In this document: piece by piece, positions 1-64,000 of the stretch
Layout: every line of letters starts with the position of its first letter
Numbering within the stretch: the stretch's first letter is position 1
From: Sunxiuqinia indica
GTDB lineage: Bacteria; Bacteroidota; Bacteroidia; Bacteroidales; Prolixibacteraceae
Assembly: GCF_009847015.1 (NCBI RefSeq)
Contig: NZ_WVEM01000003.1
Location: forward strand, 1-64,000
Direction: 5' to 3'
DNA length: 64,000 nt
Program-made: the position numbers and the translations under genes
The notes under the pieces: model-generated
Database searches by the model: none
What the model saw: the letters and a program-made list of their open reading frames with translations, nothing else
What the model was told of the DNA's origin: nothing

Positions 1-1
1 A

Positions 2-67
2 ACTTCAAAGGATTACTTCGGAAAATCAAAGAAGAAGTTCTTTGGCTTAAAATTTTACTGGAAATAA
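2..67 (+). CDS. possible C-terminal end of an unidentified gene (partial)
   Basis: An open frame runs in from the left window edge and stops at TAA 65-67. It encodes a short basic tail ending FFGLKFYWK. The stop codon lies inside a 15-bp hairpin, as expected at the end of a transcription unit. The gene itself lies outside the window, so no function can be given. Chance openness over 22 codons is quite possible. Confidence 0.3.
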   Translation, partial: TSKDYFGKSKKKFFGLKFYWK

Positions 68-98
68 TCATTAGACAAAAACAATTATTTCCAGTAAA
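54..98. terminator. 15-bp perfect hairpin, probable terminator between convergent units
   Basis: TTTACTGGAAATAAT (54-68) is exactly complementary to ATTATTTCCAGTAAA (84-98), with a 15-nt loop. It lies between the plus-strand frame ending at 67 and the minus-strand SusCD operon ending at 221. There is no strong T-run on either side, so the terminator role is inferred from position and stem. Confidence 0.5.
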
Positions 99-220
99 TA
101 TTAGTTCATAAGGATTAACTAATTAACAGTCGTTTCTAACAAAATAAAATATGGAACATACGGGTTTTTACCCTTTCTCTATTATAGTGCTTTTCCGTGT
201 AACGTTTGCGTCCAAACGGG

Positions 221-805
221 CTACGGATTCAGAATTTTTGTATGAATGACAACCACAGTTGTTTGATATTCCTCATTCACTTCTGCATCAGAGCTTGAAA
301 TATTTACAGCAAGAGCAACTACAGCATCACCAAGGCTTGACAGATAATTTAAATCAATGTCAAGATTGAATTTGGCAATCTCACTTCCGTCTTCAACAAC
401 AACAGAAGAGGGAAGAGTGTATTTATCCGGGGATAAAATGATTGTATTACCAGGAATTGCAGCAGCCTGAATTAGGTTGTTAACTGTATCATTTTGAACA
501 GTAAGGTCAACACTAATGTCAGCTTTCCTTTCGTATCCTGAGCGGTAAACACCCATAGGTACAATGAATTTTCCATTTGCATCATCTACTAAAAAGCGAT
601 ATGCATATCCAGGGGTTGGAACGTATTCCGGATCTTCAGGAAGTTTATCAATGGTATAAATGCCATGCACTGCGGTAGGCATATATATCAACTGATCTGG
701 ATAATCAGCGTCAGCTATTTCTTGGTATTCGCAGGATGATGCAAGTGACAATATCCCGATTAGGAATGCCAGAAGCTTTATTTTATTATTCATATCTTTT
801 TTCAT
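221..805 (-). CDS. DUF1735-type (BT_3987-like) surface lipoprotein
   Basis: This protein of about 194 aa has a lipoprotein signal: a basic start, a hydrophobic stretch LLAFLIGILSLASS and a lipobox Cys in SSCEY. The rest is beta-rich with no enzyme motif, and includes VPMGVYRSG and an ISVDLTV segment typical of the DUF1735 domain. Such lipoproteins usually sit next to SusD and are thought to bind ligand at the cell surface. It is the last gene of the SusCD operon and follows the second SusD. The frame is open further upstream to 835, but that would overlap the SusD stop. The start MKKDMNNK at 805 is preferred, with an ATG at 793 as the alternative. The ligand is unknown. Confidence 0.72.
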   Translation of the reverse strand: MKKDMNNKIKLLAFLIGILSLASSCEYQEIADADYPDQLIYMPTAVHGIYTIDKLPEDPEYVPTPGYAYRFLVDDANGKFIVPMGVYRSGYERKADISVDLTVQNDTVNNLIQAAAIPGNTIILSPDKYTLPSSVVVEDGSEIAKFNLDIDLNYLSSLGDAVVALAVNISSSDAEVNEEYQTTVVVIHTKILNP

Positions 806-828
806 CTTTATTATCATTTTATCGGTTA

Positions 829-2547
829 CTACCACAATGGGTTTTGCAACCAGTTAGGCATTTTTAATAATTCTTGACGCGGAATAGGATAGAAGTACAT
901 TTTGGGTTCAAATACCCTGTTTTCAACTGTAATAACCGAGTAAGAGAACTCATTTCCATTTTTAACAATACTTGTTCCTTTAAGCGGAGCATTGAGTACT
1001 TGTGGTGCTGTCATCCAACGACGCAGATCCCAAACACGATGTCCCTCAAAAGCCAGTTCTACTATTCTTTCGTGTCGGATAACCTCGCGCATTTCGCTTT
1101 GATCTAAACCATCAGGAACCGGAGGCATGTCGACTGTGTTTCTTTGTCTAATTTGATCAACGTAAAATTTGATATCAGCATTTCCCGGATCGTATTCATT
1201 TAACGCTTCAGCATACCATAAGTAAACGTCTGCCAGACGAATCAAACTCCAGGAATGGATACTGGAGGTTCCTGTTAACAGGTTGATGTTCTCATCCAGG
1301 AATTTCTTAAGATAGTATCCGGTTTTTGTCGCCAGGTTTTTTCCTTTTCCATCTCGTCCGCCTTCCCATATTTCCATGGTGCGGCCTTTGTAAGTTGAGT
1401 TGTTAACAATGACGTTGGCATATAACCTGGGATCACGATTTGCCATGTAAGGGTTAGCTGCGTGATCGGCATTATTCCAGTCAAATGGAATAGCAGTCGT
1501 TTCATCAACTTTTATTTCATATGCGTCAACTATATTTTGAGAAGGCGCATTTCCACTTTTCCCCATATCAAAACCAATTGACCAGCAGGCTTTTTCAAAG
1601 GAATTACTGGAGCCATACCTTCTAACCAGAATATGTTCAGGGCTTTGGAACGATTGTGCTGTGATAAACAGGTTTCGATAATTGTCAGATAAAGCATAGC
1701 CTGAGCCATCAAGATCAATTACAGCCTTTGCCGCATCTGCCGCAGCTTTCCAGCGCGCAGCCCTGTCTGCAGTAGGCAATGAAATTAATTCAGGACTTGA
1801 AAATCCGGATGCCCACGATGTGTTGTTCCATAGTTCAGAAGCGGCATAAAGTAAAACTTTTGCTTTTAGAGCAAGCGCAGCACCTTTAGTGATCCTTCCT
1901 AAATTGGTATCATCATATTTTGCTGGTAGCTGAGCAGCTGCTGAATCACATTCCGAAGTAATAAAATTGATACAATCTTGTAGCGAACTACGTTGAATGT
2001 TTTCATATTCATCTCCCATTACCATGGATTGGTTAATAATAGGAACACCACCGTATCTCTTGATTAACTGGAAGTAATAATAAGCTCTTAAAAACCGGCC
2101 TTCGTATTTCCAGCGTTTAATTTCAAGTGAGCGGGTTCTGTAGATTTCTTGTTGGTCTGGTGCAGGGTCTAACCTGTATATTTCCAGGTCAATCTCATCT
2201 GAGTTTTCAAGGAACAAGTTTACATTACGGATAGCACCAAAATATTTCGCCCAAACATTGCCTGGATTTGAGATTTCATTCCAGCTTCCAACGTTGAAAT
2301 CTTGAATTGATGACGTCTCAAGAGTATGTTCTGCTTCGTCACCAGCTGAGGCAATTAGAGCTCCTCCAATTTCGAAAAAACCATCTGGTAAGTCTGTGTA
2401 TAATGCCGTAGCACGGGCATTACTATAATTGTAATGTGTATTAACTTCTTCTTCGCTAATGTTTGTTATGATGTCCCTGTCGAGGTCTTCACAACTATTT
2501 AGCAAGAAGATCAAGAATATTCCAAGTATATAAATTATATTTTTCAT
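829..2547 (-). CDS. RagB/SusD family nutrient-uptake outer-membrane lipoprotein (pair 2)
   Basis: This 572-aa protein has the usual SusD size and a lipoprotein signal peptide (IIYILGIFLIFLLNSC, lipobox Cys 19). TPR-like helical segments typical of SusD are visible (RFLRAYYYFQLIKRYGGVP; ITKGAALALKAKVLLYAAS). The C-terminal region has the family pattern of a RLADVYLWYAEALNE helix followed by HERIVELAFEGHRVWDLRRW. SusD proteins cap the partner SusC channel and help bind ligand outside the cell. It lies 24 bp downstream of the 932-aa SusC gene and is certainly co-transcribed with it. The substrate cannot be read from the sequence because no glycosidase or peptidase gene is linked. Confidence 0.95.
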   Translation of the reverse strand: MKNIIYILGIFLIFLLNSCEDLDRDIITNISEEEVNTHYNYSNARATALYTDLPDGFFEIGGALIASAGDEAEHTLETSSIQDFNVGSWNEISNPGNVWAKYFGAIRNVNLFLENSDEIDLEIYRLDPAPDQQEIYRTRSLEIKRWKYEGRFLRAYYYFQLIKRYGGVPIINQSMVMGDEYENIQRSSLQDCINFITSECDSAAAQLPAKYDDTNLGRITKGAALALKAKVLLYAASELWNNTSWASGFSSPELISLPTADRAARWKAAADAAKAVIDLDGSGYALSDNYRNLFITAQSFQSPEHILVRRYGSSNSFEKACWSIGFDMGKSGNAPSQNIVDAYEIKVDETTAIPFDWNNADHAANPYMANRDPRLYANVIVNNSTYKGRTMEIWEGGRDGKGKNLATKTGYYLKKFLDENINLLTGTSSIHSWSLIRLADVYLWYAEALNEYDPGNADIKFYVDQIRQRNTVDMPPVPDGLDQSEMREVIRHERIVELAFEGHRVWDLRRWMTAPQVLNAPLKGTSIVKNGNEFSYSVITVENRVFEPKMYFYPIPRQELLKMPNWLQNPLW

Positions 2548-2571
2548 TCTTAAAGTTTTAATTGATGTGAA

Positions 2572-5370
2572 TTACTTGAATTGGACTCTAATTCCGGCAC
2601 TGAATGACTTCATTGCAGGATAATAAGATCCAACCTCGGGATCACGATAACCATCCATATGATCTAAGGAGAACAAGTTGTTCCCGTTGATGAAAATTCT
2701 GGTTTTCTCTAACTTCGCCAAGTTTGAAATTTTCGCAGGCAGAGTGTAGCCAAGTTCTATACTTCTTAGTTTAATGAAACTACCATCACGCAGCCAAAGG
2801 CTTGAATACCGGTAATTATTGTCATTATTTTCTGACGACAATCTTGGGTATGTGGCTGTTTCTGCAGTTTCGGAAGTCCATCGATTCAAGGCAATTGTTC
2901 CGGCTTTACCGTTATTCTGGAACGCTTCAAAATTTAAACCACCAAAATAGACTGAACGGCTGGCTACGCCCTGAAAGAATACATCAAAATCAAATCCTTT
3001 GTATTCTGCACCGATGCGCAGTCCTCCTGTGAAGTTTGGCAAACCTGATTTTCCAATTGGATGAATATCCAGTTCATCAATCTTCCCATCTTCATTCAGA
3101 TCTTTGTATTTAACATCCCCTGGCTGAATTGCAACCCAGTTTTGCTTCGGGCTTGCATCAATATCATTCTGATCTTCGAAGAATCCGATGGCCTCAAGAC
3201 CAAAAGGTTGGTTGATTGGTTGTCCGGTGCGATATAAATAGTCGTAAAGTTGAAGGGCTTCTGAGTTGAAAACCACTTTGTTTTTGAAATACCAGGCAGT
3301 TGCTTCAACAAAAAACTTAAATTCATTTGATCGGTCATTGCTATACCTAAGCATCGCTTCAAAACCTTTATTGTTCGTTTTTCCTTCATTCAGATAGGGT
3401 TTTGTATAGCCCATAAAGTCAGAATCCACCGTGTTTGGCTGAACCAAGATATCGTAACGGTCACTGTTAAATACATCCAAAGAGAAATCAAGTTTCTGGA
3501 ATAATTGAGCCTCTAAACCAATGTTGAAACTTTTTTCTTTTTCCCAGGTAACATTGGGATTCGCAAGCCTACCTTGAATGATTGCCCCAGATTGAGTGTT
3601 ACTGGTTCCAAAAAAGTATGGACTGGTATTTGGGTAGGTTTGATCAAACATAAAAGCCGGACCACCGATCAGTTCGTTTCCAACCATTCCATAGGAAGCT
3701 CTGAATTTTAAATAATTCACGGACTTGTTATCCTTTAGGAAGTCTTCATTTGAAACAACCCAACCAGCTGATACTGCCGGGAAGAACCCAAATCTGCTGC
3801 CGCTAGGGAAGTTACCTGATCCCATATATGAAAAGCTAACTTCTCCGATGTATTTTTGTTTATTGGCAAATGTTGCACGACCACTTACATTTTCATGTTT
3901 TATTGGTTGCGAGTTTCCGCTGATTGTAAAATTGTCGGCGTTATACATCAATACGGCACTTACATTGTTATCCCCAAAATTCCGATCATAGTTCAGGAAG
4001 CTCTGAATCACGTAACTCCGGTTCTGATCTGAAGCACCTTCACTTGCATTCAATGATTCGTTGATCCCAAATTTTGTATAAACAATTTCTCCCTGATCGT
4101 CTTTGGATATTTCAAAACTTTGATAGGATCTCGTTTTATTAGACTGACTTAAAAAGTAGCTGTTGAACGAAATTTTTGAAGTAAAACTTAGCCCTTTTGT
4201 AATAAAATCCAGTTGTTCGGTGAACCCGATAGTTGAATTAAGTGTCCGTCCGTTTGATGTGTAAAATCCTTGATTTAAGATGTCTCCAAGTGGGTTGGAA
4301 TATAGGGAGTTACGTCCGAATGTGCCATTGGGGTTGTAAACCGCAAATTCATTTGGAGGTATGATAGCCATTGAGTTAAAGACATTATACGAATTGTGTC
4401 CTGCCGGATTGGCTTGATCAACAACTGTTCCGCCTACAGAAAGTTCCGTTGAAAACCGTTTTGTCAGTTGAATATCAACATTCATTCTAAAATTGATACG
4501 CTGGTATTTGCCATTCTCGCTAAATTCTGATTTGTCCCCGGATCTTATGTATAGGTTATTACTCTTTATTTGGTTCAGTAATACAAAGTACTGAACAGCT
4601 TTACTACCACCAGTGAAATTCAGATTGTAGTTTGATATAGGCGATGCATTACTTAATACTTCATCGTACCAATTTACATTGGGATGAAAATAAGGATCCG
4701 TTCCATTTTGGTATAATTGAAGATCTTCATTGGTATATAATTCAGGTTTCCCATCGTTTACCAACGCTTCGTTGTATAATCTTGCATAATCATACGAGTC
4801 AAGGTATTGAGGAAGCCGGCTCGCCATTTGTACACCTTGTTGGGTGCTGAACTCGACTTTTAGTTTACCTTCTTTTCCTCTTTTGGTGGTAATTAGTAAA
4901 ACACCGTTTGCTCCACGACTTCCATACATTGCTGTTGCAGAAGCATCTTTAAGTAAAGTGACTGATTCTACTTCTTCAGAAGTCAAATCAGCGAAATTGC
5001 TTTCAAAGCCATCAACTAAGACCAGCATATCATTTTCACCAACACCAAATGTGCTGACACCTCTGGAATATAAGGTAGAGCTTTCAAATCCAGGCTCGGT
5101 AGCTAATTGCTGGGCTGTCAATCCTGGAACTCTTCCTGAAAGTTTGAAAGGGAAGCTTGTGGTGAACGTGTTTTGTAGTTCGCTGCCTTTTGCAGATGTA
5201 GTAGCGCCGGTAACCATCCATTCCGGCTGTTTGCCATAAGCGATATCTATTGCAGGTTCATCGGAAACAACGATAGTATCCTTTGAATCTGTTTGAGCTT
5301 TTAATGTGGCACTTAAGCATAACGTTATTGCAATGAATAAAAATATGCGTCGGTTATATCTATATATCAT
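2572..5370 (-). CDS. SusC/RagA family TonB-linked outer-membrane transporter (pair 2)
   Basis: This 932-aa protein has a signal peptide (RIFLFIAITLCLSATLKAQ). The plug domain is at about residues 70-165 and includes the SusC signature LLKDASATAMYGSRGANGV. The TonB-dependent beta-barrel follows and ends in an aromatic/basic strand (SAGIRVQFK). Unlike pair 1 it lacks both an STN domain and the carboxypeptidase-regulatory-like domain normally found before the SusC plug, which explains its shorter length. It imports an unknown ligand together with the SusD gene 24 bp downstream. It is the third transport gene of the operon and lies 35 bp after the first SusD. Because it has no STN domain it is unlikely to signal to the FecR protein. 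Confidence 0.95.
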   Translation of the reverse strand: MIYRYNRRIFLFIAITLCLSATLKAQTDSKDTIVVSDEPAIDIAYGKQPEWMVTGATTSAKGSELQNTFTTSFPFKLSGRVPGLTAQQLATEPGFESSTLYSRGVSTFGVGENDMLVLVDGFESNFADLTSEEVESVTLLKDASATAMYGSRGANGVLLITTKRGKEGKLKVEFSTQQGVQMASRLPQYLDSYDYARLYNEALVNDGKPELYTNEDLQLYQNGTDPYFHPNVNWYDEVLSNASPISNYNLNFTGGSKAVQYFVLLNQIKSNNLYIRSGDKSEFSENGKYQRINFRMNVDIQLTKRFSTELSVGGTVVDQANPAGHNSYNVFNSMAIIPPNEFAVYNPNGTFGRNSLYSNPLGDILNQGFYTSNGRTLNSTIGFTEQLDFITKGLSFTSKISFNSYFLSQSNKTRSYQSFEISKDDQGEIVYTKFGINESLNASEGASDQNRSYVIQSFLNYDRNFGDNNVSAVLMYNADNFTISGNSQPIKHENVSGRATFANKQKYIGEVSFSYMGSGNFPSGSRFGFFPAVSAGWVVSNEDFLKDNKSVNYLKFRASYGMVGNELIGGPAFMFDQTYPNTSPYFFGTSNTQSGAIIQGRLANPNVTWEKEKSFNIGLEAQLFQKLDFSLDVFNSDRYDILVQPNTVDSDFMGYTKPYLNEGKTNNKGFEAMLRYSNDRSNEFKFFVEATAWYFKNKVVFNSEALQLYDYLYRTGQPINQPFGLEAIGFFEDQNDIDASPKQNWVAIQPGDVKYKDLNEDGKIDELDIHPIGKSGLPNFTGGLRIGAEYKGFDFDVFFQGVASRSVYFGGLNFEAFQNNGKAGTIALNRWTSETAETATYPRLSSENNDNNYRYSSLWLRDGSFIKLRSIELGYTLPAKISNLAKLEKTRIFINGNNLFSLDHMDGYRDPEVGSYYPAMKSFSAGIRVQFK

Positions 5371-5405
5371 GAATGTCTTTTTTATTTATTAAACTAATTG
5401 AGTGT

Positions 5406-7145
5406 TTAGTACCCAGGGTTTTGAACAAGGTATCCTTTAAGCACTTCAGAACGAAGATATGGGTGTAGGTACATTCTTCTTTTAAATGTTCTGGTCTCAA
5501 TTTTATATACTTGGTACCTGAAATCCGGTGCTGCTGGATCCTGGAAAATTTTCAATCCATAAAAATCTCCTTGCATAACACCATCTTGCTCAGCAATCAT
5601 CCATCTTCTAATGTCGAAGAAACGATGTTCTTCATCAAACAGCTCGATTGCTCGTTCATTTCGAACACGTTCTCTAAATTCTTCCTGTGATAATCCGGAA
5701 GGTAGATCAGGTTGTCCTGAGCGGGCACGGATAATATTTACGGCGTCATAAGCTTGTTGTACCGGTCCTTGTGCTTCATTTAAAGCTTCTGCATAGTTCA
5801 AATATGCTTCTGCCAATCTGAAGAGAATGTCGTTTGGCATTTGATTCCAGGATGAAAAAGTCATTGTACGAGGGACAAATTTTAAAATAATATGTCCACC
5901 TTTATTTTGATTATTCATCTTACCACCAGCATAGTTGGTGATAACTGGAAAATCCTTGTTAAAGTATGAACCCGGAATTCCAACAGTTTGTGCAAATCTA
6001 CGGTCTATCTCTTCATACTTTTGTTTAAGATCGTTTCCTCCAGTATCTGACCATTCCATGGGTGTCCCATCTTGTTTTTCATATTTATGCAAAAAGTTGG
6101 CGGTCATGGAATAGCCAATATGCCATCCCCAGCCCATACCAATGGGTAGAATACTTCCCCATGGAAATGTCCACATATCTCTTGCTCCAATATTTTTATT
6201 GGCCAGAATAATTTCAGGATTGTCATTTATTTCGTAAACGTATCTATAGTTTTCGTCGACACCCTGATCGGTAATCAAGTGAATACCACCACTTGGAGCC
6301 CAGTCAATGACTGCTTTTGCTGCATCTGCTGCTTTTTGCCACCTGTTTTGGTCATAATTTCCGTAGCAAATTAAATCATTGTTAGAAGCATCGTCCATAC
6401 TCAGGTATGGCGTAGCTGTGTTAAACAATGGGCTGGCTGCGTACAATAATGTTTTTGATTTAAGCATTAATGCAGCGCCTTTAGTAATGCGCCCTTTTTG
6501 ATCAGAACTACGAGTATCAGGAAGAAGTGCAATAGCTGCATCACAATCGGCTACAATAAAATTGACAAGTTCTTCCACTGAGCTTCTGGGTACAAAGAAA
6601 TCATCTGTCAATTCGAACTTTTTGTCGATAATTGGAGCACCTCCATATCGTTTAAACATTTCAAAGTGGTTCAATGCTCTTAAGAACAAGGCTTCACCTT
6701 TTATTTCTTGCTTATAGGCCTGATCCAGACTTTCAACTTCATCAATTCGTTGGAGCATAATGTTCGCATAACGAAGTCCTTTAAAGCGAAGCGGCCACCT
6801 GAAGTCTTCGCGGGATTGGATATTGTCGGCAGTAATATCGCCGGTATTCCAACCTTGCTGGGAGGTCCAGGTTTGAGATGATTCTGTTTCATCGCATGCG
6901 ATAGATGTCATTGCATATTGGCTACCAGTAAGTGATGTTTCTTCTCTGGCAAAGATTGTGTGTAGGCCCGTGCGATACATGGTGGCAATAAAGGTCTCTA
7001 CCTGAGCTTTTGATGAGAAGATGGTATCTTCTGTTACGTCAACACCCGGGGCCTTGTCAAGAAAGTCTCCCATCATGTCTTCGCATGAAACAAAAACAGT
7101 CAGTGTCAACAGGAAAATTATAATAAATCGTATCTTATTTTTCAT
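5406..7145 (-). CDS. RagB/SusD family nutrient-uptake outer-membrane lipoprotein (pair 1)
   Basis: This 579-aa lipoprotein has a signal FIIIFLLTLTVFVSC with lipobox Cys 21. SusD helical segments are present (FLRALNHFEMFKRYGGAP; ITKGAALMLKSKTLLYAAS). The C-terminal signature includes RLAEAYLNYAEALNE and NERAIELFDEEHRFFDIRRW. It starts 11 bp after the 1148-aa SusC gene, the standard susC-susD order. It should sit on the SusC barrel as the ligand-binding lid. It is only distantly similar to the second SusD, so the two pairs are probably not a recent tandem duplication. Confidence 0.95.
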   Translation of the reverse strand: MKNKIRFIIIFLLTLTVFVSCEDMMGDFLDKAPGVDVTEDTIFSSKAQVETFIATMYRTGLHTIFAREETSLTGSQYAMTSIACDETESSQTWTSQQGWNTGDITADNIQSREDFRWPLRFKGLRYANIMLQRIDEVESLDQAYKQEIKGEALFLRALNHFEMFKRYGGAPIIDKKFELTDDFFVPRSSVEELVNFIVADCDAAIALLPDTRSSDQKGRITKGAALMLKSKTLLYAASPLFNTATPYLSMDDASNNDLICYGNYDQNRWQKAADAAKAVIDWAPSGGIHLITDQGVDENYRYVYEINDNPEIILANKNIGARDMWTFPWGSILPIGMGWGWHIGYSMTANFLHKYEKQDGTPMEWSDTGGNDLKQKYEEIDRRFAQTVGIPGSYFNKDFPVITNYAGGKMNNQNKGGHIILKFVPRTMTFSSWNQMPNDILFRLAEAYLNYAEALNEAQGPVQQAYDAVNIIRARSGQPDLPSGLSQEEFRERVRNERAIELFDEEHRFFDIRRWMIAEQDGVMQGDFYGLKIFQDPAAPDFRYQVYKIETRTFKRRMYLHPYLRSEVLKGYLVQNPGY

Positions 7146-7156
7146 TGGTCTGATTT

Positions 7157-10100
7157 TTAGAATTTAACGTTGAACCCAAAGTTTATCGTTCTGGTAATCG
7201 GATATCCTTCAGCTTCAAATGATTTCGTTGATTCCGGATCTGCTCCTGGCAATAACTTGTCCCAGGTTAGCAGGTTATTACCGTTGACGTATAGACGCAC
7301 CTGCTTGATTTTTATTTTCTGCAAAATCTTCTTTGGAATGGTATATCCAATTTCTGCGTTTTTTAAACGAAGGTATGTTGCATCTTCAATGTTCAGTGTT
7401 GAACGTTGTCCATTCGAAGCACTGGTAGTGTTCCCTGTGTTAAAGTGAGGGAAACTGATTTTTAGACCTTGATCATATCGTTCCTGGCTCCAACTTTCAA
7501 CCATATAGTCAGGAGCATTTCGACCTTGTTTAAATGGCATCCAGTAGGTGGAAGGGTAGGCTAACGACACATGCGTTGCTCCTTGTAATAAAACAGAAAA
7601 ATCAAATCCTTTGAAACTACCTCCCAATGAGAAACCGAAAACTACTTCTGGAAAATCTGAATAGCCAATCGGGATAACATCATCATTGTTGATTTTACCA
7701 TCTCCGTTGATATCCACATATTTAACATCCCCCGGCTGTATCTTATTATTTTGGAATTCATAAACAGGGCGATTGGCGTCATTGACTTCTTCCCATGTAT
7801 TAAAGAATCCGTCAGCTTTTAAACCATAGATTTGCCCAAATCTCTGACCTGTTCTATTTTGATAGGTGAAAGGCCTCGTAATTTCATCCTGAAATTCGAC
7901 TATGTTGTGAGCATAGGTGAAATTTGCTTTGAGCCAATAGTTAAGTTTTCCGACTTCATCGTTGTATGAAAGCTCAGCTTCAAAACCACTGTTTTTCATT
8001 TCACCAAGGTTATAGGCCGGAAGTTGAGCCGCAACCACAACAGGAACAACATTTCTTGTCGCTAGGATATTATCGCGTTTTTCTTTGAAAAGGTCAAACG
8101 CTCCTCTAAGCTTGTCATTTGCAAATGCGAAATCGGCACCGATGTTCATCTTTTTAGCTCGTTCCCAGGTTAGGTCTTCGTTGCCCAACGCTCCTTCAAT
8201 TGCTCCTTCATAGGCTTGTTGATTTGAGCCATATTCACCAAATTGGTAGATATTCCATGAATATCCATAAGCTGCAGGCATGTATAGGAATCTTTTTCCG
8301 TTTTGAGAGATGCGGATACTTCCCAGTTGGTCGTTACCAACAATCCCGTATGATCCCCTGATTTTCAAATAAGTAAGTATTTTGTTTTCAGGGAAGAACG
8401 ATTCTTCTGATGCAACCCATCCAAGTGAATAAGCGGGGAAGAATCCAAAGCGTTTCCCAGGAGCAAAGTTCTCTGTACCATTGTACCCAATGTTAACTTC
8501 TGCCAAGTATTTGTCTTTGTAGCCATATGTGGTTCTACCCACAATTCCCTGGTAGCCGTTTGGTACCAGGTAAAGAAAGTCTGGATCATATCGTTTACTC
8601 TGATTGTAAAGCAACAGTCCGCTAACATCATGGTCTCCAAACGCTCTTGCATAATTTATACCAGTTTCAAAATAAACTTTCCTGTTTTTACCGAAACTTT
8701 CCTGAAAACCAAAAGGAGCTTCATAGGTTTTTGGAATAAAAACAATCGATTCATCTTCTAAACGCACGGGTCTGTATCGAACAAGATCCTTGCGGTAAAA
8801 GATGTGCTGGTTGTTGTAATTATTGTAAGAAACAGTAGCGTGGGAGGTTAGTCCTTTAGTGATAAAATCGAGGTCGTAATTGAACCGCAGTGAACTATTG
8901 AGATAATTCCGGTAGTCTTTGATATATCCGGTTCCAGACAAAAACATTTTCTGGAATGGGCTGACTCCTAATGAAACTTTGTTGTCAAGCTCAATGAACT
9001 TCCCATCAGTAATCAGGGGTTGGTCAACGGGATTGGTAGCCCAAACTGCTTCAAATATCTCATTAACTTTTGAAGAGGTTCCAGATCTGTTCTCAATGGT
9101 AGAAGACAGATTTAAACTTGCGGAAAAGCGCTTTGTAATTTCAAAGTCGAAGTTTGTACGAATATTGTATCGCTTGAAAACGATTGTAGCATCATAGTCT
9201 TCCACCAGATCCGTGTGATTAATCAGACCTTCCTGGTCAAAATAACCTAATGAAACGAAATATTTAACTTTTTCGGTTCCACCATTAATGTTCAAATTGT
9301 GTTGTGTCTGTCCCGAGCTTTTATCAAACATGTACGGGAACCAATCCACATCCGGGTGGAAAATAGGGTCATCGTGCGCAGTGTAATGAGCAATATCCTC
9401 GTCGGTGAAAACCGGAGTATAACCACCAGTGATGTACGAGTCATATTGAGCAGCGATGTTCATGCCGTTTGCAAACTCCGCTGCATTCATCGTGTTTCTG
9501 AAGTCTGTGAAACGCTGAGTTGCATGTTGCAGCGAGTAACTAACTTCTGTTTTTCCTTCGGTACCTCTTTTGGTGGTGATGATCATTACACCGTTAGCAC
9601 CTCGAACACCATAAACTGCAGTTGCCGAGGCATCTTTTAGTATGGAGATACTCTCGATTTCGTTCGGGTCAATGTTGTTGTAATTATCTGTCTCAATTCC
9701 ATCAACAAGCACGAGGGGATCAGCCGATCCGGTGAAAGTTCCGATACCACGAATTCGGATTGTTGTTTGGTCTTCTCCTGGTTGACCACTGCGTTGCACA
9801 GCCAATACGCCAGATAACCGGCCTACCAGTGAGTTACTAATGTTTGCCTGAGGCGACTGAACCAATTGTTTGTCGTCGATTGAGACAATTGCACCAGTCA
9901 CGGTTTCTTTCTTTTGAACACCATAACCAACAACAACAACTTCATCAACACCAACTGTCTCTTCTTCGAGAGTTACGTCAAATGATGTCTTCGATCCAAT
10001 TTCGATTTCCAGGCTCTTCATTCCTACAAACGAGAATACCAACGCTTTGACATTCTCGGGAACAGATAAGGAAAATTTTCCGTCAACATCGGTAACTACA

Positions 10101-10603
10101 CCTTTTGTCGTTCCTTTTGCCACAACAGCAACGCCAGGTAATGGAAGGCCGTCACTGTCCTTTACAGAACCGGTTAGTTTTTTTTCCTGTTCAAGTACTG
10201 TTTTGACATTCGATTTTAGTTGGTCTAATTGCTCAACGTCATCCTTTTTGTATAGGAATACCTGTCGGTCATCAATCAGGTAGGCAACGTTGGTGTTACC
10301 AAATAACTCGTCAAGAACTTTTTCGATTTTCGCATCCCGAAGTGAAATGCTTTTTTCAATTTTTGTATTGACCAATTCCGAGTCGTAAACGAAGATGAAT
10401 TCACTACTACTCTCGATTGACTTCAGAATACTCCCGATCGTTGAGTTCTGGAACTGAAGATCAATTTTAGTCGTTTGAGAATAAACACTGGCTGAAACAG
10501 CCACATTTCCTGCTAAAATCAGGATCGTTAGTAGTTTCATAGTTAATAAAACCCTTCTCAGTCTCCTTTTTCCCGAGGAGTCTTGAATTTCACATTTTTT
10601 CAT
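7157..10603 (-). CDS. SusC-like TonB-dependent transporter with N-terminal STN signalling domain (pair 1)
   Basis: This 1148-aa protein is longer than a plain SusC because of an extra N-terminal domain. The order is signal sequence (LTMKLLTILILAGNVAVSAS); STN domain at about residues 48-125, where IGSILKSIESSSEFIFVYD is typical; carboxypeptidase-regulatory-like domain at about 140-215 (LTGSVKDSDGLPLPGV); TonB-box-like DEVVVVGYG; plug (SILKDASATAVYGVRGANG); and barrel. STN domains contact FecR-type anti-sigma factors, and the FecR gene is directly upstream. Ligand uptake by this protein therefore probably switches on the whole operon through FecR and the ECF sigma factor. A stem-loop lies in its 89-bp upstream gap. 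Confidence 0.96.
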   Translation of the reverse strand: MKKCEIQDSSGKRRLRRVLLTMKLLTILILAGNVAVSASVYSQTTKIDLQFQNSTIGSILKSIESSSEFIFVYDSELVNTKIEKSISLRDAKIEKVLDELFGNTNVAYLIDDRQVFLYKKDDVEQLDQLKSNVKTVLEQEKKLTGSVKDSDGLPLPGVAVVAKGTTKGVVTDVDGKFSLSVPENVKALVFSFVGMKSLEIEIGSKTSFDVTLEEETVGVDEVVVVGYGVQKKETVTGAIVSIDDKQLVQSPQANISNSLVGRLSGVLAVQRSGQPGEDQTTIRIRGIGTFTGSADPLVLVDGIETDNYNNIDPNEIESISILKDASATAVYGVRGANGVMIITTKRGTEGKTEVSYSLQHATQRFTDFRNTMNAAEFANGMNIAAQYDSYITGGYTPVFTDEDIAHYTAHDDPIFHPDVDWFPYMFDKSSGQTQHNLNINGGTEKVKYFVSLGYFDQEGLINHTDLVEDYDATIVFKRYNIRTNFDFEITKRFSASLNLSSTIENRSGTSSKVNEIFEAVWATNPVDQPLITDGKFIELDNKVSLGVSPFQKMFLSGTGYIKDYRNYLNSSLRFNYDLDFITKGLTSHATVSYNNYNNQHIFYRKDLVRYRPVRLEDESIVFIPKTYEAPFGFQESFGKNRKVYFETGINYARAFGDHDVSGLLLYNQSKRYDPDFLYLVPNGYQGIVGRTTYGYKDKYLAEVNIGYNGTENFAPGKRFGFFPAYSLGWVASEESFFPENKILTYLKIRGSYGIVGNDQLGSIRISQNGKRFLYMPAAYGYSWNIYQFGEYGSNQQAYEGAIEGALGNEDLTWERAKKMNIGADFAFANDKLRGAFDLFKEKRDNILATRNVVPVVVAAQLPAYNLGEMKNSGFEAELSYNDEVGKLNYWLKANFTYAHNIVEFQDEITRPFTYQNRTGQRFGQIYGLKADGFFNTWEEVNDANRPVYEFQNNKIQPGDVKYVDINGDGKINNDDVIPIGYSDFPEVVFGFSLGGSFKGFDFSVLLQGATHVSLAYPSTYWMPFKQGRNAPDYMVESWSQERYDQGLKISFPHFNTGNTTSASNGQRSTLNIEDATYLRLKNAEIGYTIPKKILQKIKIKQVRLYVNGNNLLTWDKLLPGADPESTKSFEAEGYPITRTINFGFNVKF

Positions 10604-10652
10604 AAATTTGTTTAGGTATTAGACATTAGCCTTACGGCGTGTTTATTTAATG

Positions 10653-10683
10653 ATCCGGGAGATGTTGCAACCATCTTCCGGAT
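10653..10683. other. imperfect 12-bp stem-loop in the fecR-susC gap
   Basis: ATCCGGGAGATG (653-664 of this kilobase) pairs with CATCTTCCGGAT (672-683) with one mismatch around a short loop. Read on the plus strand it is followed by TTATTTTTTT. On the minus strand, where the genes lie, no T-run follows. It may be an attenuator or processing structure that sets fecR and susC expression apart. Confidence 0.5.
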
Positions 10684-10692
10684 TTATTTTTT

Positions 10693-11868
10693 TCAGTCTT
10701 TAAATACTATTGTTCCATTTTGATTTTCATATTTAACTTTAAAAATTGTTGATAATCCTTCAATTACTCTTTCCGGATCATCTTTTAAATCAAGTTTCCC
10801 TGAAAATAACCCGGTTTTGCCAGTTGTAAATACAGCAATATCAATATTGTAATATCTTGAAACTTTTTTTGTCAAGCTTTCAAGGTCTTCATTGTTAAAA
10901 ATTAGATACCCGTGAATCCATGCAATCTGGTTTTGTACATCTTCCACTTCTGTGATTTTGAAATCCTTGGTTGAATTAGTCAACGTTGCTTTTTGGTTGG
11001 GTTTAAGAACTTGTTCCTTGGAAAATAAATTGCTGCCCGAAGAAAGGCTGACACTACCTTCCACAAGTAAAGTGTTATATTCTCTTTGTTTTTTGAAGGC
11101 CTGAACCGCGAACTTGGTACCTAGAACTTTGACTTTAAACTCATCTGTGCGCACAATAAAAGGTTTTGTTTTATCCTTAGACACTTCAAAGTATGCTTCA
11201 CCCTCCAAAAACACTTCACGGATTTTTTTGTCGAAGACAGGAGGGTAAACCAATCGTGAGCCTGAATTCAAATTAACTACTGTGCCGTCTGATAGTAATA
11301 TAGATGATCGTTTTCCAAAGGGAACAATAACCTGGTTGAAACTTTCTTCTGAACTAACTTTCTCTTGCTCTAATTTGGATGTATCGTTTAATGAAACGGA
11401 AGTACCATCAGGTGTGTATTCGATTTTAGACTGCTTGCTCTCAATTTCCACTCTTTCACCATTCGCTAAAACGAGTTCCGCATTTTCTGATTTTACCTTA
11501 TTTAAGGATGCAAACTTTTGGAGGTTACTTCGTTGGTTTGTTAATAATATGGATGTACTAATTATACCAATGGCAAGTATAGCCGCCGCTGCATATTTAA
11601 TCAGGTTATTACGTAATTGTATTTTTTCACGTTTAAAAACCCGGTGGAGTATTATATCTTTTCGTTCTTTTGGTAACGTTACTTTTTCCGATTGTATTTG
11701 CTTAACGATTTCTGCAGCTAGTTCAATCTCTGATTTTTTTTCAGGAAGGAGGCTTTTGAATTCATTTAGAGTCGTCCCGTTGACTGTTTCTTCCTTGGCA
11801 AGTTTCATAAAGTAATCATCAAGGATAAACTCTTCTGTATTGTAGGATTGGTATTGTTTTATATTCAT
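10693..11868 (-). CDS. FecR-family anti-sigma factor
   Basis: This 391-aa inner-membrane protein has a cytoplasmic N-terminal part, one membrane segment at about residues 88-110 (LIKYAAAAILAIGIIS) and a periplasmic FecR domain. In that domain VPFGKRSSILLSDGTVVN is followed by EVFLEGEAYFEVSKD and VLGTKFAVQAF, the family pattern. The C-terminus (LTKKVSRYYNIDI) resembles the DUF4974 tail. The protein holds the ECF sigma factor and releases it on a signal from the STN domain of SusC. It lies between the sigma gene (193 bp upstream) and susC (89 bp downstream), the usual order of this regulatory trio. Confidence 0.93.
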   Translation of the reverse strand: MNIKQYQSYNTEEFILDDYFMKLAKEETVNGTTLNEFKSLLPEKKSEIELAAEIVKQIQSEKVTLPKERKDIILHRVFKREKIQLRNNLIKYAAAAILAIGIISTSILLTNQRSNLQKFASLNKVKSENAELVLANGERVEIESKQSKIEYTPDGTSVSLNDTSKLEQEKVSSEESFNQVIVPFGKRSSILLSDGTVVNLNSGSRLVYPPVFDKKIREVFLEGEAYFEVSKDKTKPFIVRTDEFKVKVLGTKFAVQAFKKQREYNTLLVEGSVSLSSGSNLFSKEQVLKPNQKATLTNSTKDFKITEVEDVQNQIAWIHGYLIFNNEDLESLTKKVSRYYNIDIAVFTTGKTGLFSGKLDLKDDPERVIEGLSTIFKVKYENQNGTIVFKD

Positions 11869-12061
11869 TTTTTATTCTTACCTGAAATCGTAAATTAATA
11901 TTCAACATTAGTGTGTCGATGTGGATCAACTGAAATTTAATTGGTTTGTACGGTACCTTTAATTGCCACTTCTAATATTAATAAGAGGATGGAATGATGA
12001 AAATCGGACAAAAAATTGAAACTTTTTCTGAAAAAAATAAAAGTTGAGGCTTTGATGTACG

Positions 12062-12703
12062 CTACAAGCTGCTCTCAAGACGGTGAATAAACCACAAAAA
12101 AAAGTTCCTGCTGCGGGTATCAGCCTTCTCAATGTCTTTTTTAATGATTTTTATCAAACGATAGATTGATTTGTAACACGCTTCAACTGTGATGTCAAGT
12201 ATTGATGCAATTTCTTTGTAGCTCATTTCGCAGTCAAACCGTAAGTAAATTAATTCCTGTTGCTTTGAATTAAGTTTATTTAAGCATTTTTTTAATGCAT
12301 TTTGCATCTCTGCTATTTCTTCATTCTCAATAATTACTTGCTCAGTGCTGCTATAATAATCAAACTGTGAGTCTGTAATTTGATCCGGGAGAACAAGTTT
12401 TTTTTGCTTTTTGAGATCTTTAAAAAGTTGATTTCTAAACGATTTTATTAAATAACTGCGAAGGTTTGTGACTGGGGTAAGTCTTTCCCTTTTTTTTAGC
12501 AGATAAGAAAAAAGATTTTGAATAGAGTTTTCAATGATTTGAGAATCAGTTGAAAATTTAATTCCCAGGTTGTACAGAATGTCGAAATAATCATTATAAA
12601 TTCGGGAAAAAGCATTTTTAGATCCATTCGAAATAAATAGATTCCAGTCATTTAAATGATCGCTGTTATTTGTTCTAATTCTGGACAAATCCTGACGTTT
12701 CAT
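12062..12703 (-). CDS. ECF-type RNA polymerase sigma factor of the SusCD operon
   Basis: The protein has about 213 aa. Region 2 spans roughly residues 25-95. Region 4 is a helix-turn-helix near the C-terminus (LNSKQQELIYLRFDCEMSY, then KEIASILDITVEACYKSIY). Region 2 is rather divergent, but length and region 4 are normal for the family. The frame opens with GTG at 12709, and the ATG two codons later (MKRQDL) is taken as the start. It is the first gene of the sigma-fecR-susC-susD cluster and should drive its own operon when FecR lets go. Confidence 0.88.
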   Translation of the reverse strand: MKRQDLSRIRTNNSDHLNDWNLFISNGSKNAFSRIYNDYFDILYNLGIKFSTDSQIIENSIQNLFSYLLKKRERLTPVTNLRSYLIKSFRNQLFKDLKKQKKLVLPDQITDSQFDYYSSTEQVIIENEEIAEMQNALKKCLNKLNSKQQELIYLRFDCEMSYKEIASILDITVEACYKSIYRLIKIIKKDIEKADTRSRNFFLWFIHRLESSL

Positions 12704-12989
12704 ATTCACAAAAATGCAGTATTTTTTTTAAAAAGTAAAAATTACATTTATCTTCGATGCGAAACTGCTAACAAATATGGAGTTTAATTTCGAAAGAAAT
12801 TTATAAGCTTTTTGTATTGCATAACAGTTACTTGGTGGCATTTTGCTATTAAAGGGAGTAGCTTTTCCTTCATCATTGAAAAATAGGATGATTTGTTTTA
12901 AGATGTTTAAAACCTTAGTTTGTATAATCCGCTGTAATGTGCTTATTTAGTCGAACACAATCATTTTTAAAGAATTATTTAATTCCACT

Positions 12990-13592
12990 TTGTTGAAGTA
13001 TGATGATAAAAATCGATTATTAATAGGCTTGAAAAGTAAAGACTTAGATGCTTATGAAATGATATTCTTTAGATATCACGGAAGGCTGGTTTTGTTTGCT
13101 AACAAGTTTACCTATGATCTGGAAGTTGCGCAGGATATTGTTCAGGATGCTTTCTTAACATTATGGGAAAAAGCAGATTTACTTACCATTAATGATTCTC
13201 CTAAGTCTTATCTTTTTCAGATGGTTAAAAATCGATCTTTAAATTATAAGAGACACCTAAATGTCAAGAGTTCGGTAAAGGACCGATTAATTGCTGAAAT
13301 TCAATCCCTCGAAATTGATATGTATAATAGGCCTGGAGACCCGTTCGAAAGTTTGCTTGAGTCAGAACTTGAAAATAGAATTGATCAAATCATTCAGAAG
13401 TTACCTGGCAAATGCCAACGTGTATTTGTTATGAGTAGAAAGGAGCATAGAAAGAACAAAGAAATTGCAGAAGAGTTGGGGGTGTCTGTAAAAACGGTTG
13501 AGAAATATATTTCAAAAGCACTAAAGGTGTTGCGAATTGAGCTAGCCGATTACATTGGCGTTTTCATGTATCTCCTTTTTAAAAATTTGTAG
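12990..13592 (+). CDS. second ECF RNA polymerase sigma factor, start codon not ATG
   Basis: The 200-aa frame is a clear ECF sigma factor. Region 2 includes FANKFTYDLEVAQDIVQDAF and LWEKADLLTI. Region 4 includes KLPGKCQRVFVMSRKEHRK and IAEELGVSVKTVEKYISKAL. The in-frame stop upstream is at 12948-12950 and there is no in-frame ATG before the conserved domain. Translation would have to begin at TTG 12990 or 12993. Downstream, on the same strand, its expected FecR partner is broken by stops and frameshifts. The gene may be functional with a TTG start, or may be decaying with its partner. The closest ATG (12999) is out of frame. Confidence 0.8.
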   Translation: MLKYDDKNRLLIGLKSKDLDAYEMIFFRYHGRLVLFANKFTYDLEVAQDIVQDAFLTLWEKADLLTINDSPKSYLFQMVKNRSLNYKRHLNVKSSVKDRLIAEIQSLEIDMYNRPGDPFESLLESELENRIDQIIQKLPGKCQRVFVMSRKEHRKNKEIAEELGVSVKTVEKYISKALKVLRIELADYIGVFMYLLFKNL

Positions 13593-13604
13593 AAAAAGTT
13601 TTCC

Positions 13605-14200
13605 CGATTGGTAGGGGTAGCACTGAGTATGACTGCGGTACAGGTTATCGTAATTTGTTGGACAGTGTACTTCTCGGAAGTCCTTTTAAAAGCGGCGGAG
13701 CGTTAATCTCGACTTCAGTTTCGATGGGATCAATCCCGAAAACTCTGCTCGATGATGGTACCGAGGTTTATCTAAATGCCGGATCTGAAATCCGTTACAC
13801 AGTGAGTGAAAGTAAAATCAGGGAGGTTTTTTAAAAAAGAGAGGCTTGGTTTAACGTGAAACATTTGGATAACAAAGCGTTTGTAGTACATGTGGATTAT
13901 CATGGTGTTACAGTTTAGGGACAGAGTTCAACGTGAAAGCCTACGAAACGGAAAACGAAGTTGTAACAATATTTGGAAAAGGAGTAGTGGTAATTTCGGG
14001 AAATAATAGTCATGAAATTTTAAAGGATATCATAGATGCTAAATCGCGAAAGTGCAACATTCAAAATTAGAGAAGTAAATGCTTCACTTTATACATCAAG
14101 GAAGGACAATAAACTGGAATTTTCGAAAATGCCGTTGGATGATCTAATTGTTTTATTGGAAAGAAAATACGGAGTAATAAAAAATCCATTCTTTTGCTAA
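13605..14200 (+). pseudogene. decayed FecR-family anti-sigma gene
   Basis: Pieces of a FecR protein can be read in several frames in the correct order. First comes SVSMGSIPKTLLDDGTEVY followed by LNAGSEIRY, ending at a TAA at 13832. After a gap with an in-frame TAG comes GTEFNVKAYETENEVVT, the FecR core motif. Then LEFSKMPLDDLIVLLERKYG, the C-terminal tail, ends at TAA 14198. At least two stops and two frame changes separate the pieces. The N-terminal part and membrane segment are not recognisable. It follows the second ECF sigma gene, as a real fecR would, and no SusC gene follows it. Confidence 0.82.
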
Positions 14201-14371
14201 GTTGCATTTACTTCACCACATGCTAAATTGAAAGCTTTTAGAGCAACCTTGAGAGGAGTGACAGACACCAACTTTTTCCTGTACAGAGTAGCTAAGATAT
14301 TTGCCTGAAAAATAATCTCCACAGAAATTTAAAGTGATCCGTTTATAAGTTAACTATGAAAGTAAATCAAT

Positions 14372-14398
14372 AAAAAAAAGGAGGATTAAATCCTCCTT
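14372..14398 (-). terminator. rho-independent terminator of the DUF1080 gene
   Basis: AAGGAGGAT (14378-14386) and ATCCTCCTT (14390-14398) form a perfect 9-bp stem with a 3-nt loop. On the minus strand the stem runs straight into eight T. It lies 25 bp beyond the stop codon of the DUF1080 gene. Confidence 0.88.
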
Positions 14399-14422
14399 CG
14401 TCACTATTATACGTTTGTGAAT

Positions 14423-15175
14423 TTACAATTCCCGTATCCAAATATTCCGGAAACTCACCGGATTGCCATGATCTTGTAAAATAATTGGCCCATCGCCATG
14501 TGGCTTGACGGTGTATTCTGGAATGCCGATGTATTCTGTTGGCCCACGTACTTCAACATGGTGTTGCACCAACACTCCGTTTTGAATCACCGTTACACGT
14601 GGATGTGTAAAATAAGTTCCGTCGTCGTTAAAGCGAGGTGCCGTATAGATGATGTCGTATGTTTGCCAAACTCCGGGAGCTTTGCATGCATTCACCAGGG
14701 GAGCATGCTGTTTATAAATACTGCCGGCTTGCCCGTTACGATAGGTGCGGTTGTTAAAATTGTCCAACACCTGCACTTCGTAAATGCCCTGTAAAAAAAT
14801 TCCGCTGTTACCCCGCCCCTGGCTTTCGCCTATCACTTCGGCAGGGGAACGCCATTCTACATGCAACTGAAAATCTTTAAACTGTCGTTTGGTTTCTATT
14901 GTACCCGAGCCTTTCTTCACGGTAGCTACCCCTTGATCAAAATCCCACGTCGGTTCTGCACCTTCAGCATTGATCCACTCGTAACCAAAAGGTTGGTTGG
15001 CACTCAACAATACAATGGCATCTGACGGGGCATCCATTGGCGTTTCGCCCGGAGTAACAACCGTCACTTCGGGATCCCAAATTTCAGTCATTTCAGGAAC
15101 CATAGTTGGCCGCTCTTCCTGAGCAAATGCACTTGTACTTGCCAGCACAGCAAGTACGATTACAAAATTTCGCAT
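14423..15175 (-). CDS. secreted DUF1080 (3-keto-disaccharide hydrolase-like) protein
   Basis: This 250-aa protein has a cleavable signal peptide (FVIVLAVLASTSAFAQ). It is one LamG-like beta-sandwich of the DUF1080 family. Characteristic elements are FKDFQLHVEWRSP, GRGNSGIFLQGIYEVQVLD, QAGSIYKQHAPLVNACKAPG and a C-terminal PIILQDHGNPVSFRNIWIRE. Characterised members act on glycosides or 3-keto-glycosides in the periplasm. The substrate here is unknown. It starts 30 bp after the phosphohexomutase gene and has its own terminator. It may be the last gene of that operon, although its function is not obviously linked to sugar-nucleotide synthesis. Confidence 0.88.
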   Translation of the reverse strand: MRNFVIVLAVLASTSAFAQEERPTMVPEMTEIWDPEVTVVTPGETPMDAPSDAIVLLSANQPFGYEWINAEGAEPTWDFDQGVATVKKGSGTIETKRQFKDFQLHVEWRSPAEVIGESQGRGNSGIFLQGIYEVQVLDNFNNRTYRNGQAGSIYKQHAPLVNACKAPGVWQTYDIIYTAPRFNDDGTYFTHPRVTVIQNGVLVQHHVEVRGPTEYIGIPEYTVKPHGDGPIILQDHGNPVSFRNIWIREL

Positions 15176-15205
15176 AATTTATAGTTGGTTTAGGTTAAAA
15201 ATTAG

Positions 15206-16951
15206 TTACAGGTCAAGCTCCTCCATAATGGCGTCAATTTTATCTTCAGCCGCTTTCTCTACCTCATCGTATTCGGCGCGGGAATTTAATTTGGCTGCCA
15301 CTTCAAAATAGAACTTAATTTTTGGCTCGGTACCTGAAGGACGCACCGATATTTTTGTTCCGTCTTCGGTAAAAAACTGCAACACATTTGCTGTAATCTT
15401 TTGATCGATTTTCTTGCTCACACCACTAAGCAAGTTTTTCTCGGTTAGGTCAGCATAGTCTTTTACAATTTTTAGTTTGCTTCCACCCAACTCTTTCGGT
15501 GGATTGCTACGGAAAGTCACCATCATTTGCTGAATTTCATCAGCTCCGGTTTTTCCAGGACGAACGATGTATTTCATTTTTTCCTTTGAATAACCGTATT
15601 CCAGATAGATATCCTGAATCAGCTCGTACAGGGTTTTGCCTTGGTCTTTTGCCCACGCAGCAATCTCCCCCATCAACGCGCAGGAAGAAACGGCATCTTT
15701 ATCGCGAACGAAATCAGCCGGCATAAAACCAAAGCTTTCTTCGCCACCACCAATATATTTCTTTTGACCTTCAAGGTCGCGAATTATTTCGGCAATATAT
15801 TTAAACCCGGTAAAAACGTCGAAATACTCAATGCCATTAGCACGAGCGATATCGGCAATTTTCTCGGTCGAAACAATGGTTTTTACAATGAACTCATTTC
15901 CTTTAAGCGCATTGCTTTCTTTCATTTTTGTAATGATATAATAAATGAAAAGCAAGGCGGTTTGATTCCCATTTATAATGATGAATTCACCTTTGTCATT
16001 TTTAACAGCTACTCCAAGTCGGTCGGCATCCGGATCAGACGCTAACACCACATCGGCATCAATTTCGGCTCCCTTCTTCATCGCCATTTCCATGGCCGCA
16101 GTTTCTTCGGGATTTGGAGATACCACCGTTGGAAAATCACCACTTACCACATCCTGCTCGGGAACGTTAATGATATTTGTAAAACCGAATGCCCGCAGTG
16201 CTGCAGGAATTAATTTCACTCCTGTTCCATGAATCGGCGTGTAGACAATTTTCAGGTCTTTGTGCCTAGCTACAACTTCGGGAGCAATGGAAACTGTTTT
16301 AACTTGCTCCAAAAACTTCTGATCCATTTCGTCACCCAAAATCTCAATCAAGTCTTTGTTGCCTTCAAATTTGATATCTTCAGCATTTACTTTACCAACT
16401 TCGTCAATAATATTTTTATCATGAGGACCTACAATCTGTGAACCATCAGTCCAGTAAGCTTTATACCCATTGTACTCTTTGGGGTTGTGCGAGGCAGTTA
16501 AAATAATACCACTTTGGCAGCCTAGTTCACGAATGGCATACGACAATTCCGGTGTTGGACGCAAATCTTCGAAGAGATATACTTTAATTCCGTTTGCAGA
16601 AAAGATATCAGCACTTTTTTCGGAGAACAAACGGCTGTTGTTACGGCAATCATAACCAATGGCAACTTTTATTTCCTGCCCGGCAAACTCCTTATTCAGG
16701 TAGTTACTCAAGCCTTGAGTTGCCGCACCTACCGTATAAATATTCATTCGATTTGTTCCCGCTCCCATAATTCCGCGCAATCCACCAGTCCCAAATTCAA
16801 GATCACGATAAAAAGAATCGATCAACTCATTTTTATCCTCCTGCTCCAACATCCGTTTAACTTCGTTGCGGGTTTCTTCGTCGTAAACATCGGTTAACCA
16901 TGTTTGTGCTTTACTGATTACCGCATCTAAAACATCTTTATTTGTTGCCAT
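15206..16951 (-). CDS. phospho-sugar mutase (phosphoglucomutase/phosphomannomutase family)
   Basis: This 581-aa alpha-D-phosphohexomutase contains all four active-site elements. The phosphoserine loop is TASHNPKEYNGYK with Ser 154. The metal loop is SDPDADRLGV, the sugar-binding loop is GGGEESFGF, and the phosphate-binding loop is RPSGTEPKIKFYF. It interconverts hexose 1- and 6-phosphates. The length and the TGGLRG start motif (residues 55-60) fit the long PgcA-like subgroup that also acts on glucose-1-P. It lies 6 bp after rfbD and would supply glucose-1-P to RfbA in the same operon. Glucose versus mannose preference cannot be decided here. Confidence 0.94.
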   Translation of the reverse strand: MATNKDVLDAVISKAQTWLTDVYDEETRNEVKRMLEQEDKNELIDSFYRDLEFGTGGLRGIMGAGTNRMNIYTVGAATQGLSNYLNKEFAGQEIKVAIGYDCRNNSRLFSEKSADIFSANGIKVYLFEDLRPTPELSYAIRELGCQSGIILTASHNPKEYNGYKAYWTDGSQIVGPHDKNIIDEVGKVNAEDIKFEGNKDLIEILGDEMDQKFLEQVKTVSIAPEVVARHKDLKIVYTPIHGTGVKLIPAALRAFGFTNIINVPEQDVVSGDFPTVVSPNPEETAAMEMAMKKGAEIDADVVLASDPDADRLGVAVKNDKGEFIIINGNQTALLFIYYIITKMKESNALKGNEFIVKTIVSTEKIADIARANGIEYFDVFTGFKYIAEIIRDLEGQKKYIGGGEESFGFMPADFVRDKDAVSSCALMGEIAAWAKDQGKTLYELIQDIYLEYGYSKEKMKYIVRPGKTGADEIQQMMVTFRSNPPKELGGSKLKIVKDYADLTEKNLLSGVSKKIDQKITANVLQFFTEDGTKISVRPSGTEPKIKFYFEVAAKLNSRAEYDEVEKAAEDKIDAIMEELDL

Positions 16952-16957
16952 CTTTAT

Positions 16958-17830
16958 CTATTTTTTTATTTGAACAATACATTTTTTCAGGCTATCGCGC
17001 CAGTAGGGAATTTGAATTCCAAAAATACGTTTAATTTTAGATTTATTCAGAACGCTATATGCCGGACGCGCGGCCGGAGTAGGATAATCTTCGGTTGGGA
17101 TTGGTCTGACATTGCAATCAATATCATAAATTTCATGAATCGATTTGGCAAAATCATACCAACTACAAACGCCTTCACTGGAATAGTGGTAGATCCCGGG
17201 CTTCCAAATGCATTCTTTATCTTCTGTTTTTGAAATGATTGTTAAAATTGCTTGTGCCAGATCTCCGGCAAAAGTTGGAGTGCCAATCTGATCGTTGACC
17301 ACTTTTACCTCGTCTCGTTCCAGTCCAAGCTTAATCATCGTTTTCAGGAAATTTTTCCCGGTAGCTGAATACAACCAAGAAGTCCGGATAACCATGGCCG
17401 ACTTCGATTCTTTCAACAAAGCAATTTCACCATTGAGTTTACTTTTTCCATAAAATGATTCCGGGTTCACCAAGTCATTCTCGGTGTATGGTGTATAGCT
17501 GGTTCCATCGAACACATAGTCAGTTGAAATATGAATAACTTTGAAATTGTGGGCTACAGCTAATTTCCCAATCCAGCCGGGCACCTTTGTATTTAATAAA
17601 CCTGCTAATTCAGTATCTTTCTCAGCAACATCAACTGCCGTATAAGCTGCACAATTAACCAGGTAGTCAGGCTTCACATTTTCAACAAAGGCATCCAAAG
17701 CCACTTTGTCTGTTAAATCCAATTCGTTAATGTCAGTAAAAAAGAATTGAAAATCATGATATTGATTGGCAATAGCATTGATTTCTGAACCCAATTGTCC
17801 TTCAGCACCGGTAACAAGAATTTTCACCAT
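16958..17830 (-). CDS. rfbD: dTDP-4-dehydrorhamnose reductase
   Basis: This 290-aa short-chain dehydrogenase has the N-terminal nucleotide-binding motif TGAEGQLGSEI. The YGKSKLNGE segment carries the catalytic Tyr-x-x-x-Lys, and STDYVFDG is typical of RfbD. It makes dTDP-L-rhamnose from the RfbC product with NAD(P)H. The next gene upstream is rfbC, 3 bp away. Rhamnose made here would go to cell-surface polysaccharide. The RfbB dehydratase needed between RfbA and RfbC is not in the window. Confidence 0.95.
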   Translation of the reverse strand: MVKILVTGAEGQLGSEINAIANQYHDFQFFFTDINELDLTDKVALDAFVENVKPDYLVNCAAYTAVDVAEKDTELAGLLNTKVPGWIGKLAVAHNFKVIHISTDYVFDGTSYTPYTENDLVNPESFYGKSKLNGEIALLKESKSAMVIRTSWLYSATGKNFLKTMIKLGLERDEVKVVNDQIGTPTFAGDLAQAILTIISKTEDKECIWKPGIYHYSSEGVCSWYDFAKSIHEIYDIDCNVRPIPTEDYPTPAARPAYSVLNKSKIKRIFGIQIPYWRDSLKKCIVQIKK

Positions 17831-17833
17831 AAC

Positions 17834-18382
17834 TTAAAAGTTGTATTCTGCTTCTTGAAATAATACATTCTTTTGATCTTTGTCAGATACCAAGGCATCT
17901 TTTTCATCCACTTTCCAGTCTATATTTAGTTGTGGATCATTGTATAATATTCCTCTTTCAGCTTCCGGATGGTAATATCCATCGCATTTATAGGAAAACA
18001 CCGCCGTTTCGCTTAATACGGAAAAGCCATGTGCAAACCCACGCGGAATATAAAACTGCTTTTTGTTTTCTCCACTCAATTCAAGGCCAAACCATTGTCC
18101 TAAGGTTGGCGAATCCTTCCGCAAATCAACTGCTACATCAAAAACAGCTCCTTCAATCACCCGCACGAGTTTTGCTTGCGCATAGGGCTTTAATTGATAA
18201 TGTAACCCTCGAATAACCCCTTTGGTTGACTTCGACTCGTTATCTTGTACAAAAGAAGTTGATATTCCTGCTTCTTTTAGATTTTTTGCGTTAAATGATT
18301 CTAAAAAATATCCGCGCTCGTCCTTAAAAACCCGGGGTGTTAAAACCAATAATCCTGCTATCGGAGTATTTTTAATTTCCAT
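17834..18382 (-). CDS. rfbC: dTDP-4-dehydrorhamnose 3,5-epimerase
   Basis: This 182-aa cupin-fold enzyme has the normal family length. The family block FVQDNESKSTKGVIRGLHYQ carries the catalytic His, and IPRGFAHGFSVLSE is the second conserved block. It epimerises C3 and C5 of dTDP-4-keto-6-deoxyglucose. It is co-transcribed with rfbA (15 bp upstream) and rfbD (3 bp downstream). Confidence 0.95.
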   Translation of the reverse strand: MEIKNTPIAGLLVLTPRVFKDERGYFLESFNAKNLKEAGISTSFVQDNESKSTKGVIRGLHYQLKPYAQAKLVRVIEGAVFDVAVDLRKDSPTLGQWFGLELSGENKKQFYIPRGFAHGFSVLSETAVFSYKCDGYYHPEAERGILYNDPQLNIDWKVDEKDALVSDKDQKNVLFQEAEYNF

Positions 18383-18397
18383 GAAAAGTTGATTCGA

Positions 18398-19279
18398 TTA
18401 AAATGAAGTTATTTTTTTATGCGCCAGTTTATAGAGATACTCGCCATATTGATTTTTCATGAGTGGTTCTGCTAGCTCGAGTAGCTGGTCCTTATTAATA
18501 TATCCCTTCTTGAAAGCAATTTCCTCGAGGCACGACACTTTCAACCCTTGGCGTTGCTCAATGGTGGCGATAAAATTCGAAGCCTGTAATAAGCTGTCAT
18601 GAGTGCCTGTATCAAGCCAGGCAAAACCGCGCCCCAATAGTTGAACCTTCAACCGTTTTTCTTCCAGATACAATCGGTTCAAATCAGTAATCTCCAACTC
18701 TCCTCTTGGTGAGGGTTTCAAGGACTTTGCTTTTTCAATCACATCATTGGAATAAAAATAGAGACCTGTTACGGCATAATTCGACTTGGCTTCCTCCGGC
18801 TTTTCTTCAATTGACAGAACATTTCCTTGCTCATCAAAATCCACAACACCATAGCGCTCCGGATCATTCACGTAATAACCGAAAACCAAAGCTCCATCCT
18901 GCAACTGTCCGGCATCGCCTAATATTTTACTGAAGTTGTAACCATAAAAAATATTGTCACCTAAAATTAAACAAACCTGATCGTTCCCAATAAATTCTTC
19001 ACCAATCAGAAAGGCCTGAGCCAAACCATCGGGCGATGGCTGAACGGCATATTGCAAGTCGATCCCTAATTGCGATCCATCACCCAATAAATCCTGATAA
19101 ACCGGCACATCCTGGGGCGTTGAAATAATCAGAATCTCGCGTATGCCGGCCAGCATTAAAACCGACAAGGGGTAATAAATCATCGGTTTGTCGTAAACCG
19201 GTATTATTTGTTTTGATATTGATTTCGTAATTGGATACAATCGGGTACCGGAACCTCCGGCTAAAATAATTCCTTTCAT
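18398..19279 (-). CDS. rfbA: glucose-1-phosphate thymidylyltransferase
   Basis: This 293-aa nucleotidyltransferase starts with the signature [20 protein letters not shown] and continues with [30 protein letters not shown] and [10 protein letters not shown]. It joins dTTP and glucose-1-P to dTDP-glucose, the first step of dTDP-rhamnose synthesis. It lies 2 bp after the UDP-glucuronate decarboxylase gene and 15 bp before rfbC. Confidence 0.96.
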
Positions 19280-19281
19280 AA

Positions 19282-20238
19282 CTAACTTATTTTTAGCAAT
19301 TCATCGAAATATGAAATTGTTTTTGTCAATCCTTCTTCCAATTGGATTTTGGGTTCCCAGCCATTCAATTTTTCCTTTGCCAGCGAAATATCGGGTTTTC
19401 GCTGAATTGGATCATCTTCAGGCAGAGGCAAGTAAACTATTTTAGATCGGCTTCCGGTCAGCTCAATAATACGTTGAGCTAACTCAAGCATTGTGAACTC
19501 ATTTGGATTACCAATATTCACCGGGCCAATAAATTCATCCGGTGTTTTCATCATGCGTTTAAATCCTTCAACCAAATCATCAACATACTGAAAGCTTCGG
19601 CTTTGCAGTCCATCTCCAAAAATGGTGATGTCCTCGTTTTTAAGCGCCTGTACGATAAAGTTGGAAACCACTCGCCCATCGTCCGGCTCCATTTTAGGAC
19701 CGTAAGTATTGAATATGCGAACGATTTTAATGGGGACTTGGTTTTGCGAATAATAATTAACAAAAAGCGACTCCGCACAACGTTTTCCTTCGTCATAACA
19801 CGAACGCACGCCTATGGGGTTAACGTTGCCCCAGTACGATTCGGGCTGTGGATGCAATTCAGGATCGCCATACACTTCGCTGGTCGACGCCTGTAATATT
19901 TTAGCTTTTACCCGCTTTGCCAAACCCAGCATATTGATTGATCCCATTACCGACGTTTTAATCGTTTTAATAGGATTGTACTGATAATGAACAGGAGAAG
20001 CCGGACAGGCCAGGTTATAAATTTCATCAACTTCAATATAATAAGGCATAGTGATATCGTGCCTTACTAATTCGAAATAGGGATTATCCAGAAGATGAAC
20101 CACTTTTTGCTTTGAGCCGGTAAAGAAATTATCTAGGCAAATGACTTCGTGCCCATCGTTTAAAAGCTGTTCGCATAAGTGAGAGCCTATAAATCCGGCA
20201 CCCCCGGTAATTAAAATGCGTTTTTTTCGAGCATCCAT
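19282..20238 (-). CDS. UDP-glucuronate decarboxylase (UXS-type NAD-dependent epimerase/dehydratase)
   Basis: This 318-aa extended SDR has the NAD-binding motif [16 protein letters not shown], the catalytic YDEGKR (Tyr-x-x-x-Lys), and UXS-type blocks [20 protein letters not shown] and [13 protein letters not shown] enzymes convert UDP-glucuronate to UDP-xylose. It is the first gene of the minus-strand nucleotide-sugar operon, with its promoter in the 341-bp gap shared with rpsA. Another member of the NAD-sugar epimerase family is possible, but the sequence blocks favour UXS over RfbB. Confidence 0.9.
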
Positions 20239-20579
20239 TTGGGTCGGTTTTTTCTATTTTAAGCAGCCAGTTTAAAAGTTCTCCTTTTCTACCAATCAAA
20301 ACTTCAACGCTGGCCTACAATTGTACAATTCAGACAACTGACCAAAAGTAGAAAATAAATCAGTTTCGACAATAATAATTGAGCTCCAATACCGTGCCGC
20401 CGGTTGATTTATCGAACAATTGGCGACCAACTCAAATATAAAAAGAATAGCGAGTTGTTAAATCTACTCGTTTTCACCAAAAAAGCACTGAGAATCTTTG
20501 AATTATAGCATATAAATCCTAATTTTGCGGCGCATTTAAACAAATATAAAGTCTAACTTATTAATTAATTGATTATTAC
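20239..20579. other. 341-bp divergent intergenic region
   Basis: It separates the minus-strand nucleotide-sugar operon from rpsA on the plus strand. The right part holds the rpsA promoter (20497-20527) and an AT-rich leader of about 50 nt. The left 250 bp must contain the promoter of the sugar operon, but I find no convincing TTTG/TAnnTTTG pair on the minus strand there. Confidence 0.7.
20497..20527 (+). promoter_or_regulatory. Bacteroidota-type promoter of rpsA
   Basis: TTTG (20497-20500) and TAATTTTG (20520-20527) match the -33 and -7 elements of the housekeeping Bacteroidota promoter (TTTG, about 19 nt, TAnnTTTG). The spacer is exactly 19 nt. Transcription should start near 20532, giving an A/T-rich leader of about 48 nt with no Shine-Dalgarno sequence. 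Confidence 0.75.
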
Positions 20580-22595
20580 ATGACAGAAGAAAAAAAAGAG
20601 AACCTCGAACCAAAAGAGGAACTCAAACAACAAGAAGTTGTAGAAGAAACAAAACAAGCTGAAGAAACAGCCGCTGTTGAAGAAACTGCAAAAGAGGAAA
20701 CGGCTCCCGTTGCTGAAGAAGCTGCTCCTGAAGAAGTGAAAGAAGAAATCGCTCCTGAGGAGGAAAAACAAGAAACGGCACCAGCTGTTGAAACAGAAGA
20801 AGAAAAAGTAGCTCCTGCTGCTGAATCTGAAGAATTTGACTGGGATGCACTGGAAGCAGACGATGAAGGTTTTGCTGGTAAAAAGAATACCGAACTAGTG
20901 GATCTTTACGACAATACCTTAAACACGGTTCAAGAGAAAGAAGTACTGGAAGGTACTGTTATCTCAATGAACAAACGCGAAGTTGTTGTTGATATCGGCT
21001 ACAAATCTGACGGTATTGTAAGCTTAAACGAATTCCGTTATAACCCGGAACTGAAAGTTGGGGATACGGTTGAAGTTTATGTTGAAAGTCTGGAAGACAA
21101 AAAAGGACAAATGATCCTGTCGCACAAAAAAGCACGTGCAGTTCGTTCTTGGGACCGTGTAAATGATGCGCTGGACAAAGACGAAATTATCAAAGGATAC
21201 ATCAAATGCCGCACAAAAGGTGGTATGATTGTCGATGTATTCGGAATTGAAGCTTTCTTGCCAGGTTCACAAATTGATGTGAAGCCAATCCGTGACTATG
21301 ATATGTACGTTGGTAAAAACATGGAATTCAAGGTGGTTAAAATCAACCAGGAATTCCGTAACGTCGTTGTATCGCACAAAGCATTGATTGAAGCAGAGCT
21401 TGAGCAACAGAAGAAAGAAATTATCTCTAAATTAGAGAAAGGTCAGGTACTTGAAGGAACTGTTAAAAACGTTACTTCGTACGGTGTATTCATCGACCTT
21501 GGAGGTGTTGACGGATTGATTCACATCACTGACTTAAGCTGGGGACGTATTTCTCATCCGAACGAAATCGTTGAATTGGATCAAAAACTGAATGTTGTAA
21601 TCCTTGATTTCGATGATGACAAAAAACGGATTGCCCTTGGCTTGAAACAATTGACTCCTCATCCATGGGACAACCTGGATACTGAGTTGAAAGTTGGCGA
21701 CAGCGTGAAAGGTAAAGTTGTTGTAATGGCTGACTACGGTGCGTTTGTTGAAATCGCTCCGGGAGTTGAAGGTTTGATCCACGTTTCAGAAATGAGCTGG
21801 TCACAGCACTTGCGCAGCGCTCAGGACTTCCTGAAAGTTGGTGACGAAGTAGAGGCTCAGATTTTGACTTTGGACCGCGATGAGCGTAAAATGTCGCTGG
21901 GTATCAAACAATTGAAAAAAGATCCATGGCAAGAAATCGACACCAAATTTGGTATCGGAACAAAACACAGCGCAACGGTTCGCAACTTCACCAACTTTGG
22001 TGTATTTGTTGAAATCGAAGAAGGTGTTGACGGATTGATTCACATTTCAGACTTGAGCTGGACGAAGAAAATCAAACACCCATCTGAATTCACTTCCATT
22101 GGTGCTCAGGTCGAAGTTGTTGTGTTGGACATCGACAAAGACAACCGTCGTTTAAGCCTTGGGCACAAACAATTGGAAGAAAATCCATGGGATGTGTTCG
22201 AAACTATTTTCTCTGTTGATTCTATCCACGAAGGAACCGTTGTTGAATTATTCGACAAAGGTGCAACTATCGCTCTTCCATATGGTGTTGAAGGATTTGC
22301 AACTCCTCGCCACCTGATAAAAGAAGATGGTTCAAAAGCCAGCCTGGAAGAAAAAATGGACTTCAAAGTGATTGAATTCTCTAAAGCAGCAAAACGAATC
22401 ATTCTTTCTCACTCACGTGTATTCGAAGACGAGAAAAGAACAGAAGAAACTGCTAAGAAGAAAACTCAAAGCAAACAAACTGCAAAAGCAATGAAAACGG
22501 TGAAAGACAGCCAGGAAAAAACAACTCTTGGTGACATCAGTGAATTGGCTGCTTTGAAATCACAAATGGAAGCAGAAGAGAATAAAGAAAAATAG
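20580..22595 (+). CDS. rpsA: 30S ribosomal protein S1 with long acidic N-terminal extension
   Basis: This 671-aa protein contains six S1 RNA-binding repeats from about residue 118 on. Typical blocks are GTVKNVTSYGVFIDLGGVDG, LIHITDLSWGRISHP and VEGLIHVSEMSWS. The first 95 or so residues are an unusual low-complexity stretch rich in Glu, Ala, Lys and Pro, followed by EFDWDALEADDEGF. The C-terminus is Lys-rich. S1 brings mRNA to the 30S subunit. In Bacteroidota, where mRNAs lack Shine-Dalgarno sequences, it may carry extra weight. The gene has its own promoter and is followed by a small STAS gene 49 bp downstream. Confidence 0.96.
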   Translation: MTEEKKENLEPKEELKQQEVVEETKQAEETAAVEETAKEETAPVAEEAAPEEVKEEIAPEEEKQETAPAVETEEEKVAPAAESEEFDWDALEADDEGFAGKKNTELVDLYDNTLNTVQEKEVLEGTVISMNKREVVVDIGYKSDGIVSLNEFRYNPELKVGDTVEVYVESLEDKKGQMILSHKKARAVRSWDRVNDALDKDEIIKGYIKCRTKGGMIVDVFGIEAFLPGSQIDVKPIRDYDMYVGKNMEFKVVKINQEFRNVVVSHKALIEAELEQQKKEIISKLEKGQVLEGTVKNVTSYGVFIDLGGVDGLIHITDLSWGRISHPNEIVELDQKLNVVILDFDDDKKRIALGLKQLTPHPWDNLDTELKVGDSVKGKVVVMADYGAFVEIAPGVEGLIHVSEMSWSQHLRSAQDFLKVGDEVEAQILTLDRDERKMSLGIKQLKKDPWQEIDTKFGIGTKHSATVRNFTNFGVFVEIEEGVDGLIHISDLSWTKKIKHPSEFTSIGAQVEVVVLDIDKDNRRLSLGHKQLEENPWDVFETIFSVDSIHEGTVVELFDKGATIALPYGVEGFATPRHLIKEDGSKASLEEKMDFKVIEFSKAAKRIILSHSRVFEDEKRTEETAKKKTQSKQTAKAMKTVKDSQEKTTLGDISELAALKSQMEAEENKEK

Positions 22596-22644
22596 ATCAT
22601 AAACTCTATCAATAGTTTCAACAGAAATTCGTAAATTTCATTCT

Positions 22645-22998
22645 ATGGAATTTGAAATTATCAAAAAAGGGGATCAGATTGTTGTTAAGGTTTTGTCGAA
22701 GAAGCTTGACACCAATAATGCTCCGGAGCTAAAATCAGAGTTGATTGTTTTAGGTAACGATGGAGCAAAAAACATCATTTTAGATGTGAGTAACTGTAGT
22801 TACGTTGACTCATCGGGACTAAGTGCAATATTAGTTGCCAACCGACTTTGCGAAGATGCTATCGGAACGTTTATACTTTGCGGTCTTCAACCTGATGTTG
22901 AAAACCTGATACGAATTTCGATGCTTCATACCGTTCTGCTGATTACAAAAGATGTAGAAGAAGCAGAGAAGCTACTGATCGAAAAGAGCAACCTTTAA
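22645..22998 (+). CDS. STAS-domain protein (anti-sigma factor antagonist-like)
   Basis: This 117-aa protein is a single STAS domain: beta strands around VVKVLSKKLDTNNAPELKSE, then LDVSNCSYVDSSGLSAILVA with the conserved Ser-Ser-Gly where SpoIIAA-type proteins are phosphorylated. Such proteins switch partner kinases or anti-sigma factors. No RsbW-like kinase is nearby, so the partner is unknown. It lies 49 bp after rpsA and 13 bp before rnz, so it is likely co-transcribed with rnz. Confidence 0.88.
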   Translation: MEFEIIKKGDQIVVKVLSKKLDTNNAPELKSELIVLGNDGAKNIILDVSNCSYVDSSGLSAILVANRLCEDAIGTFILCGLQPDVENLIRISMLHTVLLITKDVEEAEKLLIEKSNL

Positions 22999-23011
22999 CA
23001 GGAGTTCCTGT

Positions 23012-23941
23012 ATGCAGATGCCTTTTCAATTGACAATTCTTGGAAGTAGTTCAGCAATGCCTACTTCTAAAAGATATCCAACCGCTCAAGTGCTCAATGT
23101 GCTTGGGCGGTTCTTTTTAATAGACTGTGGTGAAGGCACTCAACACCAATTGCGAAAGAATGGGATCGGTTTTGGGAGGCTCAATCATATTTTCATATCA
23201 CACCTCCACGGCGATCATTTCTTTGGTCTGATCGGGTTTATTTCAACCCAGCTACTGCTTGGACGAACGAATGACCTGCATATTTATGCCCATTCTGAAT
23301 TGCAACGCTACATTCAATTTCAAATTGAATTTTTAAAAATTGAAGAATTAGGTTTCCGGTTGGCCTTTCATCCGCTCAACTTCAAGAAAGAGCAGCTTAT
23401 TTTCGACGACGAGAAACTAAGCATCACATCTTTTCCGCTCAACCATCGCGTGCCCTGTTGTGGCTTCCTGTTTAAAGAAAAAACCAGGGAGCCCAATATC
23501 AAAAAAGAACAAGTCAAAAAATACAAGATTCCAATCCGGGAAATCAAAAACATCAAATCAGGAGCTGATTTTACAACCGAAAGTGGTAAAATTATTCCGA
23601 ACAAAGATCTGGTAATTTCTCCATCCAAGCCACGCTCTTTTGCCTTTTGCTCTGATACAGTTTATCACGAAAAGGTAGTTCCAGTTATACAAGACGTTGA
23701 TATTTTATACCACGAAGCAACCTTTGCCGATTCAGAAAAACAACTCGCAAAAACAACATTCCATTCAACCGGCAAACAAGCTGCTCTTATTGCACAAAAA
23801 GCTAATGCCGGGCAACTGTTGATTGGTCACTTCTCGGCCCGTTATAAAGAACCTGATATTGTCTTGGAAGAAGCTCAAAGTATTTTCCCAAATACAACGG
23901 CAGTTAACGAAGGAGATGTGTACGAAGTAATCCGGGATTAA
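23012..23941 (+). CDS. rnz: ribonuclease Z
   Basis: This 309-aa metallo-beta-lactamase-fold RNase has the zinc motif SHLHGDHFFGL (His-x-His-x-Asp-His), the early block GSSSAMPTSKRYPTAQVLN and the late motifs FAFCSDT, DILYHEATF and IGHFSARYK. It trims the 3' end of tRNA precursors. Length is normal. It reads convergently with the RecD-like helicase gene, with 17 bp between the two stop codons. Confidence 0.95.
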   Translation: MQMPFQLTILGSSSAMPTSKRYPTAQVLNVLGRFFLIDCGEGTQHQLRKNGIGFGRLNHIFISHLHGDHFFGLIGFISTQLLLGRTNDLHIYAHSELQRYIQFQIEFLKIEELGFRLAFHPLNFKKEQLIFDDEKLSITSFPLNHRVPCCGFLFKEKTREPNIKKEQVKKYKIPIREIKNIKSGADFTTESGKIIPNKDLVISPSKPRSFAFCSDTVYHEKVVPVIQDVDILYHEATFADSEKQLAKTTFHSTGKQAALIAQKANAGQLLIGHFSARYKEPDIVLEEAQSIFPNTTAVNEGDVYEVIRD

Positions 23942-23958
23942 AGAGGAAGCAAGTTGGA

Positions 23959-25383
23959 TTACTCCTCAAAAAACTCTTTATTAAAATTAACCAGATAGAG
24001 CTCTTTTACCGGACGGGTAAACGCGGTATACAACCATCTTAAGTATTCAACGTTCAGCATATCTTCAAGCAGATATCCCTGATCAACAAAGACAGCGTCC
24101 CATTGCCCCCCTTGCGCTTTATGGCAGGTAACTGCATAAGCAAATTTAACCTGCAACGCATTGAAGTGTTTATTCTCTTTAATTTTTTCCCAACGCTTTT
24201 TCTTACTTCGAATATCCAGGTAATCCTCCGCTACCGATTCATACAACCGCTGACTTTCTTGGTAGCTTAACGATGCCGTTTCAATATCGAGTGTTTCTAG
24301 CAAAATCTTGCAATCGATCTCCAGATCGTCGTAATCCAAAAACTTCAGGCACACATTGGCAAAATGGAAACCGTACAATTCTTCATATCCGTAAATTGAT
24401 TGAACCTGAACAATATCACCATTAGCAATAAAATCCAGCCGTTCATCATCACTCAACCAAAAGTAGTTGTTCTTTACAATCATCAATAAATCCCCAATAG
24501 TTATCTGGGCTTCTTTATATAGAATGGTAGAACGGATACCCTCATTAAATTTATTGGCTCGTTTATTCGATCGGGTAATGACCATCGTTTGCTGCTCTCC
24601 GAATTTATCGTAGCACTCCGTAATCTTCTCGATCAACTCGCTTCCCCCAATTCGCTTGATATCCGTAAAATTAGCCGTTTCGATGGGGAAATAAGCAGGA
24701 TCAAAAAAACCTTCACCAACCAACGAACGAATATTAGTCGCATTGTGTAAGATTCCGGAATCGAGCTCTTGACGTACAACTTCTGTTAATTCGAGGTGCA
24801 TCACATCGGCCCCATACATCTCCAGCTCTGAAAGATCCAGAGCTGGGCTAATTGCCATACCAACCGGAGGAAGCTGGGCCGTATCGCCAACCAATATCAA
24901 TTTACAATTCTGTCCGGTATAAACGTACTCATAAAGGTCATCCAACAAACGGCCGGTTCCAAAAACCGACCCTTCAGGAGAAGAATTGGAGATCATGGAG
25001 GCCTCATCGACAATAAAAAAACAATTCTTTATTAAATTTTTGTCAAGTGCAAACTTCCCAAAACCATCGGTTGTTGATTGTTGCCGATAGATTTTTTTAT
25101 GAATGGTGTACGCACTGCAACCAGTGTAGGAAGCCAAAACTTTTGCTGCTCGCCCCGTGGGAGCCAACAGCATAGTGCGAAACTTAAAACTGTTAAGTGT
25201 TTTAACCAGAGCATTTAACATGCTCGTCTTCCCTGTTCCGGCATATCCTTTTAATAAAAAAAGCACATCCGGGCCAGGACGTGTGATAAATTCACTCAGT
25301 TTTTCGGCAAGCACAGATTGACCTTCTGTTGGCTCAAAACCTAAATTACCGCGGATTTGTTCTTCAATGTGTTTTTTTAACAT
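23959..25383 (-). CDS. RecD-like superfamily 1 DNA helicase / AAA ATPase
   Basis: This 474-aa helicase has Walker A GYAGTGKTS (residues 46-54), motif II FIVDEASMIS, motif III ILVGDTAQLPPVG, motif V YAVTCHKAQGGQWD and motif VI WLYTAFTRPVKELYLVN. The arrangement matches the short RecD2/Pif1-like ATPases common in Bacteroidota. It has no RecB or RecC partner nearby. It probably unwinds DNA 5' to 3' during repair, but this is inferred from family only. It is transcribed divergently from the gene at 25474. Confidence 0.9.
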   Translation of the reverse strand: MLKKHIEEQIRGNLGFEPTEGQSVLAEKLSEFITRPGPDVLFLLKGYAGTGKTSMLNALVKTLNSFKFRTMLLAPTGRAAKVLASYTGCSAYTIHKKIYRQQSTTDGFGKFALDKNLIKNCFFIVDEASMISNSSPEGSVFGTGRLLDDLYEYVYTGQNCKLILVGDTAQLPPVGMAISPALDLSELEMYGADVMHLELTEVVRQELDSGILHNATNIRSLVGEGFFDPAYFPIETANFTDIKRIGGSELIEKITECYDKFGEQQTMVITRSNKRANKFNEGIRSTILYKEAQITIGDLLMIVKNNYFWLSDDERLDFIANGDIVQVQSIYGYEELYGFHFANVCLKFLDYDDLEIDCKILLETLDIETASLSYQESQRLYESVAEDYLDIRSKKKRWEKIKENKHFNALQVKFAYAVTCHKAQGGQWDAVFVDQGYLLEDMLNVEYLRWLYTAFTRPVKELYLVNFNKEFFEE

Positions 25384-25431
25384 TGATGCGAAATTATAAC
25401 TATTCCACAGATAGTAATTTAATTTTTTTTA

Positions 25432-25439
25432 TAAATTTG
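25432..25439 (+). promoter_or_regulatory. candidate -7 promoter element
   Basis: TAAATTTG matches the TAnnTTTG -7 element. No good -33 TTTG lies 19-21 nt upstream, so support is limited. If real, transcription would start near 25445. That excludes the upstream ATG at 25441 and favours the ATG at 25474 for the next gene. Confidence 0.4.
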
Positions 25440-25473
25440 CATGCAAACAAAAACTAATCTTAAAACGATAAAG

Positions 25474-26106
25474 ATGAAGACAGTAATTCAAATCGTACTT
25501 ATAGTCGCTGCAATCATCCTTGCATACCTTATCTACGACAGTGTTGAAAGACCTATTGAATTTGAGAAAGCAAAAGATGCCAGGTTTAAAGTTACCGTAC
25601 AAAAATTGAAAGACATCCGTAAAGCGGAATTAGCTTATAAAGATGTAAACGGCGAATTTACAGGCGATTGGGATACATTGATCAACTTTGTGAAACACGA
25701 TTCACTGCCATTAGTTAGAAAAATTGGTATGCTTACCGATAGTATGATTGAAGCAGGATTGACTGAAGAAACTGCAATAAAAAAAGGCTTAATCATTCGT
25801 GACACCATTAATGTGAGTGTTTTAGAAAACGTATTCAACGAATCATATCCAATTGATGAGCTAAACGTAGTGCCGATAAAAGGTGTTGATGCAAAATTCC
25901 ATCTAGGTGCAACAGAAATTACAACTGGTTCCGGAATCATTGTTCCGGTATTTGAGGCTAAGGTTCATAACAATACGATCCTCGAGGGCTTGGATGAACA
26001 GCTGATTATTAATCTTAATGACCAGAAACGTACGAATGGCAAATACCCGGGACTAAAAGTTGGTTCGTTAACTGAAACAAACAACAATGCCGGTAACTGG
26101 GAGTAA
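25474..26106 (+). CDS. conserved hypothetical membrane-anchored protein
   Basis: The protein has about 210 aa. It has an N-terminal membrane anchor (TVIQIVLIVAAIILAYLIYD) followed by a soluble region starting RFKVTVQKLKDIRKAELAYK with a predicted helix. Later segments are beta-rich (GSGIIVPVFEAKVHNNTIL). I know this type only as a conserved hypothetical of Bacteroidota. The first 11 codons of the longer frame (from 25441) probably lie upstream of the transcript start. It is 8 bp from the DUF3822 gene and likely in one operon with it and rsmD. The start of the soluble part resembles pilin-like periplasmic domains, which is only an impression. Confidence 0.7.
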   Translation: MKTVIQIVLIVAAIILAYLIYDSVERPIEFEKAKDARFKVTVQKLKDIRKAELAYKDVNGEFTGDWDTLINFVKHDSLPLVRKIGMLTDSMIEAGLTEETAIKKGLIIRDTINVSVLENVFNESYPIDELNVVPIKGVDAKFHLGATEITTGSGIIVPVFEAKVHNNTILEGLDEQLIINLNDQKRTNGKYPGLKVGSLTETNNNAGNWE

Positions 26107-26114
26107 TCAAACGT

Positions 26115-26948
26115 ATGCAACAACATTTACATCTTGTTGACGAAACTTTCGATTCTAATTTTACCCAAGAATATTATTTATCCATCCAGTTTAGTCTGGA
26201 TGGATTTTCTTTTTCTATCTGCGATGGATTGCAAAACAAGTACATCTATCTTTTCAATAAGGACTTTTCGGGTAACTCCAAACTCTTACATCGCAAGTTA
26301 AAGGACATTTTTGATGAATTTGAAATCCTGCAAGCTGATTTCAAATCCGTTCAAATCATCTATGTATCGCCGGGAAAAATGCTTTTAATTCCCGACGAAT
26401 TTCTATCGGATCATGATGCGGTTGAAAATTACAAGTTAAACCTGAGTCTGTCAGATGAAGATGAACTGAGCCACCTTCCGATAAAAAGATACCAATCTGT
26501 TCTTCAGTTTGCTATTCCCTCAAAAGTAAAGCGTTTTTTTGAAGACAAATACCCGGGAGTTATTATTCAGAATGAATTGGTCAACTATTTTAACCGGATT
26601 GAAAAAAACAATAACACAGAAGAAGGACTCCTTATTTTACTGTACAAAACTCAACTAACAATTGCTTTAGTTGGAGATTCAATTCGCTTTTGTAATTCGT
26701 TCAAGTATCGTAACGACAACGACTTATTGTATTACATTTTGCACGTTGCCAAAATGGCTGAAGCCGACCAAAACCTTCAAATACGGTTAAACGGGCGTGT
26801 TAATAAACGTTCGGCAATTTATCATCACTTAAAGCAATATTTTAAAAATCTCGTCATCGAAAGTAGGAGTACCGAAACCTATTACAGCTACCTGTTTGAT
26901 CAACTTCCTGATGCAAGATTTGTTAACCTGTTAAACAACCATTTATGA
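26115..26948 (+). CDS. DUF3822 family protein
   Basis: This 277-aa protein looks like an actin-fold-like DUF3822 protein. It opens with YYLSIQFSLDGFSFSICD and has two related halves, the second containing EEGLLILLYKTQLTIALVGD. It has no signal peptide and no catalytic motif I recognise. It overlaps rsmD by 4 nt, a gene order often seen in Bacteroidota, suggesting coupled translation. Function unknown. Confidence 0.8.
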   Translation: MQQHLHLVDETFDSNFTQEYYLSIQFSLDGFSFSICDGLQNKYIYLFNKDFSGNSKLLHRKLKDIFDEFEILQADFKSVQIIYVSPGKMLLIPDEFLSDHDAVENYKLNLSLSDEDELSHLPIKRYQSVLQFAIPSKVKRFFEDKYPGVIIQNELVNYFNRIEKNNNTEEGLLILLYKTQLTIALVGDSIRFCNSFKYRNDNDLLYYILHVAKMAEADQNLQIRLNGRVNKRSAIYHHLKQYFKNLVIESRSTETYYSYLFDQLPDARFVNLLNNHL

Positions 26949-27502
26949 GAATTGTAGGAGGGACACATCGCGGAAGGCAATTTAGCCCCGGAAAGTCGTT
27001 TAAAGCGCGCCCCACAACAGACCGTGCTAAAGAAAGCTTGTTTAACATCCTGACAAATAGAATCGACTTTGAAGAGCTAAAAGTACTTGATCTTTTTTCA
27101 GGCACAGGAAGTATTTCATTTGAGTTTTTTTCTCGTGGATGTACCGATGTAACTACAGTAGAACTGGACTATCAACACCATGAATTCATACGCTCGGTGA
27201 TCCAAAAACTGGGTGCTAAAGAAGAAATTCGAGCCATTAAGGGAAATGCATTTAAATTCTGTGAACAAACTGTTGATCAGTTTGACCTGATTTTTGCAGA
27301 TCCGCCATACGATCATCCCAAATTCAACGAAGTCCCTGAGTTAATTCTGAAAAATAATTTACTCAAAGATGATGGGCTTTTTATTCTGGAACACTCCAAG
27401 TATTATGATTTTTCAAGTTTCAAAGAATTAGTGGAAACCCGTAAGTACGGCAGTGTTCATTTCAGCTTTTTCAAAAAAGTGGATGCAGGAATTCCGCTTT
27501 AG
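26945..27502 (+). CDS. rsmD: 16S rRNA (guanine(966)-N(2))-methyltransferase
   Basis: This 185-aa class I methyltransferase starts MRIVGGTHRGRQFSP. The next block, RPTTDRAKESLFNIL, is the RsmD signature. The SAM site is VLDLFSGTGSISFEF and the catalytic motif is FADPPYD. It methylates G966 of 16S rRNA. It is the last gene before the mobile element and is followed by a hairpin terminator at 27717-27751. Confidence 0.95.
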   Translation: MRIVGGTHRGRQFSPGKSFKARPTTDRAKESLFNILTNRIDFEELKVLDLFSGTGSISFEFFSRGCTDVTTVELDYQHHEFIRSVIQKLGAKEEIRAIKGNAFKFCEQTVDQFDLIFADPPYDHPKFNEVPELILKNNLLKDDGLFILEHSKYYDFSSFKELVETRKYGSVHFSFFKKVDAGIPL

Positions 27503-27716
27503 CCATATTAAAGTGTCTCAAAACAAAGCTGACAGTCTGCTCTCCTTTCTGTAACACAATTAACTGGACTTGCAGCAAAAAGTCGGACAATTTTTTAAAA
27601 GACTCATTTGTATCTTTTAAAAAAGACACAAATCTCTAACTTTTTATTGTTCTCCACAACTTTTTAAAGTGATCCGTAATCCGATATTAACACCAGATTT
27701 GACACCACTAAAAAAC

Positions 27717-27751
27717 AAAAGCCTCACAAGTTACTTACTTGCAAGGCTTTT
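27717..27751 (+). terminator. terminator hairpin downstream of rsmD
   Basis: AAAAGCCT (27717-27724) pairs with AGGCTTTT (27744-27751), and an inner CAAG/CTTG adds four pairs. The T-run on the right and the A-run on the left make it usable on both strands. It lies 215 bp after the rsmD stop and 10 bp before the tRNA fragment. Confidence 0.65.
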
Positions 27752-27761
27752 AAAATTTACT

Positions 27762-27784
27762 TGGTGACTCAGCTGGGGTTTGAA
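27762..27784 (-). other. tRNA 3'-end fragment, probable attachment site (att)
   Basis: On the minus strand the 23 nt read exactly as the 3' end of a tRNA: T-loop TTCAAAC, T-stem half CCCAG, 7-nt acceptor half CTGAGTC, discriminator A and CCA. The matching 5' halves (GACTCAG acceptor, CTGGG T-stem) are absent, so no tRNA can form here. Such fragments are left where an element integrated into a tRNA 3' end. The orientation places the element at higher coordinates, which agrees with the ICE found there. The acceptor sequence resembles Bacteroidota tRNA-Lys, which I offer from memory only. Confidence 0.65.
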
Positions 27785-27803
27785 CCTTCCTTTTTAGCCA
27801 GCT

Positions 27804-27866
27804 GATTATCAATATTTTCCGGAGCGCTTATTTTGATAGGTCTCGATATAGTCTCGATTGATAATC
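27804..27866. repeat. inverted and direct repeats next to the att fragment
   Basis: GATTATCAAT (27804-27813) is repeated inverted as ATTGATAATC (27857-27866). Between and overlapping the arms, GTCTCGAT occurs twice with 11-nt spacing (27840-27847 and 27851-27858). Paired short repeats of this kind near an att core suit binding by a recombinase or excisionase, but no protein is assigned. Confidence 0.5.
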
Positions 27867-27942
27867 AATACATTACGATTCAAATATAAGCAAAATATAT
27901 TAAAATATTTATGATTTTTTTGAGATTAGCGTCTCGGTTGTC

Positions 27943-29871
27943 TCATATTTTTTTGACATTATCTTCACCAAACCATTCTAATGCTTTTTCGATGACCACC
28001 TCTGACGGATTGTAATAGAATACAGCCAAATTCTCTTTCGCTCTAGTACAACACACATAGAAAATTTTTTGAGAGCGTTCCAAAACGCTTTCAGAACCTT
28101 CTCCTGTAAAGAGATTCTCAAAATTATAATTTCGCCATCCACCGTTATCAAGAATCATCAACACATTATTAAACTCTGTACCTTTCGTTTTGTGTTGTGT
28201 TGAAAACGGAGTTTTTCCCTCTAGGTAGTCATACAATTTTTGAAATTCAGAAAAAGGAACGGATTTTACTCTATCATACACATATTGCTTTTCGCTTATA
28301 AAACGCTCCAATCTCTCATCAACTAAACAGATTCCTTTTTCATTTGCCTCGCTGATTATTGTTTCAATTGTCTTATCTCCAACATCAATTAATTCTTCTA
28401 TATTTTTTTTGAGATTTCTTTTATCCTCTAATGACTTTACATTAGTTCTATAATCTGTGACTCTCAAAAACTCGTTGAATTGCTTATTTTGGTATAAATA
28501 GATGTTTCTTTGAATTTTGTATAAATGCTTAATCAAATCATCCCGCTTTGACCCCTTTTTATTTTCGTCTTCTTCATCTTGTTTTTTATCATCTAACAAT
28601 TGGTCTTTGTCCACATAAACCCTCGAAAATAACGAATAGTTATAATTTAAAGCCGCGTTATATAATTCAGGATTTTCATCGATAAAAGTCTGCATTGTTC
28701 TTGTAGGTAATACAGCATTTAATGCCCTTCCTGATTTTCCTTGCTTTAGCACCTCAATAACTTCACCGAAAGTCATCTCTGAGAAATCCAAATCAATATT
28801 ATTGTCTTTTATATAACTTTTCACTCTTTGCCGGTACTCAAGAATCTTATCTTTATCATAGATATCCATAAGAATCCTAAAGCCTGCTTTATCTGCAATT
28901 AGGTTGTGAGTGAGATTTAATTCCTTTGTTTCTTTGGAATTGTTAAAATTCCATCCTTCTTTCTCTGTCAGATAAATCTTAATATTTTCAATACTGTCGT
29001 TATCTGAATACAGGAATAAAACATTCCCCTCTTTTACCTCACTATTGAACATGTTTGGAGCAAATTTATCGTCCGACGGTGTTTGCTTTATTCCGTCAGT
29101 TCTTAACTTGTTTGCCAAATCAATTACACGCTGCGGATTTCTTCTGTTTTGTTCCTTCTTGACCTCTCTTACTTCTCCGTCTTCGTTACCTTTGTACGCA
29201 TTTAAATTTCCAATTCCATCGTCATAAATAGACTGCATCGCATCTCCAAAAAAACCAATAATACTTCTCTTCATACTTTGAGCAAAGTGAGTTAAAAAAG
29301 ACTCAATAACCACCTTATTGGTATCCTGATATTCATCGATAAGTATAAATCGGTACTTATCTTTAATAATATCACTCAATTTGGGATAATGCTCAAACAT
29401 ATACTCCGCAACAAGTAGAAGTTCGTCATGAGAGATAATCCCCTCTCTTATTCTTACATATTCTTTGTATTGAATCTTGTTTTCAAGGTTATTAAAATAA
29501 TCATCTGTAACTATTTCTAAATCGTCAATTTTTATTCTGGCAATTGCTTCATCATTAGCAAGGGCAATAATTGTTGCTTTTAACTCTTTCTGAAAGTGTT
29601 TTATATTGTCCCAGAGAAAATCATGAATTGTTGAGACATTTAAATTATTGTGGTTTACACGTTCTTCAATTTCTTTAACTGCTGCATTTGTATATGTCAT
29701 GCAGGCAACTTTTGAAGTTGGATTTTCTTCTATGACTTGTTTAATAACCTGAACCAAAGAATAGGTTTTTCCACTTCCAGCACCACCACTCAACAGAAAG
29801 TTTTGTCCGTTGTCGATATGCTTAAATATTTCTTGAACTTCTGGCTCTAATGCTAATCTTCCTTCAACCAT
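27943..29871 (-). CDS. UvrD-like helicase, GajB-type partner of a Gabija-like defence pair
   Basis: This 642-aa superfamily 1A helicase has Walker A GGAGSGKTY (residues 29-37), motif Ia CMTYTNAAVKEIEERV, motif II LIDEYQDT (177-184), motif III GDAMQSIYD, motif V STQHKTKGTEFNNVL and motif VI FYVCCTRAKENL. It overlaps the OLD-type nuclease gene by 19 nt and is read after it, the gajA-gajB order. In Gabija, GajB senses DNA ends and triggers the GajA nuclease. It is longer than the canonical GajB (about 490 aa), mainly in the insert at residues 270-540. It may therefore be a distinct OLD/UvrD subtype. Confidence 0.85.
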   Translation of the reverse strand: MVEGRLALEPEVQEIFKHIDNGQNFLLSGGAGSGKTYSLVQVIKQVIEENPTSKVACMTYTNAAVKEIEERVNHNNLNVSTIHDFLWDNIKHFQKELKATIIALANDEAIARIKIDDLEIVTDDYFNNLENKIQYKEYVRIREGIISHDELLLVAEYMFEHYPKLSDIIKDKYRFILIDEYQDTNKVVIESFLTHFAQSMKRSIIGFFGDAMQSIYDDGIGNLNAYKGNEDGEVREVKKEQNRRNPQRVIDLANKLRTDGIKQTPSDDKFAPNMFNSEVKEGNVLFLYSDNDSIENIKIYLTEKEGWNFNNSKETKELNLTHNLIADKAGFRILMDIYDKDKILEYRQRVKSYIKDNNIDLDFSEMTFGEVIEVLKQGKSGRALNAVLPTRTMQTFIDENPELYNAALNYNYSLFSRVYVDKDQLLDDKKQDEEDENKKGSKRDDLIKHLYKIQRNIYLYQNKQFNEFLRVTDYRTNVKSLEDKRNLKKNIEELIDVGDKTIETIISEANEKGICLVDERLERFISEKQYVYDRVKSVPFSEFQKLYDYLEGKTPFSTQHKTKGTEFNNVLMILDNGGWRNYNFENLFTGEGSESVLERSQKIFYVCCTRAKENLAVFYYNPSEVVIEKALEWFGEDNVKKI

Positions 29872-31934
29872 AATAATCCTTCTTTAATATATTCAGGTAT
29901 CTGCCAATTACTAAAATCTGCGTTACTAAAAAACAAAATATCTAAGGCAAAATGAGTTTTCTTTTTGATACAACTATTTGCTAGTGCATAAGCGTTTTTT
30001 GCTGGATCATCAAAATATTCTCTATTTTTTAGTCCCTTGAAACTATCTTTATTTATTATGATAAAATCTCTATTCAGATGGATAAATGAATCCTCAAAGC
30101 TTCTCGCATTATAACCGTTCTCATTAGTTTGATAAACAACTAATAGGGTTCCCTCGGGATCATTTGTCCAAGTTCCATCACCTTTTTTGAGTAATTTGCT
30201 ATTGAGATCAGATCCTTTTAGATCATCTAACGTTTTATTATTAAAAAAGAATGAAAGAGCAGTATTTGAAAAACTGACTCCATTTTGAACCTCACATTTC
30301 TCACCATCAGCATCAACAGCGTCTAAATCGGTTATTATTAGCGATTTTATGCCTAAAAACTCTATAAATTTCTCAAATATTTGAGAATAAGCCCCAACTT
30401 CAATAATTGAAATATTTTGTGATAATAAGGGCAAGAATGGATCAATCTCCCTAGATGCGTGATGCCTTTGTTTCTCTTCAATATCGATCTTTTTCATCAT
30501 TGTGGGAAGAAGTATTCTCTCAGTATCTCCCTCAATTAGAACAGCTTTATCAGCAAAGAAAATTTCAGCTCTGCTTATCGTTAAGTATTGTTTTAAAAAT
30601 TGATATTGGTTGGGGGCTTCTTCATATTCAAGGCTTAGTTCTCTTAAGTTTTTTGCAATGACATTGTTCAGGCTTATCTTTTTCAGATATTTAATATCAT
30701 CAAATTCACTATCAGCGACTATATGTGAAGAATGAGTACTAATGATATATTGTAATTTTCTATTTTGGCCATCTTCTCTTACGATTCCATCCTTAAGTAA
30801 GCTTTTGATATTCTTAATAAATATATATTGCATTTGAGGATGAGTGTGCGCTTCCGGTTCTTCTATAAACAACAAATTAATATCTGATGGCTTCTTGTTT
30901 TTATCTCCCTTGAATTCCTGTCGCTTAATTTCAATTTCGAAGATCATACTGATTAGGTTCATATACCCCAACCCGTTGCAGTATTCAGGTAGTTGATTAT
31001 CAGTGTCGTGTCTATATATAACCGTAGTGTTACCTTTTAATAATTCCCGATGCTGAAGTGAGGAAATAATTTTTATTTCAGATTCATTGGGTTTAATGCC
31101 ACCGAAAAGTTCGACCTTGTTTACGATGTCTTCAAAAAGATTTGTGTAAATATTACTCAAATTATCATCTGTATCAATTAATTGATCCTTGAAGGCTTCT
31201 ATAGCTTTTGATTGCTCATCATTTTCTTCTGTTCTTTCATAAATTTGAGAAGTTTGACCGGATAGCGTTTTATCTGCTTCTTTATTCGTTACGTCCCTCC
31301 TTGCACTTATATATTTAAAAGAAATAATGTCTTTGACACTAATCTTTTCATCATCTAAATCGACATATACATCTTCATTTGCTAGATTTTCTGCTCTATT
31401 ATATTCGTATGAGTATCTTCTAGGCTTGAAAAAACTTAAATGCCGCTCAATAAAATCATATATGCTTTTTACTTTATAACTTTCATCTTCGGCTTTTTTT
31501 TGTGCTTCCTTTTCATTGAATGCAATTAACTCGCTTTTCATTCGCTCATAATTTGCAAAATGGAGGGCAAATTCAAATCCAAGAACAACAACATTGTTTT
31601 CAGGATCCAAATCCATCATTACGCGACTGATATTGGATAAGTCATCATCTTCGCCATATTTGATAAAAATCTTCAATTTTATTGACTTTGGTTTGTATTC
31701 TTCTTCTTCGATTAAACCAGCTTCCAAAAGGTCTTTAATTTCTTTTTTAAATTCGATGTTAAAATCATCAAATTTGAAGCTACTGGGAGAATTCAAAAGC
31801 TTTTCTAATACCAACAATAGAGATGTTTTTCCTGTGTTATTTTTTCCAATAACTAGAGATAGTTCTTCTTCAATATCAATTGAGAAATCTTTTAAGAGTC
31901 TATAATTCTCGACCTGAATTTTGAATATTTTCAT
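29853..31934 (-). CDS. OLD-type ATP-dependent nuclease (ABC ATPase plus TOPRIM), GajA-like
   Basis: This 693-aa protein has an N-terminal ABC ATPase with Walker A GKNNTGKTS (30-38), Walker B/signature region LLFIEEPEAHTHPQM (354-368) and H-loop IISTHSSH (397-404). The C-terminal TOPRIM domain has VLIEGDTE (465-472, catalytic Glu 468) and IITDLDAVD (533-541, Asp 536 and 538). This is the class 2 OLD layout, defined by pairing with a UvrD-like helicase, and the partner gene overlaps by 19 nt. Gabija uses such a pair against phages. It lies at the left end of the ICE and so serves as defence cargo. No nearby restriction genes suggest another role. Confidence 0.87.
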   Translation of the reverse strand: MKIFKIQVENYRLLKDFSIDIEEELSLVIGKNNTGKTSLLLVLEKLLNSPSSFKFDDFNIEFKKEIKDLLEAGLIEEEEYKPKSIKLKIFIKYGEDDDLSNISRVMMDLDPENNVVVLGFEFALHFANYERMKSELIAFNEKEAQKKAEDESYKVKSIYDFIERHLSFFKPRRYSYEYNRAENLANEDVYVDLDDEKISVKDIISFKYISARRDVTNKEADKTLSGQTSQIYERTEENDEQSKAIEAFKDQLIDTDDNLSNIYTNLFEDIVNKVELFGGIKPNESEIKIISSLQHRELLKGNTTVIYRHDTDNQLPEYCNGLGYMNLISMIFEIEIKRQEFKGDKNKKPSDINLLFIEEPEAHTHPQMQYIFIKNIKSLLKDGIVREDGQNRKLQYIISTHSSHIVADSEFDDIKYLKKISLNNVIAKNLRELSLEYEEAPNQYQFLKQYLTISRAEIFFADKAVLIEGDTERILLPTMMKKIDIEEKQRHHASREIDPFLPLLSQNISIIEVGAYSQIFEKFIEFLGIKSLIITDLDAVDADGEKCEVQNGVSFSNTALSFFFNNKTLDDLKGSDLNSKLLKKGDGTWTNDPEGTLLVVYQTNENGYNARSFEDSFIHLNRDFIIINKDSFKGLKNREYFDDPAKNAYALANSCIKKKTHFALDILFFSNADFSNWQIPEYIKEGLLWLKED

Positions 31935-32116
31935 TATGGTTAGGGTTTAGCAAAGCACTATTTTGAAACTTTGTTTGCAGTTGAATGTAAATTGCTTTCT
32001 TTATTGTTATTTAAGGTTAAATTGTCATATTTCGACATTAATCTACAACCTAAAATTAGTAAACTTTTATTAACAACAAGTTTTTAGGTGTTAACAAACT
32101 ACACATTGTATCAACG

Positions 32117-32141
32117 ACAAAAAAGAGAGGCAAAATGCCTC
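32117..32141 (-). terminator. terminator of the 119-aa ICE gene
   Basis: GAGGCA (32127-32132) pairs with TGCCTC (32136-32141) around a 3-nt loop. On the minus strand a run of T follows. It lies 7 bp beyond the stop codon at 32149. Confidence 0.8.
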
Positions 32142-32148
32142 CCAATTT

Positions 32149-32508
32149 TCAGAACTTGATCTGATCTTCAACCTCTTTGATCTTTTCATCCAGGGTGGTT
32201 TTAATCTCGTCCATCACGGCTGAGACAACCGGTGTATTGGAGGTTTTAAACTCTTTGCCGGAAGCGTCCCGCAGGAATACGGTTGCACCCATCCCATCAG
32301 CGCCCAACGAAAAGGTCTGAAGGTTACGGCGGGTTTCGGTCAGCTTGCGCCACTTTTCAATGAGCATGCTCAAATCTTCCACTTTCTGGATGCGTTTTTC
32401 CAGCGAGGGAACTTCAATGACCACTTTTTCATCCTTCTTTACTACTTCCAAAGAAGCTTTAGGTTGTTCTTTACTCTCAGCTTCAACTTTTTTAGCTGTA
32501 TTATTCAT
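32149..32508 (-). CDS. small conserved ICE protein, function unknown
   Basis: The protein has 119 aa, is charged, and has no signal or membrane segment. Residues 35-65 and the C-terminal 30 residues (VMDEIKTTLDEKIKEVEDQI) look like coiled coil. The middle (FSLGADGMGATVFLRDASGK) is likely a beta hairpin. I recognise it only as a type of small hypothetical carried by Bacteroidota conjugative elements. It is a single-gene unit, with a 250-nt structured leader before it and its own terminator after it. Confidence 0.75.
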   Translation of the reverse strand: MNNTAKKVEAESKEQPKASLEVVKKDEKVVIEVPSLEKRIQKVEDLSMLIEKWRKLTETRRNLQTFSLGADGMGATVFLRDASGKEFKTSNTPVVSAVMDEIKTTLDEKIKEVEDQIKF

Positions 32509-32760
32509 GATTTTTCACCACTGCCCTGTGGCTTTTTTATGGCATCTGGCACGCCGGTTAAAATTTCGGCTAACCGGATATTGAGCTACGCGGATTCTTG
32601 TCAAGGGTGAATGTCTGGTTCCGGGATACCGGAAGCTGACCGAACACGGAGTGCGGCGAAGCGAAAGGAATAATGAAGGGCCGCCCTTGACTTTTCCGTG
32701 GGGCGATCAATAACTTTGCGGGGATTTTAAATGGAGTGGTTTTACCTTTCAAAATGCTGA
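32509..32760 (-). promoter_or_regulatory. structured 5' leader, copy B of a repeated leader family
   Basis: This 252-nt stretch directly before the ATG at 32508 has no reading frame of note and is more GC-rich than the flanking DNA. It shares ordered blocks with the leader before the ArdC gene (34476-34760). Read on the minus strand these are CAAAGTTATT, a CCGGAA region, TTGAC, AATCCG, AGCTCAAT, AACCGGCGTGCCAGAT, GATGCCA and CAGGGCAG just before the start codon. Short inverted pairs such as GGTTAGCC/CCGGTTA-type stems lie between the blocks. Conservation in order with variable spacers suggests a folded RNA leader. Confidence 0.65.
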
Positions 32761-32768
32761 TACGAACA

Positions 32769-32791
32769 AAAAAGGGGCTTTATCTGCCCCT
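32769..32791 (-). terminator. terminator of the methylase-like gene
   Basis: AGGGGC (32773-32778) pairs with GCCCCT (32786-32791), with a 7-nt loop and a T-run on the minus strand. The stem includes the first base of the TAG stop codon of the methylase-like gene, so it ends transcription right at the gene end. Confidence 0.82.
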
Positions 32792-33497
32792 AGAATTCAA
32801 ATAACAACTGCTGAGGTATTCCGGTTACTGGTTGCTGTTTGGAAAAGATTTCCGGCTTCTTTTCCGGTAGTTTCAAAACCATATAACTTTCGGTTTCTGA
32901 TATTTCCCTGATATATGGGACACCATGCTCCGGGTGAAGTTCAATTCGCCATCCGGCATAAAAACGGTTCATCAGTGTATCCATCCAGCAAACTTCGCCT
33001 AAAAGCCCATTCAGGCAAAGGTTAATCACACACATCATGGCGCAAGTGCGGTCAATATCTGCCCCAAAGAACAACAAATTCCTGCTGATTTTTGCTGCGG
33101 CTAATAACATTCGACCAGAACCACAACAACAGTCGGCCACCCGCTCCCGATAACCTGCAGGGTTTAGTATCCTTGCCATCATCTCGCATATTGGTTCTGG
33201 GGTAAAGAATTGTCCGTTATGCCCGTGACTGAGATATTCCATGTAAAAGTCGCCAAACCCATCTTTCAACCCTTCACCATTGTTGTCCATCTCTACGACT
33301 AATGCGCCAAATGCTTCCGCCATCAGGCAGGCATCTGGTTTTTCATAGCTTCGGACAATCTCATGATAGCGGTCTTCTTTTGCCCCTAACGACAAGGAGC
33401 AAACTACCATTTCGAGGAAATCTTCAAACACTGAATGCAAACCGTATTTATAACCGATTTGCAGGATATACTGGGAGAAACTTTTTAACTGTTCCAT
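32790..33497 (-). CDS. N-6 DNA methylase-like protein lacking the catalytic motif
   Basis: This 235-aa protein resembles the core of type I (HsdM-like) adenine methyltransferases. It has the GQFFTPEPICEMMARIL entry motif (residues about 95-111), the SAM-binding ADCCCGSGRMLLAAA motif and an acidic FFGADIDRT. The catalytic (N/D)PP(Y/F) motif expected 50-70 residues later is missing. CWMDTLMNRFYAGWR continues instead into a short tail. It is therefore probably not an active methylase but may still bind SAM or DNA. It lies between the ArdC gene and a small ICE gene. Only 57 bp separates it from the ArdC stop, so it may depend on readthrough. Confidence 0.8.
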   Translation of the reverse strand: MEQLKSFSQYILQIGYKYGLHSVFEDFLEMVVCSLSLGAKEDRYHEIVRSYEKPDACLMAEAFGALVVEMDNNGEGLKDGFGDFYMEYLSHGHNGQFFTPEPICEMMARILNPAGYRERVADCCCGSGRMLLAAAKISRNLLFFGADIDRTCAMMCVINLCLNGLLGEVCWMDTLMNRFYAGWRIELHPEHGVPYIREISETESYMVLKLPEKKPEIFSKQQPVTGIPQQLLFEF

Positions 33498-33540
33498 TTT
33501 CTGAATTTTTAAATCATGATTAACAGTGAATTTTGGAGAT

Positions 33541-33569
33541 AAAAAAAGCGAAGGCTAAATTGCCTCCGC
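33541..33569 (-). terminator. terminator of the ArdC-like gene
   Basis: GCGAAGGC (33548-33555) pairs with GCCTCCGC (33562-33569) with one mismatch and a 6-nt loop. Seven T follow on the minus strand. The stem overlaps the gene's TAG stop. Confidence 0.78.
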
Positions 33570-34475
33570 CAACTGATCAACCTGCATGGCTACTGCCGGT
33601 TGGTTAGGATAGGATTGATGTTCCAGGATGTAATCCACCGCCTTTTGTGCCTGTGATGAAGCCATGAGCAGCATCTTTTTATCTTCTTTGAATTTGCCAA
33701 TCCAGCTTTTAATGTAGGCGGCACTGTTATCAATCGTGGCATTCTGGATGCCTGTCATGTAACACAGGTAAGCTGCTCCCATTTCAGCCACCAACTCCTC
33801 TTGACTATAACTATAATCATGAGAACCAAATTTGTGATCGGGCAGTTTTTCATGCCTGCCTGTTCTGTTAATATGGCCTGTTGAATGAACCAATTCGTGA
33901 AAAATCGTTGAGTAATATTGTTCATCCTGAAAAAAGGTTCGTGGATTGGGCATCCCGATATAATCCCCTGAAGGTGAATAAAAGGCATGGGACTGGTTTA
34001 ACCTGATTTCAGGGCTATCGTACCAGAACTCGATCAACTGTTCAGCCTGGCCAATCGGATCAAAATCATGGTCGTGAGCTTCGGTCGACGGAATTTTGCT
34101 TTCATTGATCCCTTCGGTTTGTTTCAGGTTGAAAACGGTGTAATATCTAAGAAACGGGAAATGGTCGATACTACCGTCTTTTTCTTCTTTGTCCAATATT
34201 TTCCAAAATACAACCGGAAAACCTTTTTCTCCTTTCAGGATATGGCCACCCAATTCTTTAACCTGATTAAACGTGAGAAAGAACGGAGAACCGAATTTAT
34301 CAGCCACGGCTAGCAGGAACCAGAAGTTAAAACCACGGTAAACTTTCCGGTAAACCATGTTCTGCGGTAAACCTGTTTCGACTTTCCAGGGCATCTGCCA
34401 CGGAACAACACCTTTTTCAAGTCGTTCGAGAATCAGGTTGGTAACCATCTCGTAAATGTCGAATGAAGAATTCAT
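33555..34475 (-). CDS. ArdC-family antirestriction protein (ssDNA-binding domain plus zincin-like peptidase)
   Basis: The protein has 306 aa. The N-terminal domain (about 1-125) matches the ArdC ssDNA-binding domain: LERLEKGVVPWQMPW, YRGFNFWFLLA, GEKGFPVVFWK. The C-terminal metallopeptidase-like domain has FHELVHSTGH (His-Glu-x-x-His zinc site) followed by EELVAEMGAAYLCY. ArdC proteins shield incoming single-stranded conjugative DNA from restriction in the recipient. It is a single-gene unit: a structured leader (copy A) lies before it and a terminator overlaps its stop. Confidence 0.92.
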   Translation of the reverse strand: MNSSFDIYEMVTNLILERLEKGVVPWQMPWKVETGLPQNMVYRKVYRGFNFWFLLAVADKFGSPFFLTFNQVKELGGHILKGEKGFPVVFWKILDKEEKDGSIDHFPFLRYYTVFNLKQTEGINESKIPSTEAHDHDFDPIGQAEQLIEFWYDSPEIRLNQSHAFYSPSGDYIGMPNPRTFFQDEQYYSTIFHELVHSTGHINRTGRHEKLPDHKFGSHDYSYSQEELVAEMGAAYLCYMTGIQNATIDNSAAYIKSWIGKFKEDKKMLLMASSQAQKAVDYILEHQSYPNQPAVAMQVDQLAEAI

Positions 34476-34760
34476 GGGAAAGCGCTGCTGCCCTGCAGAC
34501 TTATTTTGGCATCCTTTGAAGTATAAAGGACTGATCTGGCACGCCGTTAAACTTAAATTTTTGGCGTACCAACATTGAGCTGTCCCGGATTAGGTCAACG
34601 GGGTGCATGTCAGTTTTTTGCTAACCTGTTCGTTCACAGAGTTAGCATGTTCATTTAAAATGAACAAAGCAAAAAACTGAACGCATCCGAAGGGAACGAG
34701 CCACGAAAAGCGAGTTCCCCTTTACCGTTCCGGGAAGCATAAATAACTTTGACGGAAATT
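34476..34760 (-). promoter_or_regulatory. structured 5' leader, copy A of a repeated leader family
   Basis: This 285-nt leader of the ArdC-like gene shares a series of ordered sequence blocks with copy B at 32509-32760. CAAAGTTATT, TTGAC, AATCCGGG, AGCTCAAT, AACGGCGTGCCAGAT, GATGCCAA and CAGGGCAG are separated by unlike spacers. Copy A carries an extra arm (34611-34679) that copy B lacks. The two leaders precede different proteins, so the likeness is not a result of gene duplication. Antirestriction genes need expression on entry to a new cell, so a leader that acts from single-stranded DNA or RNA folding is possible. Confidence 0.65.
34611..34679. repeat. palindromic three-arm structure inside leader A
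   Basis: CAGTTTTTTGCT (34611-34622) is exactly complementary to AGCAAAAAACTG (34668-34679). Inside lie two further hairpins, GCTAAC/GTTAGC (34620-34625 and 34641-34646) and TGTTCATTT/AAATGAACA (34648-34656 and 34658-34666). The outer stem and first inner stem share three bases, so alternative folds compete. Confidence 0.8.
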
Positions 34761-34874
34761 TGAGTTGAAAAGTGTTACTAAAAATGAAATCGAGTTTTAC
34801 AAAAAACAGATCTGTTCAAATCCTATCATATTTGCCAGAGAACTTCCTATATTTATGATTAAAATAAAAACAGA

Positions 34875-37800
34875 ATGAAACTGAGAAAGCTAGGCAAGAA
34901 TGAACTAAGCTATATCTTTAAGATCCTAAAAATCAAAGAAGAAGACAAACAGCTCATTTTAAATTACTTCTTTTTAGCAGGAAGTTGCGAATCTGATGAA
35001 TATACATTTAAACAACATTTTCATAAGGATAATTTGCAAGCAGATGAGCTAGATAAGATTAGCCCTAACATTATCAATAAAATACGATACTTTGCAATAA
35101 CAAAACCAGACGAGAACCTAGAATTGTTATCTCCAAATCTTTATCAAAAATTTTCGGAGCCTGACAATATTGTGTTTTTCGTTGGTGCCGGATTATCAAG
35201 GCTATTGGATTATCCAAGTTGGGAGGAGTTAGCTGATAGAGCTATAAAGGAATTACGAGATAAGAGGATAATTAATTATTACATAGAAGACAGAATCAGG
35301 AATACAATAAAAGATCCATTACAAAAGCTCTCCATCTTTGAATCGTATTTCAAACATGATTCAAAAGAATTCAAGGAATTTTATTCTCAAATTTTCAAGA
35401 ACGAAAAATCAAATTGTCAAGATAATCCGTATGATCTATTAGTGTGTCGTGAGTTTAAAGCGGCTTTTATAACTACCAATATTGACACAGAAATACTTGA
35501 AGCCTTAAAAAGAAAAGATTTGGCTACAAATATTAGTGGACCCAATGACGTTAAGAATCTACCAAAACAACCGAAAAATTACAGAGTAAATCTTGATATA
35601 AATGAACTGAAAACAGGTAGTGTCGCAATGATACATGGCAAATATGACGAACCAGAAAGCATAGTAATGTCAAACTTTGATTATATCAATAGTTACTACC
35701 GCAAAGACAATGACAAAATAAGTCAATTCCTTAAAAATGTATTCAAGCAAAAGACCGTTATTTTCATTGGGTATGGTCTGGCAGAACTTCCTATATTGGC
35801 GACCATAATTGATTCAAAAAAAATAACTCATTCTGAAAAGGAAAGTTCTGATAAAATCAAAAACCAAAAAAAACATTATTTACTTATAGAATCATATGAG
35901 AATGAAAAAAAACTTCAAGACGTTTATCGTACTTATTTCAATAATTTCAATATCGAAATATTGCCATATCATTTGGATGATGAAGGGTATGATCGAATTA
36001 CAAATGTGTTAAAATCATGGCGCAATTCACTTCGTTCTGAGAAAGAACAATTTATAAAAGATAGTTTTACGATAGAGCAGTTTTTTGAAACTGGTGCTAA
36101 TATAGAGCCAGTTATCAGGATAATCAAACCGCTTGAAAATATATTGTTATTTAATCAATTTTTTACCGAAATAGACAAAATCGATTATTTCTTTCGATTA
36201 CAAAAAGAAGGATTTTTTAATGTAGAAAAATTTCCCCCAGCCAATAATGACTCTCATCCTTTTTATCCTCCTTTGTTCTACATCGAAAAAATTGCGGCAA
36301 AATTAGGAAAAAGTGGAGATGCTCAAGATACGATATTGCATAGCATTTTAAGAATTATCTATGATGTATCAAAAAGCTTTGAATCCAGCAGTTTCAATGA
36401 TCTCAATAAAAATACAATTTGGTATTTTATTCGTATTATTAATCATCTGCCGAATGCGATATTGACCGAAAAATTTGTCAGTGAGGTGATAAATGTTTGG
36501 ATTTTGAATTTCTCAGCTTCCGATTCAAATATTGAAAGTATCTTAAATACTATTTTTATAAAGTTTTGTACCGTTGAAGATATTTCAAAGGCTGAAATGA
36601 TATTAAAATCATTTCTTTCAAAAATATACAAATCCAAAAATGAATTTATTGAAGATGAGCTGAACTTCAGATACTTGATAAAAGAGAACAAACATGTAAA
36701 AGTATTTCTTGAAAATAGTTCTACTGATTTTATTTTTTTCTTATCTGATCTTGTAAATTATTTGAGAGTAGAAAACTATCCCATCGAATTTAAATTTGAA
36801 GCTAAAAAAATAGAGTATCATTTCAAAGCTAAACTCGTAACCGATAAAACCTTCGAATATAAATTAACCGATATTACAAATGATGTTGTAATTGAGAAAG
36901 GAGACATAAATTTTTCTTATTATTCAGACGAAAATGCAATTAAGAGAAAAATCATTTCGTTGATAGGAAACTATTACATAGGTGATGATTCAATTGTTAA
37001 CTTATACTATTTTTCTCATTGGGGAAAGCAAAGCTTTCGGTTAAGTGATGATATTTTTGACGATAGTATACATTACAGAAAAGATTTTGTTATAGTCTTA
37101 AGCCAATTCTTAAAACGAATTTTACTTGAACAAGCGAAAAGTAAGCCCGAAAATATAAGTACGATTGTTCGTAGTTATTTTGATCGAGAATATTCCATCC
37201 CCTTTTTCAAACAACTCTCGTTACCTATTATTGAAGTAAACTTTAGCTATTTCTCCGAATTCTTTTTAAATACCGTTTTAGATGAAAATCTATGGATTAA
37301 CAATTTGAATTTTGGATTAGAGAAAAGCCTAAAGAATTTTTTGAGAAGAAATACGAAAAAGCTTCATAAAAGGCATTTTGACAAAATCAATTTGATTATT
37401 CAAAACATCGAGAAGAAATATAAAACAGAAGATGAAGATTTCAAGAGAAAAATTGATTTTGATAAATTGGAATGGCTTGATGCCCTCAAAGAAAGCCCAT
37501 CATTCAAAACTGAATATGACATATTGAATTCTAATTATCGTTTGGAACCAGATTATTTTTCTTCGATGGGGAAAATTAAATACTATTCAGGCGAAGTCTC
37601 GCCTTATAATGTAGAAGAACTTCTATCATTTAACGTTTCAGAATTATATTCCGTAATAACAAGCTTCAAACAAATAGACCATTTTGACTTTAAAAATGGT
37701 TCAATCAGGGGATTGGCAAGTTCAGTACGTAAAATTGCAGAATTAAGCCCGTCTAAAATGATAGAGTTACTGGAATATAATTATTTAGTCCCTATTCCTT

Positions 37801-39167
37801 ATATGAATGGAATAATAGAAGGGATTATAAAAGTAATGAAAAAAGACGAACGAGAACTGAACCTGAAAAGGCTTTTTGAAATCATTCTAATTTATATTAA
37901 ATCGTCCGAGTTTCGTACTGATAAGTTAATGATTAAAGAATACTACGATGATTTTCAAAAAGAATGGCTAATTACTGAAATAGCCCAATTAATAGAAGAA
38001 CACCTAAAAAATCAAACACAAGAAACTGATAGTGAAGAAATTATTCGCCTAATTCTTTTAGATATTTCGAAATATTTAAATGATTTAAAAGGAGATACAT
38101 ATTCAGAGAAAGATGGGAAACAATTTCGGGACTATAACCTAAATTATACATTAAACTCTTCAAAAGGTAAAGTTTTATTGTCGTTATTTGAATTTGCATG
38201 GTACATTAGTACTACCTCAAAATCACAATCCATTGACCCAACAGTTAAACAAATATTTATCCAGGCTTTTGCTAGTAAACATAGAGATGCTTTTATCATT
38301 TTTGGAACATATCTCTCCCAATTTATATCCATTGACAAAGAGTTTAGTGATGAATGGATAAAGAAAATTCTGAAGTTGGAGGATGAAGAATGGAAATGTT
38401 TTTTTGGAGGATGGTTATTTTTCAAAATGCAGCATTGTTCTAGGGAAATATACAATAAACTAAAAACTCATTTCAGAAGAGCCTTAGATTTGAAGTTTTA
38501 CATAGAAGATTTTCAAAATAGTGGATTAATACGTTCAATACTCATTGCATATTATTGGAATTATGAAGGAGTCAGAGGAAGGATATTTCAAAAGATGCTC
38601 AGAGAAGCAAATATAGAAATCCTTGGAATAATTTTGGGATATGTTTGCACTGATTTCTACGAATTTGAAGAGCATAACATGTTAGATTCAACCCGGCCTA
38701 AAATCTTGGCTCTTTGGAAAGATTTAAAAGTTAAAAGTGAGTCTTTTACGGAGGAAGGAATAGAAAAAATTCGTTTCGAGATGTTTGAGTTGATCCGGTA
38801 CTGGGAAAAAATTAATCAGGAGCTATTTGAACTTCTTTTGTATTCCATTGACAATTTTAAACCAGGGAAACCTGTTAAAGGCTTGGTTGAAGAGCTTAAG
38901 AGATTATTGGATACAGCAAAGGAAACGAATGCGGTGTATGTTTCGCAGTTGATACTAAAACTTACAGAAAGAAAATATTGCCCGTTTTCTGAGGGAGAAT
39001 TTGGAGGTGAAATTTATGATACGCTTGAAAACTTAGCTTTAATGCAAAACAATCAAATAATTCAAGACACGAAAGATTCTTGTACGAACCTTATTAAAAA
39101 CAGTAATGGCTTACAAAAGAGAGGCAGAGAGATTTTGAGGAAAATGAATGACAACTTACAAAATTAG
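34875..39167 (+). CDS. very large SIR2-domain protein, probable NAD-consuming defence effector
   Basis: The protein has 1430 aa. The SIR2 domain is at about residues 95-330: NAD-binding FFVGAGLSR (101-109), FITTNIDTEIL (198-208) with Asn 202 and Asp 204, IHGKYDEP with His 254, and VIFIGYGLAE (295-304). A helical segment of about 90 aa precedes it. The remaining 1100 residues are Lys/Glu/Ile/Leu-rich with no motif I recognise and no P-loop. Known defence sirtuins (DSR1, DSR2, ThsA, SIR2-pAgo) deplete NAD on infection. This one fits the SIR2-plus-large-helical-sensor plan but is longer than DSR2 (about 1000 aa). It is a lone plus-strand AT-rich gene among minus-strand cargo, about 400 bp from the ArdC start. 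Confidence 0.85.
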   Translation: MKLRKLGKNELSYIFKILKIKEEDKQLILNYFFLAGSCESDEYTFKQHFHKDNLQADELDKISPNIINKIRYFAITKPDENLELLSPNLYQKFSEPDNIVFFVGAGLSRLLDYPSWEELADRAIKELRDKRIINYYIEDRIRNTIKDPLQKLSIFESYFKHDSKEFKEFYSQIFKNEKSNCQDNPYDLLVCREFKAAFITTNIDTEILEALKRKDLATNISGPNDVKNLPKQPKNYRVNLDINELKTGSVAMIHGKYDEPESIVMSNFDYINSYYRKDNDKISQFLKNVFKQKTVIFIGYGLAELPILATIIDSKKITHSEKESSDKIKNQKKHYLLIESYENEKKLQDVYRTYFNNFNIEILPYHLDDEGYDRITNVLKSWRNSLRSEKEQFIKDSFTIEQFFETGANIEPVIRIIKPLENILLFNQFFTEIDKIDYFFRLQKEGFFNVEKFPPANNDSHPFYPPLFYIEKIAAKLGKSGDAQDTILHSILRIIYDVSKSFESSSFNDLNKNTIWYFIRIINHLPNAILTEKFVSEVINVWILNFSASDSNIESILNTIFIKFCTVEDISKAEMILKSFLSKIYKSKNEFIEDELNFRYLIKENKHVKVFLENSSTDFIFFLSDLVNYLRVENYPIEFKFEAKKIEYHFKAKLVTDKTFEYKLTDITNDVVIEKGDINFSYYSDENAIKRKIISLIGNYYIGDDSIVNLYYFSHWGKQSFRLSDDIFDDSIHYRKDFVIVLSQFLKRILLEQAKSKPENISTIVRSYFDREYSIPFFKQLSLPIIEVNFSYFSEFFLNTVLDENLWINNLNFGLEKSLKNFLRRNTKKLHKRHFDKINLIIQNIEKKYKTEDEDFKRKIDFDKLEWLDALKESPSFKTEYDILNSNYRLEPDYFSSMGKIKYYSGEVSPYNVEELLSFNVSELYSVITSFKQIDHFDFKNGSIRGLASSVRKIAELSPSKMIELLEYNYLVPIPYMNGIIEGIIKVMKKDERELNLKRLFEIILIYIKSSEFRTDKLMIKEYYDDFQKEWLITEIAQLIEEHLKNQTQETDSEEIIRLILLDISKYLNDLKGDTYSEKDGKQFRDYNLNYTLNSSKGKVLLSLFEFAWYISTTSKSQSIDPTVKQIFIQAFASKHRDAFIIFGTYLSQFISIDKEFSDEWIKKILKLEDEEWKCFFGGWLFFKMQHCSREIYNKLKTHFRRALDLKFYIEDFQNSGLIRSILIAYYWNYEGVRGRIFQKMLREANIEILGIILGYVCTDFYEFEEHNMLDSTRPKILALWKDLKVKSESFTEEGIEKIRFEMFELIRYWEKINQELFELLLYSIDNFKPGKPVKGLVEELKRLLDTAKETNAVYVSQLILKLTERKYCPFSEGEFGGEIYDTLENLALMQNNQIIQDTKDSCTNLIKNSNGLQKRGREILRKMNDNLQN

Positions 39168-39247
39168 ATGGAATTTAAATCACACTATCCATAGATGGTC
39201 CAATTCCTACCCAATACGGCCATTTAGCGACCAATTTCAATTTCCTT

Positions 39248-39703
39248 TTACCCTTTACGAGGCTGCAAAAATTCTGATATTGTCTTACATATATCGACAT
39301 TTGATACATATCGATAAATTTGAGGAGGATGAAAGCTTGAATCAATGGTTCGTAGATTATCCAAAGTTACTGGACTAAGTTTCTTTATACCCTCAATATC
39401 GATTCCTATAGCCTTTTCTTTTCCCTTGTAATAATTATCATACCTAAGTTTATCTATACCCAGAGAGTCAGAAAATTCGTTCCACATTTTTTCCGGAGTA
39501 GTTTCGATAATTTGTCTTATTACTCCGAATCCCACAACTGACTTTATTGGAGAGGATGCGTAAATGATTATGTAGTCCCCAACTTTTACATGTGGTTTTA
39601 TCTTTCGTAGTTCAATACTTTTTTCTTTTGTAAGAATCTTCTCTGCAAACTCAGGTTTAACCGAAATAAACAGGTATTTTTTTATAGAATTTAATTTCCC
39701 CAC
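39248..39703 (-). CDS. ASCH-domain protein
   Basis: This 151-aa protein opens with YLFISVKPEFAEKILTKEKS, followed by IELRKIKPHVKVGDYIIIYAS and VVGFGVI. This is the ASCH fold (related to PUA), thought to bind RNA or modified nucleotides. Its start overlaps the end of the GNAT-PIN gene by 13 nt, so the two are translated together. It converges with the SIR2 gene, with 80 bp between stops. The C-terminal 45 residues are not part of the core fold. Confidence 0.85.
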   Translation of the reverse strand: MGKLNSIKKYLFISVKPEFAEKILTKEKSIELRKIKPHVKVGDYIIIYASSPIKSVVGFGVIRQIIETTPEKMWNEFSDSLGIDKLRYDNYYKGKEKAIGIDIEGIKKLSPVTLDNLRTIDSSFHPPQIYRYVSNVDICKTISEFLQPRKG

Positions 39704-41763
39704 CTTCCTATCTGATATATCTGATTAAAAATAATCTTGTCCACTTTTACTGGTGATGCAAAGGTATTCTCTTTTCTTCCATTACTGACAAATATTTGCC
39801 TGATTAAAGACAATTTTATTGGATTGTGAAATACCTCAGTTCCACTAAATCGCAATGCTTTAATGGGAACATTAATATCATTGCTACACAATTCGTAAAT
39901 ATTTTTCCACTCATAGATTCCGTAATGCTTATTTTTTTGAAACAAAACTTTAGGCTTATCCGTCATTACTTCATCCAAATAGGATGATGCCACAATTGAA
40001 CTGCTTCTTGCAAAATGTTTGTTACTACTAGCATACCACAATATGCGGGCAGGGCTGACTTCATTAATCGGTCTTACATGCCGGTAATATACGTTTTCCA
40101 TATTCCATAATTTCTCAGGATTAGCGCCAAACAAAGTAACTCCTGAAATATTTGGATCAAAAAGTTGACCAGCCCAGTATGGTTTGATAGGTACTATATA
40201 ACATGGTATATCCAAATCTAAAAGTTTTAGTGGAAATAAACGGCGTTCCAGTTTTAATAGGATTTTTTGTTTTTCATCACTACTCACCAGGTCCGTAATT
40301 TCTTCCGCCAAATTGCTTTCCCAAATATCTCCTATAAAATCCGTAAGTTGATAGCTTTCAATCATTTTGCCAATTACTGCTTTGATCCAACCAGTTGATT
40401 GTCGATTGAATCCCATTCGTTGAAGAACAGACTGCTGACTTTCAGATAAAAAGCTTTCTTGGATTTGTATTGAAGTTAGGCCTTTGCTTATAGCTTTATT
40501 AATAAAATCGGATACAAGCTGCATAAACAGAGTCTGTTTTTGGTCTGTCTCCGACAAACGAATAAATGAAATAACCAATTCTGTGCCTTCAGATTTGTAT
40601 GCAAAGAATGCGATGGCTTTACCTTCAGATTTTATTACCTTAATTTTTGAAAGATTGATTTTTGAAGCCTCTCCGTAAACGATATTTTTAAACGAAATCT
40701 TTCTTTCCGATTCTGATTTAGAAAGAAACTGGTCAATATAAATATCCAGTTCTGATTTTGATACATTAGATATTGAATGAAAGGTAACACCGGCAAGTCT
40801 TACCGGCGAATATTCTTCTTTATTAACCAACTGGTCTATCTCAATAATAAATTCATGAGGGCAAAATACCTGAATCCTAAAATTATTCTCAATCTCTTCT
40901 CTTTTTTCTAATATTCCCTGATCTAATGTCACGAAATATGGGATTTCTGCAACAATGGATGTTGCTAATTGCTTTCGGTCCGATCTATCATTCTCTGTAT
41001 TGCCTGGGATAAATGATTCTAATAGGTTCGATACATCTTTGTATTTCTCAATATCGAAACGGGCAACTAAAAAATTTTGCAAAAAGGCCCTGGTTCTTTC
41101 CGCTCGCTTATAGTTTTTATCTCTTGTAATCTCATTTAACAACTCCGGGGCATAAAAATAATCTACTTCTTCAACCAGCCAGTCTGCCATCAAGGATCGC
41201 GGGTCTTGAGACGGTTCAAATTCAATGTCATTATCCCTTAACTTCAGAATTATATTTGCATCTAATAATGCTTTGACTTTTAACGTAGTACTGTTTCCTA
41301 CACCACTAAATAGATCGGGTTTATTGAAATCATACCACCATTTATAAAGATAATTTTCATCAATACTTCGACTCCGCACTTGTCCCTTGCACACAAAGCC
41401 ATACCTTTTCCATAATTCTGTCGCATGGAAATAATCAGCCCTGCAACTTAGAGAAATTCCCATATATGTTGCTTCATATTTACGTCTTAGTTCATCAAGC
41501 AGTTTTGTTGGTACACCATGCCCTCGACTTTCCTCTGTGACACAAAGATGGACAATGGAGATCCTGGAATAACGTACGACAAGTCGGAACATCAGGTATC
41601 CGATTAACTCAGTGCCACTATGGGCAACAATTATACATTTTTTTCGGGCATGGTCGATAAAGCCGCCATCAGGCATAAATCCCAGTGTTTGAGAATGTTT
41701 CTTCCCCAGTGCTATGACATCCTGAAAAAAACGATGATGCTGATTTATGTGTTCTATCTCCAT
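39691..41763 (-). CDS. GNAT acetyltransferase - PIN nuclease-like fusion protein
   Basis: The protein has 690 aa with at least three parts. Residues 1-150 are a GNAT domain with the CoA motif region VTEESRGHGVPTKLLDELR (about 75-93). Residues 163-312 look like a PIN nuclease: LLDANIILKL with Asp 168, LLNEITRD with Glu 211, DRSDRKQLATSI with Asp 259/262, and FVTLDQGIL with Asp 281, the expected acidic set. Residues 320-490 resemble a second, degenerate GNAT domain (SIQIQESFLSESQQSVLQRM then GFNRQSTGW). The last 200 aa are unassigned. The ASCH gene overlaps its 3' end. A tRNA- or RNA-directed conflict role is inferred from the domain set and cargo location. No experiment on this arrangement is known to me. 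Confidence 0.8.
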   Translation of the reverse strand: MEIEHINQHHRFFQDVIALGKKHSQTLGFMPDGGFIDHARKKCIIVAHSGTELIGYLMFRLVVRYSRISIVHLCVTEESRGHGVPTKLLDELRRKYEATYMGISLSCRADYFHATELWKRYGFVCKGQVRSRSIDENYLYKWWYDFNKPDLFSGVGNSTTLKVKALLDANIILKLRDNDIEFEPSQDPRSLMADWLVEEVDYFYAPELLNEITRDKNYKRAERTRAFLQNFLVARFDIEKYKDVSNLLESFIPGNTENDRSDRKQLATSIVAEIPYFVTLDQGILEKREEIENNFRIQVFCPHEFIIEIDQLVNKEEYSPVRLAGVTFHSISNVSKSELDIYIDQFLSKSESERKISFKNIVYGEASKINLSKIKVIKSEGKAIAFFAYKSEGTELVISFIRLSETDQKQTLFMQLVSDFINKAISKGLTSIQIQESFLSESQQSVLQRMGFNRQSTGWIKAVIGKMIESYQLTDFIGDIWESNLAEEITDLVSSDEKQKILLKLERRLFPLKLLDLDIPCYIVPIKPYWAGQLFDPNISGVTLFGANPEKLWNMENVYYRHVRPINEVSPARILWYASSNKHFARSSSIVASSYLDEVMTDKPKVLFQKNKHYGIYEWKNIYELCSNDINVPIKALRFSGTEVFHNPIKLSLIRQIFVSNGRKENTFASPVKVDKIIFNQIYQIGRWGN

Positions 41764-41973
41764 GACTAAAGTGTGATAGTTGGTTGTTTATGATTGTTCT
41801 ATGAGTTTAAAGGAATCAGGATTTATAAGGGTGCATTTATTAAATCATAATTATATCCCCAAATTTAACTTCTTCAGCATCTCTATTGTTCCCGTTTCCA
41901 TTTTTGAAAAAGCGAACCATTTTTTCCCGAGGTCTTTTAATGATGCTCACAGCCTTGTGGTCTTCCCATTCGC

Positions 41974-43404
41974 TCAAACCTTTCCCTCCTTTGCAATGGT
42001 ATAGAAAGTACTTCTGCCTTGTCCGTGTTTTTCAACAAGGTTCTCCTCAACCAACTCGGTAAGTATCTCATACGTTTTTGTATTTTTTAAACCGATCAGT
42101 TCTGCTGCCTCTTTTCTTGAAATTTTATTATTATCCAGTATGTATAGAAGTATATCCTGTTTTTCTTTCGTTAATCGTTCGTAATCGTTCATAATCGTTC
42201 GCAGTCGTTCGTAATCGTTCGCAGATGGTTCTCCTTCCAACGATATATTGATTGGAACCGGTCGTATAATTTCCACATCAAAAAAGTCATTCTTTTCTTC
42301 AATTTTAGGACTTGGTAAACCCAGTTCCTTGCAGGCATTGATAATCCGGTTTATTCCGCTTCCCCATTGTTCAATCAGTCCCAGCTCTTTAAAAATATGG
42401 GCAATTACCCGATTCCTCGCTTCGCTACGTCCGTTAAAGATATCTTCAATCGTAATGTTACTTGGCAAACTGCCAGGAGAAACTATGTTTACAATATCGT
42501 CATAAATTCCTACCTTAACGTCCCGCCCTTGATTCACATAGTCTCTATGAATTAGGGCGTTGACCAGAGATTCGCGCAGGGCCACTACCGGAATTTCATA
42601 CGTTTCCTTTCGGTACAATCCTTCTATTTCAGCTTTCAGGTTGATATGGTTCAATACAAAATTTTGAGAATTTTCAAGGATGGAAAAAATGTCGCCTCCA
42701 TACTCTTTTTTATCGATAAAAACATCCATGGTAGTTCCCTTAAACCGGGCGCACTTTACGGTACAATGGGGAAGTTTACCAAGTAGTATCACCAGTGCGT
42801 TGGTGGGATAGTTCTTACCATTCTCGGTTTTAATCAGCTTCAGGTTTCTTAGCTTATCTTCATTCATTGGCTTCCCAATATTTTCAAACCGTTGTAACAC
42901 CGGAGAAATATCGAGCTGGTCAAATGCGAAATCGAAACAGATTTCTTCGTCAAAACTAACGTGCCGTTTTTGACGTTCCAGTTCGGCAATTGTATCTAAG
43001 TCGGCAAGGCGGTTAGTTGCCCCGATACGAACGTAAGTCCCCTCAGACTTGCCCTGGCTTTTCAGAAAGTATGGCTTCAAATTGCCCCTAACAATTTCAA
43101 TTACCAACAGCAATTTGCCTTCAACATTCACGCTGTATATTTCAGGCATGATTCCCGGAGAACAGTTGTCCGTAATAATCGAGGCAATACTATCTTGTAT
43201 TTCAAACAACTCATCGTCGTTTATCCCTGTAATTTCCCGGTTGTTATTTACGCCAACAATCAGTTTTCCTCCGCTTGTATTGGAGAAAGCAATGACTGTT
43301 TTAGCAATTTTTTCATTTTTAGGCAAAGCTTCTTTTAATTCGAGCGTTTTGCTTTCGCCTTTTTGTATTTGTTCAATCAGTTTCATAATTCCAAAGATAT
43401 TCAT
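41974..43404 (-). CDS. AlbA_2 (Schlafen-like) DNA-binding/ATP-binding transcriptional regulator
   Basis: The protein has about 476 aa. The AlbA_2 domain is at about residues 1-125: GESKTLELKEALPKNEKIAK, IAFSNTSGGKLIVGV, and GTYVRIGATNRLAD. A C-terminal GHKL-like region follows: ALRESLVNALIHRDY, then LIEQWGSGINRIINAC, as in the family named putative transcriptional regulators with an HTH. The last 60 aa form a winged helix (ISRKEAAELIGLKNTKTYEI). Between these lies a linker encoded by five 10-bp tandem repeats. The frame opens with TTG at 43413. ATG at 43404 or 43386 is more likely the start. Targets are unknown. Confidence 0.85.
   Translation of the reverse strand: MNIFGIMKLIEQIQKGESKTLELKEALPKNEKIAKTVIAFSNTSGGKLIVGVNNNREITGINDDELFEIQDSIASIITDNCSPGIMPEIYSVNVEGKLLLVIEIVRGNLKPYFLKSQGKSEGTYVRIGATNRLADLDTIAELERQKRHVSFDEEICFDFAFDQLDISPVLQRFENIGKPMNEDKLRNLKLIKTENGKNYPTNALVILLGKLPHCTVKCARFKGTTMDVFIDKKEYGGDIFSILENSQNFVLNHINLKAEIEGLYRKETYEIPVVALRESLVNALIHRDYVNQGRDVKVGIYDDIVNIVSPGSLPSNITIEDIFNGRSEARNRVIAHIFKELGLIEQWGSGINRIINACKELGLPSPKIEEKNDFFDVEIIRPVPINISLEGEPSANDYERLRTIMNDYERLTKEKQDILLYILDNNKISRKEAAELIGLKNTKTYEILTELVEENLVEKHGQGRSTFYTIAKEGKV
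42171..42220. repeat. five tandem 10-bp repeats inside the AlbA_2 gene
   Basis: On the minus strand the unit is close to ACGAACGATT, repeated five times with one or two changes per copy. It encodes ANDYERLRTIMNDYERL. The period is not a multiple of three, so loss or gain of one unit shifts the frame. In both other frames I read a stop soon after the array: one immediately (TAA) and one after 13 codons. Confidence 0.85.
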
Positions 43405-43800
43405 AATTCTCAAGGCAGTAACCTACATTCTTTTGAATATCGCTTCTGTCGAAAATTTAAACTCATAAGTTGTCATATTTATGATAATACACATGCAGAC
43501 TGAGAAGGTTTAGCGCCACTTGGTCTTACGAAAAATGATGATAGCATTGCCCCATTTCAGCTTGACTACATGTAACGATTTTCCGTCCTCATTTATGTCC
43601 TGCATATCTCCAGACGTCAAGACGACAATATAACAAATTAATTACAAGCGAATTGTACATATAAGCCAAAGAGTTTATCCACGTAATTTAACAGAGGATT
43701 ATTGCCGTTTCAAATTTGTCCTTTCGTTTTTCAGATCAATTTCCCTTTTTCGCAGGGCGAGGCAGGGCGCTGTCGAAAGCAAATTTTTAACCGCACAACT
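43405..43800. other. 396-bp intergenic region without a recognised gene
   Basis: It separates the divergent AlbA_2 gene from the small basic ORF. It is AT-rich on the left. Near the right end there are repeated GCAGGGCG words (TTCGCAGGGCGAGGCAGGGC), loosely recalling the GC-rich oriT hairpin. I find no promoter pair or hairpin I would defend. Confidence 0.5.
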
Positions 43801-44028
43801 ATGGCTAAGAAAAAGCGATCGACAGCACGGAGAGTTAAAAGACAAAAACTTAATTCTTCAAAAAAACAAGAGCAAATAGCTCAGTTAAAAAAGTCAAATA
43901 AGATCACCAAGTTTTTGGGAAATCAATTGCTTGGGATACTGATCAAAATAGTATTCGAACAACCAATCCGGGACTTGATATCCTGTTTATTTGCATTATT
44001 GAAAATTGCTTGGAATCTGCTATTTTGA
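43801..44028 (+). CDS. small basic protein with hydrophobic tail, unknown
   Basis: The protein has 75 aa starting MAKKKRSTARRVKRQKLNS. The first 40 residues are Lys/Arg-rich and probably coiled, and the last 30 (IRDLISCLFALLKIAWNLLF) are hydrophobic. The frame is open 33 codons further upstream, but that part is not protein-like. It stands alone on the plus strand between the AlbA_2 gene and the relaxase gene. It could be a membrane-active or toxin-like peptide, but it may also be a chance frame. Confidence 0.4.
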   Translation: MAKKKRSTARRVKRQKLNSSKKQEQIAQLKKSNKITKFLGNQLLGILIKIVFEQPIRDLISCLFALLKIAWNLLF

Positions 44029-44177
44029 TACTGTCTGCTTAAATAGATTGCAAGCAGCGAGTTAACGTATATCCGTATTGCTCTGATAATTATTGGAGTT
44101 GTAAACCCATGCACCTAGTTTAAAAAAGTATGGTCATTTTTTTAAATTCTGTTTCTTTTATTGTACTTACATCAAGT

Positions 44178-45089
44178 TCAGTATCGATTTCTTTTTCCCT
44201 TTCCAGATTTTAGACTTTTTCGTTTATTTCGCCCGACATTTTGTTCGAAACGTTCATTCTTTAGTTGATAGAACAGCGATTTAAGCAATTCTTTTTTGAA
44301 ATCTCCTAAAAACCGAACCTTTTGTTTTTCATTCTGACCACAGTTCAATGTGTTGTCCAAACAAAACCTCGGCCTCTCATCAAAATCGCCCATCTTCACC
44401 GGATACCTCACCGGATTCCCATTCTCATCTGTCACAAACACCAAAAATCCACGCCCAACCTGTTTTACTTCAACATTAAACAACTTCAACGCCTGATCAT
44501 ACATCTCTTTGGAGGTTATAAACTCCATCCTGTTGAGTTGAGAAAATAAGCTTTCCAGGTTTTGTTTCAGGTTTTTACTGGAGCCTGAGAATCGATAGTT
44601 CAGTTTTTCCTGGGTATCATCTTTGGTTAGCTGGTATTTCTGCTCCAGTTCTTTGATAAACCGCTGCGACTTTTCTTTCTCATAACTGTCTTTGATCTTT
44701 TTACCGGTATCACAATCGATACGGGTAGATACAATATGAAAATGTACCCGTTCCAGATCCGCATGTTTATAAACCAGGTACGGCTGGTTCCCATAACCCA
44801 AGTGTTCCATCAAGTTACCGATCTCAGTTCTGATACCGGCATCGCCCAGACGGACTAAATCACTGACTGTTGGATTAACAGATATATGTAATCCGGGCTT
44901 TTTAACACGGGTATTCCGCTCTTCAATCTCCTGAAATACCCTATACCTATCATTTCTGTTCCCCAGAAAAGGATTCATTACAGGCATATTCTGGCTGTGA
45001 TAAAATGAGGCCCATTTCTTATCGATTTTTCGCTCGTTGTAAAACAAGGCGTTTTTTGTGCTGCAAGTCTGGTGGATTTTAATAATCAT
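44178..45089 (-). CDS. MobP-type relaxase (mobilisation nuclease)
   Basis: This 303-aa protein of the relaxase/mobilisation nuclease family has the three-His metal site in KHADLERVHFHIVSTRID (His 109, 116, 118), the LHISVNP block (His 68) and an N-terminal Tyr 17 in NALFYNERK, a likely nicking tyrosine. It would cut one strand at oriT and lead it into the recipient. It follows the relaxosome protein gene by 33 bp, and the probable oriT lies just before that gene. The C-terminus is short and basic. It corresponds to MobB of Bacteroides elements. Confidence 0.9.
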   Translation of the reverse strand: MIIKIHQTCSTKNALFYNERKIDKKWASFYHSQNMPVMNPFLGNRNDRYRVFQEIEERNTRVKKPGLHISVNPTVSDLVRLGDAGIRTEIGNLMEHLGYGNQPYLVYKHADLERVHFHIVSTRIDCDTGKKIKDSYEKEKSQRFIKELEQKYQLTKDDTQEKLNYRFSGSSKNLKQNLESLFSQLNRMEFITSKEMYDQALKLFNVEVKQVGRGFLVFVTDENGNPVRYPVKMGDFDERPRFCLDNTLNCGQNEKQKVRFLGDFKKELLKSLFYQLKNERFEQNVGRNKRKSLKSGKGKRNRY

Positions 45090-45122
45090 GATCTGGGATT
45101 CTCTTTTGGTTCGGGATACAGA

Positions 45123-45518
45123 TTAGTGAAGGTATTTGTGGAGCATGGTTAGGCATTCCCGCATCATATCAAAAGCCATCTTTAAAAGCTGCCGGTCATT
45201 GTCATCGACCCTGTAACCGGCAAAAGAGTTCATCCGTTTGGAAAGTTGGTTCAGGTTCACACCAATCTTGTTCAGCTCGTAATCCAGGCTCTTTAACTGG
45301 TCCCTGGCTTCCTCATCCAGCGAAAAAACTTTCCACTTTGTCTCACGAAAAACTTTTGTGCGGATCAGATCGCTCATACAGCCATACTTCCCACTTTTTG
45401 TCAAAGCTTTTAAACGAAGCTTCTCTTCCTGGGAAACCCGGATGATGAGCTTTGCATTTCGTTTATCTGTATCTGGTAACTTGGGTCGCATGGCTTGTTT
45501 TTCTGTACCTGACTTCAA
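45123..45518 (-). CDS. relaxosome accessory protein (MobC/NikA-like, ribbon-helix-helix)
   Basis: This 131-aa protein has an RHH-type N-terminal region NAKLIIRVSQEEKLRLKALT and the helix KVFSLDEEARDQLKSLDYEL, with LNKIGVNLNQLSKRMNSFAG matching the mobilisation accessory family. Such proteins bind oriT and recruit the relaxase. The probable oriT begins 3 bp upstream of its start. It corresponds to MobA in Bacteroides conjugative elements. Confidence 0.87.
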   Translation of the reverse strand: MKSGTEKQAMRPKLPDTDKRNAKLIIRVSQEEKLRLKALTKSGKYGCMSDLIRTKVFRETKWKVFSLDEEARDQLKSLDYELNKIGVNLNQLSKRMNSFAGYRVDDNDRQLLKMAFDMMRECLTMLHKYLH

Positions 45519-45520
45519 GG

Positions 45521-45631
45521 GTTCAAAGAGGGGGATTATTCAGTTTTCGGGGAATGGGCGTTTGCCCCGCAGGGCAAGGTGAAAAGGTTTTTGTGCATAC
45601 AAAAACACAACTTGCAGCCCCCTCTTTGAAC
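45521..45631. other. probable origin of transfer (oriT)
   Basis: Three nested inverted repeats lie directly upstream of the relaxosome gene. The outer pair is GTTCAAAGAGGGGG (45521-45534) with CCCCCTCTTTGAAC (45618-45631), 14 bp and perfect. Inside are a TTGCCC/GGGCAA hairpin (45562-45577) and a TTTTTGT/ACAAAAA hairpin (45588-45605). Inverted repeats next to mobA-type genes mark oriT in Bacteroides elements. The nick site itself is not assigned. Confidence 0.65.
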
Positions 45632-45744
45632 TAAGTTTTCCTCTCTGATTTCCTCTTCTTTTCTTCGATCAAAATGGATAAAAAAGAAAGGGAAACCTGC
45701 TATTCAGTATTTCCCCTTCAGGATTGGAAACGAGACTAACTAAA

Positions 45745-46437
45745 CTAACTAACTTTTTGCTTTGCCCCGGCTTTCTTTTCGGCCTTGACATCCTGTTTCT
45801 GATCTTCCGTTTTTTCCATCTTTTCTTGCTTAAAATTGGAAAAGCTGATATTCCTCCCGGCTGCATCTACCTGGATCGTGGCTCCAAACTTTTTATCGTT
45901 TTTACCCATCATACCAGCCACTTCGACCTTTTGTCCTGCAGCCAGCTTATCTTTCTGTTCAGCTGTTAAGGCCACCCCTTTGATCTTGTCAGGCACCTGG
46001 ATGTAACTGGCTCGCAAGGGGATCATTTCATTGGTTTTGGGATCAATGGCCAGGTAATAATTGTCTTTCTGCCCGTTGCGGCTGGTCAGTTCCACTGTCT
46101 TACCCAGGTTCTTATCATTTAGCAAAGCTCCCTTTTCTTCTTTGGTAAACTTATGCCCCATGTATTCATCCGGGACGTTAAGCCTTTGGATCGGGTGTAC
46201 CTTTATGTCCACCGATCCGTCATCCTTGCTCTGTAAGCGGATTTTTGCGGGGATTTTATATTCTTCGTCTCCAATCCTGGCATTAATAGTGTAGAGCTTG
46301 TCTGAACGGAATCCATTCAGAAAATCGGTCATTTCCCGTTTTTCCATTTGTTTAATCAAATCGGATTTAATACCTACTTTTTCGAGTTTGTCGAACGGAA
46401 CCTGGTCCATCGACATACGTGTACTTTGTTGTTCCAT
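45745..46437 (-). CDS. DUF4099/DUF3945 domain protein of conjugative elements
   Basis: The protein has 230 aa. The N-terminal half (VPFDKLEKVGIKSDLIKQME, then DGSVDIKVHPIQRLN) is DUF4099-like. The second half (MGHKFTKEEKGALLNDKNLG through KFGATIQVDAAGRNISF) is DUF3945-like. Proteins of this kind are common on Bacteroidota conjugative elements and often fused to topoisomerase or helicase domains. Here the protein stands alone and ends in a Lys-rich tail. It may serve DNA processing in the donor. It reads toward oriT and lies 30 bp downstream of the PH-domain gene. Confidence 0.8.
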   Translation of the reverse strand: MEQQSTRMSMDQVPFDKLEKVGIKSDLIKQMEKREMTDFLNGFRSDKLYTINARIGDEEYKIPAKIRLQSKDDGSVDIKVHPIQRLNVPDEYMGHKFTKEEKGALLNDKNLGKTVELTSRNGQKDNYYLAIDPKTNEMIPLRASYIQVPDKIKGVALTAEQKDKLAAGQKVEVAGMMGKNDKKFGATIQVDAAGRNISFSNFKQEKMEKTEDQKQDVKAEKKAGAKQKVS

Positions 46438-46467
46438 GATTTTAATTTTTATTGTTTTACAAAAGGG

Positions 46468-46983
46468 TTAATCCACTTCAAATACATGCTTTTCCCTGCG
46501 GTTTCGTTCCACAAAACCACGAAGGACAGTATAGGTGTCTTCCGTTTTTCGGATCGCTTCTATCCGAAAAACCGGGCTTGTTTTGTCAGAGGTATAAATT
46601 ATGAGGGTTCCAAGGCCAAACATCCGGTAGATAAAAGGCCTGTCTATTCTAAAATCCTTTACCCTGTAAAGTTCGATGTATTCATATTTCCGGCTAAGGA
46701 TTCCCGAATAATACTTTAACTCTTCCGGGGTAATCTCGTATCGGGTACAACGTACTTTTAGCACCTGGTATCCCAGGTTCAGACCAGCGATAACTGCCAG
46801 ATAAACGGGCAATCGAAAGAGATGCACTGCTATTTTATAGGGTACAAAACCCACAGGCAATTGCTCCCGGATTAGCGTATCTAACAGGAAGAGCGCCGGT
46901 ATCAGAATCGATACCAGTAGAAAATTCCCCAGGTTCAGCAGTTGGGATGGCCTGCATTTGATATAGCTTGTATTTTCATCCAT
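46468..46983 (-). CDS. bacterial PH-domain membrane protein
   Basis: This 171-aa protein has two membrane segments near the N-terminus (FLLVSILIPALFLLDTLI and LPVYLAVIAGLNLGYQVL), followed by a bPH_2-like domain: RYEITPEELKYYSGILSRKY, YIELYRVKDFRIDRPFIYR, LGTLIIYTSDKTSPVF. Such YdbS/YdbT-like proteins are membrane-associated with no firm function. It lies between the coupling-protein gene (30 bp upstream) and the DUF4099 gene and is co-transcribed with the transfer genes. Confidence 0.82.
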   Translation of the reverse strand: MDENTSYIKCRPSQLLNLGNFLLVSILIPALFLLDTLIREQLPVGFVPYKIAVHLFRLPVYLAVIAGLNLGYQVLKVRCTRYEITPEELKYYSGILSRKYEYIELYRVKDFRIDRPFIYRMFGLGTLIIYTSDKTSPVFRIEAIRKTEDTYTVLRGFVERNRREKHVFEVD

Positions 46984-47013
46984 GGTGTTTCTATTTTTTG
47001 TTTGTCTTTCAAT

Positions 47014-48969
47014 TTAAGCTTTGTCTGTTTTGTCCTCTTTTTCTTTTTGATTGGGGTTTGACATCTGAATTTTCCGGATATCATTTTGAATCCTGGTCCG
47101 GTTTCGTTCAAGCACTTCAGGGATATTATCGAATTGGTAAAAATCCGGGATCGGGACATACCGGTCTTCTTCCCGCTGGAGGGCTTTTACATCTGCCCGG
47201 ACCAGGCAATTAAAGTTTTTCTGGCTGACGTTTTCACCGAAGTTATCAGCTACCTGCCCAACCATCCAGCCCTGTGGCAGGGTGGCAATCTTTCCTTCCG
47301 GGACCAAGTAATCCAGCTGGGTAGAAAACGTCGATGACTGGGTATTGCGGTTAATATTCAGGGATTGGCGTTCCTGCAGGATTTTGCCCATCCTGTTTTG
47401 GATAAATTTGGCCGTTTCTCCCGCAGCCTGTCCACACAGAACATTGCCAATGTTGCTGGTAATGGCATTGGCCTGTTCTTTCCCGTAATCCCGGATCAGC
47501 TGATCAATGGTCTGAACTCCCAGCAATGTTGATATACGATTGCTCCGTGCCGTAGCAATTAGGGTATCCAGTCCCCGGAAATAAATGGTTGGAAGCTCGT
47601 CAAAAATAAGCGATGAAGCTTGCTGTCCCTTTTTATTGATCACCTTCAGCATCCGGGTGATAAAAAGCGACAAAACTGCCCCGTACATTTCCACCCTGAG
47701 TGGATTATTGGCCAGGCATACCACTTTGGGTGAATCCAGATTATTGATATCCAGGGAAAAGTCATCACCGCTGCATATCCAGTAAATCTCGGGGCTGATG
47801 ATTTTTGAAATAGCAATCTTTAAACTCCCAAGCTGTCCTTCCAACTGTTCGCTGGCCCCGCGCTTGTGGGCATTGATAAACGGGTTAATAATGTTGGCTA
47901 CATCCTTTTCCTGCTCCAAAATGGCAAAGAGTTCATCATAGTCCATCTGAAGCAATTCAATGGCATGGGGCAAAGTGCAAAACTGTCCATCTTTATACTT
48001 TTTTAAAAACCAGATCACGGCAGCAAAAAAGGAAACGGCACTTTCAGAAAAGAACTCCCCCTGTTTTCGTATCCATTCCCTGTTCAGGTTATACAGGATC
48101 GTGCGTGAGGATTCAAAAGCATCAATGGGGCTTTCCATCCACTCCGGAGTCAGCGGGTTACACCGAAAGGATTTTTGGATATTCTCAAAGTTGATCACGT
48201 AGAATTTTGCCGATTCAGGCAGTTTGCCGCCTTTCCTTGCTTTCAGAAAATGGTTGTAGGTAACCAGTGATAAATCCGGGTACTTAAAATCATAGACACA
48301 CATCGAAAAGCCCTTTTTCAAATGTTGCCGGATAAAGGGCAGTACCACCGAAAAGGATTTTCCTGATCCGGGAGTTCCAATGACCATTGCCGCCCGAAAA
48401 GGATTGACAATATTGATCCAGCCTTCATGTTCGAAGCCTTTGTGCTGGTAGAGAGTCAGAAGGTTCACCGAATACTCGTTCTCTTTCAAAACTTCTTCCT
48501 GCGGAAAGCTTTCATTCTCCACATTAAACCGGTCTTTCATCAAATTGACATTGATCAGTTTGGAGATATTGTCAAAACCAAGATTTAAAAGAATAAAGCC
48601 GGTAAAAGTCAAAATCATGTATGCAAGAGGATAAGGCTCAAAAACCACCAGGCTTCCCCAATACAAAACTAACCCGGCCACAACCTGGCGGATTATCACC
48701 GATACGGTCAGCTCCCGATCCTTGTGGGCTTTGGTTCCGATACAGGTAATAGCCAGGAAAACAAGACAAACGGCCTTGGATTTATACACATCAGAAATAA
48801 ACCACAAGCCCTTGATCTTTCCCAGCAAAGGGGCAAGCTCTGCCATCCATATTCCATAATAGGTAAAAAACGGCAGACAGCTAATGTACATCGAAACAAT
48901 CAGCAACAGGTAGCTGAAAAAGCGAAATCCTTCGTGCAGTTTGACCAGTTCTCTTGGCTCGTTAACCAT
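47014..48969 (-). CDS. type IV coupling ATPase (VirD4/TraG-like; MobC of Bacteroides elements)
   Basis: The protein has 651 aa. The N-terminal 150 residues hold several membrane segments (LLLIVSMYISCLPFFTYYGI and others). The motor domain has Walker A VIGTPGSGKSFS (196-207) and Walker B SLIFDELPTIYF, followed by ATARSNRISTLLGVQTIDQL. It links the relaxase-DNA complex to the secretion channel. It follows TraN in the same operon by 68 bp. In Bacteroides naming this protein is MobC and TraG is the VirB4 ATPase, so I give no symbol here to avoid confusion. Confidence 0.93.
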   Translation of the reverse strand: MVNEPRELVKLHEGFRFFSYLLLIVSMYISCLPFFTYYGIWMAELAPLLGKIKGLWFISDVYKSKAVCLVFLAITCIGTKAHKDRELTVSVIIRQVVAGLVLYWGSLVVFEPYPLAYMILTFTGFILLNLGFDNISKLINVNLMKDRFNVENESFPQEEVLKENEYSVNLLTLYQHKGFEHEGWINIVNPFRAAMVIGTPGSGKSFSVVLPFIRQHLKKGFSMCVYDFKYPDLSLVTYNHFLKARKGGKLPESAKFYVINFENIQKSFRCNPLTPEWMESPIDAFESSRTILYNLNREWIRKQGEFFSESAVSFFAAVIWFLKKYKDGQFCTLPHAIELLQMDYDELFAILEQEKDVANIINPFINAHKRGASEQLEGQLGSLKIAISKIISPEIYWICSGDDFSLDINNLDSPKVVCLANNPLRVEMYGAVLSLFITRMLKVINKKGQQASSLIFDELPTIYFRGLDTLIATARSNRISTLLGVQTIDQLIRDYGKEQANAITSNIGNVLCGQAAGETAKFIQNRMGKILQERQSLNINRNTQSSTFSTQLDYLVPEGKIATLPQGWMVGQVADNFGENVSQKNFNCLVRADVKALQREEDRYVPIPDFYQFDNIPEVLERNRTRIQNDIRKIQMSNPNQKEKEDKTDKA

Positions 48970-49037
48970 ATCTGGAAGATTAGAGGGTTAGAATGATAAA
49001 TATTAGAATGGAGGCATCCAGAAAGCCTTGCAATAGA

Positions 49038-49853
49038 TCAAAGTTTTCGGGCTTGGAGGATGTCTCTGTTTTTCAGTTCAAAGCTGAGCTTTCGTCCGGT
49101 ATTGCCCAGGGCTTTTTCATTCAGTTCAATTCTCAGGATTCGCCCGTCGGGAATGGTCATTTTTTCAAAGACAAACACTTCGCGAACGCATGTTTCTCCC
49201 GGAATCCGGCTTACCTTGTTTCTTTGAAAATCCGGCAGAACCTGGTATTCCTGCACATTGGTGGCTTTAACAACCCGTTTATCCGTTATCCAGAAATGGA
49301 TGCTTTCCACATCGTAAGTCAATTGGGTTTTGTTTTTCATTTCGAGTTCAAAAAACAGGGCATCATCTTTTAAATGAATGGAATTGAGCCGGATTTTGAT
49401 CCCGTCTTTTTCTGTTTTTCGTTTATGGTAGCATTTGCGGCAATGATGTTTATCCAGTATCCGGTCGCAATGGTCTTTCAGCAGGTAATCAGGCATCAGT
49501 TTTCCAGAAAATGTCAGGGCATCCTTTGACTGGAAAATTTCCACAGGGTAGGTGATCGGCACATCGTTGCCGTAACGAAGTTCGAAAGAATAGATGTGAT
49601 CGGCACAGACCACGGTAAGCGATGTCGGTTTTTCAAAAGGCCCGGTAGCCTTAATGCGTACCATGTTTGAGAGTTCAGGCACTACTTCAGCCTGTACCAG
49701 CGAATAATCACCTGCCTGGACATAATCGACTTTGTCCGGGCAAACCAGGTGAGAGGTTTTGGTATCAGAAACTTTCAGAGTATCAGATGCGGTTTGAGCC
49801 TTTACGGACAGCCCGACCTGCGCACAAAAAAGGATAACTAAAAATGCTTTCAT
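49038..49853 (-). CDS. traN: conjugative transposon protein TraN (DUF4138)
   Basis: This 271-aa secreted protein has a signal peptide ending VGLSVKAQ. Beta-rich DUF4138 segments include LVQAEVVPELSNMVRIKATG and LFFELEMKNKTQLTYDVESI. A CRKCYHKRKTEKDG stretch holds two Cys. It is thought to form part of the outer channel, like VirB9. It lies 5 bp after TraM, the standard tra order. Confidence 0.88.
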   Translation of the reverse strand: MKAFLVILFCAQVGLSVKAQTASDTLKVSDTKTSHLVCPDKVDYVQAGDYSLVQAEVVPELSNMVRIKATGPFEKPTSLTVVCADHIYSFELRYGNDVPITYPVEIFQSKDALTFSGKLMPDYLLKDHCDRILDKHHCRKCYHKRKTEKDGIKIRLNSIHLKDDALFFELEMKNKTQLTYDVESIHFWITDKRVVKATNVQEYQVLPDFQRNKVSRIPGETCVREVFVFEKMTIPDGRILRIELNEKALGNTGRKLSFELKNRDILQARKL

Positions 49854-49858
49854 GGTGT

Positions 49859-51061
49859 TTATTTGGGTTTGTTAACTAAATAGACCAGGGTATTTTTTTT
49901 GACCGTGACTTTTTTGATGCGGACCAGCCGGAGCAACGACTGGGCGGTTCGGTCTGCCGCCTGGATACCGGCATAGGTTAAGGGATTACCTGTCACGGCA
50001 AACATGGAGGAGGTATTGGTTGAACTGCCCACTTCTTTTGCTACTTTTCGGGCAGCATTATCGGGAACATACAAGCCCACCAGCCCGTCCAGGTCATAAA
50101 CGGTGATCTCCACCGGGATAAAGTTGTCGACCACCTGGACCTGCCGGATACTGATTTTCAGGCGTTCATTGGCCACCTCGCAGGTGCCGTATAGAAAGGT
50201 TCCCTTCGGGATTTTTTCACTGCCCAGCCAGCCGTCTTCCAGCAGGCGAAGTTTAACCCGGTTGCCAGTTAATACCGTGGCCGTTTCATACACTTCAGCT
50301 TTTAGGATAGAAGCTGTTTGCTCTTTGGGTTTAAACACTGATTGTCCTGCTTTTTCAAGAACAGCTTTCTTATTTCTTTCCTCCTCCTGTTTTTGCAGGA
50401 TGGATTGGGCTTGGATGAGCTGATTGCTTAACGAATCATTCTGTTTTGAAAGGCTTGCATTTTGCCGGAATACACGGTCAAGCTCTTCAATGCCCGTTAC
50501 CGGAATATTCGGCTCTGGCTGTTTCTCCCTTGAAGTTGCTTTTAAGACTTGCTCCGTTTTTCTATTTTGTTCGGCATTTAATGCTTTTGAATGAGGCTCA
50601 GATTTGACAGCTTTCCCTGTTTCCAGCTCACCGCGGATTTGCTTTTGCCGCTGCTGAATGTGCTTTAATAACTGGATCGGATCGGTGGTATTACTTTCAG
50701 GGGAAATACCGGAAGGTTCACTGTTTGCCATTTCCTCTTCAGACGTTTCAGCCAGCGTAGGGCCAAGCTCAGCGGTATCACTTTTACTTTCTTCCCCTTC
50801 ACCCAGGATGTTGTAATCATGGCTTAGGGTGATCTCATCCTGCGAAACAGCTGCATCTGTTTTGTCAATGATCTCGATGCTTCGGTCTGCCTCCGGCAGG
50901 TTGAAATTAGCGCCCCTTATAGTATCCTGGCTTTCCCGGTTTTGGCTTTTCCCTGTTGGATTTTTCCCGCCACCCAGGATATAAAAGAGCAGCACAATAA
51001 AGGGGATCAGCACCAAAGGCAGAAAAAGCAGTGGCTTATTTCGTTTCAGGATCGCTTTCAT
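49859..51061 (-). CDS. traM: conjugative transposon protein TraM (VirB10-like)
   Basis: The protein has 400 aa. A short N-terminus with one membrane segment (LLFLPLVLIPFIVLLFYILG) is followed by a long Glu/Gln/Lys-rich periplasmic linker with coiled coil at about residues 195-245, then a C-terminal beta domain (VKLRLLEDGWLGSEKIPKGT, FIPVEITVYDLDGLVGLYVP) typical of TraM/VirB10. It bridges inner and outer membrane in the transfer channel. It overlaps the TraL-like gene by 26 nt. Confidence 0.92.
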   Translation of the reverse strand: MKAILKRNKPLLFLPLVLIPFIVLLFYILGGGKNPTGKSQNRESQDTIRGANFNLPEADRSIEIIDKTDAAVSQDEITLSHDYNILGEGEESKSDTAELGPTLAETSEEEMANSEPSGISPESNTTDPIQLLKHIQQRQKQIRGELETGKAVKSEPHSKALNAEQNRKTEQVLKATSREKQPEPNIPVTGIEELDRVFRQNASLSKQNDSLSNQLIQAQSILQKQEEERNKKAVLEKAGQSVFKPKEQTASILKAEVYETATVLTGNRVKLRLLEDGWLGSEKIPKGTFLYGTCEVANERLKISIRQVQVVDNFIPVEITVYDLDGLVGLYVPDNAARKVAKEVGSSTNTSSMFAVTGNPLTYAGIQAADRTAQSLLRLVRIKKVTVKKNTLVYLVNKPK

Positions 51062-51410
51062 GGATGCGCTTTTTTAAAAGGTTTTCAAACGAATCAACGG
51101 GCATTTCAAAAGTCAGGGACTTTTGCTTTTCAGAAGTTGATGTTCCGGGCAGAGTTGTGTCTGCCTGTAAAGCAGGGCCTTGGGGGTCAAGCTTCGCGTG
51201 CGAAAGTTCCGGCGCAGGGAGTAAAAAAGACGCCAGGTAAAACAGAAATAGAAATGATAGCACGATAATCCATTTTTGCTTCCGCTTTTTCGGTTCAAGC
51301 AGCTTGTCCTTATCGTCCATCCTGCTGATAAACCGGGTGAAGCGGCTTACATCCTTAAACTCAGGTGTAACCTGTTTTTGCTTTTTGTTTACTGTTTCTG
51401 AAGTATTCAT
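51036..51410 (-). CDS. small single-span Tra protein in TraL position
   Basis: This 124-aa protein is cytoplasmic for its first 45 residues (TRFISRMDDKDKLLEPKKR), then has one membrane span (WIIVLSFLFLFYLASFLL) and a periplasmic tail. It sits exactly where traL sits in Bacteroides elements, between traK and traM, and overlaps traM by 26 nt. Sequence likeness to TraL/DUF3989 is not strong enough for me to assert a homologue. It may be a scaffold protein. Confidence 0.72.
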   Translation of the reverse strand: MNTSETVNKKQKQVTPEFKDVSRFTRFISRMDDKDKLLEPKKRKQKWIIVLSFLFLFYLASFLLPAPELSHAKLDPQGPALQADTTLPGTSTSEKQKSLTFEMPVDSFENLLKKRIHESDPETK

Positions 51411-51428
51411 AGTTGAAAAATTTCAGGG

Positions 51429-52055
51429 TTAAAAAGATTTGCGTTTTTGTGTTTCCAGGTCTTTGTTGTCCGTGATCAGCCAGTTTTCAATAAGGAAACC
51501 ATGCGGGTTATTGTCCGTCCGTGAGATGTTTCTGAGCTGACCGGTGGTTTCCAGCCTACGGATGGTGATGTTGGATTTACGGACAATGCGCTGCTTCCCG
51601 AAATACCGGAACTGGTAGGGGTAGGCCGAAAAATCAACGTGGACTGAATCGGTCTCCAGGGTCATACTGATATCCGAGGCGATCACCTGGTTATAGACAT
51701 TGTTTTCCTTATAGGAGCGATACTGCTTCATGGCAGAACCATCCGCCAAAAAGAGGGCCTCGCGGGTGTTGTTTTCAATGTACTGCTTATCCGGTTCCAT
51801 GGTGAAAAACAGCTCATGAAACCGTTTGATATGATCCCGGGCCTCAGCCGGGCGGTTCTCGGAGATGTCGGCCCTTAGTGCCAAAAGCAGCGATTTGCCG
51901 TTGTCCAGCACATAGATTTTCTGGCGTGAGCGTTCCACCAGCTGCAGGGAACGAATGAAGACAAACGAACTGAAGCCAATCAGGACCAGACTCACCGCCA
52001 GAAGGACGTAAACAGTAAAGCGGAATTTTCGCTGGATGTCAAATACCTTTTTCAT
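51429..52055 (-). CDS. traK: conjugative transposon protein TraK (VirB8-like)
   Basis: This 208-aa protein has one N-terminal membrane segment (FTVYVLLAVSLVLIGFSSFVF), then a helix with KIYVLDNGKSLLLALRADIS and a beta domain ending NNPHGFLIENWLITDNKDLE. The FFTMEPDKQYIENNTREALF stretch is typical of TraK. It is thought to be an inner-membrane assembly factor. It lies 18 bp before the TraL-position gene and 64 bp after traJ. Confidence 0.92.
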   Translation of the reverse strand: MKKVFDIQRKFRFTVYVLLAVSLVLIGFSSFVFIRSLQLVERSRQKIYVLDNGKSLLLALRADISENRPAEARDHIKRFHELFFTMEPDKQYIENNTREALFLADGSAMKQYRSYKENNVYNQVIASDISMTLETDSVHVDFSAYPYQFRYFGKQRIVRKSNITIRRLETTGQLRNISRTDNNPHGFLIENWLITDNKDLETQKRKSF

Positions 52056-52119
52056 TTATTATTTGTGATTGATTATTGATGAATGATTCTCAATTCTTTG
52101 GATATTGGATATTTGCCTG

Positions 52120-53070
52120 CTATTTCATGGCTCCTTTGGTAATGGCCATTAATGCAGCAGTGCGTACCAGCCTTCCTCCACCGGTGTTGGTTCCCGAAGC
52201 ACTGATGATCCACGAAGCTATTTTGGGGATCATGATCAGCCCGACAATCCCACACAGCGGGACCACCAGGTTGGAAACATAATACATCGATGGCATGTAG
52301 ACCAGGGAACTTTTGATACTGGCAATTTCGGCTTCAAGCACATAGATCAGTATTTCCTGCACCAGCGATAGGATGACAAGGGCGATGGGCAGGTACAGGT
52401 TCACATTGATAAAGCGGGCTATCCAGCCCAGGTAGTTATCCTGGAACCCGTCAAAGATGGAGACGGCAAAGACCAGCGGCCCGAAAATGACCAAGAGGAC
52501 ACAAAAGACTGTCCGTAGAAAAGCAATCAGGTAAACGATGGCCTCAAAAAGGGATTCCATCAGCTGGCGGACCCCGTCCATGAAGTAAAAATTGATCTGG
52601 TGCTGCAATGCCCTACCCGAAATAATATTATAAGAAGTTAACAGCATGTTGATTCCCTTGTCCCAAAGGGTGGCTTCCTTTTCCTCATTTTCCTGGAAGG
52701 CAGGAAGGTCAGCGTAGAAAATGGCATCCTGCTTTTCTTCCAGCCGTTGGGCAACAATGTGCTTTTTATCTGCATAGACCGCTTCGGACAGCTTGGTGAG
52801 GCCTTTGGTCGGAACCATCAACAAATGGACAAAAGGCCCCCAGAAACTGATCACCAGCACTAGGGCAAAAGGACGTAATAGGGGCAGCAGGGAGATTGGG
52901 TTATCGGCAATCAGTTGCTCATAGATCCGTTTGGAGATATACAAAAAGGCAGCGATGCCGCCAATGGCGCGGGCCATGTTCACCAGCAGCCGGGCATTGT
53001 CCATCCCTCCCTGGATCAGCACATCGGTAAAATCGAAAAAGTTTTTCGTGGTTATAACCTGTAAAAGCAT
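52120..53070 (-). CDS. traJ: conjugative transposon protein TraJ (VirB6-like)
   Basis: This 316-aa polytopic inner-membrane protein opens with VITTKNFFDFTDVLIQGGMD, has a Gly/Ala-rich first helix (ARAIGGIAAFLYISKRIYEQ), an amphipathic middle, and four more hydrophobic helices (VILSLVQEILIYVLEA and others). Its closing TKGAMK and the SASGTNTGGGR loop are typical of TraJ. It probably lines the inner-membrane DNA pore. Confidence 0.93.
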   Translation of the reverse strand: MLLQVITTKNFFDFTDVLIQGGMDNARLLVNMARAIGGIAAFLYISKRIYEQLIADNPISLLPLLRPFALVLVISFWGPFVHLLMVPTKGLTKLSEAVYADKKHIVAQRLEEKQDAIFYADLPAFQENEEKEATLWDKGINMLLTSYNIISGRALQHQINFYFMDGVRQLMESLFEAIVYLIAFLRTVFCVLLVIFGPLVFAVSIFDGFQDNYLGWIARFINVNLYLPIALVILSLVQEILIYVLEAEIASIKSSLVYMPSMYYVSNLVVPLCGIVGLIMIPKIASWIISASGTNTGGGRLVRTAALMAITKGAMK

Positions 53071-53100
53071 ATTGGATAAGATTTAAAACCCCTCCTAACC

Positions 53101-53121
53101 TTCCGGCAAGTTGCCGGAGAG
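53101..53121. repeat. short GC-rich palindrome between tra genes
   Basis: TCCGGCAA (53102-53109) and TTGCCGGA (53111-53118) form an 8-bp perfect stem with a 1-nt spacer, flanked by CCCCTCCTAACC and GAGAGGGAC. The C-rich/G-rich surround gives further pairing. It resembles dispersed palindromic elements of Bacteroidota genomes and lies in the 107-bp gap between traJ and the gene upstream. Confidence 0.55.
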
Positions 53122-53177
53122 GGACACAGAGGGATTGGTTAATTGTAAATCGTAAATAGTTAAACCGTAAATTTTCT

Positions 53178-53891
53178 TTATTCAGCCAGGAAACTGTAGG
53201 ATTGGCTGACGTTATTGGCATAGAACTGGTAATGGTGCACTTTCCGGTAGGTGTAGTCCACATCGCCGATTTGTCGGTTCAGTTCGACTTTTATTTCGGA
53301 GAAAGCCTCCAGCTTTTTGCCGTGGTCGGTCTGGAACAGGTTGACCGTGATAAAGCGTGTGAGCAGCTCATCGGCTTCCTTTTGGCAGGTCTGTTTAAGC
53401 CAACTGCAGTTATCAAGTTTGTCCAACCGGTTAATACTGATATACAGCCTGGCAAAACCGGAGGCGATGCTGTAAATATCCGGCAACTGGTCGCTCTCGG
53501 CATCAAAGATTTTCTTTTCAATCTCGTACTGCGTTTTTGTGTTGTCCCTGATCCCGGTGGTTTCCTCGTGGCGGTCTTTCATCTGGCCTTTCTCAATCAG
53601 CCGTTCGATGATCTTCATCAGGTTGATACGCAACAGGTCGGAATAGGTCTGCCCATCGGAAACCGGCAAAGCACCCACTTCAATGTAATAATGGGTTGGC
53701 CAGGTGCGGATAAACACATGCGGTACCGGGATCAGCCAGCCTTTAAAGGCGATGAATGACAAAGGATAACTGTCATTCATCTCCGGATAGTCCCCGTGCC
53801 AGGATTTGATATCAAACACCTGTGCTTTCAGATTATTCACTGAAAAGCAAAGCGACAAGGTGATTAGCAGAATACATAAGATTCGACTCAT
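53178..53891 (-). CDS. secreted hypothetical protein within the tra operon
   Basis: This 237-aa protein has a signal peptide (ILCILLITLSLCFSVNNLKAQ). The mature part starts VFDIKSWHGDYPEMNDSYP, is mixed alpha/beta, and has two Cys in NCSWLKQTCQKEADEL that could form a disulfide. I do not recognise the family. It lies between the DUF4141-like gene and traJ, with gaps of 39 and 107 bp. This is not a position with a standard tra gene, so it may be an accessory channel part. Confidence 0.78.
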   Translation of the reverse strand: MSRILCILLITLSLCFSVNNLKAQVFDIKSWHGDYPEMNDSYPLSFIAFKGWLIPVPHVFIRTWPTHYYIEVGALPVSDGQTYSDLLRINLMKIIERLIEKGQMKDRHEETTGIRDNTKTQYEIEKKIFDAESDQLPDIYSIASGFARLYISINRLDKLDNCSWLKQTCQKEADELLTRFITVNLFQTDHGKKLEAFSEIKVELNRQIGDVDYTYRKVHHYQFYANNVSQSYSFLAE

Positions 53892-53930
53892 AATTTTTGT
53901 ATTAAATGGAAAATCATCAATAACCAGTTG

Positions 53931-54587
53931 TCAATTGTAAAGCGTATAGTAATAGGCAAAACTTTCCAGGCTACCTGAATCGAAACTTTTCTGGTAAGAA
54001 GCGTAAAGCAGTTTGTTGTACAGGTAACAGATCGTCCCGTAATGGCGGCGGACATCCTCGTAAATGCTGTTGATCGTGTCGTAGCGTTGTTTATCGTCCA
54101 TCATAAACAGGTCATCCTTAATGATGGTATTCAAAATGGTGGTGGTCAACTGGCTACTGTCATCCAGGATCAGGTCAAAAGACTGGACAATGACCGCCGC
54201 CTGCTGGGTTGTAAAATTTTGGTCCTGTACCAGCTTTGGTAGTTTTTCTGTATAAACCTGGATGATCTTTTGCAGCATCTCTTTGGTTTGCTTGATGCGC
54301 TTATAATCTTTGATCAGGTATGAAACTTTTTGCAGGCTTTCGAGCTTTTTTTGGTCAATGCCCACCAGTTCGGCAGTCAGGCCTTTGATGTCGCCGTTCA
54401 ATACCTTGATCAGTACGTTGTACCAGTTGATCTCCGACAGGATGCCCTTTTCCTGTTCCCAGAGGGCTTCTCGTTGGATACCTGCCCCGACATCAGTTAC
54501 CGGGGTTTGGCCATTGGCGGTTTGAATGCCAGTCAGGCTTGTGAATGAAAAAAGCCCGATAATCAAAAGGATTGTTTTAGTTTTCAT
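53931..54587 (-). CDS. DUF4141-like TraI-type secreted protein (VirB5-like)
   Basis: The protein has 218 aa from the chosen ATG at 54587. It has a signal peptide (TILLIIGLFSFTSLTGIQTANG) and a helical mature part: ALWEQEKGILSEINWYNVLI, then KKLESLQKVSYLIKDYKRIK, typical of VirB5/TraI proteins. The frame is open 32 codons further upstream, but that part overlaps the end of traG and is not signal-like. It lies 19 bp after traG. Its assignment as TraI rests on helical pattern and position. Confidence 0.78.
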   Translation of the reverse strand: MKTKTILLIIGLFSFTSLTGIQTANGQTPVTDVGAGIQREALWEQEKGILSEINWYNVLIKVLNGDIKGLTAELVGIDQKKLESLQKVSYLIKDYKRIKQTKEMLQKIIQVYTEKLPKLVQDQNFTTQQAAVIVQSFDLILDDSSQLTTTILNTIIKDDLFMMDDKQRYDTINSIYEDVRRHYGTICYLYNKLLYASYQKSFDSGSLESFAYYYTLYN

Positions 54588-54606
54588 TGTTGTCGCTGTT
54601 TTTGTT

Positions 54607-57033
54607 TTACATGGATTTGAGGATTTGAAGGAAGTTCTGATCGCGGTTCCCCTCCAGTTTCTGGAGTAACCGCTGCTTTTCACTTTGTTCGGATGTATAG
54701 CAATAATACTCGGGTTTACTGACTTCCAGTGCGTAAACCTGCGAGTAACTGCCCAACCCGATAAAAACTTCTTTCAAGTTCCGGTCTGAGGGCAGGTTTT
54801 TGTTGATCGAGAGGATTTGTTCTTTCTGGAATTCCGACAGACCAAGAGTTTCACTGATCGAATCGAACTTGTTGCGGAATTTGCTCATGTCAAGCAGAAT
54901 CCGGGTATCGGCATTGTTGATGATCGCATCGCGGATCACCGGCGAGGAAATCACGTCGTCCACTTCCTGGGTCACCACCATTGCCTCACCAAAAAACTTG
55001 CGGATGGTCTTGTAAAAATATTTGATGTAACTGGCCATCTGCGGCGTGGCAATAGCCTTCCATGCTTCTTCAATACAGATCACCTTTCGAACACCCTTCA
55101 GCCTTCGCATTTTCTGCATGAAAATATCGATGATAATCAGGGTGGCCACCGGGAAGATCACCGCATGGTCCTTTATATTATCGAGCTCGAAAACTATAAA
55201 CGGGCAGCGGAAAAACTCATCGGTATCCATCCGGCGGTTCAGCAAATAATCGTATTCGCCACCCCGGTAATATTTCGAGAGGATAAAGAAAAACTCGTTG
55301 GCATTAAACTGGATGGATTGTTCTTTGATTAAGTCAGGAATAAAGCCCCTGCAAAACTCGTAGTACCCGTTAAATGACCGTTCTGTGATTTCTTCAGAAT
55401 CAAAAAAGGCGGTCACCGAATGGGCGACCACGTCCTTTTCCATCTCCGAAAGGTTTTCCTTGTAAATGGTGTAGAGAACCGACAGGATGGTTTGTTTACG
55501 CTCAATATCCAGTTCCCCTTCCAGGATAAAAGGATTGAATGAAATCGGGTTATCGGTGGTAAACTCCACCATCATCGCCCCGCCCTGAGCTTTCAATCGT
55601 TCCTTCAGATAAAGGGTCAGCAGCTCATAGCTCCGGCCCACATCGAGCAAAACGATGTGGCAGTTTTCGCTTTCGGCATATTGTCGAAGCAAATGGTTGG
55701 TGAAAAATGATTTACCTGAACCCGAGCCGCCGATGATGATCTTGTTGCGGTTATGGATCAGGTGTTTCTGCATGGGCTCGTCCGAAATATCGATCCTTAC
55801 CGGGCATCCTTCCAGCCGGTCTGAAAGCCGGATTACAAAATCCGATTCACTGTTTATAAGCTCCCCTTCGAAGTTTATCAAACAACAGGCCTGCGGCACC
55901 TGGGTAATGAAAAGTTCGGTTTCCGGCAGTTGTGTTGAGAACGGCACACAGGAGAAAAATAGCATCGGCAAATCGTGGGTATGCTGGTAGGGGAAACAGT
56001 TCATCAGCGAAAAGGCCGAGGCCGCTTCGCTTTTATGCAGCTTTAAATCTTTTAGGGACGAATCAAAGAGCATCACATTGAAATGGGTTTTCACGATCTT
56101 TTCTCCTGATGTCTGCACCTGGTCCAGGAACGATTCTATTAGCCCTGCATTGACTTTGTTTTCAGATGAAAACTTCGAAAGGCTGTAAATCTTTTTGTAG
56201 CTTCCTTCCAGCGAAGCTTTGATCTCCTGCTGGTCGGGGATATAGATGAACTGGTTGGTGACATGTGAAAATGGCAGGTGATAACATACCGGGTATGCGA
56301 GCGAAACCGGTAGCCCGGTTTGCGGATGTTCCGATACCGGACGAAGCTCTGCGGGGATGTGCGAATAATCGCTCAGGGAAAGGATCTCCACAAACTGGTC
56401 CATTACTTTCAGCCTGTCACGAAAATCGATCCCGCCCAATACAGGCTGGTTATCGGTAAAGTTCAGGCTTAAAAAGCGTTCGATCAAGCCCAATGTATGT
56501 TCATTGCCAATGGCCTGCTCTTTGTTGATCAGCTTGCAACCAATCCCGTTTTGCTGAAAAACTGCGGTTATATTTCCTTTTAGTTCGTTGATCTTATCGA
56601 ACCGGAGCTTTTCCAGGTCCCGCTCTTTGCGTGACAGGATCAGGGCGGATTCAAGGTAACTTTTCAGAAGGCCTTTGTTGAGCAGGCTGATGTAAAAACA
56701 ACACTCGTGTTTCAGGTAATGCCTCCCTTCAAAGTGATCCAGGTAAGATTTGTTCAGGCCCGCTTTTGAATGGTTCGTTTCTGAACCGGACTTACCCGGA
56801 TGGAATTCGTTAACAAGGAAAAAATCCTGTTTGTGGATAAAACTTCCGGCAGGAAGCAAATTAATCATCCGCTGGAAAGTATCGTGGAGCATATACAAGC
56901 GGTCAGCGCTGCACGACAATACTTCCGGCAGTTGCAGCCGGAAACCGATTGTCAGGTCCAGGTTATTGGAAATCTGGACATCACCGTTAAAGCCCAGTAT
57001 CGGCAGAACTGATTCAAGGTTTTTGATTTTCAT
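54607..57033 (-). CDS. traG: TraG-family conjugation ATPase (VirB4-like)
   Basis: The protein has 808 aa. Walker A is GGSGSGKSFFTNHLL (435-449), and Walker B/following is KVICIEEAWKAIA, then VVTQEVDDVISSPVIRDAI. The N-terminal 400 residues form the VirB4 CagE-like region. It powers assembly and transfer at the inner membrane. It is 8 bp downstream of traF and is the largest gene of the operon. Confidence 0.95.
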   Translation of the reverse strand: MKIKNLESVLPILGFNGDVQISNNLDLTIGFRLQLPEVLSCSADRLYMLHDTFQRMINLLPAGSFIHKQDFFLVNEFHPGKSGSETNHSKAGLNKSYLDHFEGRHYLKHECCFYISLLNKGLLKSYLESALILSRKERDLEKLRFDKINELKGNITAVFQQNGIGCKLINKEQAIGNEHTLGLIERFLSLNFTDNQPVLGGIDFRDRLKVMDQFVEILSLSDYSHIPAELRPVSEHPQTGLPVSLAYPVCYHLPFSHVTNQFIYIPDQQEIKASLEGSYKKIYSLSKFSSENKVNAGLIESFLDQVQTSGEKIVKTHFNVMLFDSSLKDLKLHKSEAASAFSLMNCFPYQHTHDLPMLFFSCVPFSTQLPETELFITQVPQACCLINFEGELINSESDFVIRLSDRLEGCPVRIDISDEPMQKHLIHNRNKIIIGGSGSGKSFFTNHLLRQYAESENCHIVLLDVGRSYELLTLYLKERLKAQGGAMMVEFTTDNPISFNPFILEGELDIERKQTILSVLYTIYKENLSEMEKDVVAHSVTAFFDSEEITERSFNGYYEFCRGFIPDLIKEQSIQFNANEFFFILSKYYRGGEYDYLLNRRMDTDEFFRCPFIVFELDNIKDHAVIFPVATLIIIDIFMQKMRRLKGVRKVICIEEAWKAIATPQMASYIKYFYKTIRKFFGEAMVVTQEVDDVISSPVIRDAIINNADTRILLDMSKFRNKFDSISETLGLSEFQKEQILSINKNLPSDRNLKEVFIGLGSYSQVYALEVSKPEYYCYTSEQSEKQRLLQKLEGNRDQNFLQILKSM

Positions 57034-57041
57034 TGTAATTA

Positions 57042-57353
57042 CTATTTGGAAAATGGTTGTTGAACCCGTCGTTTGCAGCTGATAAACTGCGGCAGTTTCT
57101 GGGCAGTCTGTTTTTTGCCCCAGCCTTCCGGACCGTAGGATTTCTGAATCCGGTTAAGCCGGTACAGGTAAGCAAAAAAGGCGGGGATGATTAGCAGCAC
57201 GGCTGGAAAAGTCCCAAGCAAGATATACACGCTAGAGAAACCAAAAAAAGCGGCAATAATCCCGTACAACGCCTGATAAACCAAAGGGCCTGAAAGCCCT
57301 TTGATATACAGCCGGGTATCTACCTTTTTAACTGCGTAGCTGGCATTTTCCAT
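57042..57353 (-). CDS. traF: conjugative transposon protein TraF (DUF4133, VirB3-like)
   Basis: The protein has 103 aa. A TRLYIKGLSGPLVYQALYG start is followed by two adjacent membrane segments (IIAAFFGFSSVYILLGTFPA and VLLIIPAFFAYLYRLNRI) and a basic tail. Length and hydropathy match DUF4133. Its start codon shares a base with the traE stop codon, so the two are translated together. Confidence 0.9.
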   Translation of the reverse strand: MENASYAVKKVDTRLYIKGLSGPLVYQALYGIIAAFFGFSSVYILLGTFPAVLLIIPAFFAYLYRLNRIQKSYGPEGWGKKQTAQKLPQFISCKRRVQQPFSK

Positions 57354-57667
57354 CAGGCGAAAAAGGCTTTAATAACTACGCCAACCAGGATCAAAAACAA
57401 ACAGGCGCCAAACCAGCCCATGATGGCTTTCTGGGTATCCTGGTCTCCGCTTTGCCATTTAATATATACACGTACCCCGCCGATCAATCCAACCACTGCG
57501 CCAATGGCAATGATCAGGTTGGAAACCGGATCGACATACGAACTGACCTCGGCTGTGGCCTGGTCAATACCGGCAGCGGATTGGGCCACAGCCCGTGACA
57601 TGCCAAGAAAAAGGATAGCAGCAAAAGCTGATACTTTTAAGAAAAACCGTTGAATGTGTTTTTTCAT
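57353..57667 (-). CDS. traE: conjugative transposon protein TraE (DUF4134, VirB2-like)
   Basis: This 104-aa small secreted/membrane protein has a signal peptide (FFLKVSAFAAILFLGMSRAVA). The mature part has two hydrophobic helices (SNLIIAIGAVVGLIGGVRVY and MGWFGACLFLILVGVVIKAF) joined by a polar loop KWQSGDQDTQKA. This is the pattern of DUF4134, likely the pilin-like channel subunit. It is 19 bp after the 120-aa gene. Confidence 0.92.
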   Translation of the reverse strand: MKKHIQRFFLKVSAFAAILFLGMSRAVAQSAAGIDQATAEVSSYVDPVSNLIIAIGAVVGLIGGVRVYIKWQSGDQDTQKAIMGWFGACLFLILVGVVIKAFFA

Positions 57668-57686
57668 CTTTTAAAAATTTAATGGG

Positions 57687-58049
57687 TTATTGTTGATACT
57701 GGACTTGTTCCAGGATTTTTGGCATTTCGGGATGATCGGGCTGAGAGAAGCATTCGATGGAATATCCGTCATCAATCCCTGTTTCTTCATACAGGGAAAC
57801 CGGTAGACGAATGTCTTCCGAAAGACGAAGTGGGATCAGCTCTGCGGGAAAGTCCGAGGAACTGACAGAAACCGGGGTAGCCGGTTCTGCTAAACCATGC
57901 ATTGAAAAATCCTCTTCGAAAAGCAGCTTCCGGTTCCGGCCTTTTTCTTTCAGCCAGGCGCGAGTACTTACAAAAAAGTACCATAGTAGCAGGCTAACAA
58001 CTAAAAACCGGGAGAACTGCCCCCAACTGATTTGATCGATTCCAAACAT
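57687..58049 (-). CDS. small single-span protein, first gene of the tra operon
   Basis: This 120-aa protein has an N-terminal span (FSRFLVVSLLLWYFFVSTRA), then a basic KEKGRNRKLLFEEDF turn and an acidic/polar C-terminal region. I do not recognise the family. It leads the tra operon and is preceded by the 0.9-kb structured intergenic region containing the 33-bp repeat. Confidence 0.75.
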   Translation of the reverse strand: MFGIDQISWGQFSRFLVVSLLLWYFFVSTRAWLKEKGRNRKLLFEEDFSMHGLAEPATPVSVSSSDFPAELIPLRLSEDIRLPVSLYEETGIDDGYSIECFSQPDHPEMPKILEQVQYQQ

Positions 58050-58966
58050 TATTTATTCATTTTTTATATCCTTGTTGTATATGATTGATGAGAAAGGGCC
58101 GAGGCGCTTTATCCAATCACCGGGACAAAGTTTGGAAACTGAAAAATCAGCTTTTGTATAGGATTTGTCAGGTCAGGTGTTTTTTATTGTTAATCAAAAT
58201 CCAAGGGACAAAACGAATTTTAATGGCTTTTGATTGGATTTGAATGGTAGGAGATCTTTTTAAGGCGATTTCCCCTTTTAAAATAGACTTGTTTGATTTG
58301 TTTTGATTGATTAAAAATTATCGGAAAAGAAAGAAAAAACAGTCAAAAAAAGAAAGAAAGCCAATGGGTGAGCCGGTCGGGGCGAAAATGCAGGGCTGGA
58401 CCGCGAGATCAGAATGAAAAGCCGATAAGAATAATTCTGAATATAAGCAAAAGAGCGGGACACATGCTTTGGCCTTGCATTTTTCCCGGCGTGAGGGAAG
58501 TGGGGAGAACGGCTAACTTGGCTTTTCTTTGGGTTTTGACGGAAATATTTGACCTGCAAAAAAATATGGAAAGCGGGCGGGTAACAGGCAAGTGTAGCCC
58601 AGGTAATGGAGCGAAGCGGAACAAGCGGGGCTACTCTTTCCGCGGGGTTCAAACCGGCTTATTAGCTGAACAGGCTAAGCTGAGCGACCGATTCCTGTGA
58701 GCAAGCGGCGAACGGGCTTAGGGAGCGGTTTAGCCAGGTGAAGCGAATGTGCCGGAGAACGGGGGAGAATCACCAGATAATCTTTTAACCCAAGCGAATA
58801 AACAAGAAAGTTGCCCGTAAAGGTAAAATGCCGGTTAGTCAGGCATTAGCCTGGTTCCGGTCATACAATCCATTACGGGTATCTTTCCCGTTAATCCGAG
58901 GCTTGTGAGCAAAGTGCGGCACAAACGGAGCGAACAGGCCACAGGTATTCATATAAAAACAACCCT
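58050..58966. other. 0.9-kb gene-free structured region before the tra operon
   Basis: There is no protein-like reading frame on either strand. The part nearest traE holds the 33-bp repeat (58164-58196). The rest, from about 58350, is purine-rich on the plus strand, with many G/A runs (GGAGCGAAGCGGAAC, GAACGGGGGAGAA). Hairpins include AATGCC/GGCATT (near 58828-58848) and ACGGG/CCCGT (near 58874-58890). The phrase TGTGAGCAA occurs twice, near 58697 and 58906. Candidates are a long leader or regulatory RNA, a replication origin, or part of the transfer origin. The sequence alone does not decide. Confidence 0.6.
58164..58196. repeat. 33-bp repeat, copy 1, upstream of the tra operon
   Basis: The first 24 bp are identical to 61015-61038, and the whole 33 bp differ at two positions. 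Read on the minus strand the core is a tandem CACCTGACCTGAC. It lies about 115 bp before the first tra-operon gene. It is a likely operator or promoter element for co-regulation. Confidence 0.8.
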
Positions 58967-59629
58967 TCACTTTCTTTTGTCTTTTGCCTCCCTGTCAAAA
59001 GCCACCAGGTTGAACATCTCACGCATCCGCGAACGGATGCGGTTGCCGTAAATGGCTTCCAGTTCCGATGCGGAAAGGTTGGTGGTGATGTGGGTCAGCA
59101 TGTGTTTTGTGGTAAACAGGTCGTAGCGAGCCAGCAGGATTTCGGCCATCACATTGCACTCGTTCCCGAAATGTCTGGGTGTTTGTTCCAGCCCCAGGTC
59201 GTCAAAACACCAGACTTTAGGAATGGGTATTCCACCGATTTTGAAATATGATCCCTTGCTGTACAGGTTAATCACAGAATAACCGTCTTTCTCAAATTCA
59301 AAGCTGATTTCCCGGGTTGGTTTGACCAGGTATTGGGTCTCCCGGGGGCAGAAATGGCTTATCAGCCGGGAAAGGGCACTTTTTCCGCATCCGATTGGAC
59401 CGGACAGGAGGATCCCCTTGCGAAGGCTGATGCCATGCTTCTCGGCGTTTTCCCTGTCGCCGATAGCGTACACCAGCAATTTGTAGATCAGCTCCAGGTC
59501 GCCGGGGTCAATGGCAAAATGCGCCCCGAACAGCATTTTCCCTTTTTCCTCCAACCAGATCACACTTCTTTGGAAATTGAAGTTGAACACGCCGCCCCTA
59601 AACTCGGCAATTTGATCATAGGGGTTCAT
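58967..59629 (-). CDS. DnaC/IstB-like AAA+ ATPase (helicase-loader type)
   Basis: The protein has about 220 aa from ATG 59629 (MNPYDQ). Walker A is LSGPIGCGKSALSRLI, Walker B is VWCFDDLGLEQTP, sensor-1-like is THITTNLSASELEAIYG, and a terminal Arg-rich stretch RIRSRMREMFNLVAFDREA carries the arginine finger region. Such ATPases load replicative helicase or act with replication proteins. The frame is open to 59692, but that part overlaps the previous gene. With the chosen start the overlap is 14 nt. It probably works with the winged-helix protein upstream in element replication or transfer. Confidence 0.85.
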   Translation of the reverse strand: MNPYDQIAEFRGGVFNFNFQRSVIWLEEKGKMLFGAHFAIDPGDLELIYKLLVYAIGDRENAEKHGISLRKGILLSGPIGCGKSALSRLISHFCPRETQYLVKPTREISFEFEKDGYSVINLYSKGSYFKIGGIPIPKVWCFDDLGLEQTPRHFGNECNVMAEILLARYDLFTTKHMLTHITTNLSASELEAIYGNRIRSRMREMFNLVAFDREAKDKRK

Positions 59630-60647
59630 CGTAATTTTTGTTGACCGCGACATTGAGGTTGCCGGTGCGGACTTGATTGAATATTTGTTCATCTGTTTTG
59701 TTGTTTTTATTGTTTATGATCCATTTCCGGGCAAGGGCTTGCCAGGAAACAATGGTTTTCATATCCCCGGTTTTCCAGCCCGATGACTGGTAATGGGTAT
59801 AAAATTTCTGCGCATCATCACCCGAAGACTGGTTCTGTTCAAAAAAGTTTCTGATGGTTTCGATACCCGGAATTTGGATTTTGAGTTCACCATCTCTTTT
59901 TCGGATTTCCTCTTCTCCTTCTTTTTTATCTTCTGAAACTTTTTCTTCTGAATTTCTTTTTGAAGATTCTTCTTCCTGTTTATTCTTGTTTGTAATGTTT
60001 ATAAGAAGTGTATCACTTGCTGTATCAGTTCCGGTATCAGGTTTAATACCGCCAGGTTCATTTTTTCGGTTTGCAGCACTTCTTCCGATATCATTTTCAG
60101 TACCGGCTATAGTACCGGTACCGCTTGCTTTATCATCTCCTGTATTAGTTGTGGTATCACATTGAATACCGGTATCGCCTGCTGTACCTGCTCCGGTATC
60201 AGTTTTAAGATTACCGGAAGTACCGGTATCAGTTGCTGTAATTCTTGCGGTATCAGAAGTGGTATCATTTTCGGCACCGGTATCAGTTGCAGTCTTTCCT
60301 GCGGTATCGGTTCCGGTATCATTTTTAATACCGGTATCATCGGCAGTATCACCTGTAATATCAAATCGGATACAGGCAACTTTGCTACCTGAGTGCAAAT
60401 TGGAAGAGGGGAGGTAACTGATATAACCCCAACCGGTCAGTTCTTTCATGCAACGGGCATAAGTATTGGCAGAGCCGATCCGGGCCAGTTTCATCACTTC
60501 CGCCCGGGAAATGGTAAACTGGTCGCTGAACCGGTTGGCGTTCCAATGCTGGAAAAGGGCCATATACAGGCTGATGTGATAGGAAGATAGGCGCCCATCT
60601 TTGGCCAAGCGTTCAAAAAATCCGTTCAGGTGCCGGATATAGTTCAT
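59616..60647 (-). CDS. winged-helix replication/regulator protein with Asp-Thr-Gly-rich linker
   Basis: The protein has 343 aa. The start ATG at 60647 shares its A with the TAA stop of the Xis-like gene (TAATG). The N-terminal 95 residues form a winged helix (SYHISLYMALFQHWNANRFS, FTISRAEVMKLARIGSANTY), like RepA/DnaD-type initiators and ICE helix-turn-helix proteins. Residues about 100-215 are a low-complexity linker of DTGTDTA-type repeats. After an acidic/basic stretch, the C-terminal 90 residues (FFEQNQSSGDDAQKFYTHYQ, SWQALARKWI) resemble the DnaD C-terminal region. With the DnaC-like ATPase next to it, a primosome or replication role fits. Confidence 0.8.
   Translation of the reverse strand: MNYIRHLNGFFERLAKDGRLSSYHISLYMALFQHWNANRFSDQFTISRAEVMKLARIGSANTYARCMKELTGWGYISYLPSSNLHSGSKVACIRFDITGDTADDTGIKNDTGTDTAGKTATDTGAENDTTSDTARITATDTGTSGNLKTDTGAGTAGDTGIQCDTTTNTGDDKASGTGTIAGTENDIGRSAANRKNEPGGIKPDTGTDTASDTLLINITNKNKQEEESSKRNSEEKVSEDKKEGEEEIRKRDGELKIQIPGIETIRNFFEQNQSSGDDAQKFYTHYQSSGWKTGDMKTIVSWQALARKWIINNKNNKTDEQIFNQVRTGNLNVAVNKNYDEPL
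59996..60350. repeat. degenerate short tandem repeat coding a D-T-G-rich linker
   Basis: The word GGTATC, mostly as CCGGTATC, recurs about every 15-36 bp on the plus strand through this stretch. On the coding strand it gives GATACCGG, reading Asp-Thr-Gly. Copies differ in the bases between, so it is an old, diverged minisatellite. Confidence 0.8.
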
Positions 60648-60979
60648 TACCGGGGTCCAAATCCGATCCACGACTGGCTTTTACCCGATTCCAGTATTTT
60701 GTGAATATCACCGGAATCGTAATACAAAACACCACCCATTTTGGTAAAAGGGAGGGTGCCGTTGATCCGCATGTTTTGGAGGGTGCCGGGTGAAATACCC
60801 AGAAGTTTTCGGACTTCTCCCGAACGGAGCCACTTTTTAGTGGTAAGCCCTTGGTTTTCTTTGAAGAGTTTTTTTAGTTCGGAAAATAATTCGGTTTTAA
60901 ATTCCCGAAGGTCATCGGTGGTCAAAATTTCTGATGGCATAACTTTTATTTTTGAATGGTTCATTTTGATTTCATCCAA
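60647..60979 (-). CDS. helix-turn-helix (excisionase-like) protein
   Basis: This 110-aa protein has a C-terminal HTH_17/MerR-like DNA-binding domain: KKWLRSGEVRKLLGISPGTL, then QNMRINGTLPFTKMGGVLYY. The N-terminal 45 residues are charged and helical. Domains of this type serve as excisionases (Xis) or small regulators in Bacteroides elements. A 33-bp repeat shared with the tra operon lies 36 bp before its start. The stop codon overlaps the next start by one base. Alternative starts exist at the second and third Met. Confidence 0.85.
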   Translation of the reverse strand: MDEIKMNHSKIKVMPSEILTTDDLREFKTELFSELKKLFKENQGLTTKKWLRSGEVRKLLGISPGTLQNMRINGTLPFTKMGGVLYYDSGDIHKILESGKSQSWIGFGPR

Positions 60980-61014
60980 AATTGCGGCCTTCAGAATTAA
61001 TCTGTTCCATATGG

Positions 61015-61047
61015 TTTGTCAGGTCAGGTGTTTTTTATAGTTAAACA
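61015..61047. repeat. 33-bp repeat, copy 2, upstream of the Xis-like operon
   Basis: It is identical in its first 24 bp to 58164-58187 and differs at two of 33 positions overall. The minus-strand core is CACCTGACCTGAC. It lies 36 bp before the HTH gene start and 14 bp after the end of the small ORF upstream. Confidence 0.8.
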
Positions 61048-61060
61048 TTTTTTTTGCCGA

Positions 61061-61312
61061 TTATTCAGAAACACTGATCTTCTTTTTTCGCCTTCTTTCG
61101 CGATAACGCTCCACGCAATCCCGGTGAAAAGCGCGCATCCTGTCCAGTTCTTCCTGCGGGACGGTTTCGATTTGCATAATTTGTTGCCGTTCATCATTCA
61201 GCTTGTAATAGGGGATAAAAGGACAATTATCAAGGGGGTTGCCCATTGGACATCCGGAGAAGGCGTTGATCAGGTCAACATTTTTAAGGATTTTGGGAGT
61301 GTTAAGTGACAT
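61061..61312 (-). CDS. small ICE protein, unknown
   Basis: The protein has 83 aa from ATG 61312 (MSLNTPKILK). It contains a short Cys-bearing segment AFSGCPMGNPLDNCPFIPYY, then a helix ETVPQEELDRMRAFHRDCVE and a very basic tail. The frame is open to 61495 through the nested palindrome, but only from a TTG and with no protein-like character. I do not recognise the family. The Cys pair could bind metal. Confidence 0.6.
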   Translation of the reverse strand: MSLNTPKILKNVDLINAFSGCPMGNPLDNCPFIPYYKLNDERQQIMQIETVPQEELDRMRAFHRDCVERYRERRRKKKISVSE

Positions 61313-61384
61313 AGCGGTTATTCTTTGAAGGTTGAAGTTACTGGTAAAAAAGAGGCGTGAACCAAGACTTAATGCTTCCAAGGT

Positions 61385-61481
61385 ACCGCCAGGAACCCTA
61401 GTCTCAGTTAAGTTCGATCCACGCCAAAAGCGCAGACATCGAACCTTTATTTCTGAGACTATTATCAATAAAACTGGCGGT
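61385..61481. repeat. four-tier nested palindrome between rteC and the small ORF
   Basis: Arms in order from outside: ACCGCCAG/CTGGCGGT (61385-61392 with 61474-61481), TAGTCTCAG/CTGAGACTA (61399-61407 with 61453-61461), GTTCGAT/ATCGAAC (61412-61418 with 61438-61444), and a weak CGC/GCG core (61422-61424 with 61430-61432). All but the core are 7-9 bp and perfect, with unpaired bulges between. It lies 73 bp before the ATG at 61312 and 120 bp after the end of rteC. It could be an RNA leader, a cis site for a regulator, or an origin. Confidence 0.8.
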
Positions 61482-61600
61482 TTTAGGATTCTCAAATAAA
61501 AGCCAATGCTTTCTATATTTTCAATTCACCAAAGCCTGTGCTTAGGTGTTTTCTTATTTGTTCATTTTTGACAAAGATATAAAATCATTTCTTTTCAGTT

Positions 61601-62437
61601 TCATTTATCATCGTCATCCAATCGCTGCCGAAGCACAGATTGTAAAAACTCTAGAAATTTAGTACGGTCTATTTTCCGTTGCTGGATTTCCGTGTGCAAA
61701 CGGTAAATATCCTTGCCCAGTTCTATCCCGAAAAGCCCGCCGATCAAGTCGGCCAGCTCCCGGATTGAGGTTTTCCCGTTATCGACCAGCCTGGCGTAAT
61801 GCAAGGCATAAGCCATTTCAGCCAAATCAATCTTTTTACCGCTCCAATAATGGGTTGGTTTTGATCTTTTTATATGGGTCATGCGCGGATATTCCAGTTT
61901 TTCGATTTCTTCGTGGATATAGTCCGCCAGCATCTCATTGGCCATGATCACCGAAAAAGTGTGGTCATGCCAGGTGAAGAATTTTTCATCCAATAATTGA
62001 CGACTGTTTTTCAATTCAAGCGGGATTTCTGAATTATCCCGCAGAAAATATTGTTCGTCCAGGTGTTTAAAACCACAACGGTAATATTGCACTTTCACAT
62101 GGTACTCGTCCATATACTCATCTATTTTGTATAGGCACTTTTGCAGATACCTTCTGCTAACAGAAATATCTGCATTTTTTCGTTTACTCTCAATGTTAAA
62201 GACTAATCGGTAAAACAACAATTTACCGTAAGCCGCTGGTTTGATTTGCTTAAAAAACTTAATTTCCGACTGATGGTCAGGAAATCCTTTCTCTATTACC
62301 AATTCTCGCAAATTCTCCAGTGCGATCTTGCAATGGCCAATTGCATATTCCATCTGTTCGGTCACACTGTCCGATACATCTTTCATCCTTGACAACTGTC
62401 TTTCAAGCTCAAAGATGATTTCACAGTACGTTTTCAT
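61601..62437 (-). CDS. rteC: RteC-family regulator
   Basis: The protein has about 278 aa from ATG 62437. The longer frame starts with GTG at 62503. It has a helical N-terminal half (ERQLSRMKDVSDSVTEQMEY) and a DNA-binding C-terminal part (LAEMAYALHYARLVDNGKTS, then IRELADLIGGLFGIELGKDI), ending RTKFLEFLQSVLRQRLD, the RteC pattern. In CTnDOT, RteC activates the excision operon. The sensor-regulator pair RteA/RteB of tetracycline-responsive elements is not present here, so the inducing signal is unknown. It lies upstream of the nested palindrome and of the Xis-like operon it may control. Confidence 0.88.
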   Translation of the reverse strand: MKTYCEIIFELERQLSRMKDVSDSVTEQMEYAIGHCKIALENLRELVIEKGFPDHQSEIKFFKQIKPAAYGKLLFYRLVFNIESKRKNADISVSRRYLQKCLYKIDEYMDEYHVKVQYYRCGFKHLDEQYFLRDNSEIPLELKNSRQLLDEKFFTWHDHTFSVIMANEMLADYIHEEIEKLEYPRMTHIKRSKPTHYWSGKKIDLAEMAYALHYARLVDNGKTSIRELADLIGGLFGIELGKDIYRLHTEIQQRKIDRTKFLEFLQSVLRQRLDDDDK

Positions 62438-62775
62438 GGCATTTAAAATTAAACTTGTTAATATTTGGTCGTTTTTGTTATTTCCGCTTTCTTCCCAAAC
62501 CACTCTTATAACCAGTTTAATTTTTCTCTTTCACAATACATTATTATAGACTGCGGATAATAGCTACTCTGTTTTTACTTTTCACTCAGTTTGAATATTG
62601 GTGATATTCCATACACATCCTTTTTACATGAGGGAGTAATTGCCGCTATTATATATTATATATTATATATTACATCTAAATAAATTTATTGAAGCTCAAC
62701 ATTATTATTCCAAATTTTTGCGCTATTTAGTCTATTTTTATTTGAAGTTACGGGTATTACTTTCGGTTTAAAGAG
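62438..62775. other. 338-bp region holding the probable right edge of the element
   Basis: No gene is seen. It includes the probable rteC promoter side, a 7-bp tandem repeat (62648-62672) and AT-rich DNA up to the pseudogene. No copy of the tRNA 3'-end fragment and no integrase-like frame are present. Confidence 0.55.
62648..62672. repeat. 7-bp AT tandem repeat
   Basis: The unit ATTATAT occurs three times perfectly, followed by a partial ATTA. It is an AT-only tract 100 bp inside the gap between rteC and the chromosomal pseudogene. Confidence 0.85.
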
Positions 62776-63037
62776 CTAATAGGTATCTAACCATTTTTCG
62801 GGTACCGGTATAATGCAAATATTCATTGACCTGTTATCTTTGGAAAGCATAGCAGATTGGATCTGTATTTTCGTTCCGTCAGGGCTGAATTTAGGGTGTG
62901 TATGGTCAGCAGCCGTTTGCTTGTGAACGATTACGTGCAAGGGTACCATCTTCCAAACGAAATTCCTTATTGCTGATATAATCGATGTACTTAGCAGCTT
63001 TAAAATCCAATTCATTTAACTTTATTATAGTAGTCAT
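62776..63037 (-). pseudogene. frameshifted C-terminal fragment of a PD40/TolB-like protein
   Basis: From ATG 63037 one frame reads TTIIKLNELDFKAAKYIDYI then SNKEFRLEDGTLARNR and soon stops. The neighbouring frame continues with HTHPKFSPDGTKIQIQSAML and ends ICIIPVPEKWLDTY at TAG 62776. SPDGTKIQIQS is a PD40/WD40-like propeller motif as found at the C-terminus of secreted TolB-like and oligogalacturonate-lyase-like proteins. The pieces fit one protein only with a frameshift, and at least several hundred N-terminal residues are missing. It is the first chromosomal-looking sequence to the right of the ICE genes. Confidence 0.6.
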
Positions 63038-63063
63038 TAATGTTTAGCTAATTATTAATCTCT

Positions 63064-64000
63064 TTAAAAATCTAATAATAACTTTAACTCCTCCATCAAC
63101 TGTTTGACATCCACTGATTCGGGATACTCTTCTAATATTTCTTCACCAAGATTTTTCGCCTTTTGTCTTAAATTGTTACTCATATAAAACTGAAGTAATT
63201 CCAGCTGACTATTCAGGTTATCTGCAACTTCAATCTCTTTCTTCAAGTAGGTTTCTGCTTTTCCCTTTTCTTTCAGAAAGTCATACAACATCGCAATGTT
63301 ATGATTGACGCGGGGATACATCGGGTTAATCTGGCTTGCTTCCAGCAACCTTGCAAGCGACTCATCATATCTCCCCTCTTCACTAAGTAACAAGCCCAGC
63401 GAATACAAAGCATGGGCGTCACCAGGCTCTCTTTCCAGGTAGTTTTCAAAACACTCTTCCGCTTTCTCATTCCGACCAGTTTGGTTATACAAATAGGCCA
63501 GATTCAGATTTACAAAGTACAACTCCTGATCCTGTTCCAGAGCCAGTTTAAAGTATTTCTCTGCCTCAGGAAATTGCTTCTGGTAATAGTGGAAGTTCGC
63601 TAAATTAATTTTACCGGTCGGGAAATCAGCATTATAAAAAAGCACCTGTTTGTATTCATCCAATGCACTGTTATAATAAGCTTTATATTTCTGAGGAATA
63701 TTCTCGCTACCCACCTGAGCCAGATTTTGTACCGCCTCAATCCGGACGGCTTTGGTAGCATCGGTAAGTGCAGCTAGCAATCGGTCGATATTCTGTTTGG
63801 TTCGTTGTTGCAGCGTGCGTATCGCAGAAAGCCTGAACGACGGATCTAGATGACTGAGATAATTGTCTGTTATCCCATCCAATGAATCCGGGAAGTAGGT
63901 ACCAAGATCCTGCAGCGCCAAGCTTCGGATATTAGGCGGATAAAGATCATTTTCCAGAATCTCTTTTAGTTCAACGGCGGCTTTCGGGTCGCCATTCTTT
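63064..64000 (-). CDS. HEAT-repeat/TPR protein, C-terminal part (cut by window end)
   Basis: The frame is open to the right window edge with no start seen, giving 311 residues. HEAT-like repeats come first (LSHLDPSFRLSAIRTLQQRT, LLAALTDATKAVRIEAVQNL), then about five TPR units (AEKYFKLALEQDQELYFVNL, AYLYNQTGRNEKAEECFENY, ALYSLGLLLSEEGRYDESLA). This order occurs at the C-terminus of large secreted multihaem cytochromes of Bacteroidota. Their CxxCH part would lie outside the window, so that identity is a guess. It ends 26 bp before the pseudogene start. Confidence 0.8.
   Translation of the reverse strand, partial: KNGDPKAAVELKEILENDLYPPNIRSLALQDLGTYFPDSLDGITDNYLSHLDPSFRLSAIRTLQQRTKQNIDRLLAALTDATKAVRIEAVQNLAQVGSENIPQKYKAYYNSALDEYKQVLFYNADFPTGKINLANFHYYQKQFPEAEKYFKLALEQDQELYFVNLNLAYLYNQTGRNEKAEECFENYLEREPGDAHALYSLGLLLSEEGRYDESLARLLEASQINPMYPRVNHNIAMLYDFLKEKGKAETYLKKEIEVADNLNSQLELLQFYMSNNLRQKAKNLGEEILEEYPESVDVKQLMEELKLLLDF

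Follow-up and report, generated by a model that had tools for sequence, protein, structure and literature searches.

A composite leader before genes of Bacteroidota mobile elements and phages, with a candidate fold-back promoter and a start-codon RNA

Two leaders in a conjugative element of Sunxiuqinia indica belong to a repeated family that is made of two separable modules, promoter arms and a start-codon RNA. We somewhat favour the view that the leader is a composite cassette, in which a fold-back single-stranded promoter of Bacteroidota, resembling Frpo, is probably fused to a new translation-leader RNA. The repeated copies have a promoter consensus with its spacing, arms whose complementarity has a fixed end, a covarying RNA and a near-constant distance to the ATG. 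The preliminary description of this DNA had proposed a folded RNA or a single-stranded promoter; both kinds of signal are present, but as separate modules rather than as alternatives.

The window is the whole stretch of DNA analysed, 64,000 nucleotides of contig NZ_WVEM01000003.1. The span singled out earlier, 32509-34760, takes in both leaders, the N6-methylase-like gene and the ArdC gene; the leader units drawn here have their upstream limits at 32738 (119-aa gene) and 34771 (ArdC). The features are as follows.

32149..32508, minus strand: gene for a 119-aa protein, of the commonest family behind the leader (40 of 160 proteins)
32509-32760, minus strand: leader stretch of the 119-aa gene
32510..32558, minus strand: its start-codon RNA (two hairpins and a loop-loop helix), with the ATG at 32506-32508
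32580..32607, minus strand: its second arm, CCCTTGAC...CTCAAT, complementary to the first arm
32608..32683, minus strand: its variable inner hairpins between the arms
32684..32711, minus strand: its first arm, holding the complement of the -33 element (GTCAAGGG, 32684-32691)
32711..32718, plus strand: its -7 box TAACTTTG, pointing away from the gene in duplex DNA
32719..32738, minus strand: its conserved block upstream of the -7 box, which could pair beyond the bubble, on weaker evidence
32790..33497, minus strand: N6-methylase-like gene, between ArdC and the second leader
33555..34475, minus strand: ArdC-like anti-restriction gene
34476-34770, minus strand: leader stretch of the ArdC gene
34477..34548, minus strand: its start-codon RNA, with an extra hairpin inserted in the first loop and the ATG at 34473-34475
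34574..34603, minus strand: its second arm, CCCCGTTGACC...CTCAAT
34604..34716, minus strand: its variable inner hairpins
34717..34744, minus strand: its first arm, holding the complement of the -33 region (GGTAAAGGGG, 34717-34726)
34744..34751, plus strand: its away-pointing -7 box TAACTTTG
34752..34771, minus strand: its conserved upstream block CTCAAATTT
44178..45089, minus strand: relaxase of the conjugative element, on the same strand as the leaders
45519..45744, minus strand: candidate oriT, upstream of mobC, with an inverted repeat at 45587-45606

The two leaders are homologous, as had been proposed. Aligned globally, they score 157, whereas 500 dinucleotide-preserving shuffles average 96.5 (sd 7.8) and do not exceed 126. 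Ordered shared blocks alternate with variable spacers, as described before, and the homologous blocks begin upstream of the arms. The genes behind them are indeed unrelated. The ArdC-like protein consists of ArdcN and MPTase-PolyVal domains (Pfam), while the 119-aa protein has no Pfam family above the cut-off and is predicted, with low confidence, to form a helix-hairpin-helix fold (pLDDT 68.9). The start-codon RNA model had no match in front of the N6-methylase-like gene.

The search for further copies, suggested in the preliminary description, found the leader on two other contigs of the same genome (five matches in all) and in further genomes, bacterial and viral. It occupies 122 distinct places in bacterial loci, including a few weak and possibly false ones (L070, L071, L101) and after two anchorless hits were dropped, and 58 places in viral contigs, with 51 distinct 60-mers. 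Wide occurrence in the phylum was not borne out by either of two models, each with 9-15 candidates scored per genome: both recovered the S. indica genome itself; beyond it, R1 gave two matches near 26 bits among 395 genomes, and R2 gave 19 in the range of about 20-25 bits, which were treated as noise. Searches of Rfam with leaders and start-codon RNAs matched none of them to a family. The window had no match to the 4227 families at the gathering score and nothing convincing at E up to 10; nine further loci with copies gave three matches at the gathering score, none of which lies, by its coordinates, on the start-codon RNA. The earlier remark that no named family fits is thus true for Rfam, as searched with the window and the start-codon RNAs of these nine loci.

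In mobile elements and phages alike, the genes preceded by the leader are many and unrelated. Behind the start-codon RNA we counted 160 genes in 37 families, which include ArdC, RadC-like, DUF6573, DnaJ-domain, SLOG, RecT and methylase proteins as well as many small proteins without a family (ten of the 37 families were looked up for their identity). These genes are candidates for establishment or anti-defence functions.

The arm module contains a Bacteroidota primary-sigma promoter, TTG/TTA-N17-23-TAnnTTTG (the -7/-33 consensus is that stated in PMC7366714), which faces away from the gene in duplex DNA, together with a second arm complementary to the promoter arm. For the counts of block substitutions, wobble and energy, 51 copies were extracted and one with the wrong box (L035) was dropped, leaving 50; set A2 used 43 of the 51, the omitted copies being mostly near-identical. 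The ten-base block CAAAGTTATT, located by a pattern that tolerates two substitutions anywhere, carries 3, 5, 0, 0, 8, 10, 0, 0, 0 and 2 substitutions at its successive positions in the 50 copies. On the opposite strand, the two nn positions of TAnnTTTG account for 18 of the 28 substitutions. We called a copy armed if it had the box and a helix scoring >=18 that starts at index 5-9, so that pairing is partly a matter of selection; 64 of the 65 armed copies were relocated, the lost one being L101. Of these 64, 63 have a complete away-pointing promoter (TTG or TTA 17-23 nt from the box; TTG alone in 19); in five neighbouring windows, the same triplets turn up in 2, 5, 8, 9 and 9 of the copies. 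A gene-directed duplex promoter was rejected, with 0 of 64 against 63 of 64 when both directions were rerun with identical looseness. In a further test, which took TTG only where the away-pointing test took TTG or TTA, a gene-directed -7 box occurred between the arms and the ATG in 0 of 65 armed copies and within 150 nt upstream in 3 of 64.

The complementarity of the arms ends at a preferred position. The box is present in 99 copies. In 88 of them it is accompanied by an arm helix with a score >=18, and 53 of these helices start exactly at the first T of the box; the 35 that start elsewhere count against the fold-back reading. Foreign-partner controls, which address the selection of armed copies and include related copies, gave this start in 203 of 2840 pairings, compared with 27 of 54 for the own partner in second-round and viral copies (the second-round set includes some close relatives of first-round copies). 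In 42 of the 54, a G stands opposite the second position of the box, so that this position stays unpaired on the promoter strand. Arm pairing, as expected of a folded leader, is maintained across 19 arm clusters among the 64 armed copies, a set partly selected for pairing.

The fold of single copies was predicted with DNA parameters. For the plus strand of the 119-aa leader, the plain minimum-free-energy fold gives the proposed arrangement with AACTTTG open (z -3.3). For the ArdC leader, the predicted outer helix ends at GCT/AGC and the last five arm bases before the box are also unpaired (z -6.1); this shorter helix counts against the fold-back reading. Wobble pairs in the arms only lean towards the template strand, with 43 A.C against 13 G.T from an aligner that scored the two alike, and 31 against 19 in a stricter alignment. 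By eye, the A.C excess of the first count lies largely at one internal-loop position. Fold energies of the arms showed no strand preference, the gene strand being more stable in 27 of 50 copies with RNA parameters and in 23 of 50 with DNA parameters. In the gene strand, G.U wobble is also seen in another stem, GGTACGCC/GGCGTGCC, which fits an RNA and would lie partly upstream of the expected transcript start. Like the weak lean of the arm wobble and the lack of a strand preference, this stem speaks against the fold-back reading.

From these arrangements we infer the following mechanism. In duplex DNA, the primary-sigma promoter faces away from the gene. When the template strand of the gene is single, at transfer or during replication, the promoter strand may fold onto the second arm, so that the -33 region and the spacer become duplex and pairing stops with the first T of the -7 box. 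The bases that follow, AnnTTTG, would stay unpaired and resemble the upstream fork of an open promoter complex; the fold predicts an exact fork geometry. Host RNA polymerase could then copy the folded single strand towards the gene, and a structure of about 40 nt in the mRNA before the start codon would act in translation. Some genes have both arms and RNA in front of them, and others the RNA without arms.

The start-codon RNA, of about 40 nt, ends a few nucleotides before the ATG and consists of two hairpins joined by a loop-loop helix. It also exists without arms, often shortly after the preceding gene. Set A4 used 79 of the 122 bacterial places, leaving out 32 with the loop outside +28 to +30, three duplicates and eight of odd length or redundant; about two dozen of the 32 have an inserted hairpin, and the rest have longer linkers, a partial repeat, a misplaced anchor or weak matches. 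In the alignment, 98.6% of cells are paired, and none of 500 shuffles reached the covariation score. Compensatory changes, whose absence was to have spoken against a folded RNA, do occur, with double changes in 8 of 11 pairs. A pairing of the second GCC with the AGGGCA loop was rejected on the covariation in divergent copies. The partners there are the first GGC and the second GCC on the one hand, and the GCC in the loop that these close and the AGGGCA loop on the other. Wobble pairs are of the RNA kind on the gene strand (G.U 15, A.C 5). The repeated position before genes had raised an integron attC or attachment-site reading; covariation of the RNA, with G.U on the gene strand, led us to abandon it. 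The 58 viral places, in 46 viral records, were found with a 25-base pattern blind to both the loop and the ATG; the loop nevertheless stands at +29 in 57 of the 58, and the ATG at +41 to +48 in all 58. The motif can therefore serve as a sensitive sequence tag. With riboswitches and protein-binding translational leaders it shares a covarying, conserved fold at the ribosome-binding region, and it is most likely a translation element.

The genomic setting bears on when the arms might act. The leader or start-codon RNA lies on the relaxase strand in 11 of 12 conjugative elements, which speaks for the fold-back reading, and on the other strand in one; it is upstream of the relaxase in 4 and downstream in 7. 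By the usual rule, the seven downstream copies should sit on the side that enters late. The inverted repeat at the candidate oriT has nick-like CAYCYTG/CAWCTTG motifs on both flanks and both strands, so that the nick polarity, and with it the transferred strand, is ambiguous by consensus. Armed copies also occur in two tailed-phage contigs, G870 (tape-measure, terminase-like and primase genes) and G846 (tape-measure and primase genes), and neither of these phages would be expected to deliver its genome in single-stranded form. Together, the phage contigs, the late-side copies and the ambiguous polarity run counter to a pure account by entry as single-stranded DNA.

The alternatives differ in what they make of the arms. 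A promoter further upstream that escaped notice might transcribe the whole 250-290 nt into one long, folded regulatory RNA, of which the arms and the start-codon element would both be parts. Such an RNA would agree with the wobble in the start-codon element and in stem GGTACGCC/GGCGTGCC, with arms that can pair equally well as RNA, and with homology that begins upstream of the arms; we nonetheless find it unlikely, since it leaves the conservation of the unpaired CAAANNTA (nn-variable, 17-23 nt from a paired TTG/TTA) unexplained, and gene-directed -7 boxes upstream are as rare as counted above. The promoter could instead be an ordinary antisense promoter of duplex DNA, making antisense RNA or interfering with the preceding gene, with the second arm incidental or a silencer. 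It is complete in that orientation in nearly every armed copy and could also fire in duplex DNA, but it has no need of a second arm whose complementarity stops at the first T of the box, and provides no promoter for the genes themselves, which makes this quite improbable as the whole account.

Some single-stranded promoters and origins have folds that act in duplex DNA or prime the complementary strand. Here, too, a hairpin might be extruded in supercoiled duplex DNA of phages or elements, or the fold might be a single-strand origin that mainly primes the complementary strand. Its stability as DNA and the armed copies in tailed-phage contigs agree with this, and a reference title cited in PMC11541004 links Frpo to both transcription and primer synthesis. 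We rate it as improbable: the 76 nt (119-aa leader) and 113 nt (ArdC leader) enclosed by the arms would probably make a poor substrate for extrusion, and the copies stand directly before genes with a start-codon RNA, which points to gene expression. A bolder reading than the composite cassette, possible but less likely, is a strand-state switch: one promoter would face away from anti-defence genes in duplex DNA and turn towards them when the template strand is single and folded. The RNA at the start codon, not described before, would be coupled to this switch; it would mark genes for early expression or establishment in the conjugative elements and tailed phages of a single bacterial order, and could help to find new anti-defence genes.

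Our searches of open papers turned up no single-stranded promoter described for Bacteroidota. The leader resembles Frpo/ssi of F and ColIb-P9, which, as described in PMC9849209 and PMC11541004, are structured regions repeated before establishment and anti-restriction genes, present in more than one copy per element; one of their strands folds so that promoter boxes are restored within a stem. As judged by sequence and predicted folding, the leader here likewise rebuilds a gene-directed primary-sigma promoter. It differs in its Bacteroidota -33/-7 signature, the open -7 box at a fixed fork, the fused start-codon RNA, the occurrence in phage contigs and the frequent position on the late-entering side. 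Homology to known Frpo/ssi seems to be lacking, judged from a blastn search of the 119-aa leader against 72,556 PLSDB plasmids, with nothing significant and one chance-like 28-nt match (E 0.2). EGeRS1 of Bacillus pLS20-family plasmids (400-600 bp) similarly provides several structured leaders before ardC and other establishment genes of one element; according to PMC8708921, its authors identified no promoter in the fold, reported the transferred strand as non-template and called a single-stranded promoter highly unlikely, whereas the leader here has a complete promoter in its fold. The DUF805b RNA (RF02914) resembles the start-codon RNA in being a small structure with GCC in a hairpin loop and AGGCA downstream, in our own reading of the consensus (the pairing is absent from the Rfam structure line), but its sequence is different, and it had no match at E up to 5 to the start-codon RNAs in 3400-6700 of locus L184. 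A DUF805b RNA match lies near one copy in that locus, at 3504-3537. The hairpin promoters of coliphage N4 are short and are read by the virion polymerase. Like them, the leader here would form a promoter by folding one DNA strand in a phage with duplex DNA; unlike them, it has a stem of about 30 positions and a host-type sigma signature.

The conjugative element in the window is annotated with RteC, a TraG-type ATPase, TraM, DUF4138, a coupling protein, MobC and a relaxase, and its transfer genes share the minus strand with two leaders. These precede an ArdC gene and a gene for a 119-aa product that has no Pfam family above cut-off. The preliminary description took the two leaders to be related, and alignment bears this out, with similarity far above that of shuffled sequences. 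The leaders and their surroundings are as follows.

About 32509-32738, minus strand: leader before the 119-aa gene.
About 34476-34771, minus strand: leader before the ArdC gene.
27943-31934, minus strand: GajA-GajB, a Gabija defence pair adjoining the 119-aa gene on its downstream side, probably element cargo.
34875-39167, plus strand: SIR2-domain protein of 1430 aa (Dsr1 the only PADLOC match), directly upstream of, and divergent from, the ArdC leader.
39248-41763, minus strand: proteins with ASCH-like and GNAT/PIN domains, a match to the candidate defence pair PDC-M11.
45519-45744: candidate oriT that is conserved in six elements and contains nested inverted repeats.

On the gene strand, a leader consists of a CTCAAATTT-type block, CAAANNTA, a first arm, variable hairpins, a second arm with CTCAAT or an equivalent at its 3' end, a short stretch and a start-codon RNA. 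The latter reads GGCGWGCCAGAWGCC-AANNNAAR-N-hairpin(AGGGCA)-short spacer-ATG. A model search found five copies in the same genome, and blastn matches were obtained in 15 of 100 genomes, own included. R1, a model of the downstream part built from 43 sequences, matched 28 genomes, the own one among them, out of 393 in the order, with eight copies on a single contig of one genome (G670), all on the same strand. Viral contigs carry up to nine copies each, again on one strand (G869). Two loci, L038 and L055, share an upstream flank, ACTTGYGCAAC...GTGTCGCAC, which differs from other copies and recurs in L141. It lies upstream of the first arm, is shared although the genes behind differ, and may mark a recombination boundary immediately beyond the leader.

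The 160 downstream proteins fall into 37 single-linkage families, many of them singletons. DnaJ-domain, SLOG, RecT and N6-methylase proteins occur among ten family representatives looked up. We call a copy armed if it has the box plus a helix score of at least 18 starting at index 5-9 (65 copies, 64 relocated).

Families behind the leader (proteins; armed)
119-aa family: 40; 29
ArdC family: 36; 18
RadC-like family: 20; 5
DUF6573 family: 17; 4
Zinc-ribbon-like family (Pfam match below cut-off): 7; 0

The start-codon RNA is composed of hairpin A (GGC/GCC), hairpin B and a loop-loop helix (GCC with GGC). In 79 gap-free sequences, 98.6% of cells are paired, 8 of the 11 pairs show double changes, and the covariation score was equalled by 0 of 500 shuffles; the model that collected the copies contained hairpin B, but neither hairpin A nor the loop-loop helix. 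The loop-loop helix becomes ACC/GGT in 5 of 87 sequences. Wobbles on the gene strand are G.U in 15 cases and A.C in 5, as RNA would be expected to show. A search of viral contigs with a 25-base pattern from the first half of this RNA gave 51 stretches in 46 distinct records. Among the 58 viral places (51 distinct 60-mers), the loop lies at +29 in 57 and an ATG at +41 to +48 in all.

The reverse complement of CAAANNTA, TAnnTTTG, is the -7 element of the primary sigma factor of Bacteroidota. CAAANNTA lies 55-330 nt upstream in 77 of 122 distinct copies, whereas 30 arrangements of its letters (itself included) average 15.3, with a runner-up at 30. In 63 of 64 armed copies the strand with the -7 element also has a TTG or TTA 17-23 nt from it (19 of these TTG); five neighbouring windows give 2-9 of 64. 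In the ten-base block of 50 near copies, located with a pattern that allowed two substitutions, the two free positions of the -7 element take 18 of 28 substitutions.

Arm-to-arm alignment gives 17 to 25 Watson-Crick pairs in every one of the 50 near copies. Pairing is kept in second-round copies (32 boxes; mean score 21.7 with the own partner, 14.6 with foreign ones) and in viral contigs that were collected without regard to the arms (24 boxes). The first T of the -7 box is the exact starting point of 26/41, 15/28 and 12/19 helices in the three copy sets, and the far end of the helix is mostly near the -33 region. The first variable pair beside the box is T-A 37, A-T 13, C-G 2 and G-C 1 times; these are compensatory changes among armed copies that had been selected for pairing and whose arms form 19 clusters at 75% identity. 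The upstream block can re-pair beyond the bubble (median 18, versus 12 with foreign partners), the weaker part, since about 16% of foreign pairs reach 18.

In duplex DNA, the promoter of armed copies points away from the gene. A gene-directed promoter of the same looseness was found in 0 of 64 armed copies between 200 nt before the box and the ATG, and gene-directed -7 boxes in 0 of 65 from the arms to the ATG. Were the gene's template strand single, the fold would turn the same promoter towards the gene, leaving all but the first base of the -7 box open; promoter numbering in the E. coli style and the fork-junction idea are general background here. Plain DNA folding of the plus strand of the 119-aa leader yields this arrangement directly (z -3.3). 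The ArdC leader is predicted to have a shorter outer helix that ends before the box (z -6.1). We infer that transcription may start from the folded single strand. In 45 of 109 unarmed copies a same-strand ORF of at least 60 aa ends no more than 120 nt upstream, versus 12 of 63 armed copies; the median distance to the preceding ORF is 79 versus 215 nt (copies with an ORF within 400 nt), the unarmed set taking in near copies that only failed the strict arm test. Such closeness would be expected of operon-internal leaders.

Entry of the element as a single strand would be one occasion for such folding. Among 12 comparisons from 39 genomes searched for both features (PF03432 relaxase within 60 kb, same contig), the relaxase shares the strand of the leader or start-codon RNA in 11, the exception being G664 C41. 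The relaxase gene usually belongs to the last-entering part (PMC11541004). By this rule the shared strand would make the transferred strand the template, as the fold-back model requires; the candidate oriT has nick-like motifs at both flanks, where one strand carries CAYCYTG and the other CAWCTTG. The nick consensus is YATCCTG. The leader or start-codon RNA is upstream of the relaxase in 4 of 12 (G000 C34, G024 C24, G015 C70, G627 C57) and downstream in 7, so that under the same rule most copies would enter late. Armed copies in two viral contigs, G870 (tail tape-measure, primase and terminase-like genes) and G846 (tail tape-measure and primase genes), speak against the entry model. A PF03432 relaxase was found in none of the 46 viral records, all possibly fragments. 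A further viral contig with a terminase, G879, has three start-codon RNAs, and CAAANNTA was not seen at the one examined. Phage copies would need single-stranded stages while the phage replicates, extrusion, or else cassettes taken over from conjugative elements.

In a literature of mainly open papers, with few subscription papers or preprints, we found no such leader described for Bacteroidota; PMC11541004 contains no word starting with 'bacteroid' in its main text. Two Flavo-1 sRNA matches (RF01705; L104 5052-5137 and 8004-8089, plus strand) lie in the region of a cluster of eight start-codon RNAs. A DUF805b RNA (RF02914, 38.6 bits) lies on a viral contig (L184 3504-3537, minus strand), a short way downstream of a gene of the 119-aa family. 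The GCC of its hairpin loop and its AGGCA are reminiscent of the start-codon RNA, but its sequence is different.
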